Shown: positions 1 to 43,713 of the stretch, piece after piece
Layout: each line of letters opens with the position of its first letter
How positions within the stretch are numbered: the stretch's first letter is position 1
Virus record (IMG/VR): IMGVR_UViG_3300031837_000030
Coordinates: 1-43,713 of that record
From: a virus
Reading direction: 5' to 3' (one strand)
Length of the DNA: 43,713 nucleotides
Made by a program: the position numbers and the translations under genes
The notes under the pieces: generated by a model
The model's database searches: none
Seen by the model: the letters and a program-made list of their open reading frames with translations, nothing else
Told to the model about the DNA's origin: nothing

Positions 1-127
1 TTCCTACATACTGCCAATCGCCACCGACATTGCCGGGGTTTCCGTTCATGCTCTGGTTTACATCTGTTGAGTTGGAGTCCGGCATGTTAGAAATCTGTGC
101 CTGATAGCCGACGAGAAGATTGTGCGG
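1..127. repeat. Exact end repeat of the contig (left copy)
   Basis: Bases 1-127 are identical to 43587-43713. The same tail coding frame reads through both copies, so they are one locus sequenced across a circle. A length of 127 is a common maximum k-mer of de Bruijn assemblers, which makes an assembly overlap more likely than a biological terminal repeat. The molecule may be circular, circularly permuted, or have ends lost in assembly. Confidence 0.93.
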
Positions 128-712
128 GGTCGCGGTGTTCGCCGTAACAAGGTTCGCATTGCGCGTGAGCGTGTTGGGTGCCGGGGCCATCTGCGAAGAT
201 GCAAGCGCCAGATTTGCAACCGTGGGGGGAGCTCCGGGGCCGTCACAAGTGTACCTGCGAAGCAGAGTCCCGTCCCACTGCAAAGGAACTTCGGAACCAT
301 GCAGCCCGTCAGAAATGGCGATATATTCGCGCCCAAACTGTGTAATTGACTTACAAGTGCTTCCCGGTGTCGAAGTGAAGAGAACCGTATACGTTCCCGG
401 AGAATTTGTCAGGTCTTCAACGTAGAACACGCCGTTGGAATCACAATAGAGATTATTAATTGTCCCTGTGGGCGTTTTGAAACTCTTGGCGTAGACAACT
501 GTAGGCACAAACCCATCGACGCCACCAGCGGGGAACGGAGCGCCAAGAACGATGTCCGTACAGGGGCGTGAACCTACTCCACCCGGCTCAAACGCTACGT
601 CGGGGCAATCCGGTGAAACATTTTCGGGGAGTGATTCCGGTGGTACTTCCGAAACCCACCCCCCGAATACGCTTAACGGAACAGGAACCGCGCCTGTCGG
701 ACTAATCGCCAT
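1..712 (-). CDS. Large tail protein, N-terminal part (continues at 43586)
   Basis: An open frame starts at ATG 710-712, three bases after the stop of the upstream gene, and runs without a stop to position 1. Because 1-127 equals 43587-43713, it continues in frame into the reading frame ending at 40468. The whole protein is 1,276 residues; the ATG at 85 (or 43671) is internal. The N-terminal 209 residues begin MAISPTGAVPVP and include several cysteines and a segment ATPHNLLVG that recurs as similar TxxPHGLxxG motifs further on. Such short repeated beta modules are typical of phage tail and virion proteins. Its place after capsid and adaptor genes suggests a tail tube, nozzle or needle component. 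The exact role is not recognised. Confidence 0.82.
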   Translation of the reverse strand, partial: MAISPTGAVPVPLSVFGGWVSEVPPESLPENVSPDCPDVAFEPGGVGSRPCTDIVLGAPFPAGGVDGFVPTVVYAKSFKTPTGTINNLYCDSNGVFYVEDLTNSPGTYTVLFTSTPGSTCKSITQFGREYIAISDGLHGSEVPLQWDGTLLRRYTCDGPGAPPTVANLALASSQMAPAPNTLTRNANLVTANTATPHNLLVGYQAQISNMPDSNSTDVNQSMNGNPGNVGGDWQYVG

Positions 713-715
713 GAA

Positions 716-1267
716 TTACTGCCCCAGAGGGAACCACGCCCGGAATTTGACCGTAGTGGTCGCGAACGCCGAACCGTAAGCACCAGCGGGGAACTGCGCC
801 GCCGCGCCGCCCGTTCCTGTGAAGGTCGAGGTAATCGTGGGAGCCTGAACGCCAGTGATACCCGTTGCGCCGGCAATCTCAGTGAGTGCTCCGCCCGTAA
901 CATAAACGGGAGCTGCCGTGGAAGCGTTGGCGACGGTTGTGATGGTTGGTGCGGTCGATGTTGATGCGACCGTTCCCGTCCCGGCACCGGGGCGAAAAAT
1001 CTGAATCTTGCCATTCGCCTGTGTCGTCCCCTTTGCAAAAACAAACGTCGCTCCAGTAGCCGTCTGCGATGCCGCCAGAGGCTCCTCATAAAGTTCCACG
1101 CGGTTTGGAGCCGATCGGGATTGAATCTTGTTCGTGCCAGCGAAGGACAACGTATCGCCGCCTGTCACGTAGCTGCCGGAGAAAGTAATGACACCCGAAA
1201 CGAATTCCTCGCGGTCGGTCACATCGGGTACGCCTTGCAGATTGTCGAATGTTAGTGCGGTTGCCAT
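716..1267 (-). CDS. Putative virion protein, 183 aa
   Basis: The protein is rich in Ala, Gly, Thr and Ser, has no cysteine and almost no long hydrophobic run, and reads like an all-beta structural protein (decoration, head-fibre or neck class). It starts MATALTFDNL after an AGGAGAAAAC ribosome-binding site and lies 10 bases after the adaptor gene; the large tail gene starts four bases beyond its stop. That position between adaptor and tail protein points to a head-tail or tail structural role. I do not recognise a family. It resembles the 190-residue protein at 9359-9931 in style only. Confidence 0.72.
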   Translation of the reverse strand: MATALTFDNLQGVPDVTDREEFVSGVITFSGSYVTGGDTLSFAGTNKIQSRSAPNRVELYEEPLAASQTATGATFVFAKGTTQANGKIQIFRPGAGTGTVASTSTAPTITTVANASTAAPVYVTGGALTEIAGATGITGVQAPTITSTFTGTGGAAAQFPAGAYGSAFATTTVKFRAWFPLGQ

Positions 1268-1277
1268 GTTTTCTCCT

Positions 1278-2027
1278 TTAGAAAACTCCGTAAGCTCGGC
1301 GGCCAGAAAAGCTCCGCCGTGAAACTGGTCTGCGCTGCTTCATTGCTACTTCGCGGTTGAAAAGATTTCGGCACGCCTTTTCTGCTTTAGCGATGAACGA
1401 ATCCTTATCAACATCGTCGCGGCCTTCCGCTGCCTCTGCACAAAAATACCATGCCAATGGATTGAGCGCCCGCATAACAGGAACTGGCTGCGCGCCGATG
1501 ACTGTGCCATCCTGATTGGCCGCGAAGTCGGGAAGATACGCCGCATATTCCATCCTCAAATCCATCGAGTACAGCGACCCCGGCATATAGAGTGTGTCAT
1601 TCTCCCAATACCAGAAAGCGTTATACGGCCCCTTACGAGCGAAGGGTAGCTGCTCTGCCGCTTGGGTCATGGGAGCCGCATCGAACTGCGATGCTGTTCC
1701 TGTTTGCCGCTCCCAGATCTTCAACGGAAGAATCATGTCCTGCGGGAGAACCGGGCTTTGCGGCGGCGTCCAGTAGCTCTGCCCATCAAAGAAGTTGCTC
1801 CATGTCAGTGCCGTCCATGATGCTGGGTCAAGATTCGCCACAACGGGAAGCGCCGTTAGAAGCAAAGGCTTCTTGAAGCGGCAACTGCCCATGTTGGCGA
1901 GATATTCCTGAAAGTTCCGCCACGCCGCAATCACCATCGTCTGCGAAAACGGCTGCTCGTCCGTGAGGATGTCACCCCCAACAGATTCGATTGCGTCCCC
2001 CATCCTCACGCGCCCAAGATTCATCAC
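1278..2027 (-). CDS. Putative head-tail adaptor (connector) protein
   Basis: This 249-residue protein has an N-terminal segment (MNLGRVRMGDAIESVGGD then an aromatic-rich stretch WRNFQEYLANMG) typical of podovirus adaptor proteins that sit under the portal ring. The C-terminus is very basic (KQRRPVSRRSFSGRR). GTG at 2027 or ATG at 2024 are the first usual start codons. However, the frame is open for 19 more codons upstream to a TAG at 2085-2087, and the extra residues (LTAPYDSLESV) look like part of the conserved N-terminus of this family, so the true start may be a non-standard codon. Capsid genes lie upstream and tail genes downstream. The function call rests on position and general resemblance. 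Confidence 0.6.
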   Translation of the reverse strand: MMNLGRVRMGDAIESVGGDILTDEQPFSQTMVIAAWRNFQEYLANMGSCRFKKPLLLTALPVVANLDPASWTALTWSNFFDGQSYWTPPQSPVLPQDMILPLKIWERQTGTASQFDAAPMTQAAEQLPFARKGPYNAFWYWENDTLYMPGSLYSMDLRMEYAAYLPDFAANQDGTVIGAQPVPVMRALNPLAWYFCAEAAEGRDDVDKDSFIAKAEKACRNLFNREVAMKQRRPVSRRSFSGRRAYGVF

Positions 2028-2084
2028 GCTTTCCAGCGAGTCATAGGGCGCGGTCAGTGGCGGCGGCAGCGGCGATTGATTTTC

Positions 2085-2876
2085 CTACTTTCCTTTCGGC
2101 TGTGTTGCGGAACGAATGTTGTCCTGCTCAATCATCCAAGCTGTGTAGAGGTCGGCGTTGATGATGCCTTTGCAGCCCTTGCAGATAGCAACATCGGGGT
2201 CATTGACCTCGCCACAACCCTTGCACTTGGTACGCCCCTGCGGAGCCGCCTGAGTCATCCACGGCGAGTCTACGGCGTTATCGCGGCCAAGAACACGAGC
2301 GGCCACAAAATGCACCTTTGGGCGAACAATCTGCGAGAACGCCTTGCGGTCGGTCTGGTAGATGTCCGCAATCTGCCGCACTACCTGCTCACAGTAAGCC
2401 TTGAGCTTCGCGTGAGCTTCTTCCAACTCTTGCGCGGTTGGTTTCTCGCCCTCAGCCACAAACACGCCCTGATGCGTCAGTGCGTTCGACGGAGACTGCC
2501 CACGGCCAAGCCCAATCATCGACTTGGCAAAATCTTTGCCGCGCTCCTGAAGGCGGCGGTACTCATCCTCGGACTGAGGATACAGTTCGTCCATGATGTA
2601 GCTGATGGGTGGAACATCGTTGCCGTGGGCATCGCGCACCAAAAGCTCTACGTAGGGGGTTCCTTCTGGACACGCTGGAATCAGGAATGAGCCAGTCGAG
2701 CCAGTGTTAACCAGCATCGGCCACGGCCCCACGTTGAAGACGTGAACCTTCTTCTTCTTTAACTCCTCAATCTCAGGCAGAACAGGCGGAATAGCACGGC
2801 CACGCGCCACAGCCAACTTGCGCTCGATATGTTCGTCTGCGATGGTTCTCATTCCTGAATGATTAGCGACTGGCAT
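2085..2876 (-). CDS. Phage protein with C-terminal zinc ribbon, 263 aa
   Basis: The start chosen is ATG 2876 (MPVANHSGMRTIADEH), with GGAG ten bases upstream; a longer frame to 2984 begins in basic sequence that overlaps the upstream gene and looks non-coding. The middle is a compact alpha/beta region, followed by a helical stretch (residues about 140-190). Near the C-terminus two CxxC pairs (CKGCGEVNDPDVAICKGC) form a zinc ribbon. It overlaps the upstream gene by 14 bases and sits between the capsid and adaptor genes. This suggests a virion or head-maturation role, but I do not recognise a family. Confidence 0.7.
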   Translation of the reverse strand: MPVANHSGMRTIADEHIERKLAVARGRAIPPVLPEIEELKKKKVHVFNVGPWPMLVNTGSTGSFLIPACPEGTPYVELLVRDAHGNDVPPISYIMDELYPQSEDEYRRLQERGKDFAKSMIGLGRGQSPSNALTHQGVFVAEGEKPTAQELEEAHAKLKAYCEQVVRQIADIYQTDRKAFSQIVRPKVHFVAARVLGRDNAVDSPWMTQAAPQGRTKCKGCGEVNDPDVAICKGCKGIINADLYTAWMIEQDNIRSATQPKGK

Positions 2877-3549
2877 AGTGAAGTTTCTCCGGGCGAATCT
2901 GTGTTGCGCCACGAATCGGCAAACCAAGTTCATTCGCCGTCTTCGGGGTTGGTGCTGATTTTGTTGCTTTGGGCCGTCCGCCAATGTTCGCAGCGCGAAT
3001 CCCAGCGACGGGCATTAAATCCTTGATTTTGTCGAAGCGTTTCTGCTGCTGGTCTTTCTCTTCAGCCTCACGTGTTGCGCGGATGGCTCTCGCGTTGGCA
3101 ATCGGGTCATTCGTCTTGGCCTTCTTTACCAGAGCGATGATGGTGTCGATTCCACCGTCTCCCGGTTGCGAGAACTCAAACGTGTGGCACTGAAAATAGA
3201 CACCACGCGAAGGATAAGGGCCAGTCAAAAGCAATCCATTGTAAGGGTCGCGGAATTTGAGGTTGTACTCCTCCTCGGTCATCAGCGTATGGTCAAACGC
3301 CGAAATCCACTTCTCCATAATCCATTTGCTGCCGATGTGCCGATAAGCCGGACGCGCTCGATAGCCAATGAATCCATCTGCAAACTCACCCCCGCAAAGC
3401 ATTTGCACGGAAGGCGCAAACACGATGCGGAAGAGAGGTTCGTCGTAGGGATTGGAGCCTCCGACCCGTTTCATTGTTTCAGGGGTGGGGTATCCGAGCC
3501 AGTGTGTCGGCTCAGATACCACCCCATCGACTTGGATGAGTCCACTCAC
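2863..3549 (-). CDS. Hypothetical phage head-region protein, 228 aa
   Basis: It starts at ATG 3549, overlapping the last base of the capsid stop codon, so it is translationally coupled to the capsid gene. The N-terminal two thirds are rich in aromatic and proline residues. The C-terminal third is charged and helical (AIRATREAEEKDQQQKR), then a basic low-complexity tail. Location directly after the major capsid gene and before the zinc-ribbon and adaptor genes is the only clue to function. A minor head or head-closure protein is plausible; no specific family was recognised. Confidence 0.68.
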   Translation of the reverse strand: MSGLIQVDGVVSEPTHWLGYPTPETMKRVGGSNPYDEPLFRIVFAPSVQMLCGGEFADGFIGYRARPAYRHIGSKWIMEKWISAFDHTLMTEEEYNLKFRDPYNGLLLTGPYPSRGVYFQCHTFEFSQPGDGGIDTIIALVKKAKTNDPIANARAIRATREAEEKDQQQKRFDKIKDLMPVAGIRAANIGGRPKATKSAPTPKTANELGLPIRGATQIRPEKLHYASR

Positions 3550-4823
3550 TATGCCTGTCCGAGAATTCCTGACGGGATAGCAATGCCGCTTGCAAAGGCA
3601 TTTTCGCGGGTCTGCACCATTCCCAGATTAAGCTCGCTTATCATGTAGAAAACGACTGCCGATGCCTGACCGCCGCTTGCGCCAATCACGCCGAACAGAG
3701 TCTGACCTGCGACATCGTAGAAATCGTCGGCTTTGGTCTGAATCTGGAAAGCGTTCTTGAGTGCGAGGAAGTCAATGTAACCCGGCAGCGCACGAGGGTT
3801 GGGAAGGAATTCCCGTCCGCCGATAGTGCTGGGCGTTTTGCGCTTCAGCATGTCCACAGATTCATCGCCCTTGAGCATTGCCATGTCGATGTGCTGCACG
3901 AGAAGCGCGTTCTGCTCCCATGCGGCAAGCTCAGACGGGGTAGCGTGAGCCACCAAGTCTTCATCTTCCACGTCCATGCCCTTCGAGAATTCCATCTGGG
4001 TCTGGAGAGCGCGAACGATCTGCGGAGTGAGAGCGCCGTTTACGGCAACGGAAGGAGTGTTGTACTTGCCCGGCCACGCGGAACGCTGTACGCCCATCCA
4101 GTTGCCTGTGTTCGTGCCAACCTGATAGTAGCGCAGACCGAACATGCCGGAATTGGCCTGACCCGATGAGCCGGATACAAGCAGCTTCATGCCGGCAGTG
4201 ATGACGCCAGTAGTAACACCGTTCGCAAGCCAGATGGTATTGGAGAGGATGTCCGAGTCCTGCACGGTGATGGTGGCAACGAACGTGCCGCCAACCGCCG
4301 TCCAAACGTCAACGTCCTGATCGTCAAGGAAGAAGTTGGCGTTGTTGACCACGATGCCAACCGTGTTGCCGCCCTCTGCGACGAGTGAAACAACGGTGTC
4401 GAGGGTGTTGGAGCCGTCGCCCTGAAGCGTAATGTCGAGGAAGTCGGCAAACAGCTTCGGCGCAATCGAGCGGGTGAGTGTGGCAAAGTTCTCAATCGCC
4501 TTCTCGTCCGAATCGGTTGCATACTCAGCCTGACGGGTGTAGCTGAAGGCGTGAATAAAGCAGGTTGTGGTCAGTTGGCCGGGAACCTGAGTCGGGCCAG
4601 AACCGATGCCCATGTCCGCGCCGTTCATGTTGCCTACACGCGGCTTGCCGCCACGGGAAGGCATCGTCGGGATGCGGCACGGACGGTCTGATACGGGCTT
4701 GACCGACGTATTCTTCTGGATGCGCTTGCGGAGGACGGATGCGGAAAGCGAAAGGTCTTCGAGTTCCGGGCGGACGTACTCTTGCTCGGAAGCGAGAGCT
4801 TGCATGGAGTTAGCGATGCCCAT
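3549..4823 (-). CDS. Major capsid protein (HK97-like, putative)
   Basis: This is a 424-residue protein with the composition of a major capsid protein: mixed alpha/beta, rich in Gly, Ala, Asn and Thr, no signal or membrane segment, two cysteines. An N-terminal arm (residues about 1-80) is followed by a domain starting near GQLTTTCFIHAFSYTRQAEYA. A long helical segment (PQIVRALQTQMEFSKGMDVEDEDL) fits the spine helix of HK97-fold proteins. It follows the scaffold-like gene after a 160-base gap, in the usual portal-scaffold-capsid order. The call rests on gene order, size and composition; fold prediction would confirm it. Confidence 0.78.
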   Translation of the reverse strand: MGIANSMQALASEQEYVRPELEDLSLSASVLRKRIQKNTSVKPVSDRPCRIPTMPSRGGKPRVGNMNGADMGIGSGPTQVPGQLTTTCFIHAFSYTRQAEYATDSDEKAIENFATLTRSIAPKLFADFLDITLQGDGSNTLDTVVSLVAEGGNTVGIVVNNANFFLDDQDVDVWTAVGGTFVATITVQDSDILSNTIWLANGVTTGVITAGMKLLVSGSSGQANSGMFGLRYYQVGTNTGNWMGVQRSAWPGKYNTPSVAVNGALTPQIVRALQTQMEFSKGMDVEDEDLVAHATPSELAAWEQNALLVQHIDMAMLKGDESVDMLKRKTPSTIGGREFLPNPRALPGYIDFLALKNAFQIQTKADDFYDVAGQTLFGVIGASGGQASAVVFYMISELNLGMVQTRENAFASGIAIPSGILGQA

Positions 4824-4983
4824 AAGGAAACCTCAGTTTCAAGATTCATCCTCATGGCGTACCCTTTTGGGGTCGAACGTCATGCAAGAAGCACTGCGGC
4901 GAATTGTGGCTTACTCCGTCAATCTTTAGGAACTGACTTCAGCCGTTCGCTTTGCAACTGTTACGCGAAATACTATCACGAGC
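4824..4983 (-). promoter_or_regulatory. Leader of the capsid gene with a possible promoter
   Basis: This 160-base gap is the longest in the capsid operon. On the minus strand a TAGTAT at about 4974 resembles a -10 box, with TTGGAG 18 bases further upstream as a weak -35. The perfect palindrome TTGGA-C-TCCAA at 4988-4998 overlaps the end of the scaffold gene and that -35. A separate, stronger capsid transcript would make sense because capsid protein is needed in excess. Evidence is by eye only. No convincing ORF is present. Confidence 0.3.
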
Positions 4984-6252
4984 CTACTTTGGACTCCAAG
5001 TGACAGGGTTTTTACGCCCCACAATGTACGCCTGACGCTTCACCAACATGTGCTGTGGAGTCCGCGCAAGGTCAACCTTCAACCCCTGAGCCTGTGGCGC
5101 TCCGGCGATGCGCTCAAACTTCACTGCGCCCTCTTCGGCGGGGAGTTTGGTCGCTGCGGGTTTGGTTACAGTAGTGGGCGCTGGCTTGCCCTTCCGCGCC
5201 GCCAGAACATCGCCCACAATCCGTTTGGCCGCGCCCTGAATGATCTTCTTGTGCTCCGATTGAACCCGCTGGATGTACGCGGCCTTGTTATTGGCCTTCA
5301 GATACGCCTTTAGCGCGTTCTGGTAGGGGGTGTTGATGGCAACCCGTGCGTTGATCTCTTCGCGGAAGGCGGTGCGTACTTTTCCAATCTCATCCGCCGT
5401 CAGCTTGGCGTTGCCGAGAACTTTCTGCGCCTCAGTGACCATCAAACTCTGCGAAGTTGGAGCGATGGTGGCGTTCCACTCGATATCGCGGAGACGGGTT
5501 GCAGCATCTTCCTGATTCGGCTGCTGAGTCTGTGTCGCTTCTGGCTTTTTCACGTCCGGCGTAGCAAGAGGCTTATTTGCCATCGTTGTAATGCCTTCAA
5601 ACGCGCGCTTAATAGCCGAATATCCCTCAATCAACTGCTGTACGGAGGGGTCGTCGGACTTTTGCGGGATGATGCGGTCAAGTAGTTTGAATTGCAGCGG
5701 CAAATCTTGGTCTTGGAAGTATCCGACCACAGCTTTTGCCACAATCGAGGAGTAACCATCTGGGTTCAACTCTGCGAATTTGTTGATGGCCTCTGGTACA
5801 AGACGCTGGAAGGCTTCGGGATTGGCTTCAATCATGCGCCCGATAATTTTGGGGTCGCCTTGCTGAAATTCGTTGTCAAATTCGCGCCAGAACGTGCGTT
5901 CTTGCACTGTTTCTTCAATGACTTGCTCAATCGGCACGGCGTCGGGAGTCTCGGAGTCCGCAGACAGCCGTTTTACTGACTCAAGAACGGCGTCTATGCC
6001 TTTTAGCCCTTCGGGATGACGCTTGCTTACCTCTGTGGAGTCGTAGATGGCCTTACGGACTTGTGCGACAGTCTTCTTATCGGTTGTGGACAACGATTGC
6101 TGAATAGCTTTCCAAAGCGGAGCGCCGGAAAGAGCCTCGCCGCCGTCAGTTTCGGTTCCTTCGATGGGTTCAGCGCCCTCAACAGGCTCCGCGCCTTCTA
6201 CCGGCTCGATTACTTCTTCAATGGGGGCGTCTACGATTGCTTCTTCTGGCAT
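4984..6252 (-). CDS. Putative head scaffolding protein, 422 aa
   Basis: The protein lies between portal and major capsid genes, the usual site of a scaffold gene. It is acidic at the N-terminus, with three degenerate copies of a PVEGAE-type hexapeptide at residues 16-35. It then has long predicted helices, a Gln/Pro-rich linker around residues 230-250 and a basic C-terminal region (residues 330-422). An acidic N-terminus, coiled helical core and basic C-terminal tail that binds capsid protein is the pattern of podovirus scaffolds. Start ATG 6252 has AGGGAG upstream. No protease motif is visible. A minor head protein is the alternative. Confidence 0.68.
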   Translation of the reverse strand: MPEEAIVDAPIEEVIEPVEGAEPVEGAEPIEGTETDGGEALSGAPLWKAIQQSLSTTDKKTVAQVRKAIYDSTEVSKRHPEGLKGIDAVLESVKRLSADSETPDAVPIEQVIEETVQERTFWREFDNEFQQGDPKIIGRMIEANPEAFQRLVPEAINKFAELNPDGYSSIVAKAVVGYFQDQDLPLQFKLLDRIIPQKSDDPSVQQLIEGYSAIKRAFEGITTMANKPLATPDVKKPEATQTQQPNQEDAATRLRDIEWNATIAPTSQSLMVTEAQKVLGNAKLTADEIGKVRTAFREEINARVAINTPYQNALKAYLKANNKAAYIQRVQSEHKKIIQGAAKRIVGDVLAARKGKPAPTTVTKPAATKLPAEEGAVKFERIAGAPQAQGLKVDLARTPQHMLVKRQAYIVGRKNPVTWSPK

Positions 6253-6273
6253 TTCATTCTCCCTTTAGAGGAT

Positions 6274-8658
6274 TCAAACTGTTGCTGTTCCCGGCGTACC
6301 GGGTGCTGCGGCGTTCTTTGCTACTCCGGGCTGCGCTTCTGGCGCGGCTTCGATAATTCCAGCTTGCTTATTCATCTGCTGTCTAGCGGCTGGGTCTTCA
6401 TCTTTGAAATTGATGCTCTCACTCGGCGGCTTCATCTGCTGCATCGCTGCTGCCTTTGCTGCCGCCTGTTGCGCGAGGAATTGGTCATGCACGCCTTTGT
6501 GGAGTCTAACATTTTGCACGCCCAATTTGGCTTGTTCAATTTCAGCAACCTCACCAATGTTCTGGCGAATCCAGCAATCCTCAGACGACAGATACTCTTG
6601 GCACTTCGCAGACTCCCATTGGTGATAGTCGTCAGCTTCTGGCATGAGCGAAGGAAGTTGTGCGGGCGGCGGCGTGTAAGGAGGGTCGGGCAGGCCCGCA
6701 TTTCTTGCTTGCAATGCCTGTGCCGCGTGCTGAAGGTTGTAGGCATCAATCGCTGGCTGATTGTCTTGTGGCGGCTCACGCAATAGAATCTCCAACTCGC
6801 GCGTCTGCTTTTTATATGCAATTGCAGGAGTCAGCACCAAATCAGGGTTGCCGTTCAACTGCAAGAACTCCTGCCAGTTATCGGGCGACTCGAACAGTGT
6901 TTGACCAAGTGGAGACTTCGATGCCATCTCGATAATTGTTTGCAGGTTGGCACGCTTCGATGCGGTCGTCTCAGGGAAGCTCGACTCGGAAATATGCGCG
7001 TGGAACTTGCCCTTTTTCAGTCGCTCCAACTTTAGCGTGACATTCTTTCCATCGCCCGATGTCACGACAATTTCTTGTCCGTGGTCAGGATTCTCCGAAG
7101 CAAGTAGCGCGGCCTTTGTGTAGATGCCGCCGAACATCCGCTGCAAAGAAGCCCACGCCGGGCCGAGCATCCCCATCGCCTGACTTCTATCCATCGCCTG
7201 ACCACTGGCCGTCTGGTCGGGCTTGGATTGTCCTTCGAGCGCAGGGAGAGCGCCTACAAGCTCCTGCGATAACATCCGAAGTTCAGTGATGGCCTCATCA
7301 AACCCTGCTGGGGATTCTGTCTGCGGTTCGCGGTAGAAACTTTCCTCAATCGGGTGGCCCGGGTCTGCCGACTTGAGTAGAACGCAGTTACCCGGTTTAC
7401 TTCGCTGGTCAACAATCGCGTCATAGTCTTCCGCATCGCCACGGAAGTAAGTGAAACTCCAGCCCTTCTCGTAGTTCTCGCGCTTGGCGTTCATGTAGTC
7501 GTTGAACGCATCCTGCACGACCTTGTCCGGCTCCATAAGAGCGCCGCCGCTCATCCCATCGCGCTCTACCGGAAAACCTACGTCAAGAGCATCGTCAGGG
7601 CACTCATTCCAAGCCTCTGAGTACGTCTTGCCGATGTACTTGACATGCGCCCCATCAGGGAACAACATCTCCATCATTTCCTGAATGGTTTTCGTGCCGT
7701 CCGACATCTCGCCATTCGGAAGTTCTCCGGTGTACGGCTCATCCATCGACTTGTCGGTAAACCCATCAGGGCGGAGAAAGCAGTTCATCTCCGTCGTGAG
7801 GTACGACAGAGCCACGCCTGTCAGGTAGTACGATTTCTTCGCTTGCCGCGCACCAATACGCGCATATCGTTCCCAATCAGACTCGCCTAAGCCAGCCTCT
7901 CCGGGCGCGATCTTGTCTTCAATCCAATCGTTCTGTGCCTTCGCGGTCAGAGCATCAAGGTCGTCATACAGAAAGCAGTACAGCGCATCGCAAAACTCAT
8001 CGCAGACAATCGGAACCTTTGACTCCAGTGTTCCGTAGATGCGCGTGGTCTCCATTGAGCGCGGCGTACCATCGGCGTTACTGCCAAACTTAGCGCGCGA
8101 CTTGAGCGTTGATGTCCAAGCCACACACCGGCCCGAAAGCTCGAACATCCGAGCAATATCTTGCTGAATTTTCTTGATGTCGTTGTTCTGGTCAAATAGA
8201 TGCCGAAAACCCTCAGCCGTCTCAGCCGCTTCAATATCCTCACTCTGTCCAGGACGGTCGGGGGTGAAGTCTACTGCCGGCTCATTCTGTGTAAGCACCG
8301 CGTCAAGCGACCTGCGCCGGATGCGGAAGATGTTGTACGCACCCATAAACTCAGGGCATTCAATAGACTGCCCGTTGCCTATGTTGACGTAACCACCCGC
8401 CGTTCCAACCTGATATACACCCGTTCCCCAGTTGGGATAGACGTGCTGCACCCCATCGTCGTAGAAGCGCAAGATTCTATCCATCAGCGCTTCGATGCGG
8501 CGGTCGTACACATCCCGCGCCTGATACTTTTTTACGAGGCGGTCAAAAGCATCTTTCAGGATGTCGGGGAGGTCGCGGTTGTTTACGCCGTAAGTCGGCG
8601 GGTCATCGCTTTGCGGCACGGAAACAGGAGCGGCTTCGTCGGCAAGCTGCTCCTCCAT
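6274..8658 (-). CDS. Portal protein, 794 aa
   Basis: The portal is the dodecameric ring at the capsid vertex through which DNA is packaged. Size (about 700-800 residues), order (after terminase, before scaffold and capsid) and composition fit large podovirus portals. The N-terminus is acidic; residues about 30-75 form a helix with YDRRIEALMDRILRFYDDGV, and a core with CVAWTSTLKSR and FDEAITELRMLSQ segments follows. The C-terminal 120 residues are Ala/Gln-rich and helical, like the barrel or crown of P22-type portals. ATG 8658 has only a weak Shine-Dalgarno sequence. The frame is open upstream for about 16 more codons without a standard start. Confidence 0.85.
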   Translation of the reverse strand: MEEQLADEAAPVSVPQSDDPPTYGVNNRDLPDILKDAFDRLVKKYQARDVYDRRIEALMDRILRFYDDGVQHVYPNWGTGVYQVGTAGGYVNIGNGQSIECPEFMGAYNIFRIRRRSLDAVLTQNEPAVDFTPDRPGQSEDIEAAETAEGFRHLFDQNNDIKKIQQDIARMFELSGRCVAWTSTLKSRAKFGSNADGTPRSMETTRIYGTLESKVPIVCDEFCDALYCFLYDDLDALTAKAQNDWIEDKIAPGEAGLGESDWERYARIGARQAKKSYYLTGVALSYLTTEMNCFLRPDGFTDKSMDEPYTGELPNGEMSDGTKTIQEMMEMLFPDGAHVKYIGKTYSEAWNECPDDALDVGFPVERDGMSGGALMEPDKVVQDAFNDYMNAKRENYEKGWSFTYFRGDAEDYDAIVDQRSKPGNCVLLKSADPGHPIEESFYREPQTESPAGFDEAITELRMLSQELVGALPALEGQSKPDQTASGQAMDRSQAMGMLGPAWASLQRMFGGIYTKAALLASENPDHGQEIVVTSGDGKNVTLKLERLKKGKFHAHISESSFPETTASKRANLQTIIEMASKSPLGQTLFESPDNWQEFLQLNGNPDLVLTPAIAYKKQTRELEILLREPPQDNQPAIDAYNLQHAAQALQARNAGLPDPPYTPPPAQLPSLMPEADDYHQWESAKCQEYLSSEDCWIRQNIGEVAEIEQAKLGVQNVRLHKGVHDQFLAQQAAAKAAAMQQMKPPSESINFKDEDPAARQQMNKQAGIIEAAPEAQPGVAKNAAAPGTPGTATV

Positions 8659-8680
8659 TTGCGGTTCATCGACAATGGCT

Positions 8681-8989
8681 TCAGTTGCGATATCTTGCTC
8701 CGGCGCTCAGTTCGTGGATTCGCTTTGCTTTGTCGAGTCTATCAACAACTTCCTGCGCCTCAAGAATGGCTGCAACCGCTCTCTCCAGCGTCCCGCAGCA
8801 CACCTTAGCGCCCACAGGAACAACCGACAAGCAGTAAGGGCAACTCAGTTCCTTCTCTACATTGTCAGCCCACATGGAGGCCATCTGCTCACGAACAAAC
8901 GCAATCTTCTCCACGCCAGCCTGATATTCAGGGTCGGCGGCGTTGGCATCGTTCACAACTTGATTGAGAGCGTCGTCATTCACAGCCAA
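8681..8989 (-). CDS. Small protein with cysteine cluster, 102 aa
   Basis: The start is either TTG 8989 or GTG 8983; neither has a strong ribosome-binding site. The frame overlaps the end of the 50-residue gene upstream, which suggests coupling. The mid-protein motif CPYCLSVVPVGAKVCC could bind zinc. The rest is helical and charged, with REQMASMWADNVEKEL before it and a likely coiled coil (LEAQEVVDRLDKAKRI) after it. It lies just before the portal gene. Function is unknown; a small head-assembly factor is possible. Confidence 0.6.
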   Translation of the reverse strand: MAVNDDALNQVVNDANAADPEYQAGVEKIAFVREQMASMWADNVEKELSCPYCLSVVPVGAKVCCGTLERAVAAILEAQEVVDRLDKAKRIHELSAGARYRN

Positions 8990-9128
8990 AGTCTCGCTTC
9001 ACAATCCCTAGAAATGTTTGGAGCGCAAACGCACATTGTTCTTTAGCGTACTCAGTGATAACCTGCTCATCACTTTTACGCTTCCCATCATCGAATTCAT
9101 CGAGAGCAAATTGGTATACGGGAGTCAT
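8976..9128 (-). CDS. Small coupled protein, 50 aa
   Basis: ATG 9128 overlaps the stop codon of the upstream 73-residue gene (ATGA). The product, MTPVYQFALDEFDDGKRK and on, is acidic then helical and ends at TGA 8976. The overlap on both sides with accepted genes is the main support. No family is recognised. Confidence 0.55.
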   Translation of the reverse strand: MTPVYQFALDEFDDGKRKSDEQVITEYAKEQCAFALQTFLGIVKRDFGCE

Positions 9129-9346
9129 TTCTTTTTCCTCATGCCCGCATAGCCTTTTGCAGCAACCGCATCACGCCTCGTCTGCGGGTCTTTGGAATCC
9201 AGCGCAGCGTCTATCCGCTTGGCTCCCAACTTCTCGTCCTGCGGAACGCCTAACTCAGCGTGAAGACGCCCCGGATGCGAAGTCCATGAACCCTTCGCTC
9301 CGAGGTCTACCGTCTTCGTTTTCTTCTTGTCGTAGAGGCCAGCCAT
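9125..9346 (-). CDS. Small basic phage protein, 73 aa
   Basis: A very basic (KKKTKTV at the N-terminus, GMRKKK at the C-terminus), lysine/arginine-rich small protein with a helical middle (AKRIDAALDSKDPQTRRDAVAAKG). Similar small basic proteins are common near the portal gene in podoviruses and may contact DNA or be minor head proteins. ATG 9346 lies just beyond the stop of the 190-residue structural gene, and its own stop overlaps the next start. Function is unknown. Confidence 0.65.
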   Translation of the reverse strand: MAGLYDKKKTKTVDLGAKGSWTSHPGRLHAELGVPQDEKLGAKRIDAALDSKDPQTRRDAVAAKGYAGMRKKK

Positions 9347-9358
9347 ACCGCCTCCGCT

Positions 9359-9931
9359 CTAATACAGAACGACGGTTGTACTCGCGTAAGCAGACGATGC
9401 AGCCGCCGAATAACTCAGCGCCCCAGTCAGTCCGCCCCAGTTGAGAATCGTCACTCGCGCAGAGAGGCTGTTGTAGCCCGTCACAAACGTGGTGAAATTC
9501 GCATTGGTCGTCAGACCCGCTGCCTGAAAGAACTTCGCATCACAAACAACCAGACCGCCGCCGTAGGCAGTTGCCGCTGTCGCCGCTTCCTGCAAGCCAA
9601 AGTCACCAGAGCGAACGAGGTCACCCTGACCATGGCCGAAGCTGAAGGCAGCAGTGATGATGCAGGTTCCGTAAATCGTCGGTGTGGGATTCGATACGCT
9701 GGTAGGCGTCACCGTCTCAATCGACGTCCCGCTGCCAATCGTAATCGGGATGCCAGCAACAGGCGACACAGCGCGACCATCAGGCGTGTACACCACACCC
9801 AGCGCCAGCGTGATCGCATAGGTTCCCGAATTCGGAGAGCCAGAGATGACCTGAAACGCAGGGGTTTCTGGGTTTACGCCGTAGGCATAGTTGAAAGCGT
9901 TGAATTCAGCGGAATACTTTGTGAGTGCCAT
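9359..9931 (-). CDS. Putative virion protein, 190 aa
   Basis: Ser/Thr/Gly/Ala-rich, likely all-beta, with no charge clusters. It starts MALTKYSAEF after an AGGAGAAAAC ribosome-binding site, the same sequence as upstream of the 183-residue structural gene at 716-1267, which suggests a comparable high expression level. The composition fits a capsid decoration protein or head fibre. It has two isolated cysteines. It lies between a His-rich gene and small genes upstream of the portal. Family not recognised. Confidence 0.68.
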   Translation of the reverse strand: MALTKYSAEFNAFNYAYGVNPETPAFQVISGSPNSGTYAITLALGVVYTPDGRAVSPVAGIPITIGSGTSIETVTPTSVSNPTPTIYGTCIITAAFSFGHGQGDLVRSGDFGLQEAATAATAYGGGLVVCDAKFFQAAGLTTNANFTTFVTGYNSLSARVTILNWGGLTGALSYSAAASSAYASTTVVLY

Positions 9932-9943
9932 GTTTTCTCCTGT

Positions 9944-10393
9944 TTACTGCATTCCGCCCATAGGCGTTGACTCTTCTGCGTGCTGCGGCTTGTCTTCCGA
10001 ACCCTCTTCGCCGCCCATGAAAGACTTTAGCCCTTCGCCCATATCTTCAGGCGAGTCATGCTCCTGCGTCTCTTCGTGCGTGCCGTCTTCATGGATGCCG
10101 TGCGTGTGGCCCGTAAATCCGTCATGCTTGGCATGGTGATGCTTCGACTCAGGCTCGTGCTCGTGGGCGATATGCGTGGTCATGTGGAGCAGGTCGGGAT
10201 GCTGTTCTTCCTGACCGTCCTTCATGGTGTGGTAAGTGCCGTCGCCGTGGTCGTGAATCTCCATCGGCGCACCAGACTCTTCGCGTTCACCCTCAGGCTT
10301 GGCTTCAGCAGGTTGGCGCATCTTCGACATCCCGTCCTGCATCGACTTCATGCCGCCGCCCGGACTCATCAGCTTATTCAATCCCATCGCCAT
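9944..10393 (-). CDS. Histidine-rich acidic protein, 149 aa
   Basis: I count 18 histidines, 17 of them between residues 47 and 115, often alternating with Asp/Glu (HDHGDGTYH, HIAHEHEPESKHHH, HTHGIHEDGTHEE). The flanks are Met/Gly-rich (MSPGGGMKSM, TPMGGM). No fold is expected; such sequences can bind Zn, Ni or Cu, or act as disordered scaffolds. Starts at ATG 10393, overlapping the upstream stop by one base. Its position between terminase and portal suggests a virion or assembly role. The metal-binding idea is inference from composition. Confidence 0.72.
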   Translation of the reverse strand: MAMGLNKLMSPGGGMKSMQDGMSKMRQPAEAKPEGEREESGAPMEIHDHGDGTYHTMKDGQEEQHPDLLHMTTHIAHEHEPESKHHHAKHDGFTGHTHGIHEDGTHEETQEHDSPEDMGEGLKSFMGGEEGSEDKPQHAEESTPMGGMQ

Positions 10394-10821
10394 TAGTGGG
10401 CCTCCGCGATAGTGAGTGCCTTTTCAGCATCTTCGTACGTGAGGAAGTCACCATAGTTCACGCCGTCCTTGTCGAGCGAGAACAGGTTTTCTCCGCGAGG
10501 CGTGATGGTGAATCCGTTGCCAGTGACCAGCGCAGCGGAATCAGGTACAGGCGCGTCCTGTGGAGGGATGATGGGCGTGAACTTAGCCGCATCGGGATTG
10601 GCTGACTGGCTCACATACTCCGCGCCAATGCCGTAGGGGTCGCCCTCGCCAGCAAAGCCAGTATCCCAGAATTCGTTGTAGGACGAGCCGCCGTCACAAT
10701 GCTGCGGAGTGCCGCGCAGATGGTCGGGTGTGGCTTCGGTGTCGGGCAATCCCAAGCACTTGCGTTCCGCGTGGCCGTCAGTCTTCACAGACCCCGGATT
10801 CATCTCTTCAAAGGTTGCCAT
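10393..10821 (-). CDS. Hypothetical protein, 142 aa
   Basis: An acidic, soluble, probably small alpha/beta protein: MATFEEMNPGSVKTDGHAE, a Cys pair in the first third, and a C-terminal segment GNGFTITPRGENLFSLDKDGVNYG that reads like a beta-hairpin domain. TAATG overlaps link it to both neighbours (start 10821, stop 10393), so it belongs to the terminase-portal operon. No family is recognised. Confidence 0.65.
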   Translation of the reverse strand: MATFEEMNPGSVKTDGHAERKCLGLPDTEATPDHLRGTPQHCDGGSSYNEFWDTGFAGEGDPYGIGAEYVSQSANPDAAKFTPIIPPQDAPVPDSAALVTGNGFTITPRGENLFSLDKDGVNYGDFLTYEDAEKALTIAEAH

Positions 10822-11153
10822 TAGTTCTCCTGTGACTTCTCGCGCTTCATCTGCTCTGCGTTCACTTGCTGCTCAAAGAGTCTCCGCACGTCGCCAGAGT
10901 TCTTTGCGTGAATAATACCATCATCCGGCTTAGCAGCTTGCACGCGGAGTTTTTCAACAAGGGCATCGTATCGAGCCTGAATCTTTTCGGAACGTTCCTT
11001 CCATTGCTCGCACTTTTCGTCCTGAGTAGCCATTGCACCGGTAGCTTCACGCAGAATAGTGCTGTTTTCATCGCGCACACTCACCCACCGAAAGGCGCAA
11101 TATCCACAGCAAACCCAGCCGATAATCGCCGCTATTACTGCCGCCCAGACCAT
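10821..11153 (-). CDS. Membrane-anchored coiled-coil protein, 110 aa
   Basis: The N-terminal MVWAAVIAAIIGWVCCGYCAF is a transmembrane helix. It is followed by a charged helical domain (residues about 45-110) with heptad-like spacing. This topology matches inner-membrane spanin subunits, but its position next to terminase rather than the lysis genes argues for caution. It overlaps the terminase gene by 19 bases. A lysis, exclusion or assembly role cannot be separated from sequence alone. Confidence 0.65.
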   Translation of the reverse strand: MVWAAVIAAIIGWVCCGYCAFRWVSVRDENSTILREATGAMATQDEKCEQWKERSEKIQARYDALVEKLRVQAAKPDDGIIHAKNSGDVRRLFEQQVNAEQMKREKSQEN

Positions 11154-12784
11154 GCGCTTCCCCTCCGTCGCTTATTCTCTGCTTCCCATCGCAATACAGC
11201 CATGCCCTTCGTGTGCATCGGCTTGTCGCCAAGGCTATCATAAAACTCCTGCGCCCTCACCGACAAAGGCGCTTGCATATTTGCCGTGTGCATTGAGTAT
11301 GCCCAATAGCGCAGGAAATCACCCACATCGTCAGCCTTGGTCGGCTGCTTCCAAACGTCCTCAGCCCGGCCCGGATGCTTAGTATCTCGAATGAGCATCG
11401 GAACGGCTTCGATAGTGTCGGTGCATCGTGAAGAAATAAATAGCAAAGGGGTCTTCAAAGAGTAACCCCCTGCCTCTTTGTCAAAATCATCATCAGTGCG
11501 CGTCGGAGCCATCTTTCCCGCAAGCACATCTGCCGTCTTCTTCATCATGGCGTACAGAAACCGCCACCCACCTATACGCCCATTCGCCGCTTGTTCTGCC
11601 CACGGCAACCCAGCCAACCGCAACTCTTGATTGATGGTGTCTGCCGTACTGTGCCCTTTGGAGTCCTTTTCCCACGCGTCCACAGAGAGAAAATACCGCT
11701 TCATCTGCTTGCGCTCGTTCTCGTCCATCATGCCGACCAACTGACGGATTAGTTCACCCTGCTCAGTCTCCTGCACTACATGGTCACGGCACAGCACCCA
11801 GACCTCCACAGGCTCATCTATGACAACGCCGAAGACTTCGTGGAATTGCTTGGGAGCGACCTTTCCCCCTGTACCCCATCCACACGCCGCGTGATGCACA
11901 AATCCATCATCGTGACCTGCCCATCTAGGCCACCACGGTTGCACCAACTTGGCCTCTTGCTGGGCCGTCAGTATCAGCTTCGATTCATCCCACACACCCG
12001 CGAAATACTGCCCTGCGAAGCTATCGAACGAACCGAGAAGATGGCCGGCGCGTAGGCTCTGCGGTAGCGCATTGAGTTTTCGTCCCTCCGCCGTTCTATC
12101 TACGAATAGCTCGAATCGTTCTTCGCTGCTCATCGCGTAGAACTGCTTTGCGGTCAATCCCAACCCACTGAACCATACGAAATTGTCCCACCCAAACATA
12201 TGCACAAACTCATAGTCGGTTGGTCGTTCTCCGCCATGAAAGCGTCTCTGCGCAAACACCCGTCTCAGGAACTCAGTACCCACACCGCCAGGATTGAAGA
12301 ACAGCGCCGTTTTGCACTCACCCAAAGCTGTATCAGGCCAGCGGTTGCAGGTGTGCATAATCTGCAACTCGTACTCGCTGAACTGCTCGGCTTGGTCTAC
12401 AAATAGGTCGTAATACTGCACGCCCCAGAACTTGCGATCAACTTCCTGCTGATTCTCTGCATAAGCAAACACAATGCGAGAACCATTGGGCAATCGAAAC
12501 TCATGGTCGCCAGCTCTCCAGTAATCACGCAGTTCAGGCCACTCGCGCATGAATTCGTCCACATGGTTTCGCTTGACCTCATCCCAGACTCTTCGAACAA
12601 TGCAGCCATCCGTGCCGGGGCGGTTCTGCCTGCGGTCGAGCATGATACGTCGGATAGCAGCGCTCTTGCCACCTGCGCGACTTCCGCCACCACCAATCCA
12701 AGTTGCTGCATCAGGCCCGGTTTTGTAGATGAGCTTGCCAAGTTCGAGTTGCTTGGGTTGGAGACGTAGCTCGATAGGCTTCAT
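11135..12784 (-). CDS. terL: Terminase large subunit (packaging ATPase/nuclease), 549 aa
   Basis: The motor cuts concatemeric DNA and pumps it into the prohead through the portal. The start chosen is ATG 12784 (MKPIELRLQPKQ); a longer frame to 12991 lies inside the upstream gene and is basic nonsense. Walker A is GSRAGGKS at residues 34-41 and Walker B is YDLFVDQAEQ around residues 125-134. The usual DE pair reads DQ, with Glu two residues later. The C-terminal half carries RNase H-like nuclease features: an Asp in FLSVDAWEKDSKG and acidic residues near DDVGDFLRYW. The small terminase lies upstream and the portal downstream. Confidence 0.9.
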   Translation of the reverse strand: MKPIELRLQPKQLELGKLIYKTGPDAATWIGGGGSRAGGKSAAIRRIMLDRRQNRPGTDGCIVRRVWDEVKRNHVDEFMREWPELRDYWRAGDHEFRLPNGSRIVFAYAENQQEVDRKFWGVQYYDLFVDQAEQFSEYELQIMHTCNRWPDTALGECKTALFFNPGGVGTEFLRRVFAQRRFHGGERPTDYEFVHMFGWDNFVWFSGLGLTAKQFYAMSSEERFELFVDRTAEGRKLNALPQSLRAGHLLGSFDSFAGQYFAGVWDESKLILTAQQEAKLVQPWWPRWAGHDDGFVHHAACGWGTGGKVAPKQFHEVFGVVIDEPVEVWVLCRDHVVQETEQGELIRQLVGMMDENERKQMKRYFLSVDAWEKDSKGHSTADTINQELRLAGLPWAEQAANGRIGGWRFLYAMMKKTADVLAGKMAPTRTDDDFDKEAGGYSLKTPLLFISSRCTDTIEAVPMLIRDTKHPGRAEDVWKQPTKADDVGDFLRYWAYSMHTANMQAPLSVRAQEFYDSLGDKPMHTKGMAVLRWEAENKRRRGSAWSGRQ

Positions 12785-12800
12785 AGCTGCGGGGAGGGAG

Positions 12801-13241
12801 TCATTTCGGTTCAGGTGAGGCCGCTTGTAACAGCTTCTCAAGCGTAGAAGCGGCGTAGCAGTAGAAGCTAGTGGGTGTGCGCGGATAGTATTGCAGAACC
12901 CAGAGAGAATCAAGCCGGATGCACTCTGCCTTCTCTTCCTCTGAGATGTCAGCGAACTGCGTTTGAGGGTCGCCGTGGTCATGGTTCTCAAACCACTTCT
13001 CTACTGTGGAGAAATCGCCCTTGTGCGGGTTGTGTTCAAGGTATAGACCGCCCTCAGCCGGAAGCTGTGTCAGCAACGCTGATGCGCGGTACATCTCCAG
13101 GAGTTTGTCGTAGTCAGAGGCGCGCACCCAACCGCCGTCATCTGCTACCACAAAGGCGCACTCATCGTTGGTCACGTCCTTGCCATAGATGCTGACATAC
13201 CGCTCTACTGCTTCAGGGTCGAACTCAAGGGGTGCGCTCAT
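12801..13241 (-). CDS. Hypothetical protein, 146 aa
   Basis: An acidic soluble protein starting MSAPLEFDPEAVERYVS. The first 65 residues (FVVADDGGWVRASDYDKLLEMYRA) look like the small YDxLLxxxR tails seen in many phage accessory proteins; the remainder is unrecognised. ATGA overlaps the stop of the zinc-ribbon gene (13238-13241) and terminase follows 16 bases later, so it belongs to the packaging operon. Function unknown. Confidence 0.65.
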   Translation of the reverse strand: MSAPLEFDPEAVERYVSIYGKDVTNDECAFVVADDGGWVRASDYDKLLEMYRASALLTQLPAEGGLYLEHNPHKGDFSTVEKWFENHDHGDPQTQFADISEEEKAECIRLDSLWVLQYYPRTPTSFYCYAASTLEKLLQAASPEPK

Positions 13242-13711
13242 CTTGCCAGCCTCCAGTTTCCATGCTGAATCTTACCGCTATGTGGAGCTTTTCCGCAGGT
13301 GTAGTGTTCGCCAGTCTGCTCATCATGCTCGCTCAGAAAGCCGCAGACCGCAGTTGTTTCTGCACCCGTAACAGTCGCCCCTTCGGGCAAGTTGAAGCCG
13401 TGGTCATTAGGTTTCGCCATGATGCCAGAGACAAGCGCCTCAAGGTCAGGCTTGCCAATCCTCATCTCTGAGCCAGCGACGGGCGGGTGAGCTTCTGGAC
13501 GGATAGTTATCACGCCCTCAGCGGGAACAGAAATAGTGGTGAAGGTTCTCGTTTCGTCAGTCGCTGCAACCTTGCCCGTAAAGCTGATTTTGGTGTGCCA
13601 AGAACGGCTCTTACACTTCGAGCATTGCGCTGGAGGGTCGATACCAACTGCGAGCCAAGTATGACCGCACGTTACAACCTCACAACGCCAAGCCCAAACC
13701 TGCAATCTCAT
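13238..13711 (-). CDS. Zinc-ribbon protein, 157 aa
   Basis: The N-terminus (WRCEVVTCGHTWLAVG, then CSKCKSRSWH) is a zinc ribbon like those of small nucleic-acid-binding proteins. A beta-rich stretch follows, and a second Cys/His group appears in CGFLSEHDEQTGEHYTCGK. The start ATG 13711 has no evident Shine-Dalgarno sequence, but a 5-bp hairpin (13722-13739) lies just upstream. The gene lies between a structural-type gene and terminase. A DNA- or RNA-binding accessory role is inferred. Confidence 0.65.
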   Translation of the reverse strand: MRLQVWAWRCEVVTCGHTWLAVGIDPPAQCSKCKSRSWHTKISFTGKVAATDETRTFTTISVPAEGVITIRPEAHPPVAGSEMRIGKPDLEALVSGIMAKPNDHGFNLPEGATVTGAETTAVCGFLSEHDEQTGEHYTCGKAPHSGKIQHGNWRLAR

Positions 13712-13748
13712 GTGTTCTATTGTCTCATAAATGCGAGACGTTGGAACA

Positions 13749-14105
13749 CTAACTCACATGAGCAATAACAGAACCCGGCCCTGCGCCTGCCGCCACAGCC
13801 CAGTAGTACGCATAGCCCAGCGTGTCCTGATAGCTTGTGCCAGCAGTAGGCGTGCCCAGAGATACGCCGTTCTGCGGCGCTCCAGAGCTTCCACCCGTAG
13901 GCGGCGTATTCGAGCCGTAGATCGTTGCCCCAATGCCCACGCACTGAAACGTGATGCTCCTACGCGCAACAGCACCCGAATCAAGCGGCGCAATCACACG
14001 CGAAATCGACCCCATTGCAATCGTGTCCGTCGCTGAAAACAAAGGCGTTGTCGTGCCCGAAGAGACTTGAATCGTAAGCGGCCCGTAAGGGTTGAAGAGT
14101 GGCAT
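13749..14105 (-). CDS. Small Gly/Ser/Thr-rich protein, 118 aa
   Basis: Starts MPLFNPYGPLTIQVSS and is rich in Gly, Ala, Ser and Thr with no charge clusters, so it reads like a small all-beta virion protein. It lies 23 bases after the small terminase gene. The segment GSNTPPTGGSSGAPQNG is a flexible loop. One cysteine. A minor structural or decoration protein is possible; no family recognised. Confidence 0.6.
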   Translation of the reverse strand: MPLFNPYGPLTIQVSSGTTTPLFSATDTIAMGSISRVIAPLDSGAVARRSITFQCVGIGATIYGSNTPPTGGSSGAPQNGVSLGTPTAGTSYQDTLGYAYYWAVAAGAGPGSVIAHVS

Positions 14106-14128
14106 GGAATCACCTCAAAGCGATGCTA

Positions 14129-14596
14129 TCACGACTCTAAAATTGACTTCGTAACAAACTGTATCGGCCCGCCATCCTTGCCGGCGTGGTTCAGGTCGAG
14201 ACGCTCCCCGTATTTCTTGGGGTTTAGCTGCCCAGCCCGCTTCATAAGCGTCTGGACGATGAGCTTGGAGCGCTCCACGTTGTCCCCGGTCTTCTCCTGC
14301 GTGCCCCACTCTTGTGTAGTGGTCACAAGCCCGACGCGGCCCGTATGTGCCTCATTTACAGCAGCATCCGCGTAGGTGTCAGCAGAAAGCACTCGTGCGC
14401 GCGCGGAACTCTCCGCAAATGCCTCGTTACTTTTCATCCAACGGTAAACAGTTGTGAGGCCAGGAGTTCCTTCCCATTCCGGTTCGGCCCTCATCGTGTC
14501 CAGAACATGCTCCAAACCCATTCTTGATTCCACCAAACGCTCACAGATTTCGTCTGCTATCTGTTGGTCGAAAGGGATTGAGGGTCTGCCAGCCAT
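14129..14596 (-). CDS. terS: Terminase small subunit, 155 aa
   Basis: Small terminases recognise the packaging site and regulate the large subunit. The start MAGRPSIPFDQQIADEICERL (ATG 14596) is typical of the family, followed by a helix-turn-helix segment with GLTTVYRWMKSNEAFAESSARAR and the common end LNPKKYGERLDL. Upstream sequence to 14734 is in frame but not convincing. No strong Shine-Dalgarno sequence precedes the start. Terminase large lies about 1.3 kb further on, separated by three small genes, which is looser than the usual adjacent arrangement. Confidence 0.85.
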   Translation of the reverse strand: MAGRPSIPFDQQIADEICERLVESRMGLEHVLDTMRAEPEWEGTPGLTTVYRWMKSNEAFAESSARARVLSADTYADAAVNEAHTGRVGLVTTTQEWGTQEKTGDNVERSKLIVQTLMKRAGQLNPKKYGERLDLNHAGKDGGPIQFVTKSILES

Positions 14597-14690
14597 AGGG
14601 GGTAAGGATATCAGACAGCCACGAGAAAATAAAGGGCAATAATTGACTTGGCTAACCCAGCGGAACAGGAGAGCTGTGACTTCAGTGGTT

Positions 14691-14987
14691 TTAGGGCTTT
14701 TTGGCGAGAACGTATGTATTAACGGCCCAGCCAATGATCGTGCCCGCAGTTATGCACACGCCTATTACCCAGCGAAAGGCAACCTTGTATCCATGCACTT
14801 CTTCGCTAAGTTTCGTCACCTTATCTCGTAGGTCTTTGGCCTCACCTTTAAGGTGAGCAACGGCCTCCATCAGACCACCAATCTTGTGCGCAGTATCTAG
14901 ATTGTGTTCGATAGGCGGAGATGGAGACCTGACTGGAAAATCTTCAGGGGTGACAAACTCTCGATAGGGCTGGCGATGTTCAGGCAT
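14691..14987 (-). CDS. Coiled-coil protein with C-terminal membrane anchor, 98 aa
   Basis: Residues 30-65 (KIGGLMEAVAHLKGEAKDL and on) form a coiled coil. Residues about 72-93 (WVIGVCITAGTIIGWAVNTY) form a single C-terminal transmembrane helix. This is the layout of XhlA-like phage membrane proteins, which assist lysis, and the 78-residue gene at 31738-31974 has the same layout. Here it sits upstream of terminase, far from the endolysin. It starts at 14987, overlapping the stop of the upstream gene. Lysis or exclusion role inferred, uncertain. Confidence 0.65.
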   Translation of the reverse strand: MPEHRQPYREFVTPEDFPVRSPSPPIEHNLDTAHKIGGLMEAVAHLKGEAKDLRDKVTKLSEEVHGYKVAFRWVIGVCITAGTIIGWAVNTYVLAKKP

Positions 14988-15246
14988 TCACTGGAGGCTG
15001 CGCGGCTAACCACTCCCACACTTCGGGCTTCGCCACACCGAAATATCCCTTCACCGGCACGACGAAAAAGGTTTGCGGGCTGGAGATTCCGAGGCTATCC
15101 GACATCTCTTTGCTGGTGATACTAGTGGATCTAATGAGCCACTTTCCCGCTTCGATCTTGAGTGATTGTGTAGGGAATTTTTGCGCAACCGCAGCGTCAA
15201 CCGCTTCCGTGCTGCCATTTAGCGAAATCAATAAATACGTTGCCAT
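14980..15246 (-). CDS. Small ferredoxin-like protein, possibly SinR/Cas2-like
   Basis: The 88-residue product starts MATYLLISLNGSTEAVD and has alternating strands and helices: a hydrophobic first strand, a helix, a KWLIRST strand, a helix in SKEMSDSLGI, an FFVVPVKGYFG strand, then a helix ending EVWEWLAAQ. This pattern and spacing resemble small SinR/Cas2-like ferredoxin folds that occur in phages. There are no obvious nuclease residues. ATG 15246 is chosen over 15264. A possible minus-strand promoter (TTGCGC, 18 bases, TATGGT) lies upstream inside the opposing P63C ORF. Function unknown. Confidence 0.55.
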   Translation of the reverse strand: MATYLLISLNGSTEAVDAAVAQKFPTQSLKIEAGKWLIRSTSITSKEMSDSLGISSPQTFFVVPVKGYFGVAKPEVWEWLAAQPPVNA

Positions 15247-15650
15247 CTGTCCTGAACTTACCATACTGGTTTTGGAATGATGAGCGCAAGACAGCGGTTA
15301 TCAGTCAGCGTGGCATGGGAGAGGCGCTGGGGATGAGCACACAGAGCGGAGGACGATTCCCGCGATTCATCAACGGCAAGGCCATCGCTAAATACATCGG
15401 TCCCGAACTCAAGGAAAAACTCGATAAACCCCTTGTTTTTCAGGCATCCGCATCGGTCCCGAACTTGGGTATGACGCTAGAAAAAGTACATGGGTTCGAC
15501 GTTACGCTCTTGATCGAAGTGTGTGAGTGTGCAGAGAAGGCCGTCGAAGTCGCCAGCAAGAGCCTTTGCCACTCTCGATTCCGGCGATTGCTGCATCGAG
15601 ACCTAACTTCCATCGCGTCCCATCAGCATTTAGGCCTCCGACAAAACTGA
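15240..15650 (+). pseudogene. P63C-domain protein fragment, opposite to the late operon
   Basis: Residues about 18-100 match the start of the phage P63C family: AVISQRGMGEALGMS, GGRFPRFINGKAIAKYI, PELKEKLDKPLVF, then [17 protein letters not shown]. Full proteins of this family are usually much longer; here the homology ends near residue 105 and the remaining residues look random. The only start upstream is TTG 15240 with no clear ribosome-binding site. It fills a 360-base gap in the leftward operon and overlaps genes on both sides. It is most likely the remnant of a gene whose C-terminal part was lost. Confidence 0.5.
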
Positions 15651-15934
15651 TTCGGGGGTGGAGGTGCAAAAGTCAGTTTTTCCAGCACCGCAACCTGTTT
15701 TTTCAACGAGGCAATTTTCTTGTCTCGACGCTTGATTGCATCAGTAACGGCGTCCGCGCGGTTACGGAATGTGGACGACTTCGATTGAAGGCCGTCAAGA
15801 GGCTCATCCCTTTCAGGGTTGTAATATTCCACGCCATCATACGAAGTCCACAGGGTAGCGCGGCTCTCCATGATGCCATTGGTTAGAGCGTACTTGCTAG
15901 ACCAAATCATAAATATCTCAGGTGTCTCACTCAT
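15623..15934 (-). CDS. Hypothetical protein with C-terminal coiled coil, 103 aa
   Basis: Starts [21 protein letters not shown]. The N-terminal half ([20 protein letters not shown]) is a small beta-rich domain found in short phage proteins. Residues 55-90 ([22 protein letters not shown]) are a coiled coil. The last residues ([13 protein letters not shown]) lie opposite the end of the P63C fragment and may not be original. Function unknown. Confidence 0.6.
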
Positions 15935-15955
15935 TTTCTACTCCATCCTCGCTAG

Positions 15956-16285
15956 TCAGGCGGCTAATTCCCAAAATCCCGCATAGTAATTGCGGGCGTG
16001 GGCGTATCCATCAGGAAGCACGCACCACAACATGCCAGTTCCTAACACCTTGCAGAGTGTACCCATATCTCCGCTTTTCTTCCGTAGGGTGATGTTAGAT
16101 TCGTGCGCGTGTTGTGAAAGTCGAACCCTAACTCCGTTGACGCGCTTGATTTGCGCGTTTACAAGGAATACCTCAGCTTCCCGCGCAGGCTTCTCTACTT
16201 CGAGATATCGCTTCCATGAGGCCGCGTTAGCCTGTCTCGTGCGGACACCCTTACGTGCTGCTTTCTGTCGCTTAGTGAGTTTCAT
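15956..16285 (-). CDS. Hypothetical basic protein, 109 aa
   Basis: A strongly basic N-terminus (KLTKRQKAARKGVRTRQ) precedes a helix and a small beta domain ending in YAHARNYYAGFWELAA. The basic arm could bind nucleic acid. Start ATG 16285 overlaps the stop of the Ead-like gene, so the two are translated together. No family recognised. Confidence 0.6.
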   Translation of the reverse strand: MKLTKRQKAARKGVRTRQANAASWKRYLEVEKPAREAEVFLVNAQIKRVNGVRVRLSQHAHESNITLRKKSGDMGTLCKVLGTGMLWCVLPDGYAHARNYYAGFWELAA

Positions 16286-16554
16286 TTCGCCTCCAACTGC
16301 TTCTCTAACTCCGCAATCCTGTCAAGCAGTTTGATTACAGTTTCTGGGGATGCCGCTGCGGTGTAGGCCGCGAGTGCTTTGCGTTTCACTTGAAGCGGGT
16401 CTTGGTCGCGCGGAATGAACTGCTGCGCTTGTATTATGCAGCGCCATTCATCGCCAATCTTAGCCTCTATCTCGAATCCTGCACCGACTACAGACACTTC
16501 CCATAAACCTTCAGGGGCCTTGCTTGCCAGCGCTCTCAGCTCATCATTGGTCAT
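16282..16554 (-). CDS. Ead/Ea22-like phage protein, 90 aa
   Basis: ATG 16554 (MTNDELRALASKAPEGLWEV) has GAGAGGAA just upstream; the longer frame to 16602 is not needed. The N-terminal ALASKAPEGLW and the end AASPETVIKLLDRIAELEKQL are the two hallmark segments of Ead/Ea22-like proteins, small accessory proteins of lambdoid-type phages. Their biochemical role is not established. It starts within the end of a 31-residue ORF and overlaps the next gene by ATGA. Confidence 0.75.
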   Translation of the reverse strand: MTNDELRALASKAPEGLWEVSVVGAGFEIEAKIGDEWRCIIQAQQFIPRDQDPLQVKRKALAAYTAAASPETVIKLLDRIAELEKQLEAK

Positions 16555-16639
16555 TGGGTTTCCTCTCGGCCAGAAATTCTTTGATTCCACTCGACAGCGC
16601 ATATTTACTGGACAATACAGTCAGAACCGCATCGCTCAT
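16544..16639 (-). CDS. Possible micro-protein, 31 aa
   Basis: ATG 16639 follows a good ribosome-binding site (AGGAG, six bases away). The product MSDAVLTVLSSKYALSSGI and on ends at TGA 16544, overlapping the start of the Ead-like gene by 11 bases. It repeats the motif SSKYALS/T seen in the 103-residue protein at 15623-15934 ([10 protein letters not shown]), which suggests a truncated copy of the same small domain. Could also act as a translational leader. Confidence 0.45.
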   Translation of the reverse strand: MSDAVLTVLSSKYALSSGIKEFLAERKPNDQ

Positions 16640-16670
16640 TCGTCTCCTGCTTTCTGGCTCTCGCCCTTGC

Positions 16671-17138
16671 TCACAGTTCTTTCAGTGAAATCTTTCCGCC
16701 GCTCTTGTTGATTAGACCCGCCTTGTTGAGCGTGCATACGACTCCAGCGATACTGCCATTCGCGCAGCCAATGAGGATGCGTAGCTGGGTCTGCGTCATA
16801 GCGCCGTGAACCATCAGCGCGTCAATAGCCTTTGCGGGGTGACCGCTGAGCTTCTGCTTCCACTGCTCCCATGCCGCGCTCACGCGTGGAGTCGCAGCCG
16901 TAGCGGATCCGCCCATCGCATCAAGCTCGCCAAACATCTTCTTGAGGCCGTTGTGAAGCGGAAAGAGAATGTCTCGTAGTTGGCTCACGCCTTGCTCGAT
17001 AGCCGCCGTCTTCTGGCGCTCCAATCGCAACTCTTCCTGCGCCTCAGCTAGTTGCTGATTGCGCTGATAGAGTTCGCGCTGGAGAGATTCAACCACGCCC
17101 TGCGGGCTGGGTGTTCCTGTAAGTATCAGTCCCATCAC
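16671..17138 (-). CDS. Coiled-coil plus winged-helix-like protein, 155 aa
   Basis: Residues 15-60 are a long coiled coil (LQRELYQRNQQLAEAQEEL). Residues 95-155 look like a winged helix-turn-helix domain (AKAIDALMVHGAMTQTQL, then GLINKSGGKISL), so it may be a dimeric DNA-binding protein. Its start overlaps the stop of the J-domain gene by ATGA, making the two co-translated. Role unknown; transcriptional regulation or replication accessory is plausible. Confidence 0.65.
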   Translation of the reverse strand: MMGLILTGTPSPQGVVESLQRELYQRNQQLAEAQEELRLERQKTAAIEQGVSQLRDILFPLHNGLKKMFGELDAMGGSATAATPRVSAAWEQWKQKLSGHPAKAIDALMVHGAMTQTQLRILIGCANGSIAGVVCTLNKAGLINKSGGKISLKEL

Positions 17139-17734
17139 TCACCGCTTCCTTGCATCAGCTTTGCCCGGAACGCTCCGAGCGTCTGCGTGAGAATTGCTGG
17201 AGCGCCTACGTCTTCGAGGCGACGGATGTAAAAGAACGACATCTGCAACGCCTTGAGGTTCAGCCGCGCTTCGTCGTATTGGTCAATCGCCATGACGTAT
17301 TCGTGGGCGTGAGAGTGTGTGCCTGTCACCCACGCGACCGCCGCCTTACGCCAATGGCTGAATTGCATGAATAGTGCTGGGTCGCCAGTCTGCGGATTGT
17401 CGGGATGGTATTTCATGGCCTTCGCACGGAAGGCAGCGTCAATCTCGGCAACAGTAGGCGCGGGATTGTCAAAACCCAAACCCTGCTGCCACGAAAAATC
17501 TTCCTTCTTGCGTGAGAACCAGACAGCCACGCCGGGGTCAAGATGTTCATTGTCGCTGCGGGATACAAGCACAGAGGTCGCACCCAAACGCTCCAACTCT
17601 TGCGTTAGTTTTTGGCGCGTGACAGCCCAGCCCTCCTTCCATCGGCCTTGACCCACACGCTCCTTGATGCGGGTGCGCTCTAAACCATCCGGCCACTTCA
17701 ACTTTGTCTCTTCGATAATGTCAATCTTCGCCAT
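17135..17734 (-). CDS. J-domain protein with split flanking domain, 199 aa
   Basis: Residues about 90-130 (TVAEIDAAFRAKAMKYHPDNP) form a DnaJ-like J domain with the HPD motif, which in known J proteins stimulates Hsp70 ATPase. The N-terminal segment (KWPDGLERT, ELERLGATSVLVS, DPGVAVWFSRK) and the C-terminal segment (DEARLNLKALQ, RRLEDVGAP, LGAFRAKL) resemble two halves of a domain found in a known phage and plasmid family, where I recall the J domain coming after both. Here it seems placed between them. First full-length gene after the leftward regulator; overlaps the next gene. Confidence 0.72.
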   Translation of the reverse strand: MAKIDIIEETKLKWPDGLERTRIKERVGQGRWKEGWAVTRQKLTQELERLGATSVLVSRSDNEHLDPGVAVWFSRKKEDFSWQQGLGFDNPAPTVAEIDAAFRAKAMKYHPDNPQTGDPALFMQFSHWRKAAVAWVTGTHSHAHEYVMAIDQYDEARLNLKALQMSFFYIRRLEDVGAPAILTQTLGAFRAKLMQGSGE

Positions 17735-17950
17735 TTATTTCGCTCCAATCTTGTAGTAGGTGATGACCGAAGTCTTTTGTTTGCGGAACCCAAACCGATT
17801 TAGAATCTTCGGGCCGATGTCGCGCTTGCCAAGGTAAACATCTGATAGATATGCCGCAGAAACGCCCAGCGATATAGCGAACTGGCGCAGTGATTGCGAC
17901 TTTTGACGCTCTTTTATCAGGCGCAGAATATGATCTTTTGTCACTTCCAT
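17735..17950 (-). CDS. Cro/CI-type helix-turn-helix regulator, 71 aa
   Basis: A short DNA-binding regulator whose HTH lies at LRQFAISLGVSAAYLSDVYLGKRDIGPKI (residues 21-49). ATG 17950 is chosen because the -10 box of its own promoter lies only 7 bases upstream, so the transcript would begin at or next to the start codon (leaderless). A longer frame to TTG 17986 would overlap the -35 box. It is the first gene of the leftward unit and faces the ParB-like gene, so it likely binds the control region and chooses between the two units. The protein is small for a CI repressor and more Cro-like. Confidence 0.82.
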   Translation of the reverse strand: MEVTKDHILRLIKERQKSQSLRQFAISLGVSAAYLSDVYLGKRDIGPKILNRFGFRKQKTSVITYYKIGAK

Positions 17951-17957
17951 GAAACCG

Positions 17958-17986
17958 AATTTATACCCTCTCAGGGTGGGTGTCAA
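17958..17986 (-). promoter_or_regulatory. Leftward promoter of the regulator
   Basis: On the minus strand TTGACA (17981-17986), a 17-base spacer and TAAATT (17958-17963) give a sigma-70-type promoter. The start of transcription would fall about 17951, one base before ATG 17950, so the message should be leaderless. The same hexamers and spacing occur in the rightward promoter. Confidence 0.65.
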
Positions 17987-17989
17987 CTT

Positions 17990-18046
17990 ATTTTAGCAAT
18001 GTTAGCCAATTCCGCTTGACACGTTTCTACGCATCGGCTAAATTGG
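17990..18046. promoter_or_regulatory. Candidate operators of the divergent control region
   Basis: Three related motifs lie between and over the two promoters: TTAGCAAT (about 17993-18000) and TTAGCCAAT (18002-18010) as direct repeats, and ATTTAGCCGATG on the opposite strand (complement of 18032-18043), which overlaps the -10 box of the rightward promoter. A TTAGCC...GGCTAA pair forms an inverted repeat around the rightward -35. These are candidate sites for the HTH regulator; seen by eye only. Confidence 0.45.
18016..18044 (+). promoter_or_regulatory. Rightward promoter of the early region
   Basis: TTGACA (18016-18021), a 17-base spacer and TAAATT (18039-18044) form a sigma-70-type promoter reading into the ParB-like gene, whose ATG is 18085 with AGGAG upstream. 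The hexamers are identical to those of the leftward promoter. Confidence 0.68.
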
Positions 18047-18084
18047 ATACACGCTCAAGAACGAAAGAGCACAGGAGATGACAC

Positions 18085-18888
18085 ATGGCAAGCGGCGTAA
18101 AGGAACTTGAGGGGCGCGTAGGCGTTCGAGACATGGTGCGGTTCGACCCATTCAAAATCAAGGTCGAGAAAAACTTCAACCCCCGCGTGAAGGAAACTCT
18201 ACGCGCCAATATCGACCGCTTGAAGCCCATGATTGCTTCGGCTGGTGGCGTACTTCAGCCTCTCTGGGTGCGCCGCGATGGTGAGGATTGCATCCTGATT
18301 GATGGTGAATCCCGCCTGACTGCCGTCAAGGAACTCATCAAGGAAGGACTTCTGCCGGCAACAGAGGGGAAGGACGACAAGCCCTTTGGTGTTCCTGTTC
18401 TGTGTATGGAAGGTTCCGCGGATGAAGTCACGCGCATCAAGTATGCGATGACAGCTAACGGCGGCGCTCCGCTTGAGAAGTGGGAGATTGGTAAGAACTA
18501 CGCTCGTCTCATCAACCTCGGACAGACAGAGGAAGATATCGCCACGGCGTTCGGCAAGACTCCGCAGTACATCGCTTCCTGTCTCGCTCTCAACGATGCC
18601 GACGACACTGTAAAGCATATGTTGGTAATGGGTGAGGTTTCTGAGGGCAAGGCTGTATCAGCCGTCAAGAAGTTTGGTTCGAAGGCCGCAGAGCACATTG
18701 CGGCGGCTCCGAAAAACGCCAAGGGCAAAGTAGTACGCGAGCGGAAGCAGGAGTTTGACGTGAAAGCTCTCGTAAAGGCTGTGCGTGTACTTCTGGCGGA
18801 TGCCGCCCAACAAGGCAAGCCTGTCGTGTTTGAGATTCATTCCGATCTCGTCCGCGATGTACGCGAAGCAATGAAGGGCGCTAAGTAG
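18085..18888 (+). CDS. ParB/KorB-like DNA-binding protein, 267 aa
   Basis: The N-terminal ParB/Srx domain shows FNPRVKETL, then VLQPLWVRR and the DGESRLTAV box (residues about 30-90), the family's [DE]GxxRxxA signature. A KorB-type HTH follows (TEEDIATAFGKTPQYIASCL, residues about 150-170). The C-terminal part (VKALVKAVRVLLADAAQQ) is helical. It is the first gene of the rightward unit and has no ParA partner nearby, so partition is doubtful. A role as an early regulator or DNA organiser is more likely. Family members bind CTP, but residues for that were not checked. ATG 18085 has a clear ribosome-binding site. Confidence 0.82.
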   Translation: MASGVKELEGRVGVRDMVRFDPFKIKVEKNFNPRVKETLRANIDRLKPMIASAGGVLQPLWVRRDGEDCILIDGESRLTAVKELIKEGLLPATEGKDDKPFGVPVLCMEGSADEVTRIKYAMTANGGAPLEKWEIGKNYARLINLGQTEEDIATAFGKTPQYIASCLALNDADDTVKHMLVMGEVSEGKAVSAVKKFGSKAAEHIAAAPKNAKGKVVRERKQEFDVKALVKAVRVLLADAAQQGKPVVFEIHSDLVRDVREAMKGAK

Positions 18889-18960
18889 TTTCGGCCTAAG
18901 CTGATTCACCCCCACCACTCAACCGTCTAGCGGAGTTGCTAGAAAGCAAGGGTAATAACC

Positions 18961-19452
18961 ATGAACACCTACAAAGTCTGGATGTCCGCAACAAGCACTA
19001 TCAACACGACCCTCGAAGTTGAGGCGCAGGATGAGCAAGACGCTCTGGAGAAGGCAAGAGATTACGCCATCGAGAACAGCCGCAATGCGGCGTCTGACCT
19101 TAGCTGGTACTACGAAGGCTCGGGCGATGTCGAATTAGACGATGAGTGCTGCTGGAAAGCGGACTTGGTACCCCCGCCGCCGCCCTACAAAAGCCCCACG
19201 GAGCGCATGGCTGAACTGATTGGCTCCCACCCGTTCACCGTAGTTGCGGAGAAGCGGTACTACCGCCTGTTCGCTGGCACAGAGGATGTCACCTTCACCG
19301 TCGCTAACTTTATGGGCTTGAAAACTCAAATGAGCGCGGGAAAGTACAAGTGTGACGCTGTGATGATGAATCCCACCACTTGCGCCAACGAGGTTCTAAC
19401 CAACCTATGCTCGAAGATCGGGCGTGAAGTCGGCCCCGTAACCGTACTCTAG
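18961..19452 (+). CDS. Hypothetical protein, 163 aa
   Basis: Starts MNTYKVWMSATSTINTT, with an N-terminal beta strand then EVEAQDEQDALEKARDYA, the pattern of small phage proteins with an N-terminal alpha/beta domain. A proline run (PPPPPYKSP) separates it from a C-terminal domain with several cysteines (YKCDAVMMNPTTC, LTNLCSKIG). The 72-base gap before it holds a small hairpin (CTAGC/GCTAG, 18926-18941) and a 13-base motif that recurs before the next gene. Function unknown. Confidence 0.68.
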   Translation: MNTYKVWMSATSTINTTLEVEAQDEQDALEKARDYAIENSRNAASDLSWYYEGSGDVELDDECCWKADLVPPPPPYKSPTERMAELIGSHPFTVVAEKRYYRLFAGTEDVTFTVANFMGLKTQMSAGKYKCDAVMMNPTTCANEVLTNLCSKIGREVGPVTVL

Positions 19453-19475
19453 CCCCACCACTCAAGGAGAAATAT

Positions 19476-20258
19476 ATGGACATTGTAAATATGGTCGGTG
19501 GAGTGATTTTTAGCGCAGCGGCGACCGTACTGAAAGACGCGTTGGTTGAAGCGGTAGAGAAGAAGGCCGACCTGCGCAGTGCCGACCTGTACGGTGCCAA
19601 CCTGTACGGTGCCTACCTGCGCGGTGCCAACCTGTACGGTGCCGACCTGCGCGGTGCCTACCTGTACGGTGCCAACCTGTACGGTGCCTACCTGCGCGGT
19701 GCCAACCTGTACGGTGCCGACCTGCGCGGTGCCGACCTGCGCGGTGCCAACCTGTACGGTGCCGACCTGCGCGGTGCCTACCTGCGCGGTGCCGACCTGC
19801 GCGGTGCCTACCTGCGCGGTGCCAACCTGTACGGTGCCAACCTGCGCGGTGCCGACCTGCGCGGTGCCAACCTGTACGGTGCCGACCTGCGCGGTGCCAA
19901 CCTGCGCAGTGCCGACCTGTACGGTGCCGACCTGCGCAGTGCCGACCTGCGCGGTGCCTACCTGCGCGGTGCCGACGGAGAGAAAAAGAAGGCCCACTCT
20001 ATCCGTATCTTTTCATCTTCCCTGTATCCCTTCGTAGTGCTTGCTGTGCTGTTTGAAGATGGGGAGCGCATGGTCAAGATGGGGTGCCTAGAGAAGACAC
20101 TGGCCCAGTGGAAGAAAGTAGGTATCCGTAAGAGCAACTTGTCCGAGTTTCCTGACGACAAATCCGAAAAATGTGAAGATCGCGTCGGTCTGTTCAATCT
20201 GGCTAAGGCTGCGGTTACGCGCATGAATCTGCCACCGAAAGCGAAGGCAACCAAATGA
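19476..20258 (+). CDS. Pentapeptide-repeat protein, 260 aa
   Basis: Residues 31-165 are 27 consecutive A[DNY]L[RY][GS] pentapeptides, which should fold as a right-handed quadrilateral beta-helix. In known cases such helices mimic the shape or charge of DNA. A 30-residue N-terminal helix (VLKDALVEAVEKK) and an 88-residue C-terminal domain with GCLEKTLAQWKKVG flank it. The C-terminal domain resembles those of other phage pentapeptide proteins. The 15-bp DNA units are nearly identical, which implies recent expansion. ATG 19476 has AAGGAG upstream. The target (for example gyrase or a nuclease) is unknown. Confidence 0.88.
   Translation: MDIVNMVGGVIFSAAATVLKDALVEAVEKKADLRSADLYGANLYGAYLRGANLYGADLRGAYLYGANLYGAYLRGANLYGADLRGADLRGANLYGADLRGAYLRGADLRGAYLRGANLYGANLRGADLRGANLYGADLRGANLRSADLYGADLRSADLRGAYLRGADGEKKKAHSIRIFSSSLYPFVVLAVLFEDGERMVKMGCLEKTLAQWKKVGIRKSNLSEFPDDKSEKCEDRVGLFNLAKAAVTRMNLPPKAKATK
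19566..19970 (+). repeat. Tandem array of 27 15-bp units inside the pentapeptide gene
   Basis: The unit is GCC-NAC-CTG-YRC-RGT: Ala and Leu codons never vary, while codon 2 is GAC, AAC or TAC, codon 4 is CGC or TAC, and codon 5 is GGT or AGT. Stops are absent in another forward frame and in an antisense frame, because the period is a multiple of three. Confidence 0.93.
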
Positions 20259-20389
20259 CCTACGACGCAACCGCGCTCCTCGCTATCTACGTTTTTCTCG
20301 CCATACCTGCGTTCCTTGCTGCAATAGGTATTACGCAGTGGCTGGTTGAGTTTGTAATGTTTGCAGCACACCTCTGGAGGACACGATGA
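20255..20389 (+). CDS. Small membrane protein, 44 aa
   Basis: ATG 20255 overlaps the stop of the pentapeptide gene (ATGA), and its own stop overlaps the next start (ATGA at 20386). The product, MTYDATALLAIYVFLAIP and on, is a single hydrophobic helix of about 30 residues with a basic end (WRTR). Likely an inner-membrane protein of unknown role. Perfect coupling on both sides supports it. Confidence 0.65.
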   Translation: MTYDATALLAIYVFLAIPAFLAAIGITQWLVEFVMFAAHLWRTR

Positions 20390-20616
20390 GCGAAGCAATT
20401 GAAGGCCGCAAGGTTCGCCAGTTGGTTGTGGTGAGCGATACCGAGCATCAGGAAGGCATCTTCGCAGTTGTATGCGAGGACGGAACGATGTGGGAGCGCA
20501 GATATCTCTACAACGGGACGGCAGGCGGCAATAGGGGTTTGCCTGAAAACTTCGCTAACGTCTGGTTGCAGATTCAAGCCCCACCTGAACCAGACAACCA
20601 AGACATCAAGTTTTAG
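20386..20616 (+). CDS. Hypothetical small protein, 76 aa
   Basis: Starts MSEAIEGRKVRQLVVVS, followed by a beta-hairpin motif (GIFAVVCEDGTMWERRYLYNG) that is frequent in short phage proteins of unknown function, and an acidic Pro/Asp-rich tail. Coupled to the membrane protein upstream. Soluble, beta-rich; no known activity. Confidence 0.68.
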   Translation: MSEAIEGRKVRQLVVVSDTEHQEGIFAVVCEDGTMWERRYLYNGTAGGNRGLPENFANVWLQIQAPPEPDNQDIKF

Positions 20617-20641
20617 TAACCCTCTACCAAGGAGCAAGAAA

Positions 20642-21202
20642 ATGCAGATTGACCAGAATAAAGTCGAGTTAGCGATTGTTGAGCAAGTTGCGGGCGAGCT
20701 TATCGAAGCTGATGGTTTGCGTGACCTCGTAGCTAAAACCGTTGAGCGCCGCATTGACAACATCTTCAAAGAGACTGCCGACAAGCAGATTAGCGATGCC
20801 GTGATGGGCGCTATCAAGGCAGGATTCGAGCGGCCCTACCGCAAGGCCAATTCTTTCGGTCAACCTACAGGCGATCCGACAACAATCGCTGCGGAGCTTG
20901 AGAAGCAGGTTGCTGGTTACTGGAATCAGATGGTGGATAAGCAGGGAAATCCCGCCGATAATAGCTACAACAAAACCACCCGCGCCGAATGGGTGATGCT
21001 CAACATGGTCGCTTCCGACTTCCACGGAGAAATGAAACAGCACATGGTCAATGTAGCGGCTTCCCTGAAAGATGGGTTGCGCGCCAAGCTACACGAAACC
21101 GTCAACTGTATGCTGTCAGACGTTTTTCGCGTTCGCAGCTTGGAAGACCAGAAAATAAACCAGCAGAACGATTCAAGCTGCATCCACCCGAAAGCCAAGT
21201 AA
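20642..21202 (+). CDS. Hypothetical helical protein, 186 aa
   Basis: ATG 20642 follows AAGGAG with good spacing; a longer frame from 20468 overlaps the upstream gene and is rejected. The N-terminus is helical (VELAIVEQVAGELIEADGL, VAKTVERRIDNIFKETAD), and residues 90-130 include an aromatic segment (VAGYWNQMVDKQGNPADNSY). It is followed by the ERF annealing gene, so a recombination accessory role is possible. Family not recognised. Confidence 0.7.
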   Translation: MQIDQNKVELAIVEQVAGELIEADGLRDLVAKTVERRIDNIFKETADKQISDAVMGAIKAGFERPYRKANSFGQPTGDPTTIAAELEKQVAGYWNQMVDKQGNPADNSYNKTTRAEWVMLNMVASDFHGEMKQHMVNVAASLKDGLRAKLHETVNCMLSDVFRVRSLEDQKINQQNDSSCIHPKAK

Positions 21203-21230
21203 CCGAATCAGAACTCTAAGGAGCAATACA

Positions 21231-22034
21231 GTGCCAGAAAACACGCAAATTGAGCGCGTAGCAACCACGCCGTCAGGGATGCAGCTTCTCGCGGAGCTAT
21301 CCCGCAAGGTGACAGACCCGCAGGCTGCAATTGAGATTGCCAAGCAGATTGTTGACCTTGAAACCAAGTGGGAAGAGATGCGCCAGAGCCGGGACAGATT
21401 CGATTGGGAGAAGTTGGAGCGCCAGGCGAAGGTTGAGTTTGCGGAGGCGTTCAAGAAGTTCAAGGACGATGCTCCCCGGATTCTCAAGACCAAGCACGTC
21501 TACTTCGAGAGCAAGAAGGCTGATTCCCCGGCGACGAGCTACTACCACGTCGAACTGGACAAGGCTTGCGAGCTGCTGATTCCCGCGCTTCTCAAGGTCG
21601 GCATAACGCACCGCTGGAAATGCACAGACCTTCCCGGTGGCATGACCCGCGTTACCTGCTTCCTGCGGCACAGGCTGGGCTATGAGGAGGAGGGCGCTTC
21701 ACTGGCTGGCCCTGCTGACCAGAGCGGCGGCAAGAACCCCATTCAGGGCGTTGGTTCCTCTACGTCCTACCTTGAGCGCTACACGTTCTTGGCTACCTGC
21801 GGCATCGTCGCTTCCAACACGGACAATGACGGCAACTTGCCGGGAATGACTCAGGGTGAGGCTGATATCCACATTGCGGCTATCCGAGCAGAGGAAGACG
21901 CTGTGAAGGTGATGGCGGCATGGACTAAGGCCATCGAATCGGCCAAGAAGTTCACCCCGCCAGATTACCGGGCTATGACTATCTACACCGAAGCGCGAGA
22001 CGAACGCCTGAAGGAATTGAGGAAATCCAAATGA
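21231..22034 (+). CDS. erf: ERF-family single-strand annealing protein, 267 aa
   Basis: ERF proteins anneal single-stranded DNA for phage recombination and circularisation. Residues about 105-125 (ATSYYHVELDKACELLIPAL) and 170-192 (GVGSSTSYLERYTFLATCGI) carry the family's core pattern, including the GSxxSYxxRYxxL-type segment, followed by an acidic DND. The start is GTG 21231 with AAGGAG upstream. The YqaJ-type exonuclease lies two genes on, forming the classic exonuclease-annealase pair. The C-terminal 60 residues are helical and acidic. Confidence 0.85.
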   Translation: MPENTQIERVATTPSGMQLLAELSRKVTDPQAAIEIAKQIVDLETKWEEMRQSRDRFDWEKLERQAKVEFAEAFKKFKDDAPRILKTKHVYFESKKADSPATSYYHVELDKACELLIPALLKVGITHRWKCTDLPGGMTRVTCFLRHRLGYEEEGASLAGPADQSGGKNPIQGVGSSTSYLERYTFLATCGIVASNTDNDGNLPGMTQGEADIHIAAIRAEEDAVKVMAAWTKAIESAKKFTPPDYRAMTIYTEARDERLKELRKSK

Positions 22035-22270
22035 CCACGACCATTGTTAGGTGTGACCTATGCAAAGAGGAACTACCCGCCCAATCCAAGAAGGTTGCCG
22101 TGCAGATGGTGTTCACCACGGAGCAAACGGAGGGTAGAAGCACTACCCCATACCTATCCCTTGAGAGTATTGATTGCTGCAAGAAATGTCTTGACCGACT
22201 AATCGACAGCCATCCCCTTCACGCCTCTGGCGCACAAGGCTACAACGATTACCAATGGAGGCAGCAATGA
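22031..22270 (+). CDS. Small zinc-binding protein, 79 aa
   Basis: Two cysteine pairs, VRCDLCKEEL near the N-terminus and DCCKKCLD near residue 50, form a likely zinc finger around a beta-rich middle. ATG 22031 overlaps the ERF stop (ATGA) and the next start overlaps its stop. It sits between annealase and exonuclease, so it may be a recombination partner; this is inference. Confidence 0.7.
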   Translation: MTTTIVRCDLCKEELPAQSKKVAVQMVFTTEQTEGRSTTPYLSLESIDCCKKCLDRLIDSHPLHASGAQGYNDYQWRQQ

Positions 22271-22968
22271 GCAGAATCATTCGATGCACTCAAGGCGACG
22301 ACCTCTGGATAGCAGCACGCGTTGGCCGCATCACTGGCTCCAACGTAGACGCTCTCCTTGCCCCGCCAACGAGCCGCCAGTCCACGCGCAAGGGAATCAC
22401 CTACCCAGCTGGCACAGAGGCTCTAGAGAAGGCTGAGTACCGCCAGAAGCTCATCGTGGAGCGTATCTACGGGCGTGCTGTGGGCAACGTGACCACGCAG
22501 TACATGAGGGACGGCTCCGACCGGGAAGAGTTCGCCCGGATGCTCTACGAGGTTGACACGCAGCAAGTGGTTGAGCTGGTAGGATTCGCCCTGCACCCTC
22601 TCTGGGATTGGTTTGGAGCGTCTGCGGATGGTCTGGTAGGCGATAAGGGCGGCGTAGAGCTAAAGTGCCCGGCTGAGACTACGCATGACACCTACGCCCA
22701 GGACATCAACCTGCTAGTGGATGAGTACAAGGGCCAAGTTCTCGGCAACCTGATTTGCTTCCCCGAGCGCGACTGGTGGGACTTGGCGAGTTTCCAGCCC
22801 TACGCCCCGGATGCAATCAAGCTGCTCAAAGCTCCCCGCTTCCACCGCTCCGACTGGAAAGAAACCATCGCCAAGATCGAATTCAATGCGCTGGAGATGA
22901 ATGAGCAGATTGAGGCAGAGATCGCGAAGCGTGGTCTACCGCCTACGGTTTGGAGAATTATCGAATGA
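22267..22968 (+). CDS. YqaJ-type exonuclease, 233 aa
   Basis: A lambda-exonuclease-like nuclease that resects DNA ends to feed the annealase. ATG 22267 (MSRIIRCTQGDDLWIAARVGRITGSN) overlaps the upstream stop; the ORF from 22255 is not needed. The WxxxRxGxITGSN opening and the catalytic set WFGASADGLVG...GGVELKCP (Asp, then Glu-Leu-Lys) at residues about 119-137 are characteristic. A helical region with VLGNLICF and a C-terminal helix complete the fold. The ERF gene lies just upstream. Confidence 0.87.
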   Translation: MSRIIRCTQGDDLWIAARVGRITGSNVDALLAPPTSRQSTRKGITYPAGTEALEKAEYRQKLIVERIYGRAVGNVTTQYMRDGSDREEFARMLYEVDTQQVVELVGFALHPLWDWFGASADGLVGDKGGVELKCPAETTHDTYAQDINLLVDEYKGQVLGNLICFPERDWWDLASFQPYAPDAIKLLKAPRFHRSDWKETIAKIEFNALEMNEQIEAEIAKRGLPPTVWRIIE

Positions 22969-23069
22969 ACGCTCTACTGTAAATTCCTTGGCGATACATA
23001 GGAGTCTCGCTCATCATCATCGTTTGCGGTTGGGTGTATGACCGCGATAGTAAGCGCGACGAAGATTAG
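22965..23069 (+). pseudogene. Tiny membrane-protein gene interrupted by TAA
   Basis: ATG 22965 overlaps the exonuclease stop (ATGA). The frame reads MNALL, then TAA at 22980-22982, then 28 further codons (IPWRYIGVSLIIIVCG and on) to TAG 23069. The downstream part is a typical single transmembrane helix with a charged end (DRDSKRDED). It is either broken by a nonsense change, restarts at an unusual codon, or reads through. The next gene starts right after with AGGAGG. Confidence 0.5.
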
Positions 23070-23078
23070 GAGGATGTG

Positions 23079-23249
23079 ATGTACGAAGCAGTTGCCAAGC
23101 ATATCGCTGAAGCAGAGAAGGCCCGCCAAGATGCGCGCGAGTTGCGCTCTAAGGGCTACGCCGAAGCCGCCCGCATCGCTGATATCCGCGAGCGCTTCCA
23201 TTTGAGTTTTGCCAAGATTGAAGAGGCCAGCAATGAACCTTCCCGATAA
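23079..23249 (+). CDS. Small helical protein, 56 aa
   Basis: ATG 23079 follows a perfect AGGAGG. The product (MYEAVAKHIAEAEKARQDAREL and on) is almost entirely helical and charged, with a short hydrophobic stretch (FHLSFAKI). Its last codons overlap the next small gene by 17 bases. Function unknown. Confidence 0.65.
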   Translation: MYEAVAKHIAEAEKARQDARELRSKGYAEAARIADIRERFHLSFAKIEEASNEPSR

Positions 23250-23352
23250 TCCCGCAAACGACCCCGAATCCCCAATGTACGAAGACGCCGAGCGCGAGAT
23301 TCAAGAGCGCGAAGACCAAGAACTCAGCCGCAGCAATCCCGATTACGAATAG
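23233..23352 (+). CDS. Small acidic protein, 39 aa
   Basis: ATG 23233 lies within the end of the 56-residue gene. The product is very acidic (AEREIQEREDQELSRSN), disordered or helical. Support: intact frame in a tightly packed operon, nine bases before the next gene with an AGAGGACACC ribosome-binding site. Could be a DNA mimic or adaptor; that is speculation. Confidence 0.5.
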   Translation: MNLPDNPANDPESPMYEDAEREIQEREDQELSRSNPDYE

Positions 23353-23360
23353 AGGACACC

Positions 23361-23849
23361 ATGCCAGATAAGTCACAAGCGCCCCAGAATGAATCGGATA
23401 GCAGTTCCGACAACAGCAATACGAGTTTCGGCAAGATTAGGGCGCACATCAACAATATCGAGCACCCGGTTGACGAACTTGCACAGCGATATTGCGATGA
23501 GGGTGCGATGCCGAGCACCGCCTATCGTAACGTCGCGCAGAGTTTGTACGACACAATCAACCCGATGCCAGCCTCCAAGCCAGAGCCGAGCACCCCAGTT
23601 GCCCCGCTGAATGAAAATTCTGGCGTCAAGCCTATCAACAAAGACCCCATGACTGATATTTGCAGGTGTGGACATAACCGCGAAGACCAAGCGCAGGAAG
23701 ATTACACGTTAGGTCGGTGCGGAGCGTGCAACAACTGCCTCAAGTTTGTATTCTCACACTCGAAGGGTTCGCCTAAAGACTTGGCCCCAGTAGCAGCAAG
23801 CGGGCCGCAGGATGGCGATACGGAGGTCAGCGATGCCGACAAAGGGTAA
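23361..23849 (+). CDS. Cysteine-cluster protein, 162 aa
   Basis: The N-terminal third is polar and Ser/Asn-rich (QNESDSSSDNSNTSFGK). Residues 30-70 contain a helical segment (VDELAQRYCDEGAMPSTAYRN). A C-terminal zinc-type cluster CRCGHNREDQ...CGACNNCLKF (residues about 102-130) precedes a polar tail. ATG 23361 after AGAGGACACC. Zn-binding small phage protein of unknown role. Confidence 0.68.
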   Translation: MPDKSQAPQNESDSSSDNSNTSFGKIRAHINNIEHPVDELAQRYCDEGAMPSTAYRNVAQSLYDTINPMPASKPEPSTPVAPLNENSGVKPINKDPMTDICRCGHNREDQAQEDYTLGRCGACNNCLKFVFSHSKGSPKDLAPVAASGPQDGDTEVSDADKG

Positions 23850-24087
23850 GGAATCCGCAAACGAAATGCTGTATTTCGACAGGCTCAAGCGCATTACAAA
23901 GTATCAGAGCGTCGAGCAACTGCGCAGGAGAAGCGGCAAGGATTATGGGTTGTCCTTCGAGGAAGCGCTCGAATACGCCTATGAGAACGTGCTCCAAGAG
24001 GCTGCAAACGCAATCAAGGGAAAGCGCAGGCCAAAGTTCGCCCAGCAGGACGTTACGCCCCAACCCAAAAGTGAAAGCGAGGAATAG
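23833..24087 (+). CDS. Small helical protein, 84 aa
   Basis: ATG 23833 (MPTKGKESANEMLYFDRLKRI) follows GGAGGTCAGCG and is preferred over 23812. The protein overlaps the previous gene by 17 bases. Residues 30-60 form an amphipathic helix (SFEEALEYAYENVLQEAANAI), then a basic GKRRPKF and an acidic tail. Possibly nucleic-acid binding. Family not recognised. Confidence 0.65.
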   Translation: MPTKGKESANEMLYFDRLKRITKYQSVEQLRRRSGKDYGLSFEEALEYAYENVLQEAANAIKGKRRPKFAQQDVTPQPKSESEE

Positions 24088-24089
24088 AA

Positions 24090-24224
24090 ATGAAAACCAA
24101 TTGCTCGATGTGCTGCAAGGAAATTGATGATGGTGAAGTTCAACGCTGCGACGAATGTGGCGAGGATGGTCTATGCGAAGACTGCATGGGAAACCACATT
24201 TGCGATTCGGAGGAACCCCAGTGA
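24090..24224 (+). CDS. Small zinc-finger protein, 44 aa
   Basis: MKTNCSMCCKEIDDGEVQ begins a run of CxxC pairs (CSMC, CDEC, CEDC) plus HxxC near the end, enough ligands for a double zinc finger. ATG 24090 has AGGAATAGAA upstream; the stop overlaps the next GTG start (GTGA at 24221). Many phages have such tiny fingers near recombination genes. Function unknown. Confidence 0.68.
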   Translation: MKTNCSMCCKEIDDGEVQRCDECGEDGLCEDCMGNHICDSEEPQ

Positions 24225-24421
24225 CCAGATACTTTGCTCTGCTCGGGTTGTTGATGTGCTCTGTGGGTTTCATTATGGCAGACCAGGCTCACTTAGTCCG
24301 CACCACTGGCCATCGTCGAACACCGTGGGTTGAGCGTTACAGATGGAACGGAAGAGACTGCATGGAAGGTTGGACGTGGGTTGCTTGTGGGTCACCCGAC
24401 GCTCCACCTCAGGGACGGTAG
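24221..24421 (+). CDS. Small exported protein with a cysteine pair, 66 aa
   Basis: GTG 24221 overlaps the upstream stop. The N-terminus MTRYFALLGLLMCSVGF looks like a signal peptide with cleavage near IMA|DQ (residue 20), or a membrane anchor. The mature part is short and basic (TTGHRRTPWVERYRWN) with CMEGWTWVAC, whose two cysteines could form a disulfide outside the cytoplasm. An early exported protein could act in superinfection exclusion; this is inference. Confidence 0.62.
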   Translation: MTRYFALLGLLMCSVGFIMADQAHLVRTTGHRRTPWVERYRWNGRDCMEGWTWVACGSPDAPPQGR

Positions 24422-24474
24422 CAAGTGATGCTCCCCGAACTCAGCAAGCCGCTCTGGATTCCAAGGATGTGACC

Positions 24475-24888
24475 ATGAATGAGCAAGAACAAATCGAGGT
24501 TTGGCAGCGGCAGATTGCGGCGAATGTGACGCTTGAGGACTTCAATAAGTTCGTCGTTCCGGCCATGCGAAGTGATGAGACTTTCAAGCGCATGGCCGCG
24601 GAGGAAGCGAAGCGCCGTGGCTACCGTGCAGACAAGACGCTCGGCATCTACGTCGAGCCTGTCAAGATGGTTACCACCAAGGGCCGGAATCTCCTCAAGG
24701 TTGGGTGGTCGAAAGACATTCTCTACGCGGAGTTTTCGTCCGGCGACACGTACAGCTATCTCGGAGTGCCGCAAGAGGAATTCTTCAAACTCACTCGCAG
24801 CCCGTTCCCCGATAAGCTCTTCGCCACCAATGTCCGCAACAAGTTTCCGTCCGCAAGGTGTCCAACGCAAAGCCGCCCCAGCGGTTAG
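24475..24888 (+). CDS. KTSC-domain protein, 137 aa
   Basis: ATG 24475 (MNEQEQIEVWQRQIAANV) follows AAGGA. The C-terminal half is a KTSC domain: LLKVGWSKDILYAEFSSG, YSYLGVPQEEFFKL and PFPDKLFATNVRNKF (residues about 72-128), a small beta fold often found in phage proteins and sometimes fused to lysyl-tRNA synthetase-like proteins. The N-terminal helical region has no known family. The last eight residues after the domain look irregular. Role unknown. Confidence 0.75.
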   Translation: MNEQEQIEVWQRQIAANVTLEDFNKFVVPAMRSDETFKRMAAEEAKRRGYRADKTLGIYVEPVKMVTTKGRNLLKVGWSKDILYAEFSSGDTYSYLGVPQEEFFKLTRSPFPDKLFATNVRNKFPSARCPTQSRPSG

Positions 24889-25012
24889 GCTGAGGCGGCA
24901 AGATGGTTGCGGGGGAGTCTCTGCGACTGTCGAGGAGGCAAAGAAGGGGTGCGCGGCTCACCCCGCAGTTGCAATCATACACGATTTGATGCACAATGAG
25001 GATGTCGAGTGA

Positions 25013-25406
25013 GGCAGCAATGCAATTTTCCCCCACAATTCGGGCAAGAAAATCATTGCATCTCTGCGCCTCGGCATCCTCTACGCAAATTCCTTTTTCT
25101 AAGCTCACATTTGCCGCGCCTGTACCGGGTTCGTCTTTTGTGGGGGCGGCTTTGGGAGCATGTCTGGGTCAGAATACTGACCTCTCACCGAAAACGGGAG
25201 CCTTTGGGACTGGTGTGACGGGACGACGCAGCCAACGGATAAATCGACAACGCCCGGCATAGGGCAGTCCGACCGTTCGGGGGCGTAGCGGCTCCCGGCT
25301 AATCCACGCATAGCGAAGCGGATTCCATTTTTACCAAAGCCGAAGGTGTCCCCATTGAGCCTCGGGTGCAAAAGAGTCCGCAAAGGACTCCTGAAAGGGT
25401 AAATCA
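25013..25406 (+). ncRNA. Gene-free region with nested inverted repeats, candidate structured RNA or origin
   Basis: The longest stretch in the early region without a convincing gene. Inverted repeats seen by eye: ATGCAAT...ATTGCAT with TTTC/GAAA (25020-25061); CGGGAGCC (25195-25202) pairing with GGCTCCCG (25290-25297), enclosing GGACTG (25207-25212) with CAGTCC (25265-25270) and CGGG (25219-25222) with CCCG (25253-25256); then CGGCT/AGCCG (25296-25300 and 25338-25342), AATCC/GGATT (25301-25305 and 25320-25324) and CGC-ATA-GCG; then hairpin GAGTCC-GCAAA-GGACTC (25374-25390) just before the next GTG. ORFs here (24996-25262, 25009-25218, minus 25105-25413) lack ribosome-binding sites and recognisable protein features. 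The last hairpin is followed by TTTT on the minus strand, like a weak terminator. Confidence 0.5.
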
Positions 25407-25628
25407 GTGACATACGAAGAGCAGCAGCTACGGGAAGAATTGAACCGGGTACAGGAAGAGGACAAGACCCTTACAAAGCGTTTTTACGAATGTATGTCTG
25501 GGCAAGCCATTTGGCGGGAAGGCGAGCGCCAGCAGATTAGCAGCAAGTTTGAGGCTAACAGTGAGACAATCCGCCATCTCGAAAAGCGAATTTTTGCGCT
25601 AGAGTTTGCTCGCATGGGGGAGGCATGA
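25407..25628 (+). CDS. Coiled-coil protein, 73 aa
   Basis: Starts at GTG 25407 after AAAGGG. Almost entirely helical, with heptads in EEQQLREELNRVQEEDK and SETIRHLEKRIFALEF. It overlaps the helicase start by ATGA (25625), so it is translated with the helicase and may be its small partner. Function unknown. Confidence 0.72.
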   Translation: MTYEEQQLREELNRVQEEDKTLTKRFYECMSGQAIWREGERQQISSKFEANSETIRHLEKRIFALEFARMGEA

Positions 25629-27166
25629 GCCAGTACGGTCTAATCCGCCCGACCAATGAGATAGCTTTGCGCCCGTTGCGCCCTCGTCAGGAGGCGGCTA
25701 TCGCGGCCATACGTTTGGCTATACGGAGCGGCAAGCGGAAAATCATACTCATGCTGCCTACGGGTGGCGGGAAGACGCTCATAGCCGCGCATATCATCGC
25801 TGGGGCTATCGAGAAGGGCAAGAAGTCGATGTTTACCTGCCCAGCCATCAACCTCGTAAATCAGACCCTACGGGCGTTTGAGGCTGAGGGCATCCGAGAC
25901 ATAGGCGTGATTCAAGCGCAGCACGAGCGGACGGACTGGCAAGCGCAGACGCAGATTGCATCCGTACAGACGTTGGTGCGGCGACCACTGCCAGAGGTTG
26001 ATTTGGTCATTATCGACGAGGCGCACGAGCGGCATGAAAAGTTAGAAGCCATCATCCTGTCTGACGCTTGGCGAGATAAGGTCGTAATTGGACTCTCAGC
26101 TACGCCGTGGAGCAAGGGGCTGGGGCTGGTTTGGGATGAGCTAATTGTCGCAGCGACCACGCAGCAGCTAATCGAAGAGGGTTGGCTCACTCCGTTCCGC
26201 ATCTTCGCGCCGTCCGTGATGCCAGATTTTCGCGCCATGAAAATCAAGGCAGGAGAGTTTGAGGATAAATCCACCTCTGCGGAAATGAGCAAGAAAACCA
26301 TCATCGGCGACATCGTGAAAGAGTGGCAAGAGAAAGCGCATGGTTTGCCCACGTTTCTCTTTTGCGTTGACCGAGCGCACGCCAAGATCGCCAGAGATGA
26401 GTTTCAACAAGCCGGAATCGGATGCGGATACATGGACGGCGAATCAACGCCAGATGAGCGCAGAGAAACATTCAAGGCGTACCGCTCCGGCGAGACTCCC
26501 ATCATCGCATCGGTAGGAACGCTCATCACAGGCATAGATGAGGATGTGCGTTGCATCGTTGACGCGCAGCCTACGAAGTCGCAGATTAGGCTTGTGCAGA
26601 AATTAGGCAGAGGGATTCGTTTGGCGGACGGAAAAGACAGCCTCATCATCCTTGACCCTGCGGCGAACTGCTTACGCCTGGGACTCATTACAGATATTCA
26701 CCACGACACGCTAGACACTCGCAAGCCCGGAGAGAAGGGCGAAGCATATGCCGATGAGCCGGAGCCACCGAAGCCTCGCAAATGTAAAGAGTGCCGCGCT
26801 ATTATGCCGCCGTCCGCTAAGACTTGCCCGAACTGTGGGAAGGTGTGGTTTTCTACGAGCGCGGTACAGATTCAAGACGGCGAACTGACTGAGTTTATCG
26901 GCGGCACAAAGCCGAAGAAAGAGCCGAAACCAAAGCGCGACGAGAAGCAGGATTTTTACAGCGGCTTACTCTACATCGCCCAAACTCGTGGATTCAAAGA
27001 TGGTTGGGTCGCCCACAAATATCGTACAAAGTTTGGCGTTTGGCCTGTTGGTTTAGAGCGTGTTCCGAAGGCTCCTATCAAGGCAGTAAAAGAGTTTGAT
27101 GCAGAGCAAACTCGGCTGTATCGTGAGTCGAAGAAGTCAGCGCCACAAGTTGAAGCAACAGCATAA
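25625..27166 (+). CDS. DEAH-box superfamily 2 helicase, 513 aa
   Basis: Motifs in order: LRPRQEAAI, Walker A LPTGGGKT (residues about 44-51), Ia TCPAINLVNQ, II IIDEAHERH, III GLSATPW, IV FLFCVDRAHA, V IASVGTLITGID and VI QKLGRGIRL. A zinc ribbon CKECRAIMPPSAKTCPNC follows (residues about 388-405). The basic C-terminal tail (KPKKEPKPKR, then FYSGLLYIAQTRGF) resembles those of phage helicases that remodel replication or recombination intermediates. It is the only helicase seen; no primase or polymerase lies nearby. ATG 25625 overlaps the upstream stop. Confidence 0.9.
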   Translation: MSQYGLIRPTNEIALRPLRPRQEAAIAAIRLAIRSGKRKIILMLPTGGGKTLIAAHIIAGAIEKGKKSMFTCPAINLVNQTLRAFEAEGIRDIGVIQAQHERTDWQAQTQIASVQTLVRRPLPEVDLVIIDEAHERHEKLEAIILSDAWRDKVVIGLSATPWSKGLGLVWDELIVAATTQQLIEEGWLTPFRIFAPSVMPDFRAMKIKAGEFEDKSTSAEMSKKTIIGDIVKEWQEKAHGLPTFLFCVDRAHAKIARDEFQQAGIGCGYMDGESTPDERRETFKAYRSGETPIIASVGTLITGIDEDVRCIVDAQPTKSQIRLVQKLGRGIRLADGKDSLIILDPAANCLRLGLITDIHHDTLDTRKPGEKGEAYADEPEPPKPRKCKECRAIMPPSAKTCPNCGKVWFSTSAVQIQDGELTEFIGGTKPKKEPKPKRDEKQDFYSGLLYIAQTRGFKDGWVAHKYRTKFGVWPVGLERVPKAPIKAVKEFDAEQTRLYRESKKSAPQVEATA

Positions 27167-27200
27167 GCACTTACAGGCAAGAACGCCGGAAAGGGCAAAA

Positions 27201-27452
27201 ATGAGCGAGGAAAATGAATTGCAGGAAGAGAAGAAGCGTTTCGATAAAGCAGTGAAGGTGATTGCAGACCTTTACATCGGGGAGACGCTGAAATTCTCGG
27301 TTCCCCTGCGTCCGGGCGTGAAGGCTGATATCGCAATTTCGGGCGCTAAGTGGAACAAGAAAACCCTTCTGGCTTTTTCAAGAGTCGTGCGCAATATGGC
27401 GGAGAACTTTGAAGAGCAAGAACACCCGTTGGCAGAATTCGAGCAAAACTGA
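27201..27452 (+). CDS. Hypothetical protein, 83 aa
   Basis: ATG 27201 (MSEENELQEEKKRFDKAVKVI) after AAAGGG; an earlier start at 27096 would lie inside the helicase. The protein has an acidic helix, a strand pair (LKFSVPLRPGVKADIAISG) and a helical end. Unrecognised. Follows the helicase after 34 bases. Confidence 0.65.
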   Translation: MSEENELQEEKKRFDKAVKVIADLYIGETLKFSVPLRPGVKADIAISGAKWNKKTLLAFSRVVRNMAENFEEQEHPLAEFEQN

Positions 27453-27486
27453 TGGGCTGGCTAGTATTCACTGCCGAGGAGGGGAT

Positions 27487-27741
27487 ATGAGTAAGTTGTA
27501 TAAACTCGCCAAGCATGTGACCGCGCAATGGGATGTCCACTCTGGCGCTCCATGTATTGAGGGCAGACGCATATCCACGGCGCATGTCGCTGGACAGTTT
27601 GCCTATGGACGAGAGATGCAGGAAATGGCAGACGACTTTCGCGCTCCACTTGAGCATATCGAAGCTGCCGTCCGCTACGAACTAGACCGCCGCATGAAGC
27701 GTAAGCCAAGATTCAGAGCTAAGAGGCCCGGAGCATTATGA
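27487..27741 (+). CDS. DUF433 antitoxin-like protein, 84 aa
   Basis: Residues 18-60 show the DUF433 pattern: SGAPCIEGRRISTAHVAGQF, then MADDFRAPLEHIEAAVRYEL. DUF433 proteins are usually antitoxins of VapBC-like pairs whose PIN-type toxin gene lies directly next to them. Here ATG 27487 has GAGGAGGGG upstream, the next gene overlaps by ATGA and is a small helical protein, not a PIN domain, so this antitoxin appears to be alone. A basic tail (RKPRFRAKRPGAL) may bind DNA. Neutralising a host toxin is one possible use. Confidence 0.75.
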   Translation: MSKLYKLAKHVTAQWDVHSGAPCIEGRRISTAHVAGQFAYGREMQEMADDFRAPLEHIEAAVRYELDRRMKRKPRFRAKRPGAL

Positions 27742-27998
27742 GCGCCTTCGACCCAATCTCCTACATCCGCGACGTTCGCGCTCTGCCTGAGTGCTTCCCG
27801 AGCAAGTACGTCACACTAACCAGCATCATCACCGACGCAAAAACCCTAAGAGACATCCGCGAGGCAAAGACGCTGCAATCCCTCAATGCACTATTCCAGC
27901 CAGCAGCGAAGGCCGCTAAAGCCGCAGGCGATACGTGGCTGGTGAATAAGTTGAAGGAAGAAGCGACAAGTAGAAAATCAGCACTGGAGGCGAAATGA
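27738..27998 (+). CDS. Hypothetical helical protein, 86 aa
   Basis: ATG 27738 overlaps the DUF433 stop. Starts MSAFDPISYIRDVRALPE and has an Ala/Lys-rich C-terminal helix (AAKAAKAAGDTWLVNKLKEE). No toxin-like motif is visible. Whether it partners the antitoxin-like protein is open; the overlap suggests coupled synthesis. Confidence 0.65.
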   Translation: MSAFDPISYIRDVRALPECFPSKYVTLTSIITDAKTLRDIREAKTLQSLNALFQPAAKAAKAAGDTWLVNKLKEEATSRKSALEAK

Positions 27999-28156
27999 AG
28001 GATGATGCGGAGAGCGAAGAATACTTCTCAGAGTTAGACGACCAATGCACATGGACAGACCCTTGGTTCAATCAGTGCCGTTTACCTTACGGGCATGAGG
28101 GAATACACAACTTTGAATGCGTCAACAAGCAGCAATCACTTTTTGTTGAAGTCTGA
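27995..28156 (+). CDS. Small acidic Cys-containing protein, 53 aa
   Basis: ATG 27995 overlaps the upstream stop. The protein is acidic and aromatic with CTWTDPWFNQC, GHEGIHNFEC: two Cys, His, His, Cys in a spacing that could bind zinc (the form CxxxxxxxxC...HxxxxHxxxC). Function unknown. Confidence 0.62.
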   Translation: MKDDAESEEYFSELDDQCTWTDPWFNQCRLPYGHEGIHNFECVNKQQSLFVEV

Positions 28157-28186
28157 AGCAGCAGCAAGGAAGAAGGAGATTCAAGC

Positions 28187-28369
28187 ATGAGCGATTTTCC
28201 AAAAGCTGAAGTAGGAAACTGTCAGTTCTGTATGCGCGACACCGGATGCTGCACGATGCGCGACCCATGCCCCCATTGTGGCGAATCGTTCGTGGATAGA
28301 GAAAAGCGCTGGGCAATAGAAGAACAGGCAGTAAGGCCGCAATTTACTCCCTCTGAGAGGCAGCTATGA
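28187..28369 (+). CDS. Zinc-ribbon protein, 60 aa
   Basis: NCQFCMRDTGCCTMRDPCPHCGESF carries two CxxC pairs plus a CC, enough for a zinc ribbon. ATG 28187 follows GAAGGAGATTCAAGC. The last codons overlap the next ATG (ATGA). Small nucleic-acid-binding protein of unknown role. Confidence 0.65.
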   Translation: MSDFPKAEVGNCQFCMRDTGCCTMRDPCPHCGESFVDREKRWAIEEQAVRPQFTPSERQL

Positions 28370-28377
28370 GTTGGTAA

Positions 28378-28488
28378 ATGTTTTGGCGCAAGTGGGTACG
28401 TCTTCACGGTAGGCCCGGAGGCTTTGTGGATTTGATGTGGATGTTCGATAACTACTGCTGGCAGAATCGAGGGCGCAATGACTCCTGA
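28378..28488 (+). CDS. Small basic protein, 36 aa, preceded by in-frame TAA
   Basis: The zinc-ribbon gene's stop overlaps ATG 28366, which opens MSW and then hits TAA (28375-28377). An ATG directly after it (28378) continues in the same frame for 36 codons: MFWRKWVRLHGRPGGFVDL and on, to TGA 28488. The product is basic and tryptophan-rich. Either the coupled start ribosome reinitiates at once, or the original gene began at 28366 and was broken. Confidence 0.45.
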   Translation: MFWRKWVRLHGRPGGFVDLMWMFDNYCWQNRGRNDS

Positions 28489-28816
28489 GACGAAGGCCAA
28501 AGGTGAGATTCAGAAGTACCTTCAGATGGCAGGCCATAAATGGCTGCGCCTCCATAGCGGCATCGTGCGCGTTAAAGGTGGTTTCATGCACAGCAATGAG
28601 GAAGGCACAGCAGACCTTGTTGTGTTCCTGAAGGACAGGCCAGCGGCGTTTATCGAGGTCAAGGTTGAAGGACAGGCCACAGAGAAGGCGCGGCAAGAGA
28701 AGCAGGCGGCGTTCGGCGCGGACATGACCGAGTTAGGCCATCACTATGCCATTTGCAAGTCTGTGGACGAGGTAGCGTCCTTTCTGGGGCGCGTGGTATC
28801 GGGGAGGATTTCGTGA
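28478..28816 (+). CDS. VRR-NUC-type nuclease, 112 aa
   Basis: A small stand-alone VRR-NUC nuclease; such proteins resolve branched DNA or cut flaps. Core: GTADLVVFLKDRPAAFIEVK (Asp, then Glu-x-Lys; residues about 44-63) and RQEKQAAFGADMTELGHHYAI (the Gln-containing segment). ATG 28478 lies within the end of the previous ORF. Follows a set of DNA-binding genes and precedes an HTH-like and an HNH gene, so it belongs to the recombination module. Confidence 0.8.
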   Translation: MTPETKAKGEIQKYLQMAGHKWLRLHSGIVRVKGGFMHSNEEGTADLVVFLKDRPAAFIEVKVEGQATEKARQEKQAAFGADMTELGHHYAICKSVDEVASFLGRVVSGRIS

Positions 28817-28986
28817 AGCTTAAGAGGATAGGCTCATCAACCCGCTACGCACAACTTCTCGGCGTAAGCGATAGGGCCATCATGGGGCTGGGCGGTAGGC
28901 CGAAGCTCAAGGTAATGCCTCCCGATATCCGCAAGCTGTGGCTGCGGCAACTGCTGAATACCTTGAAGGCGAGGAAGATAGCGTGA
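28813..28986 (+). CDS. Small helix-turn-helix-like protein, 57 aa
   Basis: GTG 28813 overlaps the VRR-NUC stop and has GGGGAGGAT upstream. STRYAQLLGVSDRAIMGLG (residues 8-26) looks like an HTH, followed by a basic amphipathic helix (IRKLWLRQLLNTLKARK). Probably DNA binding. Overlaps the HNH gene by GTGA. Confidence 0.6.
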   Translation: MKLKRIGSSTRYAQLLGVSDRAIMGLGGRPKLKVMPPDIRKLWLRQLLNTLKARKIA

Positions 28987-29336
28987 GCTACCAAACCCAC
29001 AACGGCGTGAGAACCTACCTTGACGGGCGCGAGGTGTGCGATAAAACAGCCAAGGGAAAACGTAAGTATGCTCTCCGCACCGAAGCGATGGCAGCACGCC
29101 AAGACTATCGCTGTGCAATCGGTGGGGAAATGCTAGACCTGAGGGATGTCCAGTTTGACCACGAGGCAGGTAGAGGCTCTGGCGGGGGTCACAGGGACGA
29201 CCGCATTGAGATAGACGGCGAATGGGTCAACGCAGCGGTCTGCGGGGCGTGTAACGGACGCAAAGGCTCGCGGCGCTACTCTTGGCAGGACGGAAAGTAT
29301 CTACCAGTTAACGGAGGAAACAATGGGCAACTTTAG
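28983..29336 (+). CDS. HNH endonuclease, 117 aa
   Basis: GTG 28983 overlaps the upstream stop. FDHEAGRGSGGGHRDDR carries the catalytic Asp-His, followed by WVNAAVCGACNGRKGSRR with Asn and Lys of the HNH motif. One cysteine pair (CGAC) remains of the usual two; the upstream CxxC is reduced to a single Cys in RCAIGG. Phage HNH proteins often nick DNA for packaging or resist defence; here it is an early gene far from terminase, so homing or accessory cleavage is more likely. Confidence 0.8.
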   Translation: MSYQTHNGVRTYLDGREVCDKTAKGKRKYALRTEAMAARQDYRCAIGGEMLDLRDVQFDHEAGRGSGGGHRDDRIEIDGEWVNAAVCGACNGRKGSRRYSWQDGKYLPVNGGNNGQL

Positions 29337-29511
29337 CTATCGGTGGGCAGTTTTGGAGCGCTACCCAAACGCTTATTGCGCGGTAAGCTTTGGGACTAAA
29401 GCCGCTGAAGACAGGTATCAAGTGTTCTGCCCCGCACATGGCTACCTTGGCGACATGGCGTGCAAGAATCCACTATCTGCATGGGCGCACGCTTGGGCAT
29501 CAACGGTTTAA
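29323..29511 (+). CDS. Hypothetical protein, 62 aa
   Basis: ATG 29323 overlaps the HNH gene, with GGAGGAAACA upstream. The protein has three cysteines (NAYCAV, FCPAHGYLGDMACKN), where CPAHG...C resembles half a zinc finger, and ends in an Ala/Trp-rich helix. Last gene of the rightward unit. Function unknown. Confidence 0.62.
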   Translation: MGNFSYRWAVLERYPNAYCAVSFGTKAAEDRYQVFCPAHGYLGDMACKNPLSAWAHAWASTV

Positions 29512-29519
29512 ACAGTAAC

Positions 29520-29538
29520 GGCCACCCATGAGGTGACC
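29520..29538 (-). terminator. Hairpin between the two converging units
   Basis: On the minus strand GGTCACC-TCATG-GGTGGCC pairs fully with one G-U wobble and is followed by GTTACTGTTT. On the plus strand the same hairpin has a C-A mismatch and no T-run. It is placed where a terminator is expected for the leftward unit; weak by eye. Confidence 0.35.
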
Positions 29539-29610
29539 GCTCTGCGATATCAGGCCCGACTTACTTGCACCTTCTGGGATGTTCCTGAGGAATGAGCCAG
29601 AGATGCAAAC

Positions 29611-29982
29611 TTAGGATATGGGCGGCGCGTCCTGTAAGTCGGTCGGCAGCGGGGTTAGCGTGCTGGGGTCGTCTACCGTGGTCGAGGTCTGGTAGGCGGC
29701 AAGGGCGTCCGTCAGGGCTGAGTCCAGCGCCGCCGCAATCGCTAGATCGCCGGGGTCGAGTGTGGAGTCCTGCTGTAACACCTGAATTTCGGACTGGAAG
29801 GCTGTCAGGAGCGCCAATTCGTCATTGGTAGGTGTGCCGCCAGCCTTCAGTTTGGCAATGAGGCTAGGGATGGCCGTCTCCAAGTTGCCGATGAGCGTGG
29901 CGAGGCTGGGTGAGATGACGCCGAACTGCTGGAGGATGGTGGGTAAGAAAGCGCCGAGCAGGGTCAGGATGGTAGCGAGCAT
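29611..29982 (-). CDS. Hypothetical membrane-associated protein, 123 aa
   Basis: ATG 29982 (MLATILTLLGAFLPTIL) has AGGAGAAACC upstream. The hydrophobic N-terminus (about 20 residues) is followed by amphipathic helices (IGNLETAIPSLIAKLKAGG) and a long helical part (TAFQSEIQVLQQDS). Last gene of the leftward unit, next to the lipoprotein gene. Could be a holin-like or membrane accessory protein; not recognised. Confidence 0.65.
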   Translation of the reverse strand: MLATILTLLGAFLPTILQQFGVISPSLATLIGNLETAIPSLIAKLKAGGTPTNDELALLTAFQSEIQVLQQDSTLDPGDLAIAAALDSALTDALAAYQTSTTVDDPSTLTPLPTDLQDAPPIS

Positions 29983-29990
29983 GGTTTCTC

Positions 29991-30359
29991 CTACTTTGTG
30001 ATGGAGTTGAAAACAGAAACTGCGTTTTTCCAAGACGCCACAGCCGCCGCTACAGCCGCGTTGAGCGCCGACGCATCCCCACCGCCTGCCTTGTGGTACG
30101 CCTGCTCTGCAAGATCGGCGGCGTTTAGGAGTCCGTTGAGCGCGTTCATGGCGTCAAGCTGGGCCTGCGTCAGTTGCAGCTTGCCCGACTGGATTGAGGT
30201 TGAGATAGACAATGCGAATGCGTGCGCGGGCTGAAGCGCGGTATTCGCTGCTGCGTCGATGGAATCCACTGCGCCAACGGGAGGAGCAGGGGGCGGCGCG
30301 GCAGTGACGTGACAACCTGCAAGAATCAGGACAGCAAGTAGGGCGAGCTTACGGGACAT
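29991..30359 (-). CDS. Lipoprotein, possible o-spanin, 122 aa
   Basis: ATG 30359 (MSRKLALLAVLILAGCHV) has a signal peptide with lipobox LAGC, Cys16 being the lipid site. A Pro/Ala-rich linker follows, then helices (LTQAQLDAMNALNGLLNAADLAEQ). Small phage lipoproteins beside endolysins are usually outer-membrane spanin subunits, though this one is helical rather than Pro-rich throughout. It overlaps the two-helix membrane gene upstream by 11 bases. Confidence 0.72.
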   Translation of the reverse strand: MSRKLALLAVLILAGCHVTAAPPPAPPVGAVDSIDAAANTALQPAHAFALSISTSIQSGKLQLTQAQLDAMNALNGLLNAADLAEQAYHKAGGGDASALNAAVAAAVASWKNAVSVFNSITK

Positions 30360-30696
30360 TGGGCGCTCCGGGGGTGCTTGGTGGGATTGTGGGGTCAGGG
30401 CCGGTAGTTTTCTGAGCGATGACAGTTTCCTGACCACTCGGACTCTTGCTCGCCAATACCGTCTCCTGAATGACGTTCTGGACGGGTGACTGAATGAGGT
30501 ACAGCCGCACGCAACCGCCAGCCGTAGCCGCCACGATGCCCGCGAACTTGGCGATGCCGCCTTTGGTGGTGAAGTCAGCGAATGGAGCCGCCATGAGCGA
30601 TGTGACCACACCCATCAGAACGAACACTTCCAAACCCTTGAGCCAAGTTCGGACTGGGGCGGGAACCTTCTGCCAGTAAGAAATGATGGTCTTCAT
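30349..30696 (-). CDS. Two-helix membrane protein, candidate holin, 115 aa
   Basis: Two hydrophobic segments (VFVLMGVVTSLMAAPFA at about 25-41 and FAGIVAATAGGCVRLYLI at about 51-68) are linked by a short charged loop; the N-terminus is basic and the C-terminus is Pro/Thr-rich and soluble. This layout fits a class II-type holin. Start overlaps the upstream gene (ATGA, 30693-30696). Located next to the endolysin and lipoprotein genes, as expected for lysis genes. Confidence 0.65.
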   Translation of the reverse strand: MKTIISYWQKVPAPVRTWLKGLEVFVLMGVVTSLMAAPFADFTTKGGIAKFAGIVAATAGGCVRLYLIQSPVQNVIQETVLASKSPSGQETVIAQKTTGPDPTIPPSTPGAPNVP

Positions 30697-30908
30697 ACTT
30701 TTTTCTTCCTCGTGGAGCCTTTGTCAATTCCAGTGATGGCCGTGCTAATGAGCTTCGTTAGCTCTTTCTGATGTCCATCCACTTTAGCATCTACGGCTTG
30801 AACTTCGTCCGACACAATACCGAGCTTGCGCCGATTCAGCAGCGTGCCAATGGCTGCTATTGTTCCCGGTACAGCGGCAATCAGGGCTACGGCTACGATG
30901 TCGCTCAC
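30693..30908 (-). CDS. Small membrane protein, 71 aa, lysis cassette
   Basis: Start GTG 30908 overlaps the upstream stop. One N-terminal membrane helix (IVAVALIAAVPGTIAAIGTLL) is followed by a charged helical domain (DEVQAVDAKVDGHQKELTKL) and a basic tail (RKKK). Holin or antiholin type; with the 115-residue protein it may form a holin pair. Confidence 0.6.
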   Translation of the reverse strand: MSDIVAVALIAAVPGTIAAIGTLLNRRKLGIVSDEVQAVDAKVDGHQKELTKLISTAITGIDKGSTRKKKV

Positions 30909-31039
30909 GTCTTCTTGCCTTTCCGCTCCGCATCATCTTTTTCCAGTTGCGCGGCCCGCTCCCAATATCCGTTATCCCGCAGCAGTTGAATGTAGTCTGC
31001 GAGGGTCGGTTGTTTTACGCGTTCGCTCTTTTCAGCCAT
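30905..31039 (-). CDS. Small soluble protein, 44 aa
   Basis: ATG 31039 lies inside the endolysin 3' end; the stop overlaps the next GTG start. The product (MAEKSERVKQPTLADYIQLLR and on) is charged and helical. Coupled on both sides, so it is probably translated. Function unknown. Confidence 0.6.
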   Translation of the reverse strand: MAEKSERVKQPTLADYIQLLRDNGYWERAAQLEKDDAERKGKKT

Positions 31040-31536
31040 GTTTTCAGGTAAATCGCATCCTGCGGGTTGCGTGCGACTATCTGATTGTATCTTGCCACAC
31101 GTTGTACCCTGTATGCCGCAACCAGACGGTCAGAGTCGAGCGCGTTGGCCGCATCGAGGGTAAGAGGCCCAATCTCTCCATCAGGCGCAAGGGGAGGCGT
31201 TTGACCGCAGCAGTTGATGGCGTCCTGCAACAGAATCGCGCCGACGTGCGGGCCAGCATTGACCGCCTCATCCAGCACGCGGTTGGCTACGTCCTGCGAT
31301 TCCAAACCGCCAAGAAGTAGGGGAGTCCAGAAGTTAGCCTCGTAGAACGCCTGGACTGCCGGCAGACGGTCGGACTGAGGCAGCGCGGCAATCTTGTCAA
31401 AGTCAAGGGGCCAAGCGGCAGAGTTGATGCCGGAGATAGCGCGAGCGCCAGCGGGAGCATCTGGAACTTCTGCGCAATACTTCTCGGGATCTTCAAACTG
31501 CATGATGTAGTCGAAAGCTGGCGGGAACTGGCTCAA
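31015..31536 (-). CDS. Endolysin, GH108-like N-acetylmuramidase, 173 aa
   Basis: Hydrolyses the glycan backbone of peptidoglycan at lysis. The start is placed at TTG 31536, which overlaps the upstream stop (TTGA) and has GAGG eight bases away; the longer frame to 31629 is covered by a small gene in another frame. The likely catalytic Glu is in IMQFEDPEKY, followed by GINSAAWP and FYEANFWTPLLL. The end DGEIGPLTLDAANAL is a peptidoglycan-binding segment typical of the family. The usual EGGY motif is altered, so activity should not be taken for granted. Confidence 0.72.
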   Translation of the reverse strand: MSQFPPAFDYIMQFEDPEKYCAEVPDAPAGARAISGINSAAWPLDFDKIAALPQSDRLPAVQAFYEANFWTPLLLGGLESQDVANRVLDEAVNAGPHVGAILLQDAINCCGQTPPLAPDGEIGPLTLDAANALDSDRLVAAYRVQRVARYNQIVARNPQDAIYLKTWLKRANA

Positions 31537-31655
31537 TTTGAAAACCTCTGAATGAGATAAAAGCAGAAAATGATGCCCAGAACCAAACAGAGCAACAGGA
31601 CGCTCCCGCCAAACGGTTGCTGCGGCCAATCTGGGGGACGCTCTGGCTGATTCAT
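31533..31655 (-). CDS. Small membrane protein, 40 aa, lysis cassette
   Basis: ATG 31655 overlaps the upstream small gene's stop. The product is Pro-rich at the N-terminus (MNQPERPPDWPQQPFGG), then one transmembrane helix (SVLLLCLVLGIIFCFYLI) and a short basic tail. Its stop overlaps the TTG start of the endolysin, so translation is coupled. Pinholin-like size; role inferred from position. Confidence 0.62.
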   Translation of the reverse strand: MNQPERPPDWPQQPFGGSVLLLCLVLGIIFCFYLIQRFSN

Positions 31656-31741
31656 CGAAACAAACCCATCCAGCAAAGCCTAATCACGTACACGCCACCT
31701 ATTGCATTGAGCGCGACTACGGAGGCGGCTAGGAATCTCAT
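31652..31741 (-). CDS. Small membrane peptide, 29 aa, lysis cassette
   Basis: ATG 31741 overlaps the stop of the 78-residue gene (ATGA), and its stop overlaps the next ATG. Product MRFLAASVVALNAIGGVYV and on is a single hydrophobic helix ending RLCWMGLFR. Membrane peptide of unknown role in the lysis cassette. Confidence 0.52.
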   Translation of the reverse strand: MRFLAASVVALNAIGGVYVIRLCWMGLFR

Positions 31742-31974
31742 TTCTTAATGATCTCCGTGATAATTCCAGCCAAGCAACTGACTAGCAAGAGAATGATAGC
31801 CCATCCCATCTTCACAAAGTTGTCAATTCTTGCATCTTGTGCGCTCATACGGTCATCTCCAGAGTCCAGGCGATCTTCTGCCTGTTGCATACGAGTGCAT
31901 AACCCCGGCTTCCCGTTGCCCCGGTATAAGGTCTGCTCGTGACGCTCCCATATATTCTGCTGCCCGTTCGACAC
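31738..31974 (-). CDS. XhlA-like coiled-coil membrane protein, 78 aa
   Basis: Start GTG 31974 has a perfect AGGAGG six bases upstream; the longer frame to 32004 is rejected. The first 50 residues are polar and helical (QQAEDRLDSGDDRMSAQDAR), the end is one membrane helix (MGWAIILLLVSCLAGII). The same layout as XhlA-type proteins that help holins. It opens the lysis cassette after the tailspike gene, with a 101-base leader. Confidence 0.68.
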   Translation of the reverse strand: MSNGQQNIWERHEQTLYRGNGKPGLCTRMQQAEDRLDSGDDRMSAQDARIDNFVKMGWAIILLLVSCLAGIITEIIKK

Positions 31975-32075
31975 ATCGCTCCTCCTGTTTAGCTTCAGCC
32001 CCACCCTCTCAGGTTTGCGCTATTACTACGCAGGGGCTTTGGTGCGGGTAGTGTCCTCAGTTAGCCCCCAACTTT

Positions 32076-35000
32076 TTAAGGGCAAAACATATTGAAAGTG
32101 TATGCGGAGCTGGTCGCCAACCCCGCCGCTGAAGCAAAAACGCTCGTGCTTGTAGCCAGTGCGCTTCCGGCATCGACATCGACCAACACCCCAGTAGCGG
32201 GAATGCTGGCTGCGGCATAGGTGCAATAAGGAACGTGGCCTCTATTTTGGGTGTAAGCGACGGTGAAAACGAGAGCACCAGGGGTCGGTACGCCCGTAGT
32301 GGTGAAGCTAATCTGAAAATTCACGTCCGTGCCAACTATGGTTACTCCGGTCGGCGTACCCCCCGCACCAGCGCCGAATGTAATGTTGCCGGTGCTCTGC
32401 GCTGTCTCCCCTACGAAGCCGTTGGATTGCACCTGCGGAAACTGTACTGCTGCGGCTCCGCTAGAACCAGTTGCGTCGGAGAAGACTAATATCTTAGTGG
32501 GGTTCGCTCCAGTGCCATACTGGACGCACTGAGTGAAGGTGTCTCCTGCTGTAGCCGACCCAGTCCAATACTGGCCGGATAGCCCAAAGCACGGGCTGTT
32601 CCGATTAGCCCCACTCGTCGCTGCGGTCACGTTTTCCACCAGCACAGGAGTGGTGGCTGCTGCGCCGATGTACGTGCTGGTTCCGGTATAGGCGTTGTTC
32701 CCAACAAAGGTAGGAACATTGAGGGTAAGGTCATACCACGCAGGCGCGACAGAGGCAGAACCAACAGGAGTATCGGAATAGGCGAAGACGTGCGCCGTAG
32801 TCGTCGGCCCCGCCAAGCGCGTCGCGGCTCCAGATGCACCTCCGTAGATAGTGTCACCCAGCGTCGTCATGGGGTTGGTGATTCCGGTCGGACACAACCC
32901 ATTGCCCGGTGTGCAAACCAGGTTCGTGCTTCCGCTTCCTCCCGAGTGCATCGTCGCTGCCTGAATATCGTAGGCCGAAGTTGCATTTCCGCCAAACTGC
33001 ACGGTTGCGCCGGTGGTCGGGCACGCTGGCGGAATAACTGTGTTCGAGAAACTGTACCCCAGCCCGATAATTCCACCGCCAGTCGTACAAATACCCAGTG
33101 GGTCGCCGGGGGAAGCTGGAGCGCCAACTCCAAAGTAGGCGGCGTTCGATGTGCTACCCGTACCGGCATATTGAAAGGCGATGTAAGTGTAGTTGAGGGC
33201 GGTCGGCGCTGTACCGACAACAATGCCGGTCCCGGTGGATTGCCCAGCAGCAATGTTCGGCGCAAGGAATTGCGCCATAGTCACGCCTATGTTGCCCGTC
33301 TCTGCAAAGTTATTAGTTACATTCAAAGCGCTGGAGGCGCTCCCGGAAGTCACGATATTCAGCGCATCGCCGGTTGGGTTAGTGATGGTTTGACTTCCCG
33401 TAGGATTCAGGGCAACGCAAGTTGTAAGCAAGCAGGGCGTGCCTGAAGCATCGGGCCATGTGATATACGTTGCATCCGCCTGACCAGAAGGTATCGTGAG
33501 TGTGGCAGACGCTCCTGAGTGAGAGTTGACTAGCGTCTGTATGTTTGTGGGGGGCTGGGCGTTGAATGTCGTCGTCCAAGGGGTTTGGGCTACATCGACA
33601 TTGTTCCACCCAATTGTCCCCGTCCCGGCGTCTGTCGATCCATCGGAGATTTCGTCGTTGGTCATAATGGTGCCAACGGCTCCCGCTTGAATCGCAAAAA
33701 GCCCTTCGCTCAAAGTGATTTCATTGCTTATCCCAGAGATATTCAGGTTGCCGTTGAGTCCCTCGAAGTGGTTGCGAGCGCCTGCCACAGTGCTTGTTAC
33801 GGTAGGAGCTTCATCCAATACATTGTTGAACACGTTTCCTACGCCGTTGCAACCGTTTGTGTTGCAGCCCACCACCATATTTTGATAGTTGTTGGAAAAC
33901 TGACCGCCATTCACTGTAATGGCTGCGGCCTGAGGCATATTCAAACCGATGCCAGAGCATCCTTTCACCACAGGCATCGTCAGCGTGAACTGGCTGGAAG
34001 GGAAAGTGGAGCCGCCATCCAATCCATTGCTGAATGTCAATCCATTTACGCAGGTGCTAGACCCCGGAACCCCATAAGGGCCAGCCAAGAGATCCCTCAA
34101 GTCACTCTGGCCGTTCCAAAAATCCGCTTCAAAAGCGGAGATACTGCCCCCACTAAAATACACGTTGTCCATGATGGAGGACGTGCCTACTCGAATAGTG
34201 TAAAAGGCATAGCCAGCATTTGCGTTTGACGAGAAGGCGATGTCTCTAACGTCCATCCTTATAAAAACGGTGCCCGTTGGTATGCCTGCATAAAATCCGG
34301 CAGTGACGGTGCCCGACCCTGTGTAGATGAGGTAGGTTGCTCTAGCATCCTCCCCGCGCAAACATAAATAAACCGGCGAGGTGCTATTCCATGTGATTTG
34401 GGAGAGATGAGCATAGCCACCGCTCGGGAAGTAAACACATGTCCCCGGGTGAGCTATTTCGTAAGCAAGAGCAGCGTTGATGGCCGCTGTATTATCCGTG
34501 CCGGTGGTTCCGTTCCAGTCGCCCACCGCCCCGAAAGAGAGAGCCGAAACACTCTGGCAGATGCCGTTGTTCCATGCGCAGATGGTTGAAGGGGTAAGAG
34601 AAGGATTGTTGCATCCAAAAACACCGTCAGTGGTAGGGCTCGCCGTACAAATGGCATTCGGTTCTGTAGTGTGGCTAATGTTGTACGGGCTTGCTGCCAG
34701 CGCCGCTTGCAGGTTGAAGGCCGATTGCAGGTAATTCGTTCCATCGCTGTAAACCTGCACAAGCGCCCCGTTTGGGATGGTTATGCCTGTACCAGACGGG
34801 CCTATGACCTGAATCGCTTGACCGCCCGTTGTGGCATTTTCCACCACAAAGCTAAAACCAAGATTTAGAGGCGCGATGAGATTCCGCGTGGCTGTCAGGG
34901 AAACACTGCTCGTCACCTTGAGAAAGCCCTGCGCTGTAGTTTCGGGATAGACCATCGTGTGATTGGCGTCCGAAGAAAACACGAGATTGCCGCTATTGAG

Positions 35001-35120
35001 CAACGGGAAAATTCCGCCTGAGCCAATGGTTCCGGTGAGCGGAATCTGAGGGTACGGAACTGACTGTGCATAAGCGCAAGAGCAGAGGCATAGCGCGATG
35101 AGCAACTTAATAATTCGCAT
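32076..35120 (-). CDS. Tailspike with pectate-lyase-like domain and signal peptide, 1014 aa
   Basis: The start is ATG 35120, one base after the upstream stop; the longer frame to 35153 is inside that gene. Residues 1-18 (MRIIKLLIALCLCSCAYA) are a Sec signal peptide with AxA cleavage before QS. Residues 193-240 (LSFGAVGD, TDNTAAINAALAY, CVYFPSGGY) are the opening of a pectate-lyase-like right-handed beta-helix, as in phage tailspikes that degrade surface polysaccharide. The rest is Gly/Ser/Thr/Ala-rich beta sequence with over 20 cysteines, unusual for a cytoplasmic virion protein. Follows a second signal-bearing tail gene. Confidence 0.78.
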   Translation of the reverse strand: MRIIKLLIALCLCSCAYAQSVPYPQIPLTGTIGSGGIFPLLNSGNLVFSSDANHTMVYPETTAQGFLKVTSSVSLTATRNLIAPLNLGFSFVVENATTGGQAIQVIGPSGTGITIPNGALVQVYSDGTNYLQSAFNLQAALAASPYNISHTTEPNAICTASPTTDGVFGCNNPSLTPSTICAWNNGICQSVSALSFGAVGDWNGTTGTDNTAAINAALAYEIAHPGTCVYFPSGGYAHLSQITWNSTSPVYLCLRGEDARATYLIYTGSGTVTAGFYAGIPTGTVFIRMDVRDIAFSSNANAGYAFYTIRVGTSSIMDNVYFSGGSISAFEADFWNGQSDLRDLLAGPYGVPGSSTCVNGLTFSNGLDGGSTFPSSQFTLTMPVVKGCSGIGLNMPQAAAITVNGGQFSNNYQNMVVGCNTNGCNGVGNVFNNVLDEAPTVTSTVAGARNHFEGLNGNLNISGISNEITLSEGLFAIQAGAVGTIMTNDEISDGSTDAGTGTIGWNNVDVAQTPWTTTFNAQPPTNIQTLVNSHSGASATLTIPSGQADATYITWPDASGTPCLLTTCVALNPTGSQTITNPTGDALNIVTSGSASSALNVTNNFAETGNIGVTMAQFLAPNIAAGQSTGTGIVVGTAPTALNYTYIAFQYAGTGSTSNAAYFGVGAPASPGDPLGICTTGGGIIGLGYSFSNTVIPPACPTTGATVQFGGNATSAYDIQAATMHSGGSGSTNLVCTPGNGLCPTGITNPMTTLGDTIYGGASGAATRLAGPTTTAHVFAYSDTPVGSASVAPAWYDLTLNVPTFVGNNAYTGTSTYIGAAATTPVLVENVTAATSGANRNSPCFGLSGQYWTGSATAGDTFTQCVQYGTGANPTKILVFSDATGSSGAAAVQFPQVQSNGFVGETAQSTGNITFGAGAGGTPTGVTIVGTDVNFQISFTTTGVPTPGALVFTVAYTQNRGHVPYCTYAAASIPATGVLVDVDAGSALATSTSVFASAAGLATSSAYTFNMFCP

Positions 35121-35121
35121 A

Positions 35122-36249
35122 TTAGCTCGCAATCCTTGGGGAATACATCCCAAACAATAAGTTAGTGGTCTGGTACAGGTACATCGTGACAGTCACACCG
35201 TTTACATTGACGAAGGTCACAGTCGTCGGCGCGTTGAAGGCCATCGGGAAGCCAGTATTGTTATCAACCATCGTGTGCGTGCTGCCAGTTAGTAGTAGAT
35301 AAATCACCTGAGACGATGTAGTGTATGAGCCGATAATCTGCCCAACCTGCTCCACGCCAAGCCCTGCGCTTGCAATGACATTGCTGGTACTGAGCAGCGC
35401 GGATGTTCCCGTAGCGGTCACGGTCGAAGTAGCACCCGCCGCGCCTACGCCGCCGAAGATGCGAGGGTTCCATGTGTATGTTTGATTTGCCGTCTGAGTG
35501 CTGGAACCGACCGCCGTCAATGTAACTGTCGTGGTGTGAATCGCGGAATGCGTGAAAGTCCCAACAATCGTTCCCGAAGTGAAGGGCGTTGTCAGTGCCA
35601 ACGGAGAATCTACGTTGTCTGTGTTGGTGATTGTGGCGCTCGCCGGGGTTGCGGTATAGAGCGCCGAGCACGTTGGATTCGTAACCGAAGCGCCCAACTC
35701 CAGTGAACCATTGCAACCCGTAAACGAGTTGATGGCAAACGCGGCGGTCGTGCTGATGGTGATAGAACTTCCGGCAGTCGTGCATGTCAAGCCAGTACCG
35801 CAGAGAATCGACAACGCACCAGTGAGCGTGTTGAGCGATGAAACGCCAGAACTGCCACTACCGCCCCCACCAACTGAGAAATTGAACGGCCCATAGGTTG
35901 CACCGCTCTGTGTTCGCAGTGTGTAGGCATATTGCCCCGGCAGAAACCATGCTCCTGCATTTCCCTGTGCGTCGGCCTGATTCGTGCATGACGCCGAACC
36001 CTGCAAAACCACATTAGAACCTGTGGGACACGGAGAGGTGGAAGAAACTGAGTTGTAGGTGTTCGCCGGAGTCGAGCAATTGCCCGCCGTGCAGGAAAAG
36101 AAAGATACCCCAGCGTAGGGCAGAGCGTAGACGGGCAACTGCTGGCCGCTGCCTCCGGTTGTGCTGGCGAAGGGGATGTCGTAGCGCACGTTCTGGGCGC
36201 ACAAGGGAAGGGCTATTAGAAGCGCCAATAGTGTTAGGATTTTCTTCAT
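35122..36249 (-). CDS. Tail-fibre-like protein with signal peptide, 375 aa
   Basis: ATG 36249 has GGAGG seven bases upstream and overlaps the upstream stop (TAATG), so the start is firm. Residues 1-18 (MKKILTLLALLIALPLCA) form a clear signal peptide, cleaving before QN. The mature part has about nine cysteines in small clusters (CTAGNCST, LCGTGLTC) and a Gly/Ser linker (VGGGGSGSSGVSS), then Ser/Thr-rich beta repeats typical of fibres. It comes between the ejection genes and the tailspike, the usual place for a receptor-binding or adaptor fibre. Confidence 0.72.
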   Translation of the reverse strand: MKKILTLLALLIALPLCAQNVRYDIPFASTTGGSGQQLPVYALPYAGVSFFSCTAGNCSTPANTYNSVSSTSPCPTGSNVVLQGSASCTNQADAQGNAGAWFLPGQYAYTLRTQSGATYGPFNFSVGGGGSGSSGVSSLNTLTGALSILCGTGLTCTTAGSSITISTTAAFAINSFTGCNGSLELGASVTNPTCSALYTATPASATITNTDNVDSPLALTTPFTSGTIVGTFTHSAIHTTTVTLTAVGSSTQTANQTYTWNPRIFGGVGAAGATSTVTATGTSALLSTSNVIASAGLGVEQVGQIIGSYTTSSQVIYLLLTGSTHTMVDNNTGFPMAFNAPTTVTFVNVNGVTVTMYLYQTTNLLFGMYSPRIAS

Positions 36250-37418
36250 TAATTGCCTCCAAATAGGCTGTGATAAGCATGATACAGACCGCCAACCCCA
36301 ACAGTTCCAGCCGCCGCAGGAATAGCATATTTTGCAGCCTTCGTGACTCCATTGCGGATTGCTGAGGCTCGCGCGTAATCCCTCATCGCCTTTTCGTAGG
36401 CTTCACGTTGTCCGACACTTTCGGCTGCGTCGCCCACATCACTAAAAAGTGAACTGCGAAGCTGCTTGAACTGCCCATCCATAGGCCCGGACATATCGGC
36501 GTCCGCACGCGACATCTTGCCAAGTCCAGATTGAAAGTCTCTAGCTTCTGGATAGGTAAGCGGAGCAATACGCTGCGAACGATTAAGAAGCTGGTTGACG
36601 GGCGAAGGAAGTGTACCTCCGCCCCGCTCTGCGAGTTCTGCCATCCGCTGCAAGTTGGCTTGGCTGCGGGTGAGATTTACAGGCTCATTTTGAGCTGCTT
36701 GAGAAACTGTATTGAATAGCGCTCCAGCTCTTGCGCGTGTCGGAATCTGCCCGAATGGTATGCGTCCCGGTGCAGCAGCGTCAGTAGCTCCAAGAACTAA
36801 AGGCGCAACTTGCGCCGCCGTGCTGGTCAATGTCCCCATTGCTCCGGGATTCGTAATTACGTTCTTTAGGTCGCTTCCATAACCTCCGTTTGGGTCGCGC
36901 GTCTCTTCCGCTTGTTCCGCAGCCTTAACCATCCCCGTCCCAAGAATAGGGATGGACTTCAGTGCATGAATTCCCGCCTCCGCAGGATTGCTATTTTGGA
37001 CGGCAGACTTTGCAGCGGCGATAGGATGTCCCGAAGTGAGAAGTTTTAGTGTTGGGGTATTATCGCTAGTCCCCGTCAGCGACCTTGCGGCTTCTAACTG
37101 CTCATCACTGGAATTTTTGAGCGTGCTAATTACTCCCCGCGCTGGAGCGGTCATTGTATCCACGACACTCTTGATGGGATGCGCCTTGAATTCTGCATCA
37201 TCATCTTTGAGGCTTTGGATGGGGTGCATCACCGCGTTTGGCAGCAGCGACTCGCCAAACTTCTGGATTCCACTTTTCTCGGCGGGAGAATCGTTGCTCC
37301 CCTGCCATATCTTCCAATCATCGTTGGCCGAAGTGGTGATGGGCGCGGATTGCCCCTGTTGTGGCTTATAATTCTTCGCCGCTGCTGCCCACGGGTCTAC
37401 TTGTGCGCCTGCGCTCAT
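36249..37418 (-). CDS. Putative internal virion (ejection) protein, 389 aa
   Basis: ATG 37418 (MSAGAQVDPWAAAAK) overlaps the upstream stop by ATGA. The N-terminal 150 residues are polar and disordered; the rest is Ala-rich helices, with a hydrophobic segment near the C-terminus (YAIPAAAGTVGVGGLYHAYH) that could insert in a membrane. It lies with two other Ala-rich proteins between the tail and fibre genes, as the ejection proteins of podoviruses do. Role inferred from context. Confidence 0.65.
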   Translation of the reverse strand: MSAGAQVDPWAAAAKNYKPQQGQSAPITTSANDDWKIWQGSNDSPAEKSGIQKFGESLLPNAVMHPIQSLKDDDAEFKAHPIKSVVDTMTAPARGVISTLKNSSDEQLEAARSLTGTSDNTPTLKLLTSGHPIAAAKSAVQNSNPAEAGIHALKSIPILGTGMVKAAEQAEETRDPNGGYGSDLKNVITNPGAMGTLTSTAAQVAPLVLGATDAAAPGRIPFGQIPTRARAGALFNTVSQAAQNEPVNLTRSQANLQRMAELAERGGGTLPSPVNQLLNRSQRIAPLTYPEARDFQSGLGKMSRADADMSGPMDGQFKQLRSSLFSDVGDAAESVGQREAYEKAMRDYARASAIRNGVTKAAKYAIPAAAGTVGVGGLYHAYHSLFGGN

Positions 37419-38977
37419 TTCACCGTCCACCCATCTTGCGCCGCTAACTGCTTAGCTTTTGCCGCATCGCCGTTAGCTTTTCCGACGTAATAGTTAATCG
37501 TAGCAGCGCCCGGAATTCTCTCAGGGCCATCATCCTGCACACCAAGATATCGTGCCGAACTACGCGCTTTGCCAATGTCCTCAGCATATCTTTCGCGGCC
37601 CAAATCGACCATCTGACGCATCTGGTTAGGGTTGAGCGTTACACCTGAAAGATAGCCGTCCTTGTCGAACTTAGCGCCAATCTTTTGCAGCCACGGAGTA
37701 GACTGCGCTGCCTCTTGATAGAGGTCACGAGTAATGCGTGCGCCTTTCTGAAGGCCCATTGTCATGCCAAGATGGTTCGCCAGCAAGTTGAGCATTGCTT
37801 GTTGGTCGTGGTCTTTGATGGCCTTCTCATAACTGTCGGCCATTACATTCATGCGCTCTGCTGAATCGAGCGCGGGTTGAAAAGTCTTCAGCGCCTCGGT
37901 TTTTGCCGCTCTATCTTCACGCACACCAACATTCACGCTCATGGGGCGCTCGTAGTGTTCTCCCTCGTCAATGTCATATGCCTTTGTCTTCGGATTCCAA
38001 GCGTACTCATGCGGCTTGGATTGACCGGGACGAATGGCAGATATCGTCTTGGGCGCTTCTTCTGGCTTATTGAAGCCCGGAACCGTGGCCTGCATCGCTC
38101 TTTCGTAATACTTCACTATCGGGTCAGCAGACGGGTCGCGGCCTTCATTGATGGCCTTTTGAACCGCGTGGGCGTGACCAACCGCAAGCGTTGGATTGTT
38201 AGCCGCAGCATCGCGGTCGCGCGCCTCTGAAGAAAGGTTTCCGATGGTCGCTTGCGATACATCGTGCGTATCCTTCTGTGCTTGCGGAAGGCCAGCCGTT
38301 TCTTGCGCCTCATGCGCGGACATCGCATCATGCTCACGCTGCTGTGCTTCACTCTCCTGCGCAGCTTCATTCGCAGCAATTTGCTTATTGCCAGAGTGCA
38401 GGTCTGCCAAGTGGTGCAGAGATGTCCCCGGAAGCGCAATATCGACGCTAGGAGCGACTGCACGCAAGCCAACGTCTCCGAGTGTCGCCAAGCCCTGCAA
38501 GAGACCTCCTGAGAGCTTTCCGAGGAAGGGATGGTCTTGGCCGAACTTCGTGCCTTCAATCTTACTGGCAATCTGCGAAATGCCAGAGCCAGTGTTTTCC
38601 TTCCGCGCTTGCTCTGTCTTCAAGATGTCTGTCTGCGTTGGTAAGCGATTCACGGTTGTCGTATCAGTAGGTGCGCTTATTTTAGGCATACCGCCGCCCA
38701 TCTGAGGGGTTGCCATCTTTGGCGCTGGTTCAGATTCACTTGCAGCAAGAGACTTGATTTGTGGAGTAATTCGCTCTGTTCCGGCAGGAAGCGCGATATT
38801 TGGAGGCGCAGGTGCGTCCATCTTCACGCCCGAACTCATGCCGAGATTTCCGATAGGTGGAGGCGCAGGGTCATTCGACGGCGGACGAATAATAGCGGGA
38901 GCCGAGGGCTGCGCTTGTTGTGCCAGCATCGCCAAATGTTCTGGTGAAAGTAGAGGATTTGTGAGAGGAGTTGTCAT
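37415..38977 (-). CDS. Putative internal virion (ejection) protein, 520 aa
   Basis: The first 120 residues are Pro/Ala-rich and disordered (PAPPPIGNLGMSSG). Then a hydrophobic segment (LSGGLLQGLATLGDVGLRAVAP), a long charged helical region with many Gln/Glu/Ala (residues 200-260), and a C-terminal helical domain ending AKAKQLAAQDGWTVK. No enzyme motif seen. Size and position fit the large ejection protein that forms the DNA-delivery channel. No lytic transglycosylase domain is visible in it. Confidence 0.65.
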   Translation of the reverse strand: MTTPLTNPLLSPEHLAMLAQQAQPSAPAIIRPPSNDPAPPPIGNLGMSSGVKMDAPAPPNIALPAGTERITPQIKSLAASESEPAPKMATPQMGGGMPKISAPTDTTTVNRLPTQTDILKTEQARKENTGSGISQIASKIEGTKFGQDHPFLGKLSGGLLQGLATLGDVGLRAVAPSVDIALPGTSLHHLADLHSGNKQIAANEAAQESEAQQREHDAMSAHEAQETAGLPQAQKDTHDVSQATIGNLSSEARDRDAAANNPTLAVGHAHAVQKAINEGRDPSADPIVKYYERAMQATVPGFNKPEEAPKTISAIRPGQSKPHEYAWNPKTKAYDIDEGEHYERPMSVNVGVREDRAAKTEALKTFQPALDSAERMNVMADSYEKAIKDHDQQAMLNLLANHLGMTMGLQKGARITRDLYQEAAQSTPWLQKIGAKFDKDGYLSGVTLNPNQMRQMVDLGRERYAEDIGKARSSARYLGVQDDGPERIPGAATINYYVGKANGDAAKAKQLAAQDGWTVK

Positions 38978-38978
38978 A

Positions 38979-39536
38979 TTAGCTCGGTGTCAGCGCCGCA
39001 GCGCCTATCTGTCCTCCCGCCGCAATTCCAGATTGCAATAGCTTTAGCCATGGATTATCACCCGAAGCCTCCGCCGAGGTCTTTAGCGCGTCGTTCGACA
39101 GTCCGAGCGCCTTCTCTCCGCCGCCCAATTCGGTTGAGTACAGGCCTCCAAGTCCAGAAATGCCTTCTTGCTGTTTCTTCTGCGCCAAATCAGCATCATT
39201 CGTTTGCACGCCGACAGCCGCCTTAGAAAGGTTGTTGCCGGCAGCGCGCGTTCCAGCCGCGATAGCGTTTTGCGCTGCGCCAGCATTCTTTGTGCGAGCC
39301 GCATAGAGTCCTCCAGCGCCGGACGCGGCAGCTTGCGAACCACCTGCCGACTCCTGCGCTGCCGTGTTTTGTGAGGCAATCTGCGCTGGTGTAAACCCAG
39401 AAGGGTGCGCCGCTTCTGCCGCAAGCGTGGGAGCAAGTCCTCCGTAAATACTGTTGGCATTGGAGGTTAGCCCACTCGAAAGCGAACTGGCTGTTCCCGA
39501 ATTATTAAGTGCATCGCCCGCTACGCCCTTCGGCAT
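38979..39536 (-). CDS. Ala/Gly-rich internal virion protein, 185 aa
   Basis: Low-complexity Ala/Gly/Ser-rich protein (SGTASSLSSGLTSNANSI, AGGSQAAASGAGGLYAARTKN) with a C-terminal helical segment (WLKLLQSGIAAGGQIGAAAL). It resembles T7 gp14-type small ejection proteins in composition. Starts right after the GNAT-like gene and ends one base before the 520-residue gene. Role inferred. Confidence 0.65.
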   Translation of the reverse strand: MPKGVAGDALNNSGTASSLSSGLTSNANSIYGGLAPTLAAEAAHPSGFTPAQIASQNTAAQESAGGSQAAASGAGGLYAARTKNAGAAQNAIAAGTRAAGNNLSKAAVGVQTNDADLAQKKQQEGISGLGGLYSTELGGGEKALGLSNDALKTSAEASGDNPWLKLLQSGIAAGGQIGAAALTPS

Positions 39537-39905
39537 CTATGTCACCTTGAACGCCTTCCACGTCTCCTGCCACCCAAACCTTTTCATCATCGTTGCTGCA
39601 AACCCTATGCCAAACTTGGGCGAGATGAAACAAAACGCCCCCGATGGAAAAACCTTCCGCAACGCCTCGTGCAAGAGAGCAATTCCCTTCAACCGCACCA
39701 CAACATGCGGTCTGCGGTCGCAAATCATCACGAGTTCGGGAACCATCTTCACTCCGCACATCATAATCGGCGTATCTTCCTCATCTACAACAACAAAGGC
39801 GTGCTGTAAGTCCTTCGGAAAGCCATCGTCAAAGTTCAGTTGCAACTCATTGTATATCGCTTCCAAAATAGGCAGGTCGCGGGCTTCTAGCGGGCGCGTG
39901 GTCAT
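39537..39905 (-). CDS. GNAT-like protein, possible T7 gp13 analogue, 122 aa
   Basis: Starts MTTRPLEARDLPILEAIYNE, the opening of GNAT acetyltransferases, and continues with strands (HAFVVVDEEDTPIMMCGVK) and a C-terminal RFGWQETWKAF. The acetyl-CoA loop (Q/RxxGxG/A) is not evident, so activity is doubtful. T7 gp13, an internal virion protein with a GNAT fold, sits next to ejection proteins in the same way. ATG 39905 overlaps the upstream stop. Confidence 0.68.
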   Translation of the reverse strand: MTTRPLEARDLPILEAIYNELQLNFDDGFPKDLQHAFVVVDEEDTPIMMCGVKMVPELVMICDRRPHVVVRLKGIALLHEALRKVFPSGAFCFISPKFGIGFAATMMKRFGWQETWKAFKVT

Positions 39906-40468
39906 ACCTTACCCCGCTGCGGTGGTTTGCTGCCGCGATATGGAATTGGCCCGAAGCCGCTGAGTCCAGAACCGGGGCGTCCAGTACCACCACCCTGCGA
40001 TGTTCCACGTGGAACACTCACGCCGCCCGTCACTGGCATGGGCGTTGTGCCACCGTGGAAAACTGGAGTCGTGTTGCTGCTCGTCGGGTAGGAAGCGAAC
40101 GCCTGAAAGTAAAGTTTTTGGCTTCCCGTCGCAAGATTTATCTCCCGCGATGGGCCGCTGTACTCAGGGAAGGGGTTGGTCATCTGCGGACTCTCGGAAG
40201 ATTCCACATGATAGGTGCAGCCCTGATAGAAGTCTGCTCCGTGCGCGATGGAAACATGATGCCCGACCCCCGTAGGCGTGACTGTCACTGACTGTAGCGG
40301 CGGCGGGGGGTGTGGGGTTCCTTCGAGACTCGAATTTGTCTGCTGGGCTACTTGCTTCGTGTTCGTGTGCAGGTCAGAAACTAGTTCGTGAAGACGCGCC
40401 CCAAACTCAGGGTGCCCCTCCAGCTTGAGGGTGCGTATCCAATCGAGATTGCGCGGAGTTTCCGGCAT
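39902..40468 (-). CDS. Hypothetical virion-associated protein, 188 aa
   Basis: Residues 1-45 form a helix-rich domain (RLHELVSDLHTNTKQVAQQ), then a Pro-rich linker (PHPPPPLQ), a beta-rich middle (GVGHHVSIAHGADF) and a Gly/Pro/Arg-rich tail (GGTGRPGSGLSG). Starts one base before the tail gene's stop ends (TAATG). Likely a tail or neck accessory; family not recognised. Confidence 0.62.
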   Translation of the reverse strand: MPETPRNLDWIRTLKLEGHPEFGARLHELVSDLHTNTKQVAQQTNSSLEGTPHPPPPLQSVTVTPTGVGHHVSIAHGADFYQGCTYHVESSESPQMTNPFPEYSGPSREINLATGSQKLYFQAFASYPTSSNTTPVFHGGTTPMPVTGGVSVPRGTSQGGGTGRPGSGLSGFGPIPYRGSKPPQRGKV

Positions 40469-43400
40469 TATTTGTTCGCTCCGGTGATTTTAAGTTTTGC
40501 ATCTGCAATGAACGCTGTAAGCCGTGTCATTTTGAAGCTGTTGTCCGTCCCTTCAGTGGGAAACGAGGCAATCTTGATGGCGATTCTGTCGCCAGTGCAT
40601 TGACCGCCGCCAAACTCTCTGTCCTTGAAATAGTTCGGGGTGAGAGTACGAGTTGTGGATAACTTCCACAATCTTTGTAGGGAATCAGAATAGTAACTGC
40701 ACGTTACTTTGCCGACACCTTGCACGTAGATTCTCAGGTAGGCAAGCAAAATACGAAGCCCCTTGAGTTGCAACGCCTGCGCCTTTTCAGGATCAAGGAA
40801 AAAGTAGGTGACGTAGTAAGGTTGCACGAGTCCAAAGTCCTCATCCGTGAGAAGTGCCGGGTTCAGTGTGTAGATATTTCCGAACCCCGCCGATTCGCCG
40901 TAAGCCTGTCCATTGCCGCCCAACATCACCAACGTCAGCGCCGCTCCGTTCGATCGATACATCCGCACCGCGCCGTTCATCGGAAGGTTCCACGGCGCCC
41001 ACTTGCGCGAATTGTCTGTCGCAATCAGCTTTCCAGCAAATGACGGGTGGAACGGCGGCGAACCAGCAATCGCTGAGGCTGAGTTGAGGTTGCGATAGTT
41101 CAGCACGTAGATTTTATTCGGAGCCGTAGCAGCACCAATGGGTACGCCGAACATCAGCAGCCGCTGTACGGGGTCATTCAAACCCCAGACTGTCAGCGCC
41201 GCGTCCATGTTGATTTGGATGGCCGTATTGCTCTTGGTAGGGTCATACCAGTTTGGCTGAATCTCTTGGCTGATTTTTTCAACAGTTCCCCCGCCGAAGA
41301 TAACCGCTCCGCCTTCGGTGGGCCATGCCATCCAATCATCCCCACCCGATGAAGTAACGTCATCCGCTTGCGAGTGAGTGAGGCTGATAGCCGAGAGAAT
41401 TCCGCAATCCGCAGAGACTTCATTGACCTGCCAGCCCGAAGGCTCGGTGACGCCGCTGCCGGTGGTTTCGTGCAACCGTCCCGAAGGGGCTTGTGTGAGC
41501 AAATAGAGCGTATCGCGGAGGATGCCTATGTCCATCAGCTTAGATGGGTCATTGTTGGGGCCAAACTGCCCCGACACGCCATCGACTCCCTCTGGGTTGT
41601 TGAGATACGAGCCATATGCCAACTCATCCGTGTAGGGCGTTTCTGAGTCGATGAGCATTGTCTCGGATAGCGTGGCCTGACCGCTGAAGATTTGATAATA
41701 GAGAACCGTGTCAGGCGGTATGCTGTCTGGTGTTGGCAAGTTAAATTCTTGCTGATACCATCCGGTTTTTGTGAAATTAATTATCGCTTGCGTCTGAAAT
41801 CCAGTTACGGGGCTTGTGATGGTTGCAACAAAACTCCCCGGCGACTGCACAACAAGGTAGCACCTAAAAATATAGGTCACACCCGTTGGGTCATCGTCTA
41901 CAATCCCAATCGGAGCGCCATAGGCATCTTCATAGAATCCCTGAGATAGCCCAGCCGTTCCAAGCGCGGCGTTCATGTTCCACGCCTGACCACCAAACCT
42001 GCCTGCAACAAGAGAGCCGCCGTTACCTGTTATAGTCCAACCCAGTGGCACAGTAGGCGCTAGAGCAGAAGCGCCACCACCAAATCCCATATTGAGCAGG
42101 TTGTTGATGATGTTTCTTTGGCCCCACGTTAGCAGACGCGATTCGTAAGCGCCAAAGCCCAAAGCCCCATCGAGCTTTATCTGATTTGCCAAAGTGTTAC
42201 CGGGAATAGATATGCCGAGCGCCGCGTAGAGCGTATTGTCTGAGAAATCCAGAACAACAGAGGTCGTGGTGTTGTCGTTTACCTGCGTGGAAGTGCCGAT
42301 AATCTGGCCTTCCGTCTGTGGTGTTTGCGGAATATAAAAGAACGGCGGCAACTCACCCGGCACATTCGGTTGCGCTCCCGTAAATGCAAGGATTCTCGCC
42401 TTAACATACGAAGGCCCGATAGGAATATTCGTTACCGATAGATATTGTCCTCCGTTCGCAATAATGGTGACGGGTGGAGATGGTGCGGGAATTGCTCCCT
42501 CGTCCGTCAACCAAAGCACCTCCATCAAGTGAAGCCCCGGCGCTGCTTGTCCAAAGGGTGTCACAGTTCCTATCGCAGTCGTCGCTCCGTTCGGCCCATA
42601 CTGCCTATATATGAACTGCGTTGGAGAAATAACCCCCGTCACATAGAAAGTTCCCTCCCACGCAAAACCCACAGTGCCCGTTGTCCACCTTCCATCGGAG
42701 TAGGAAACCGCCACATAGAAAGTCGTCGGGGTCGGGGCGGATTCCACGTTGAAGTAGGTCGGTGTCGGTGTGTTGTCAGGAATCGGCCACGCAATAGTGA
42801 TATTTCCTGTGCTTCCTGTTGCGTTGATAACGTCTGGGTCAACTGCTGTGATGGGAGTTTGAATGTAGGTGATCTGGTTTGGCGAGGGAACGGTATCGAC
42901 CGTAAATGTTCCATTGAAACTAAATGCAGTTGTTCCTGTTGCGGTTGTGACTCCCGCAATCTGAACGACACTGCCCGGATTCAGGTTGTGACTCGCTGTT
43001 GTGGTGATTGTAGTTTTACCAGCCGACCACTGCGCTTCAGCAATCGTGGTAATGACACCCGGCTCGACTCCAACAATAGAAACCGATATGCCCGGAACAA
43101 GCCCATGTGGCTCTGTCGTTGTCACCAAAGCTAGACCGGGTTCCGTCTCATTGTTGATGACGATAGAGCTAACGAAGGCAACTGTACCCGTACCAGATAG
43201 TGTGTAGTAGACAGTCACCGCAAAAGGCTGACCGATGAAGACGCGCGAAGTATCTGTAACGACCGCCATAGAAAAACCGAAGGTCGGGTCGTTCACGATA
43301 GCCGGAGTCAGCGCCGCTCCCCACTGGTCGCCCGCGCTTCCATAAGTCACCGTATTGTAAGAAGTGGTGAATGGAGTTCCCGGCGTTTTAGCTGTTCCGA

Positions 43401-43713
43401 GTAGACCACTGCCATTCCAGAGAGCGGCCTGCGAGAGATAGCTTGTTGTAGCGAATTGCGAGATGAGAACCGCGCTGATGGTGACGCCAAGAATTGTCGC
43501 GGCTGAAGGAATGGTGAAACCTAGCCCCGCAACGGTCATATCGCCCAAAGCCGTGGTCACTGGCTCGAAGTGAGTGCGGAACTGAGTTCCTACATACTGC
43601 CAATCGCCACCGACATTGCCGGGGTTTCCGTTCATGCTCTGGTTTACATCTGTTGAGTTGGAGTCCGGCATGTTAGAAATCTGTGCCTGATAGCCGACGA
43701 GAAGATTGTGCGG
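40468..43713 (-). CDS. Large tail protein, main part (starts at 712 across the junction)
   Basis: This frame stops at 40468 and is the same gene whose N-terminus is at 1-712; the ATG at 43671 is internal. In the 1,276-residue protein, two or more copies of a module TTxxHxLxPGxxVxIxGV occur (EPHGLVPGISVSIVGV, ASHNLNPGSVVQIAGV), small beta modules typical of phage tail proteins. The C-terminal half has aromatic and Asp-rich segments (YVTYFFLDPEKAQALQLKGL) as in podovirus tail nozzle or needle proteins. No tape-measure-like helical protein is seen in the genome, so a short tail is likely. Exact role unproven. Confidence 0.82.
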   Translation of the reverse strand, partial: PHNLLVGYQAQISNMPDSNSTDVNQSMNGNPGNVGGDWQYVGTQFRTHFEPVTTALGDMTVAGLGFTIPSAATILGVTISAVLISQFATTSYLSQAALWNGSGLLGTAKTPGTPFTTSYNTVTYGSAGDQWGAALTPAIVNDPTFGFSMAVVTDTSRVFIGQPFAVTVYYTLSGTGTVAFVSSIVINNETEPGLALVTTTEPHGLVPGISVSIVGVEPGVITTIAEAQWSAGKTTITTTASHNLNPGSVVQIAGVTTATGTTAFSFNGTFTVDTVPSPNQITYIQTPITAVDPDVINATGSTGNITIAWPIPDNTPTPTYFNVESAPTPTTFYVAVSYSDGRWTTGTVGFAWEGTFYVTGVISPTQFIYRQYGPNGATTAIGTVTPFGQAAPGLHLMEVLWLTDEGAIPAPSPPVTIIANGGQYLSVTNIPIGPSYVKARILAFTGAQPNVPGELPPFFYIPQTPQTEGQIIGTSTQVNDNTTTSVVLDFSDNTLYAALGISIPGNTLANQIKLDGALGFGAYESRLLTWGQRNIINNLLNMGFGGGASALAPTVPLGWTITGNGGSLVAGRFGGQAWNMNAALGTAGLSQGFYEDAYGAPIGIVDDDPTGVTYIFRCYLVVQSPGSFVATITSPVTGFQTQAIINFTKTGWYQQEFNLPTPDSIPPDTVLYYQIFSGQATLSETMLIDSETPYTDELAYGSYLNNPEGVDGVSGQFGPNNDPSKLMDIGILRDTLYLLTQAPSGRLHETTGSGVTEPSGWQVNEVSADCGILSAISLTHSQADDVTSSGGDDWMAWPTEGGAVIFGGGTVEKISQEIQPNWYDPTKSNTAIQINMDAALTVWGLNDPVQRLLMFGVPIGAATAPNKIYVLNYRNLNSASAIAGSPPFHPSFAGKLIATDNSRKWAPWNLPMNGAVRMYRSNGAALTLVMLGGNGQAYGESAGFGNIYTLNPALLTDEDFGLVQPYYVTYFFLDPEKAQALQLKGLRILLAYLRIYVQGVGKVTCSYYSDSLQRLWKLSTTRTLTPNYFKDREFGGGQCTGDRIAIKIASFPTEGTDNSFKMTRLTAFIADAKLKITGANK
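43587..43713. repeat. Exact end repeat of the contig (right copy)
   Basis: Identical to 1-127 (see that entry). It marks the circle junction; a true map has one copy, and all coordinates from 43587 on duplicate 1-127. Confidence 0.93.

Follow-up and report, generated by a model that had tools for sequence, protein, structure and literature searches.

The assembly of tailed phages is, in the textbook view, a cytoplasmic process. To our knowledge, the known T7 gp17-type fibres and podovirus tailspikes lack signal peptides and are assembled in the cytoplasm. Both the gp17-type fibres and the P22-type, pectate-lyase-like tailspikes are encoded before the lysis genes and join a conserved N-terminal domain to a variable C-terminal part. 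The same arrangement is found for two adjacent genes, here called P1 and P2, in the window analyzed in this study (all 43,713 nucleotides of IMG/VR record IMGVR_UViG_3300031837_000030), and P2 also resembles the podovirus tailspikes in having, by motif, a beta-helix-type body. In contrast with these proteins, P1 and P2 have Sec signals that are predicted to be cleaved, and all of their cysteines appear to be paired. In the literature searched, we found no described tailed phage with exported fibres and thus no precedent for Sec-exported ones.

Tailspike or fibre folds combined with an export signal are known from bacteria. WceF of Pantoea is a secreted tailspike-like protein exported via Tat (PMC7949094), and the secreted MAT fibres of Bdellovibrio have a beta-rich domain of ∼130 aa right behind the signal (PMC10769870). 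On the basis of the published descriptions, both are similar to P1 and P2 in this combination, but they are products of bacterial genes that serve the bacterium itself. A closer parallel is offered by Tunturi 1 and 2, cultured podophages of Tunturiibacter psychrotolerans (PP887698 and PP885685; PMC11924767), which, like the window, have a run of signal-bearing fibre-cassette genes (gp12, 13, 14, 16 and 17); the mature products in Tunturi 1 contain 20, 10, 20, 1 and 32 cysteines, respectively. The main text of that paper does not mention signal peptides, and no convincing sequence similarity was found between the structural proteins of Tunturi 1/2 and those of the window. Unlike the window, Tunturi 3 and 4 have annotated fibre and tail proteins that lack signal peptides and contain few cysteines. 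Since these two phages infect the same host genus, the trait belongs to phage lineages, and a host trait was rejected as an explanation.

P1 (positions 35122..36249, minus strand; 375 aa) is a predicted exported fibre or adaptor protein whose gene follows the upstream virion genes and occupies the tail-fibre position. Its ATG follows a GGAGG Shine-Dalgarno sequence and overlaps the stop of the upstream gene. P2 (32076..35120, minus strand; 1014 aa) is a predicted exported, tailspike-like protein starting at the ATG at 35120; the TTG at 35153, from which the end given in the list of open reading frames was derived, was rejected as its start. The next methionine is residue 327 in P1 and residue 56 in P2, so that none lies near the mature start of either protein and a cytosolic isoform initiated at an ATG is unlikely. 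Upstream are two cysteine-free virion genes without signal peptides (36249..38977, minus strand; 393 and 520 aa), probably encoding internal or ejection proteins as judged from their position, which served as an in-genome control. Downstream of P2 are the lysis genes (29991..31629, minus strand), including a GH108/PG_binding_3 endolysin (31015-31629; Pfam PF09374 and an endolysin PHROG) and, by sequence inspection only, a probable holin (30349-30696) and a lipoprotein-like spanin candidate (near 29991-30359), all on the minus strand. P1 and P2 are therefore flanked by cysteine-free virion genes and by endolysin/lysis genes, and the upstream context is the same in their relatives.

The first-pass annotation had read both N-termini as signal peptides cleaved after residue 18, and our caller, which is rule-based (charged n-region, hydrophobic h-region and the −3/−1 rule) rather than SignalP, agreed. 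Both proteins were called as Sec signal-bearing with a tripartite signal and a −3/−1 site, the predicted cleavage falling before Q19: MKKILTLLALLIALPLCA followed by QNVR in P1 (36196..36249, minus strand) and MRIIKLLIALCLCSCAYA followed by QSVP in P2 (35067..35120, minus strand). The false-positive rate of the caller was 1.4% on 425 open reading frames from other viral loci, each ≥150 aa long; thus, two adjacent chance calls are unlikely, and the relatives show signals as well. Fibre cassettes with signals are also present on about 15 related contigs from soil, on four contigs that are more distant, and in Tunturi 1/2, the cultured podophages of Acidobacteriota. The trait, which had looked like an oddity of one phage, is thus shared by a larger group of phages. 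On the related contigs nearly every gene of the fibre cassette has a signal, with up to six such genes in succession. The only call among the counted upstream virion genes was a questionable one, for a gene of 109 aa in L096/L097.

Cysteine content sets these proteins apart in the way that had been noticed at first reading. One of the nine cysteines of P1 and three of the 23 of P2 lie inside the signal, leaving 8 in 357 mature residues (2.2%) and 20 in 996 (2.0%), respectively, whereas 31 upstream virion proteins from the window and its relatives contain 6 in 12,950 residues (0.046%). After removal of the predicted signal, the number of cysteines was even in 38 of 40 signal-bearing proteins (p = 7e-10 against 0.5 and p = 9e-7 against the control rate of 0.61), compared with 28 of 40 when the signal was kept; it should be noted that these 40 proteins share domains and are not independent. 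In a new protein set, 11 of 12 had an even mature number, and two further signal-bearing tailspikes (L120 and L127) had odd counts. An oxidising cytoplasm was rejected as an explanation, because the upstream virion proteins and the signal-less orthologs are nearly free of cysteine.

The same counts bear on how the N-termini are processed. Some phages use hydrophobic N-terminal segments, as in SAR endolysins, and an uncleaved N-terminal anchor had been among the options raised for P1 and P2. Such an anchor would be embedded in the membrane or the tail and keep the protein on the cytoplasmic side. We consider it very unlikely: the segments are short, their c-regions are of the signal peptidase I type and in most cases precede a Q, the signal-less orthologs lack cysteine pairs, and an anchor does not predict counts that become even only after the signal, which itself contains cysteine in 15 proteins, is removed. 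The cysteine-rich c-region of the P2 signal could instead suggest that P2 or other members are lipidated or otherwise tethered to the envelope, remaining at the outer membrane up to lysis. However, a search of both proteins for the lipobox [LVI][ASTVI][GAS]C found only LPLC, which does not fit, in P1 and an atypical LCSC (residues 12-15) in P2, and cleavage of P2 before C15 would leave an odd number of cysteines (21), whereas the signal peptidase I cut leaves 20. Such tethering is accordingly even less probable.

A further line of evidence comes from the orthologs of P1. Its conserved C-terminal domain (residues 170-375; 35122..35742, minus strand), delimited by alignments and including the C179/C194 pair, is encoded in 16 IMG/VR contigs. 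Of the 15 orthologs compared, 11 bear a signal, and each of these has 4-10 mature cysteines, whereas the four without a signal have 0-1 each (Fisher p = 7e-4, relatedness ignored). The C179/C194 pair is present in 10 of the 11 and in none of the four; the ortholog of L098 bears a signal, yet lacks the pair. On the ortholog tree at least two to three changes of signal and cysteines are needed, including one between the sisters L098 (signal, 4 cysteines) and L094 (neither), and an independent-pairs test gave the expected direction in both supported pairs, a number too small for significance. Paired cysteines therefore appear to be gained and lost jointly with the signal. Homologues that start downstream of the signal had been regarded as evidence against export. 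The four signal-less orthologs do exist, but their N-termini are different, an ordinary tail-fibre type being seen in at least one of them, and their cysteines have been lost, so that they are evidence for export and not against it. Taken together, the covariation and the cysteine parity suggest that these proteins are indeed exported, cleaved and disulfide-bonded, and the export part of the earlier suggestion of attachment after export is favored.

Database searches with P1 and P2 gave limited help. Megablast and tblastn of the region and of both proteins against 50,697 phage records found no match, nor did searches of Pfam and PHROGs with either protein, and a sequence search of the PDB returned nothing useful. 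A gp17-like N-terminal virion-binding domain in P1 was likewise not matched in Pfam or PHROGs, and several signal-bearing P1 forms have no obvious virion-binding domain at the N-terminus, which counts against docking; the L101 ortholog alone matches tail-protein PHROGs, its N-terminus (phrog_1640/5510; tail protein, tail fibre) being fused to the P1 C-terminal domain. The AF2 model of this domain has a pLDDT of mostly 73-91, dropping to low confidence at mature residues 248-278, and Foldseek matched it to viral tail fibre proteins with a probability of 1.00; outside the domain the confidence was low.

These features also help to judge whether the exported fibres act outside the virion, being released or held in the envelope and binding or degrading host surface glycan, for example as a superinfection-exclusion decoy, as a diffusible depolymerase or as a shield that keeps progeny from adhering to debris. 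Secreted adhesins and enzymes normally combine export with disulfides, bacteria secrete proteins such as WceF and the MAT fibres, and up to six signal-bearing fibre-type genes occur on a contig (L089). On the other hand, P1 and P2 occupy the tail-fibre slot, the sister phage L101 joins the P1 C-terminal domain to an ordinary tail-fibre N-terminus, and no clear fibre gene other than P1 and P2 was found in the record, which has a 127-bp direct terminal repeat and is thus probably a complete genome. We regard a secreted function in any of these forms as unlikely, although well ahead of the other alternatives. A receptor-binding part may also be present in a 1067-aa protein (40468-43671) that has a weak local match to a tail-fibre PHROG, so that P1 and P2 need not be the only receptor-binding proteins.

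P2 provides similar indications. Directly behind its signal is a conserved domain of ∼115 aa (PQIPLTGTIG...SDGTNYL; 34716..35057, minus strand; by alignment), which also occurs in many other viral tail proteins, there without a signal peptide. Among P2 N-domains a cysteine pair is lost jointly (GCQGFPC to GAQGFPV or GSGGVFPN). This domain was modeled by AF2 with a pLDDT of mostly >90 and was weakly matched by Foldseek to the N-terminal regions of tailspikes; the remainder of P2 was of low confidence. The body is read as tailspike-like from the beta-helix start motif FGAVGDWNGTTGTDNTAAI, common to other viral proteins, with no Pfam match. Residues 825-922 (32355..32648, minus strand) are homologous to tail-fibre repeats of the signal-less Tunturi_3 gp15 (blastp E 8e-8), in which the cysteines of the P2 segment (SPCFGL...FTQCV) are missing. 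A scan of the P2 N-domain against genome contigs gave four distant matches only and hence no direct host assignment. Secreted beta-helix proteins are frequent in cells, and capture from secreted host proteins had been suggested; the genes would then be accessory cargo with no tie to the tail. The fixed position between virion and lysis genes, the homology to signal-less viral tail proteins and the tail-type character of the P1 fold, L101 and the P2 N-domain speak against this origin, which we consider the least probable of all.

The predicted export signals, full cysteine pairing, tail-fibre/tailspike-type identity and, indirectly, cleavage of the signals are thus supported by sequence comparison, the virion identity on the basis of gene position, the L101 N-terminus, the P1 C-domain fold, the signal-less relatives of the P2 N-domain and the homology of P2 to Tunturi_3. 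We consider it rather likely that P1 (fibre/adaptor) and P2 (tailspike) are receptor-binding tail proteins that are exported by Sec, acquire stabilising disulfides in the periplasm and attach to virions at lysis. Both would be made with signals cleavable by signal peptidase I, cross the inner membrane and fold in the periplasm into fibres held by several local disulfide bonds, while virions still lacking these fibres would be assembled in the reducing cytoplasm. Lysis would then mix the two compartments, and the finished fibres would dock on the tail during or after it. Periplasmic folding, trimerisation and such docking are what we infer; late attachment has precedents in P22 tailspikes and T4 long tail fibres, which attach to particles in vitro. 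With slightly less confidence, although still on the favorable side, we propose that this phage lineage splits its assembly, with heads and tails made in the cytoplasm, disulfide-bonded receptor-binding fibres made in the periplasm, and the parts brought together no earlier than lysis. The fibres seem to acquire their disulfide bonds outside the cytoplasm; given this and their export, they would probably not be attached to the virus particle until the host cell lyses.

Genes such as P1 and P2 may be mistaken for host secreted proteins during annotation, and the cultured phages Tunturi 1/2 make every step of the model testable. If the model is true, tailed phages would have a second assembly compartment, and disulfide chemistry would be open to rugged receptor-binding proteins in soil. 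Fibre attachment would then take place in the lysate, where co-infecting phages could swap fibres on their virions.

A 127-bp exact direct terminal repeat (positions 1-127 and 43587-43713 of the window) was found in this IMG/VR virus record and indicates that the phage genome is probably complete and circularly permuted. On the minus strand and across the record ends, the order is terminase (12991-11135; phrog_979), a gene of portal size, a candidate for the capsid, a protein of 1067 aa, several virion proteins almost free of cysteine, the fibre or adaptor candidate P1 (36249-35122), the tailspike-like candidate P2 (35120-32076) and lysis genes, with the endolysin at 31629-31015. We take this to be a T7-like podovirus layout, with P1 at the tail-fibre position. 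The plus strand carries a replication and recombination block, with ParB-like (18085-18888), ERF recombinase (21231-22034), RecE-like exonuclease (22255-22968) and helicase (25625-27166) genes, as well as a pentapeptide-repeat protein (19476-20258; strong Pfam match, 4.5e-54), possibly a DNA mimic. A 122-aa protein that looks acetyltransferase-like lies inside the virion module (39537-39905, minus strand), and small annotated acetyltransferases are also present in the virion modules of the cultured phages Tunturi 1-3.

The first-pass annotation had proposed that P1 and P2 carry signal peptides and cysteine-rich mature parts, and both features were borne out. A rule-based caller, whose hit rate in other viral loci was 1.4% (6/425 ORFs), called signals on both proteins, with predicted cleavage between MKKILTLLALLIALPLCA and QNVR in P1 and between MRIIKLLIALCLCSCAYA and QSVP in P2. 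The alternative P2 start at TTG 35153 was rejected because it makes the ORF overlong; ATG 35120 follows the P1 stop and places the signal at the extreme N-terminus. The mature proteins contain 8 (P1) and 20 (P2) cysteines, which lie close to one another in sequence (in P1, 53/58, 74/88, 150/156 and 179/194).

Homologues with and without the signal, which that annotation had suggested looking for, were both recovered: of 15 different orthologs of P1, all with the C-domain, 11 have the signal and 4 lack it, the latter beginning with different N-termini. The first 113 residues of one signal-less form (contig L101) matched a tail-protein PHROG (phrog_1640, 7e-11) and a tail-fibre PHROG (phrog_5510, 9e-7), and the N-domains of the others are common to signal-bearing forms (L100 and L099 with L102; L094 with L098). 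All signal-bearing orthologs have 4-10 mature cysteines, whereas three of the signal-less orthologs have none and the fourth has one. C179 and C194 occurred as a pair in 10/11 signal-bearing and 0/4 signal-less forms, and the latter have AVGAGLSV or AAGPGLSI in place of the linker pair CGTGL[ST]C. In addition, L092 P1 has an additional cysteine pair at two different sites. The sisters L094 and L098 (support 99/94) are opposite in both signal and cysteine state. The association was significant with relatedness ignored (Fisher p = 7e-4); the tree requires at least two or three signal-state changes, and the independent pairs are too few for a phylogenetic test to reach significance.

If all cysteines of a mature exported protein are bonded within the chain, an even count is expected. 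The test set comprised 40 signal-bearing fibre proteins of full length, of which Tunturi_1 contributed 5 and the window with its relatives 35. The mature count was even in 38 of these, ranging from 2 to 46, and in just 28 when the signal, which contains cysteine in 15 of them, was kept on. Even counts were found in 112/183 and 49/92 signal-less proteins with at least two cysteines from marine viral loci and Tunturi genomes, respectively, and in about 5/13 signal-less tailspike relatives. In four contigs fetched later using Tunturi_1 gp13, 11/12 called signal-bearing fibre genes were even (p = 0.003 vs 0.5; 0.02 vs 0.61). It should be noted that such p-values overstate independence because the proteins have domains in common, though their cysteine numbers and sequences differ widely. 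Signal-bearing tailspike genes also occur on further, apparently unrelated viral contigs, two of which (L120:4191-10207 and L127:3432-6569) gave odd counts (13 and 15).

IMG/VR scans with P1, its C-domain (residues 170-375), P2 and its N-domain yielded about 15 distinct related contigs. In each of these, one or more genes of the fibre cassette, and mostly all of them, start with a signal peptide; some such genes were scored by eye where the caller had missed them. One (L089:3644-14163) has six consecutive signal-bearing genes, one encoding 1848 aa with 40 mature cysteines; L094:9714-13799 holds a second P2-like gene with a signal peptide, whose frame is broken into pieces by either sequencing error or decay. 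P2-type proteins consist of the signal, a conserved N-domain of ~115 aa and a variable body. The same N-domain had no signal in 27/27 more distant viral proteins inspected, some of which match tail-fibre or tail-spike PHROGs; thus, judging from these homologies, it is an ordinary tail-protein domain placed behind a signal peptide in the window's lineage. AF2 models were confident for the P1 C-domain (pLDDT 73-91 in most blocks) and for the P2 N-domain (pLDDT mostly >90); the remainder of both proteins had low confidence. In Foldseek, the P1 C-domain best matched uncharacterised phage proteins and tail-fibre proteins, and the P2 N-domain gave weak hits to the N-terminal regions of tailspikes (for example, Solidus gp83 and CBA120 TSP4).

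Five phages of Acidobacteriota have been isolated (Demina et al. 2025, PMC11924767), and the main text of that paper makes no mention of signal peptides. Like the window, the podovirus Tunturi_1 has signal-bearing, cysteine-containing fibre-cassette genes (five, with 20, 10, 20, 1 and 32 mature cysteines), whereas its structural proteins showed no convincing blastp similarity to those of the window. Tunturi_2 encodes a gp12 whose protein sequence is virtually identical and has signals also on gp14 and gp17; no signal was found on the tail proteins checked in the podovirus Tunturi_3 and the siphovirus Tunturi_4. Residues 825-922 of P2 are similar to repeats of the signal-less tail fibre gp15 of Tunturi_3 (8e-8), where the two cysteines that P2 has in this region are absent. 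Thus, an Acidobacteriota host is plausible for the window. A hypothetical Tunturi_3 protein, gp49 (L108:42137-42649, minus strand), has a twin-arginine-like export signal (MNRRQLFKGAAALVAATVLPLPALA).

At the level of sequence, the analysis shows the signals, a close association between them and cysteine pairs, and a parity fitting cleavage after the predicted site. Exported fibre proteins would then be oxidized in the periplasm by a Dsb-type system, assemble there and dock on virions at lysis. In the open-access full texts searched, no tailed phage was described as having tail fibres that are exported by Sec and disulfide-bonded; the nearest described proteins are tailspike- and fibre-like proteins that bacteria encode and export. 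A purely secreted role for P1 and P2 is less favoured than docking, because the genes occupy the tail-fibre slot, the P1 C-domain is joined to an ordinary tail-fibre N-terminus in a sister phage, and no second gene that is clearly of the fibre type is present. The combination of signal-less P1 with signal-bearing P2 in L094, L099, L100 and L101 suggests that in these phages a virion-borne P1 may receive an exported P2.
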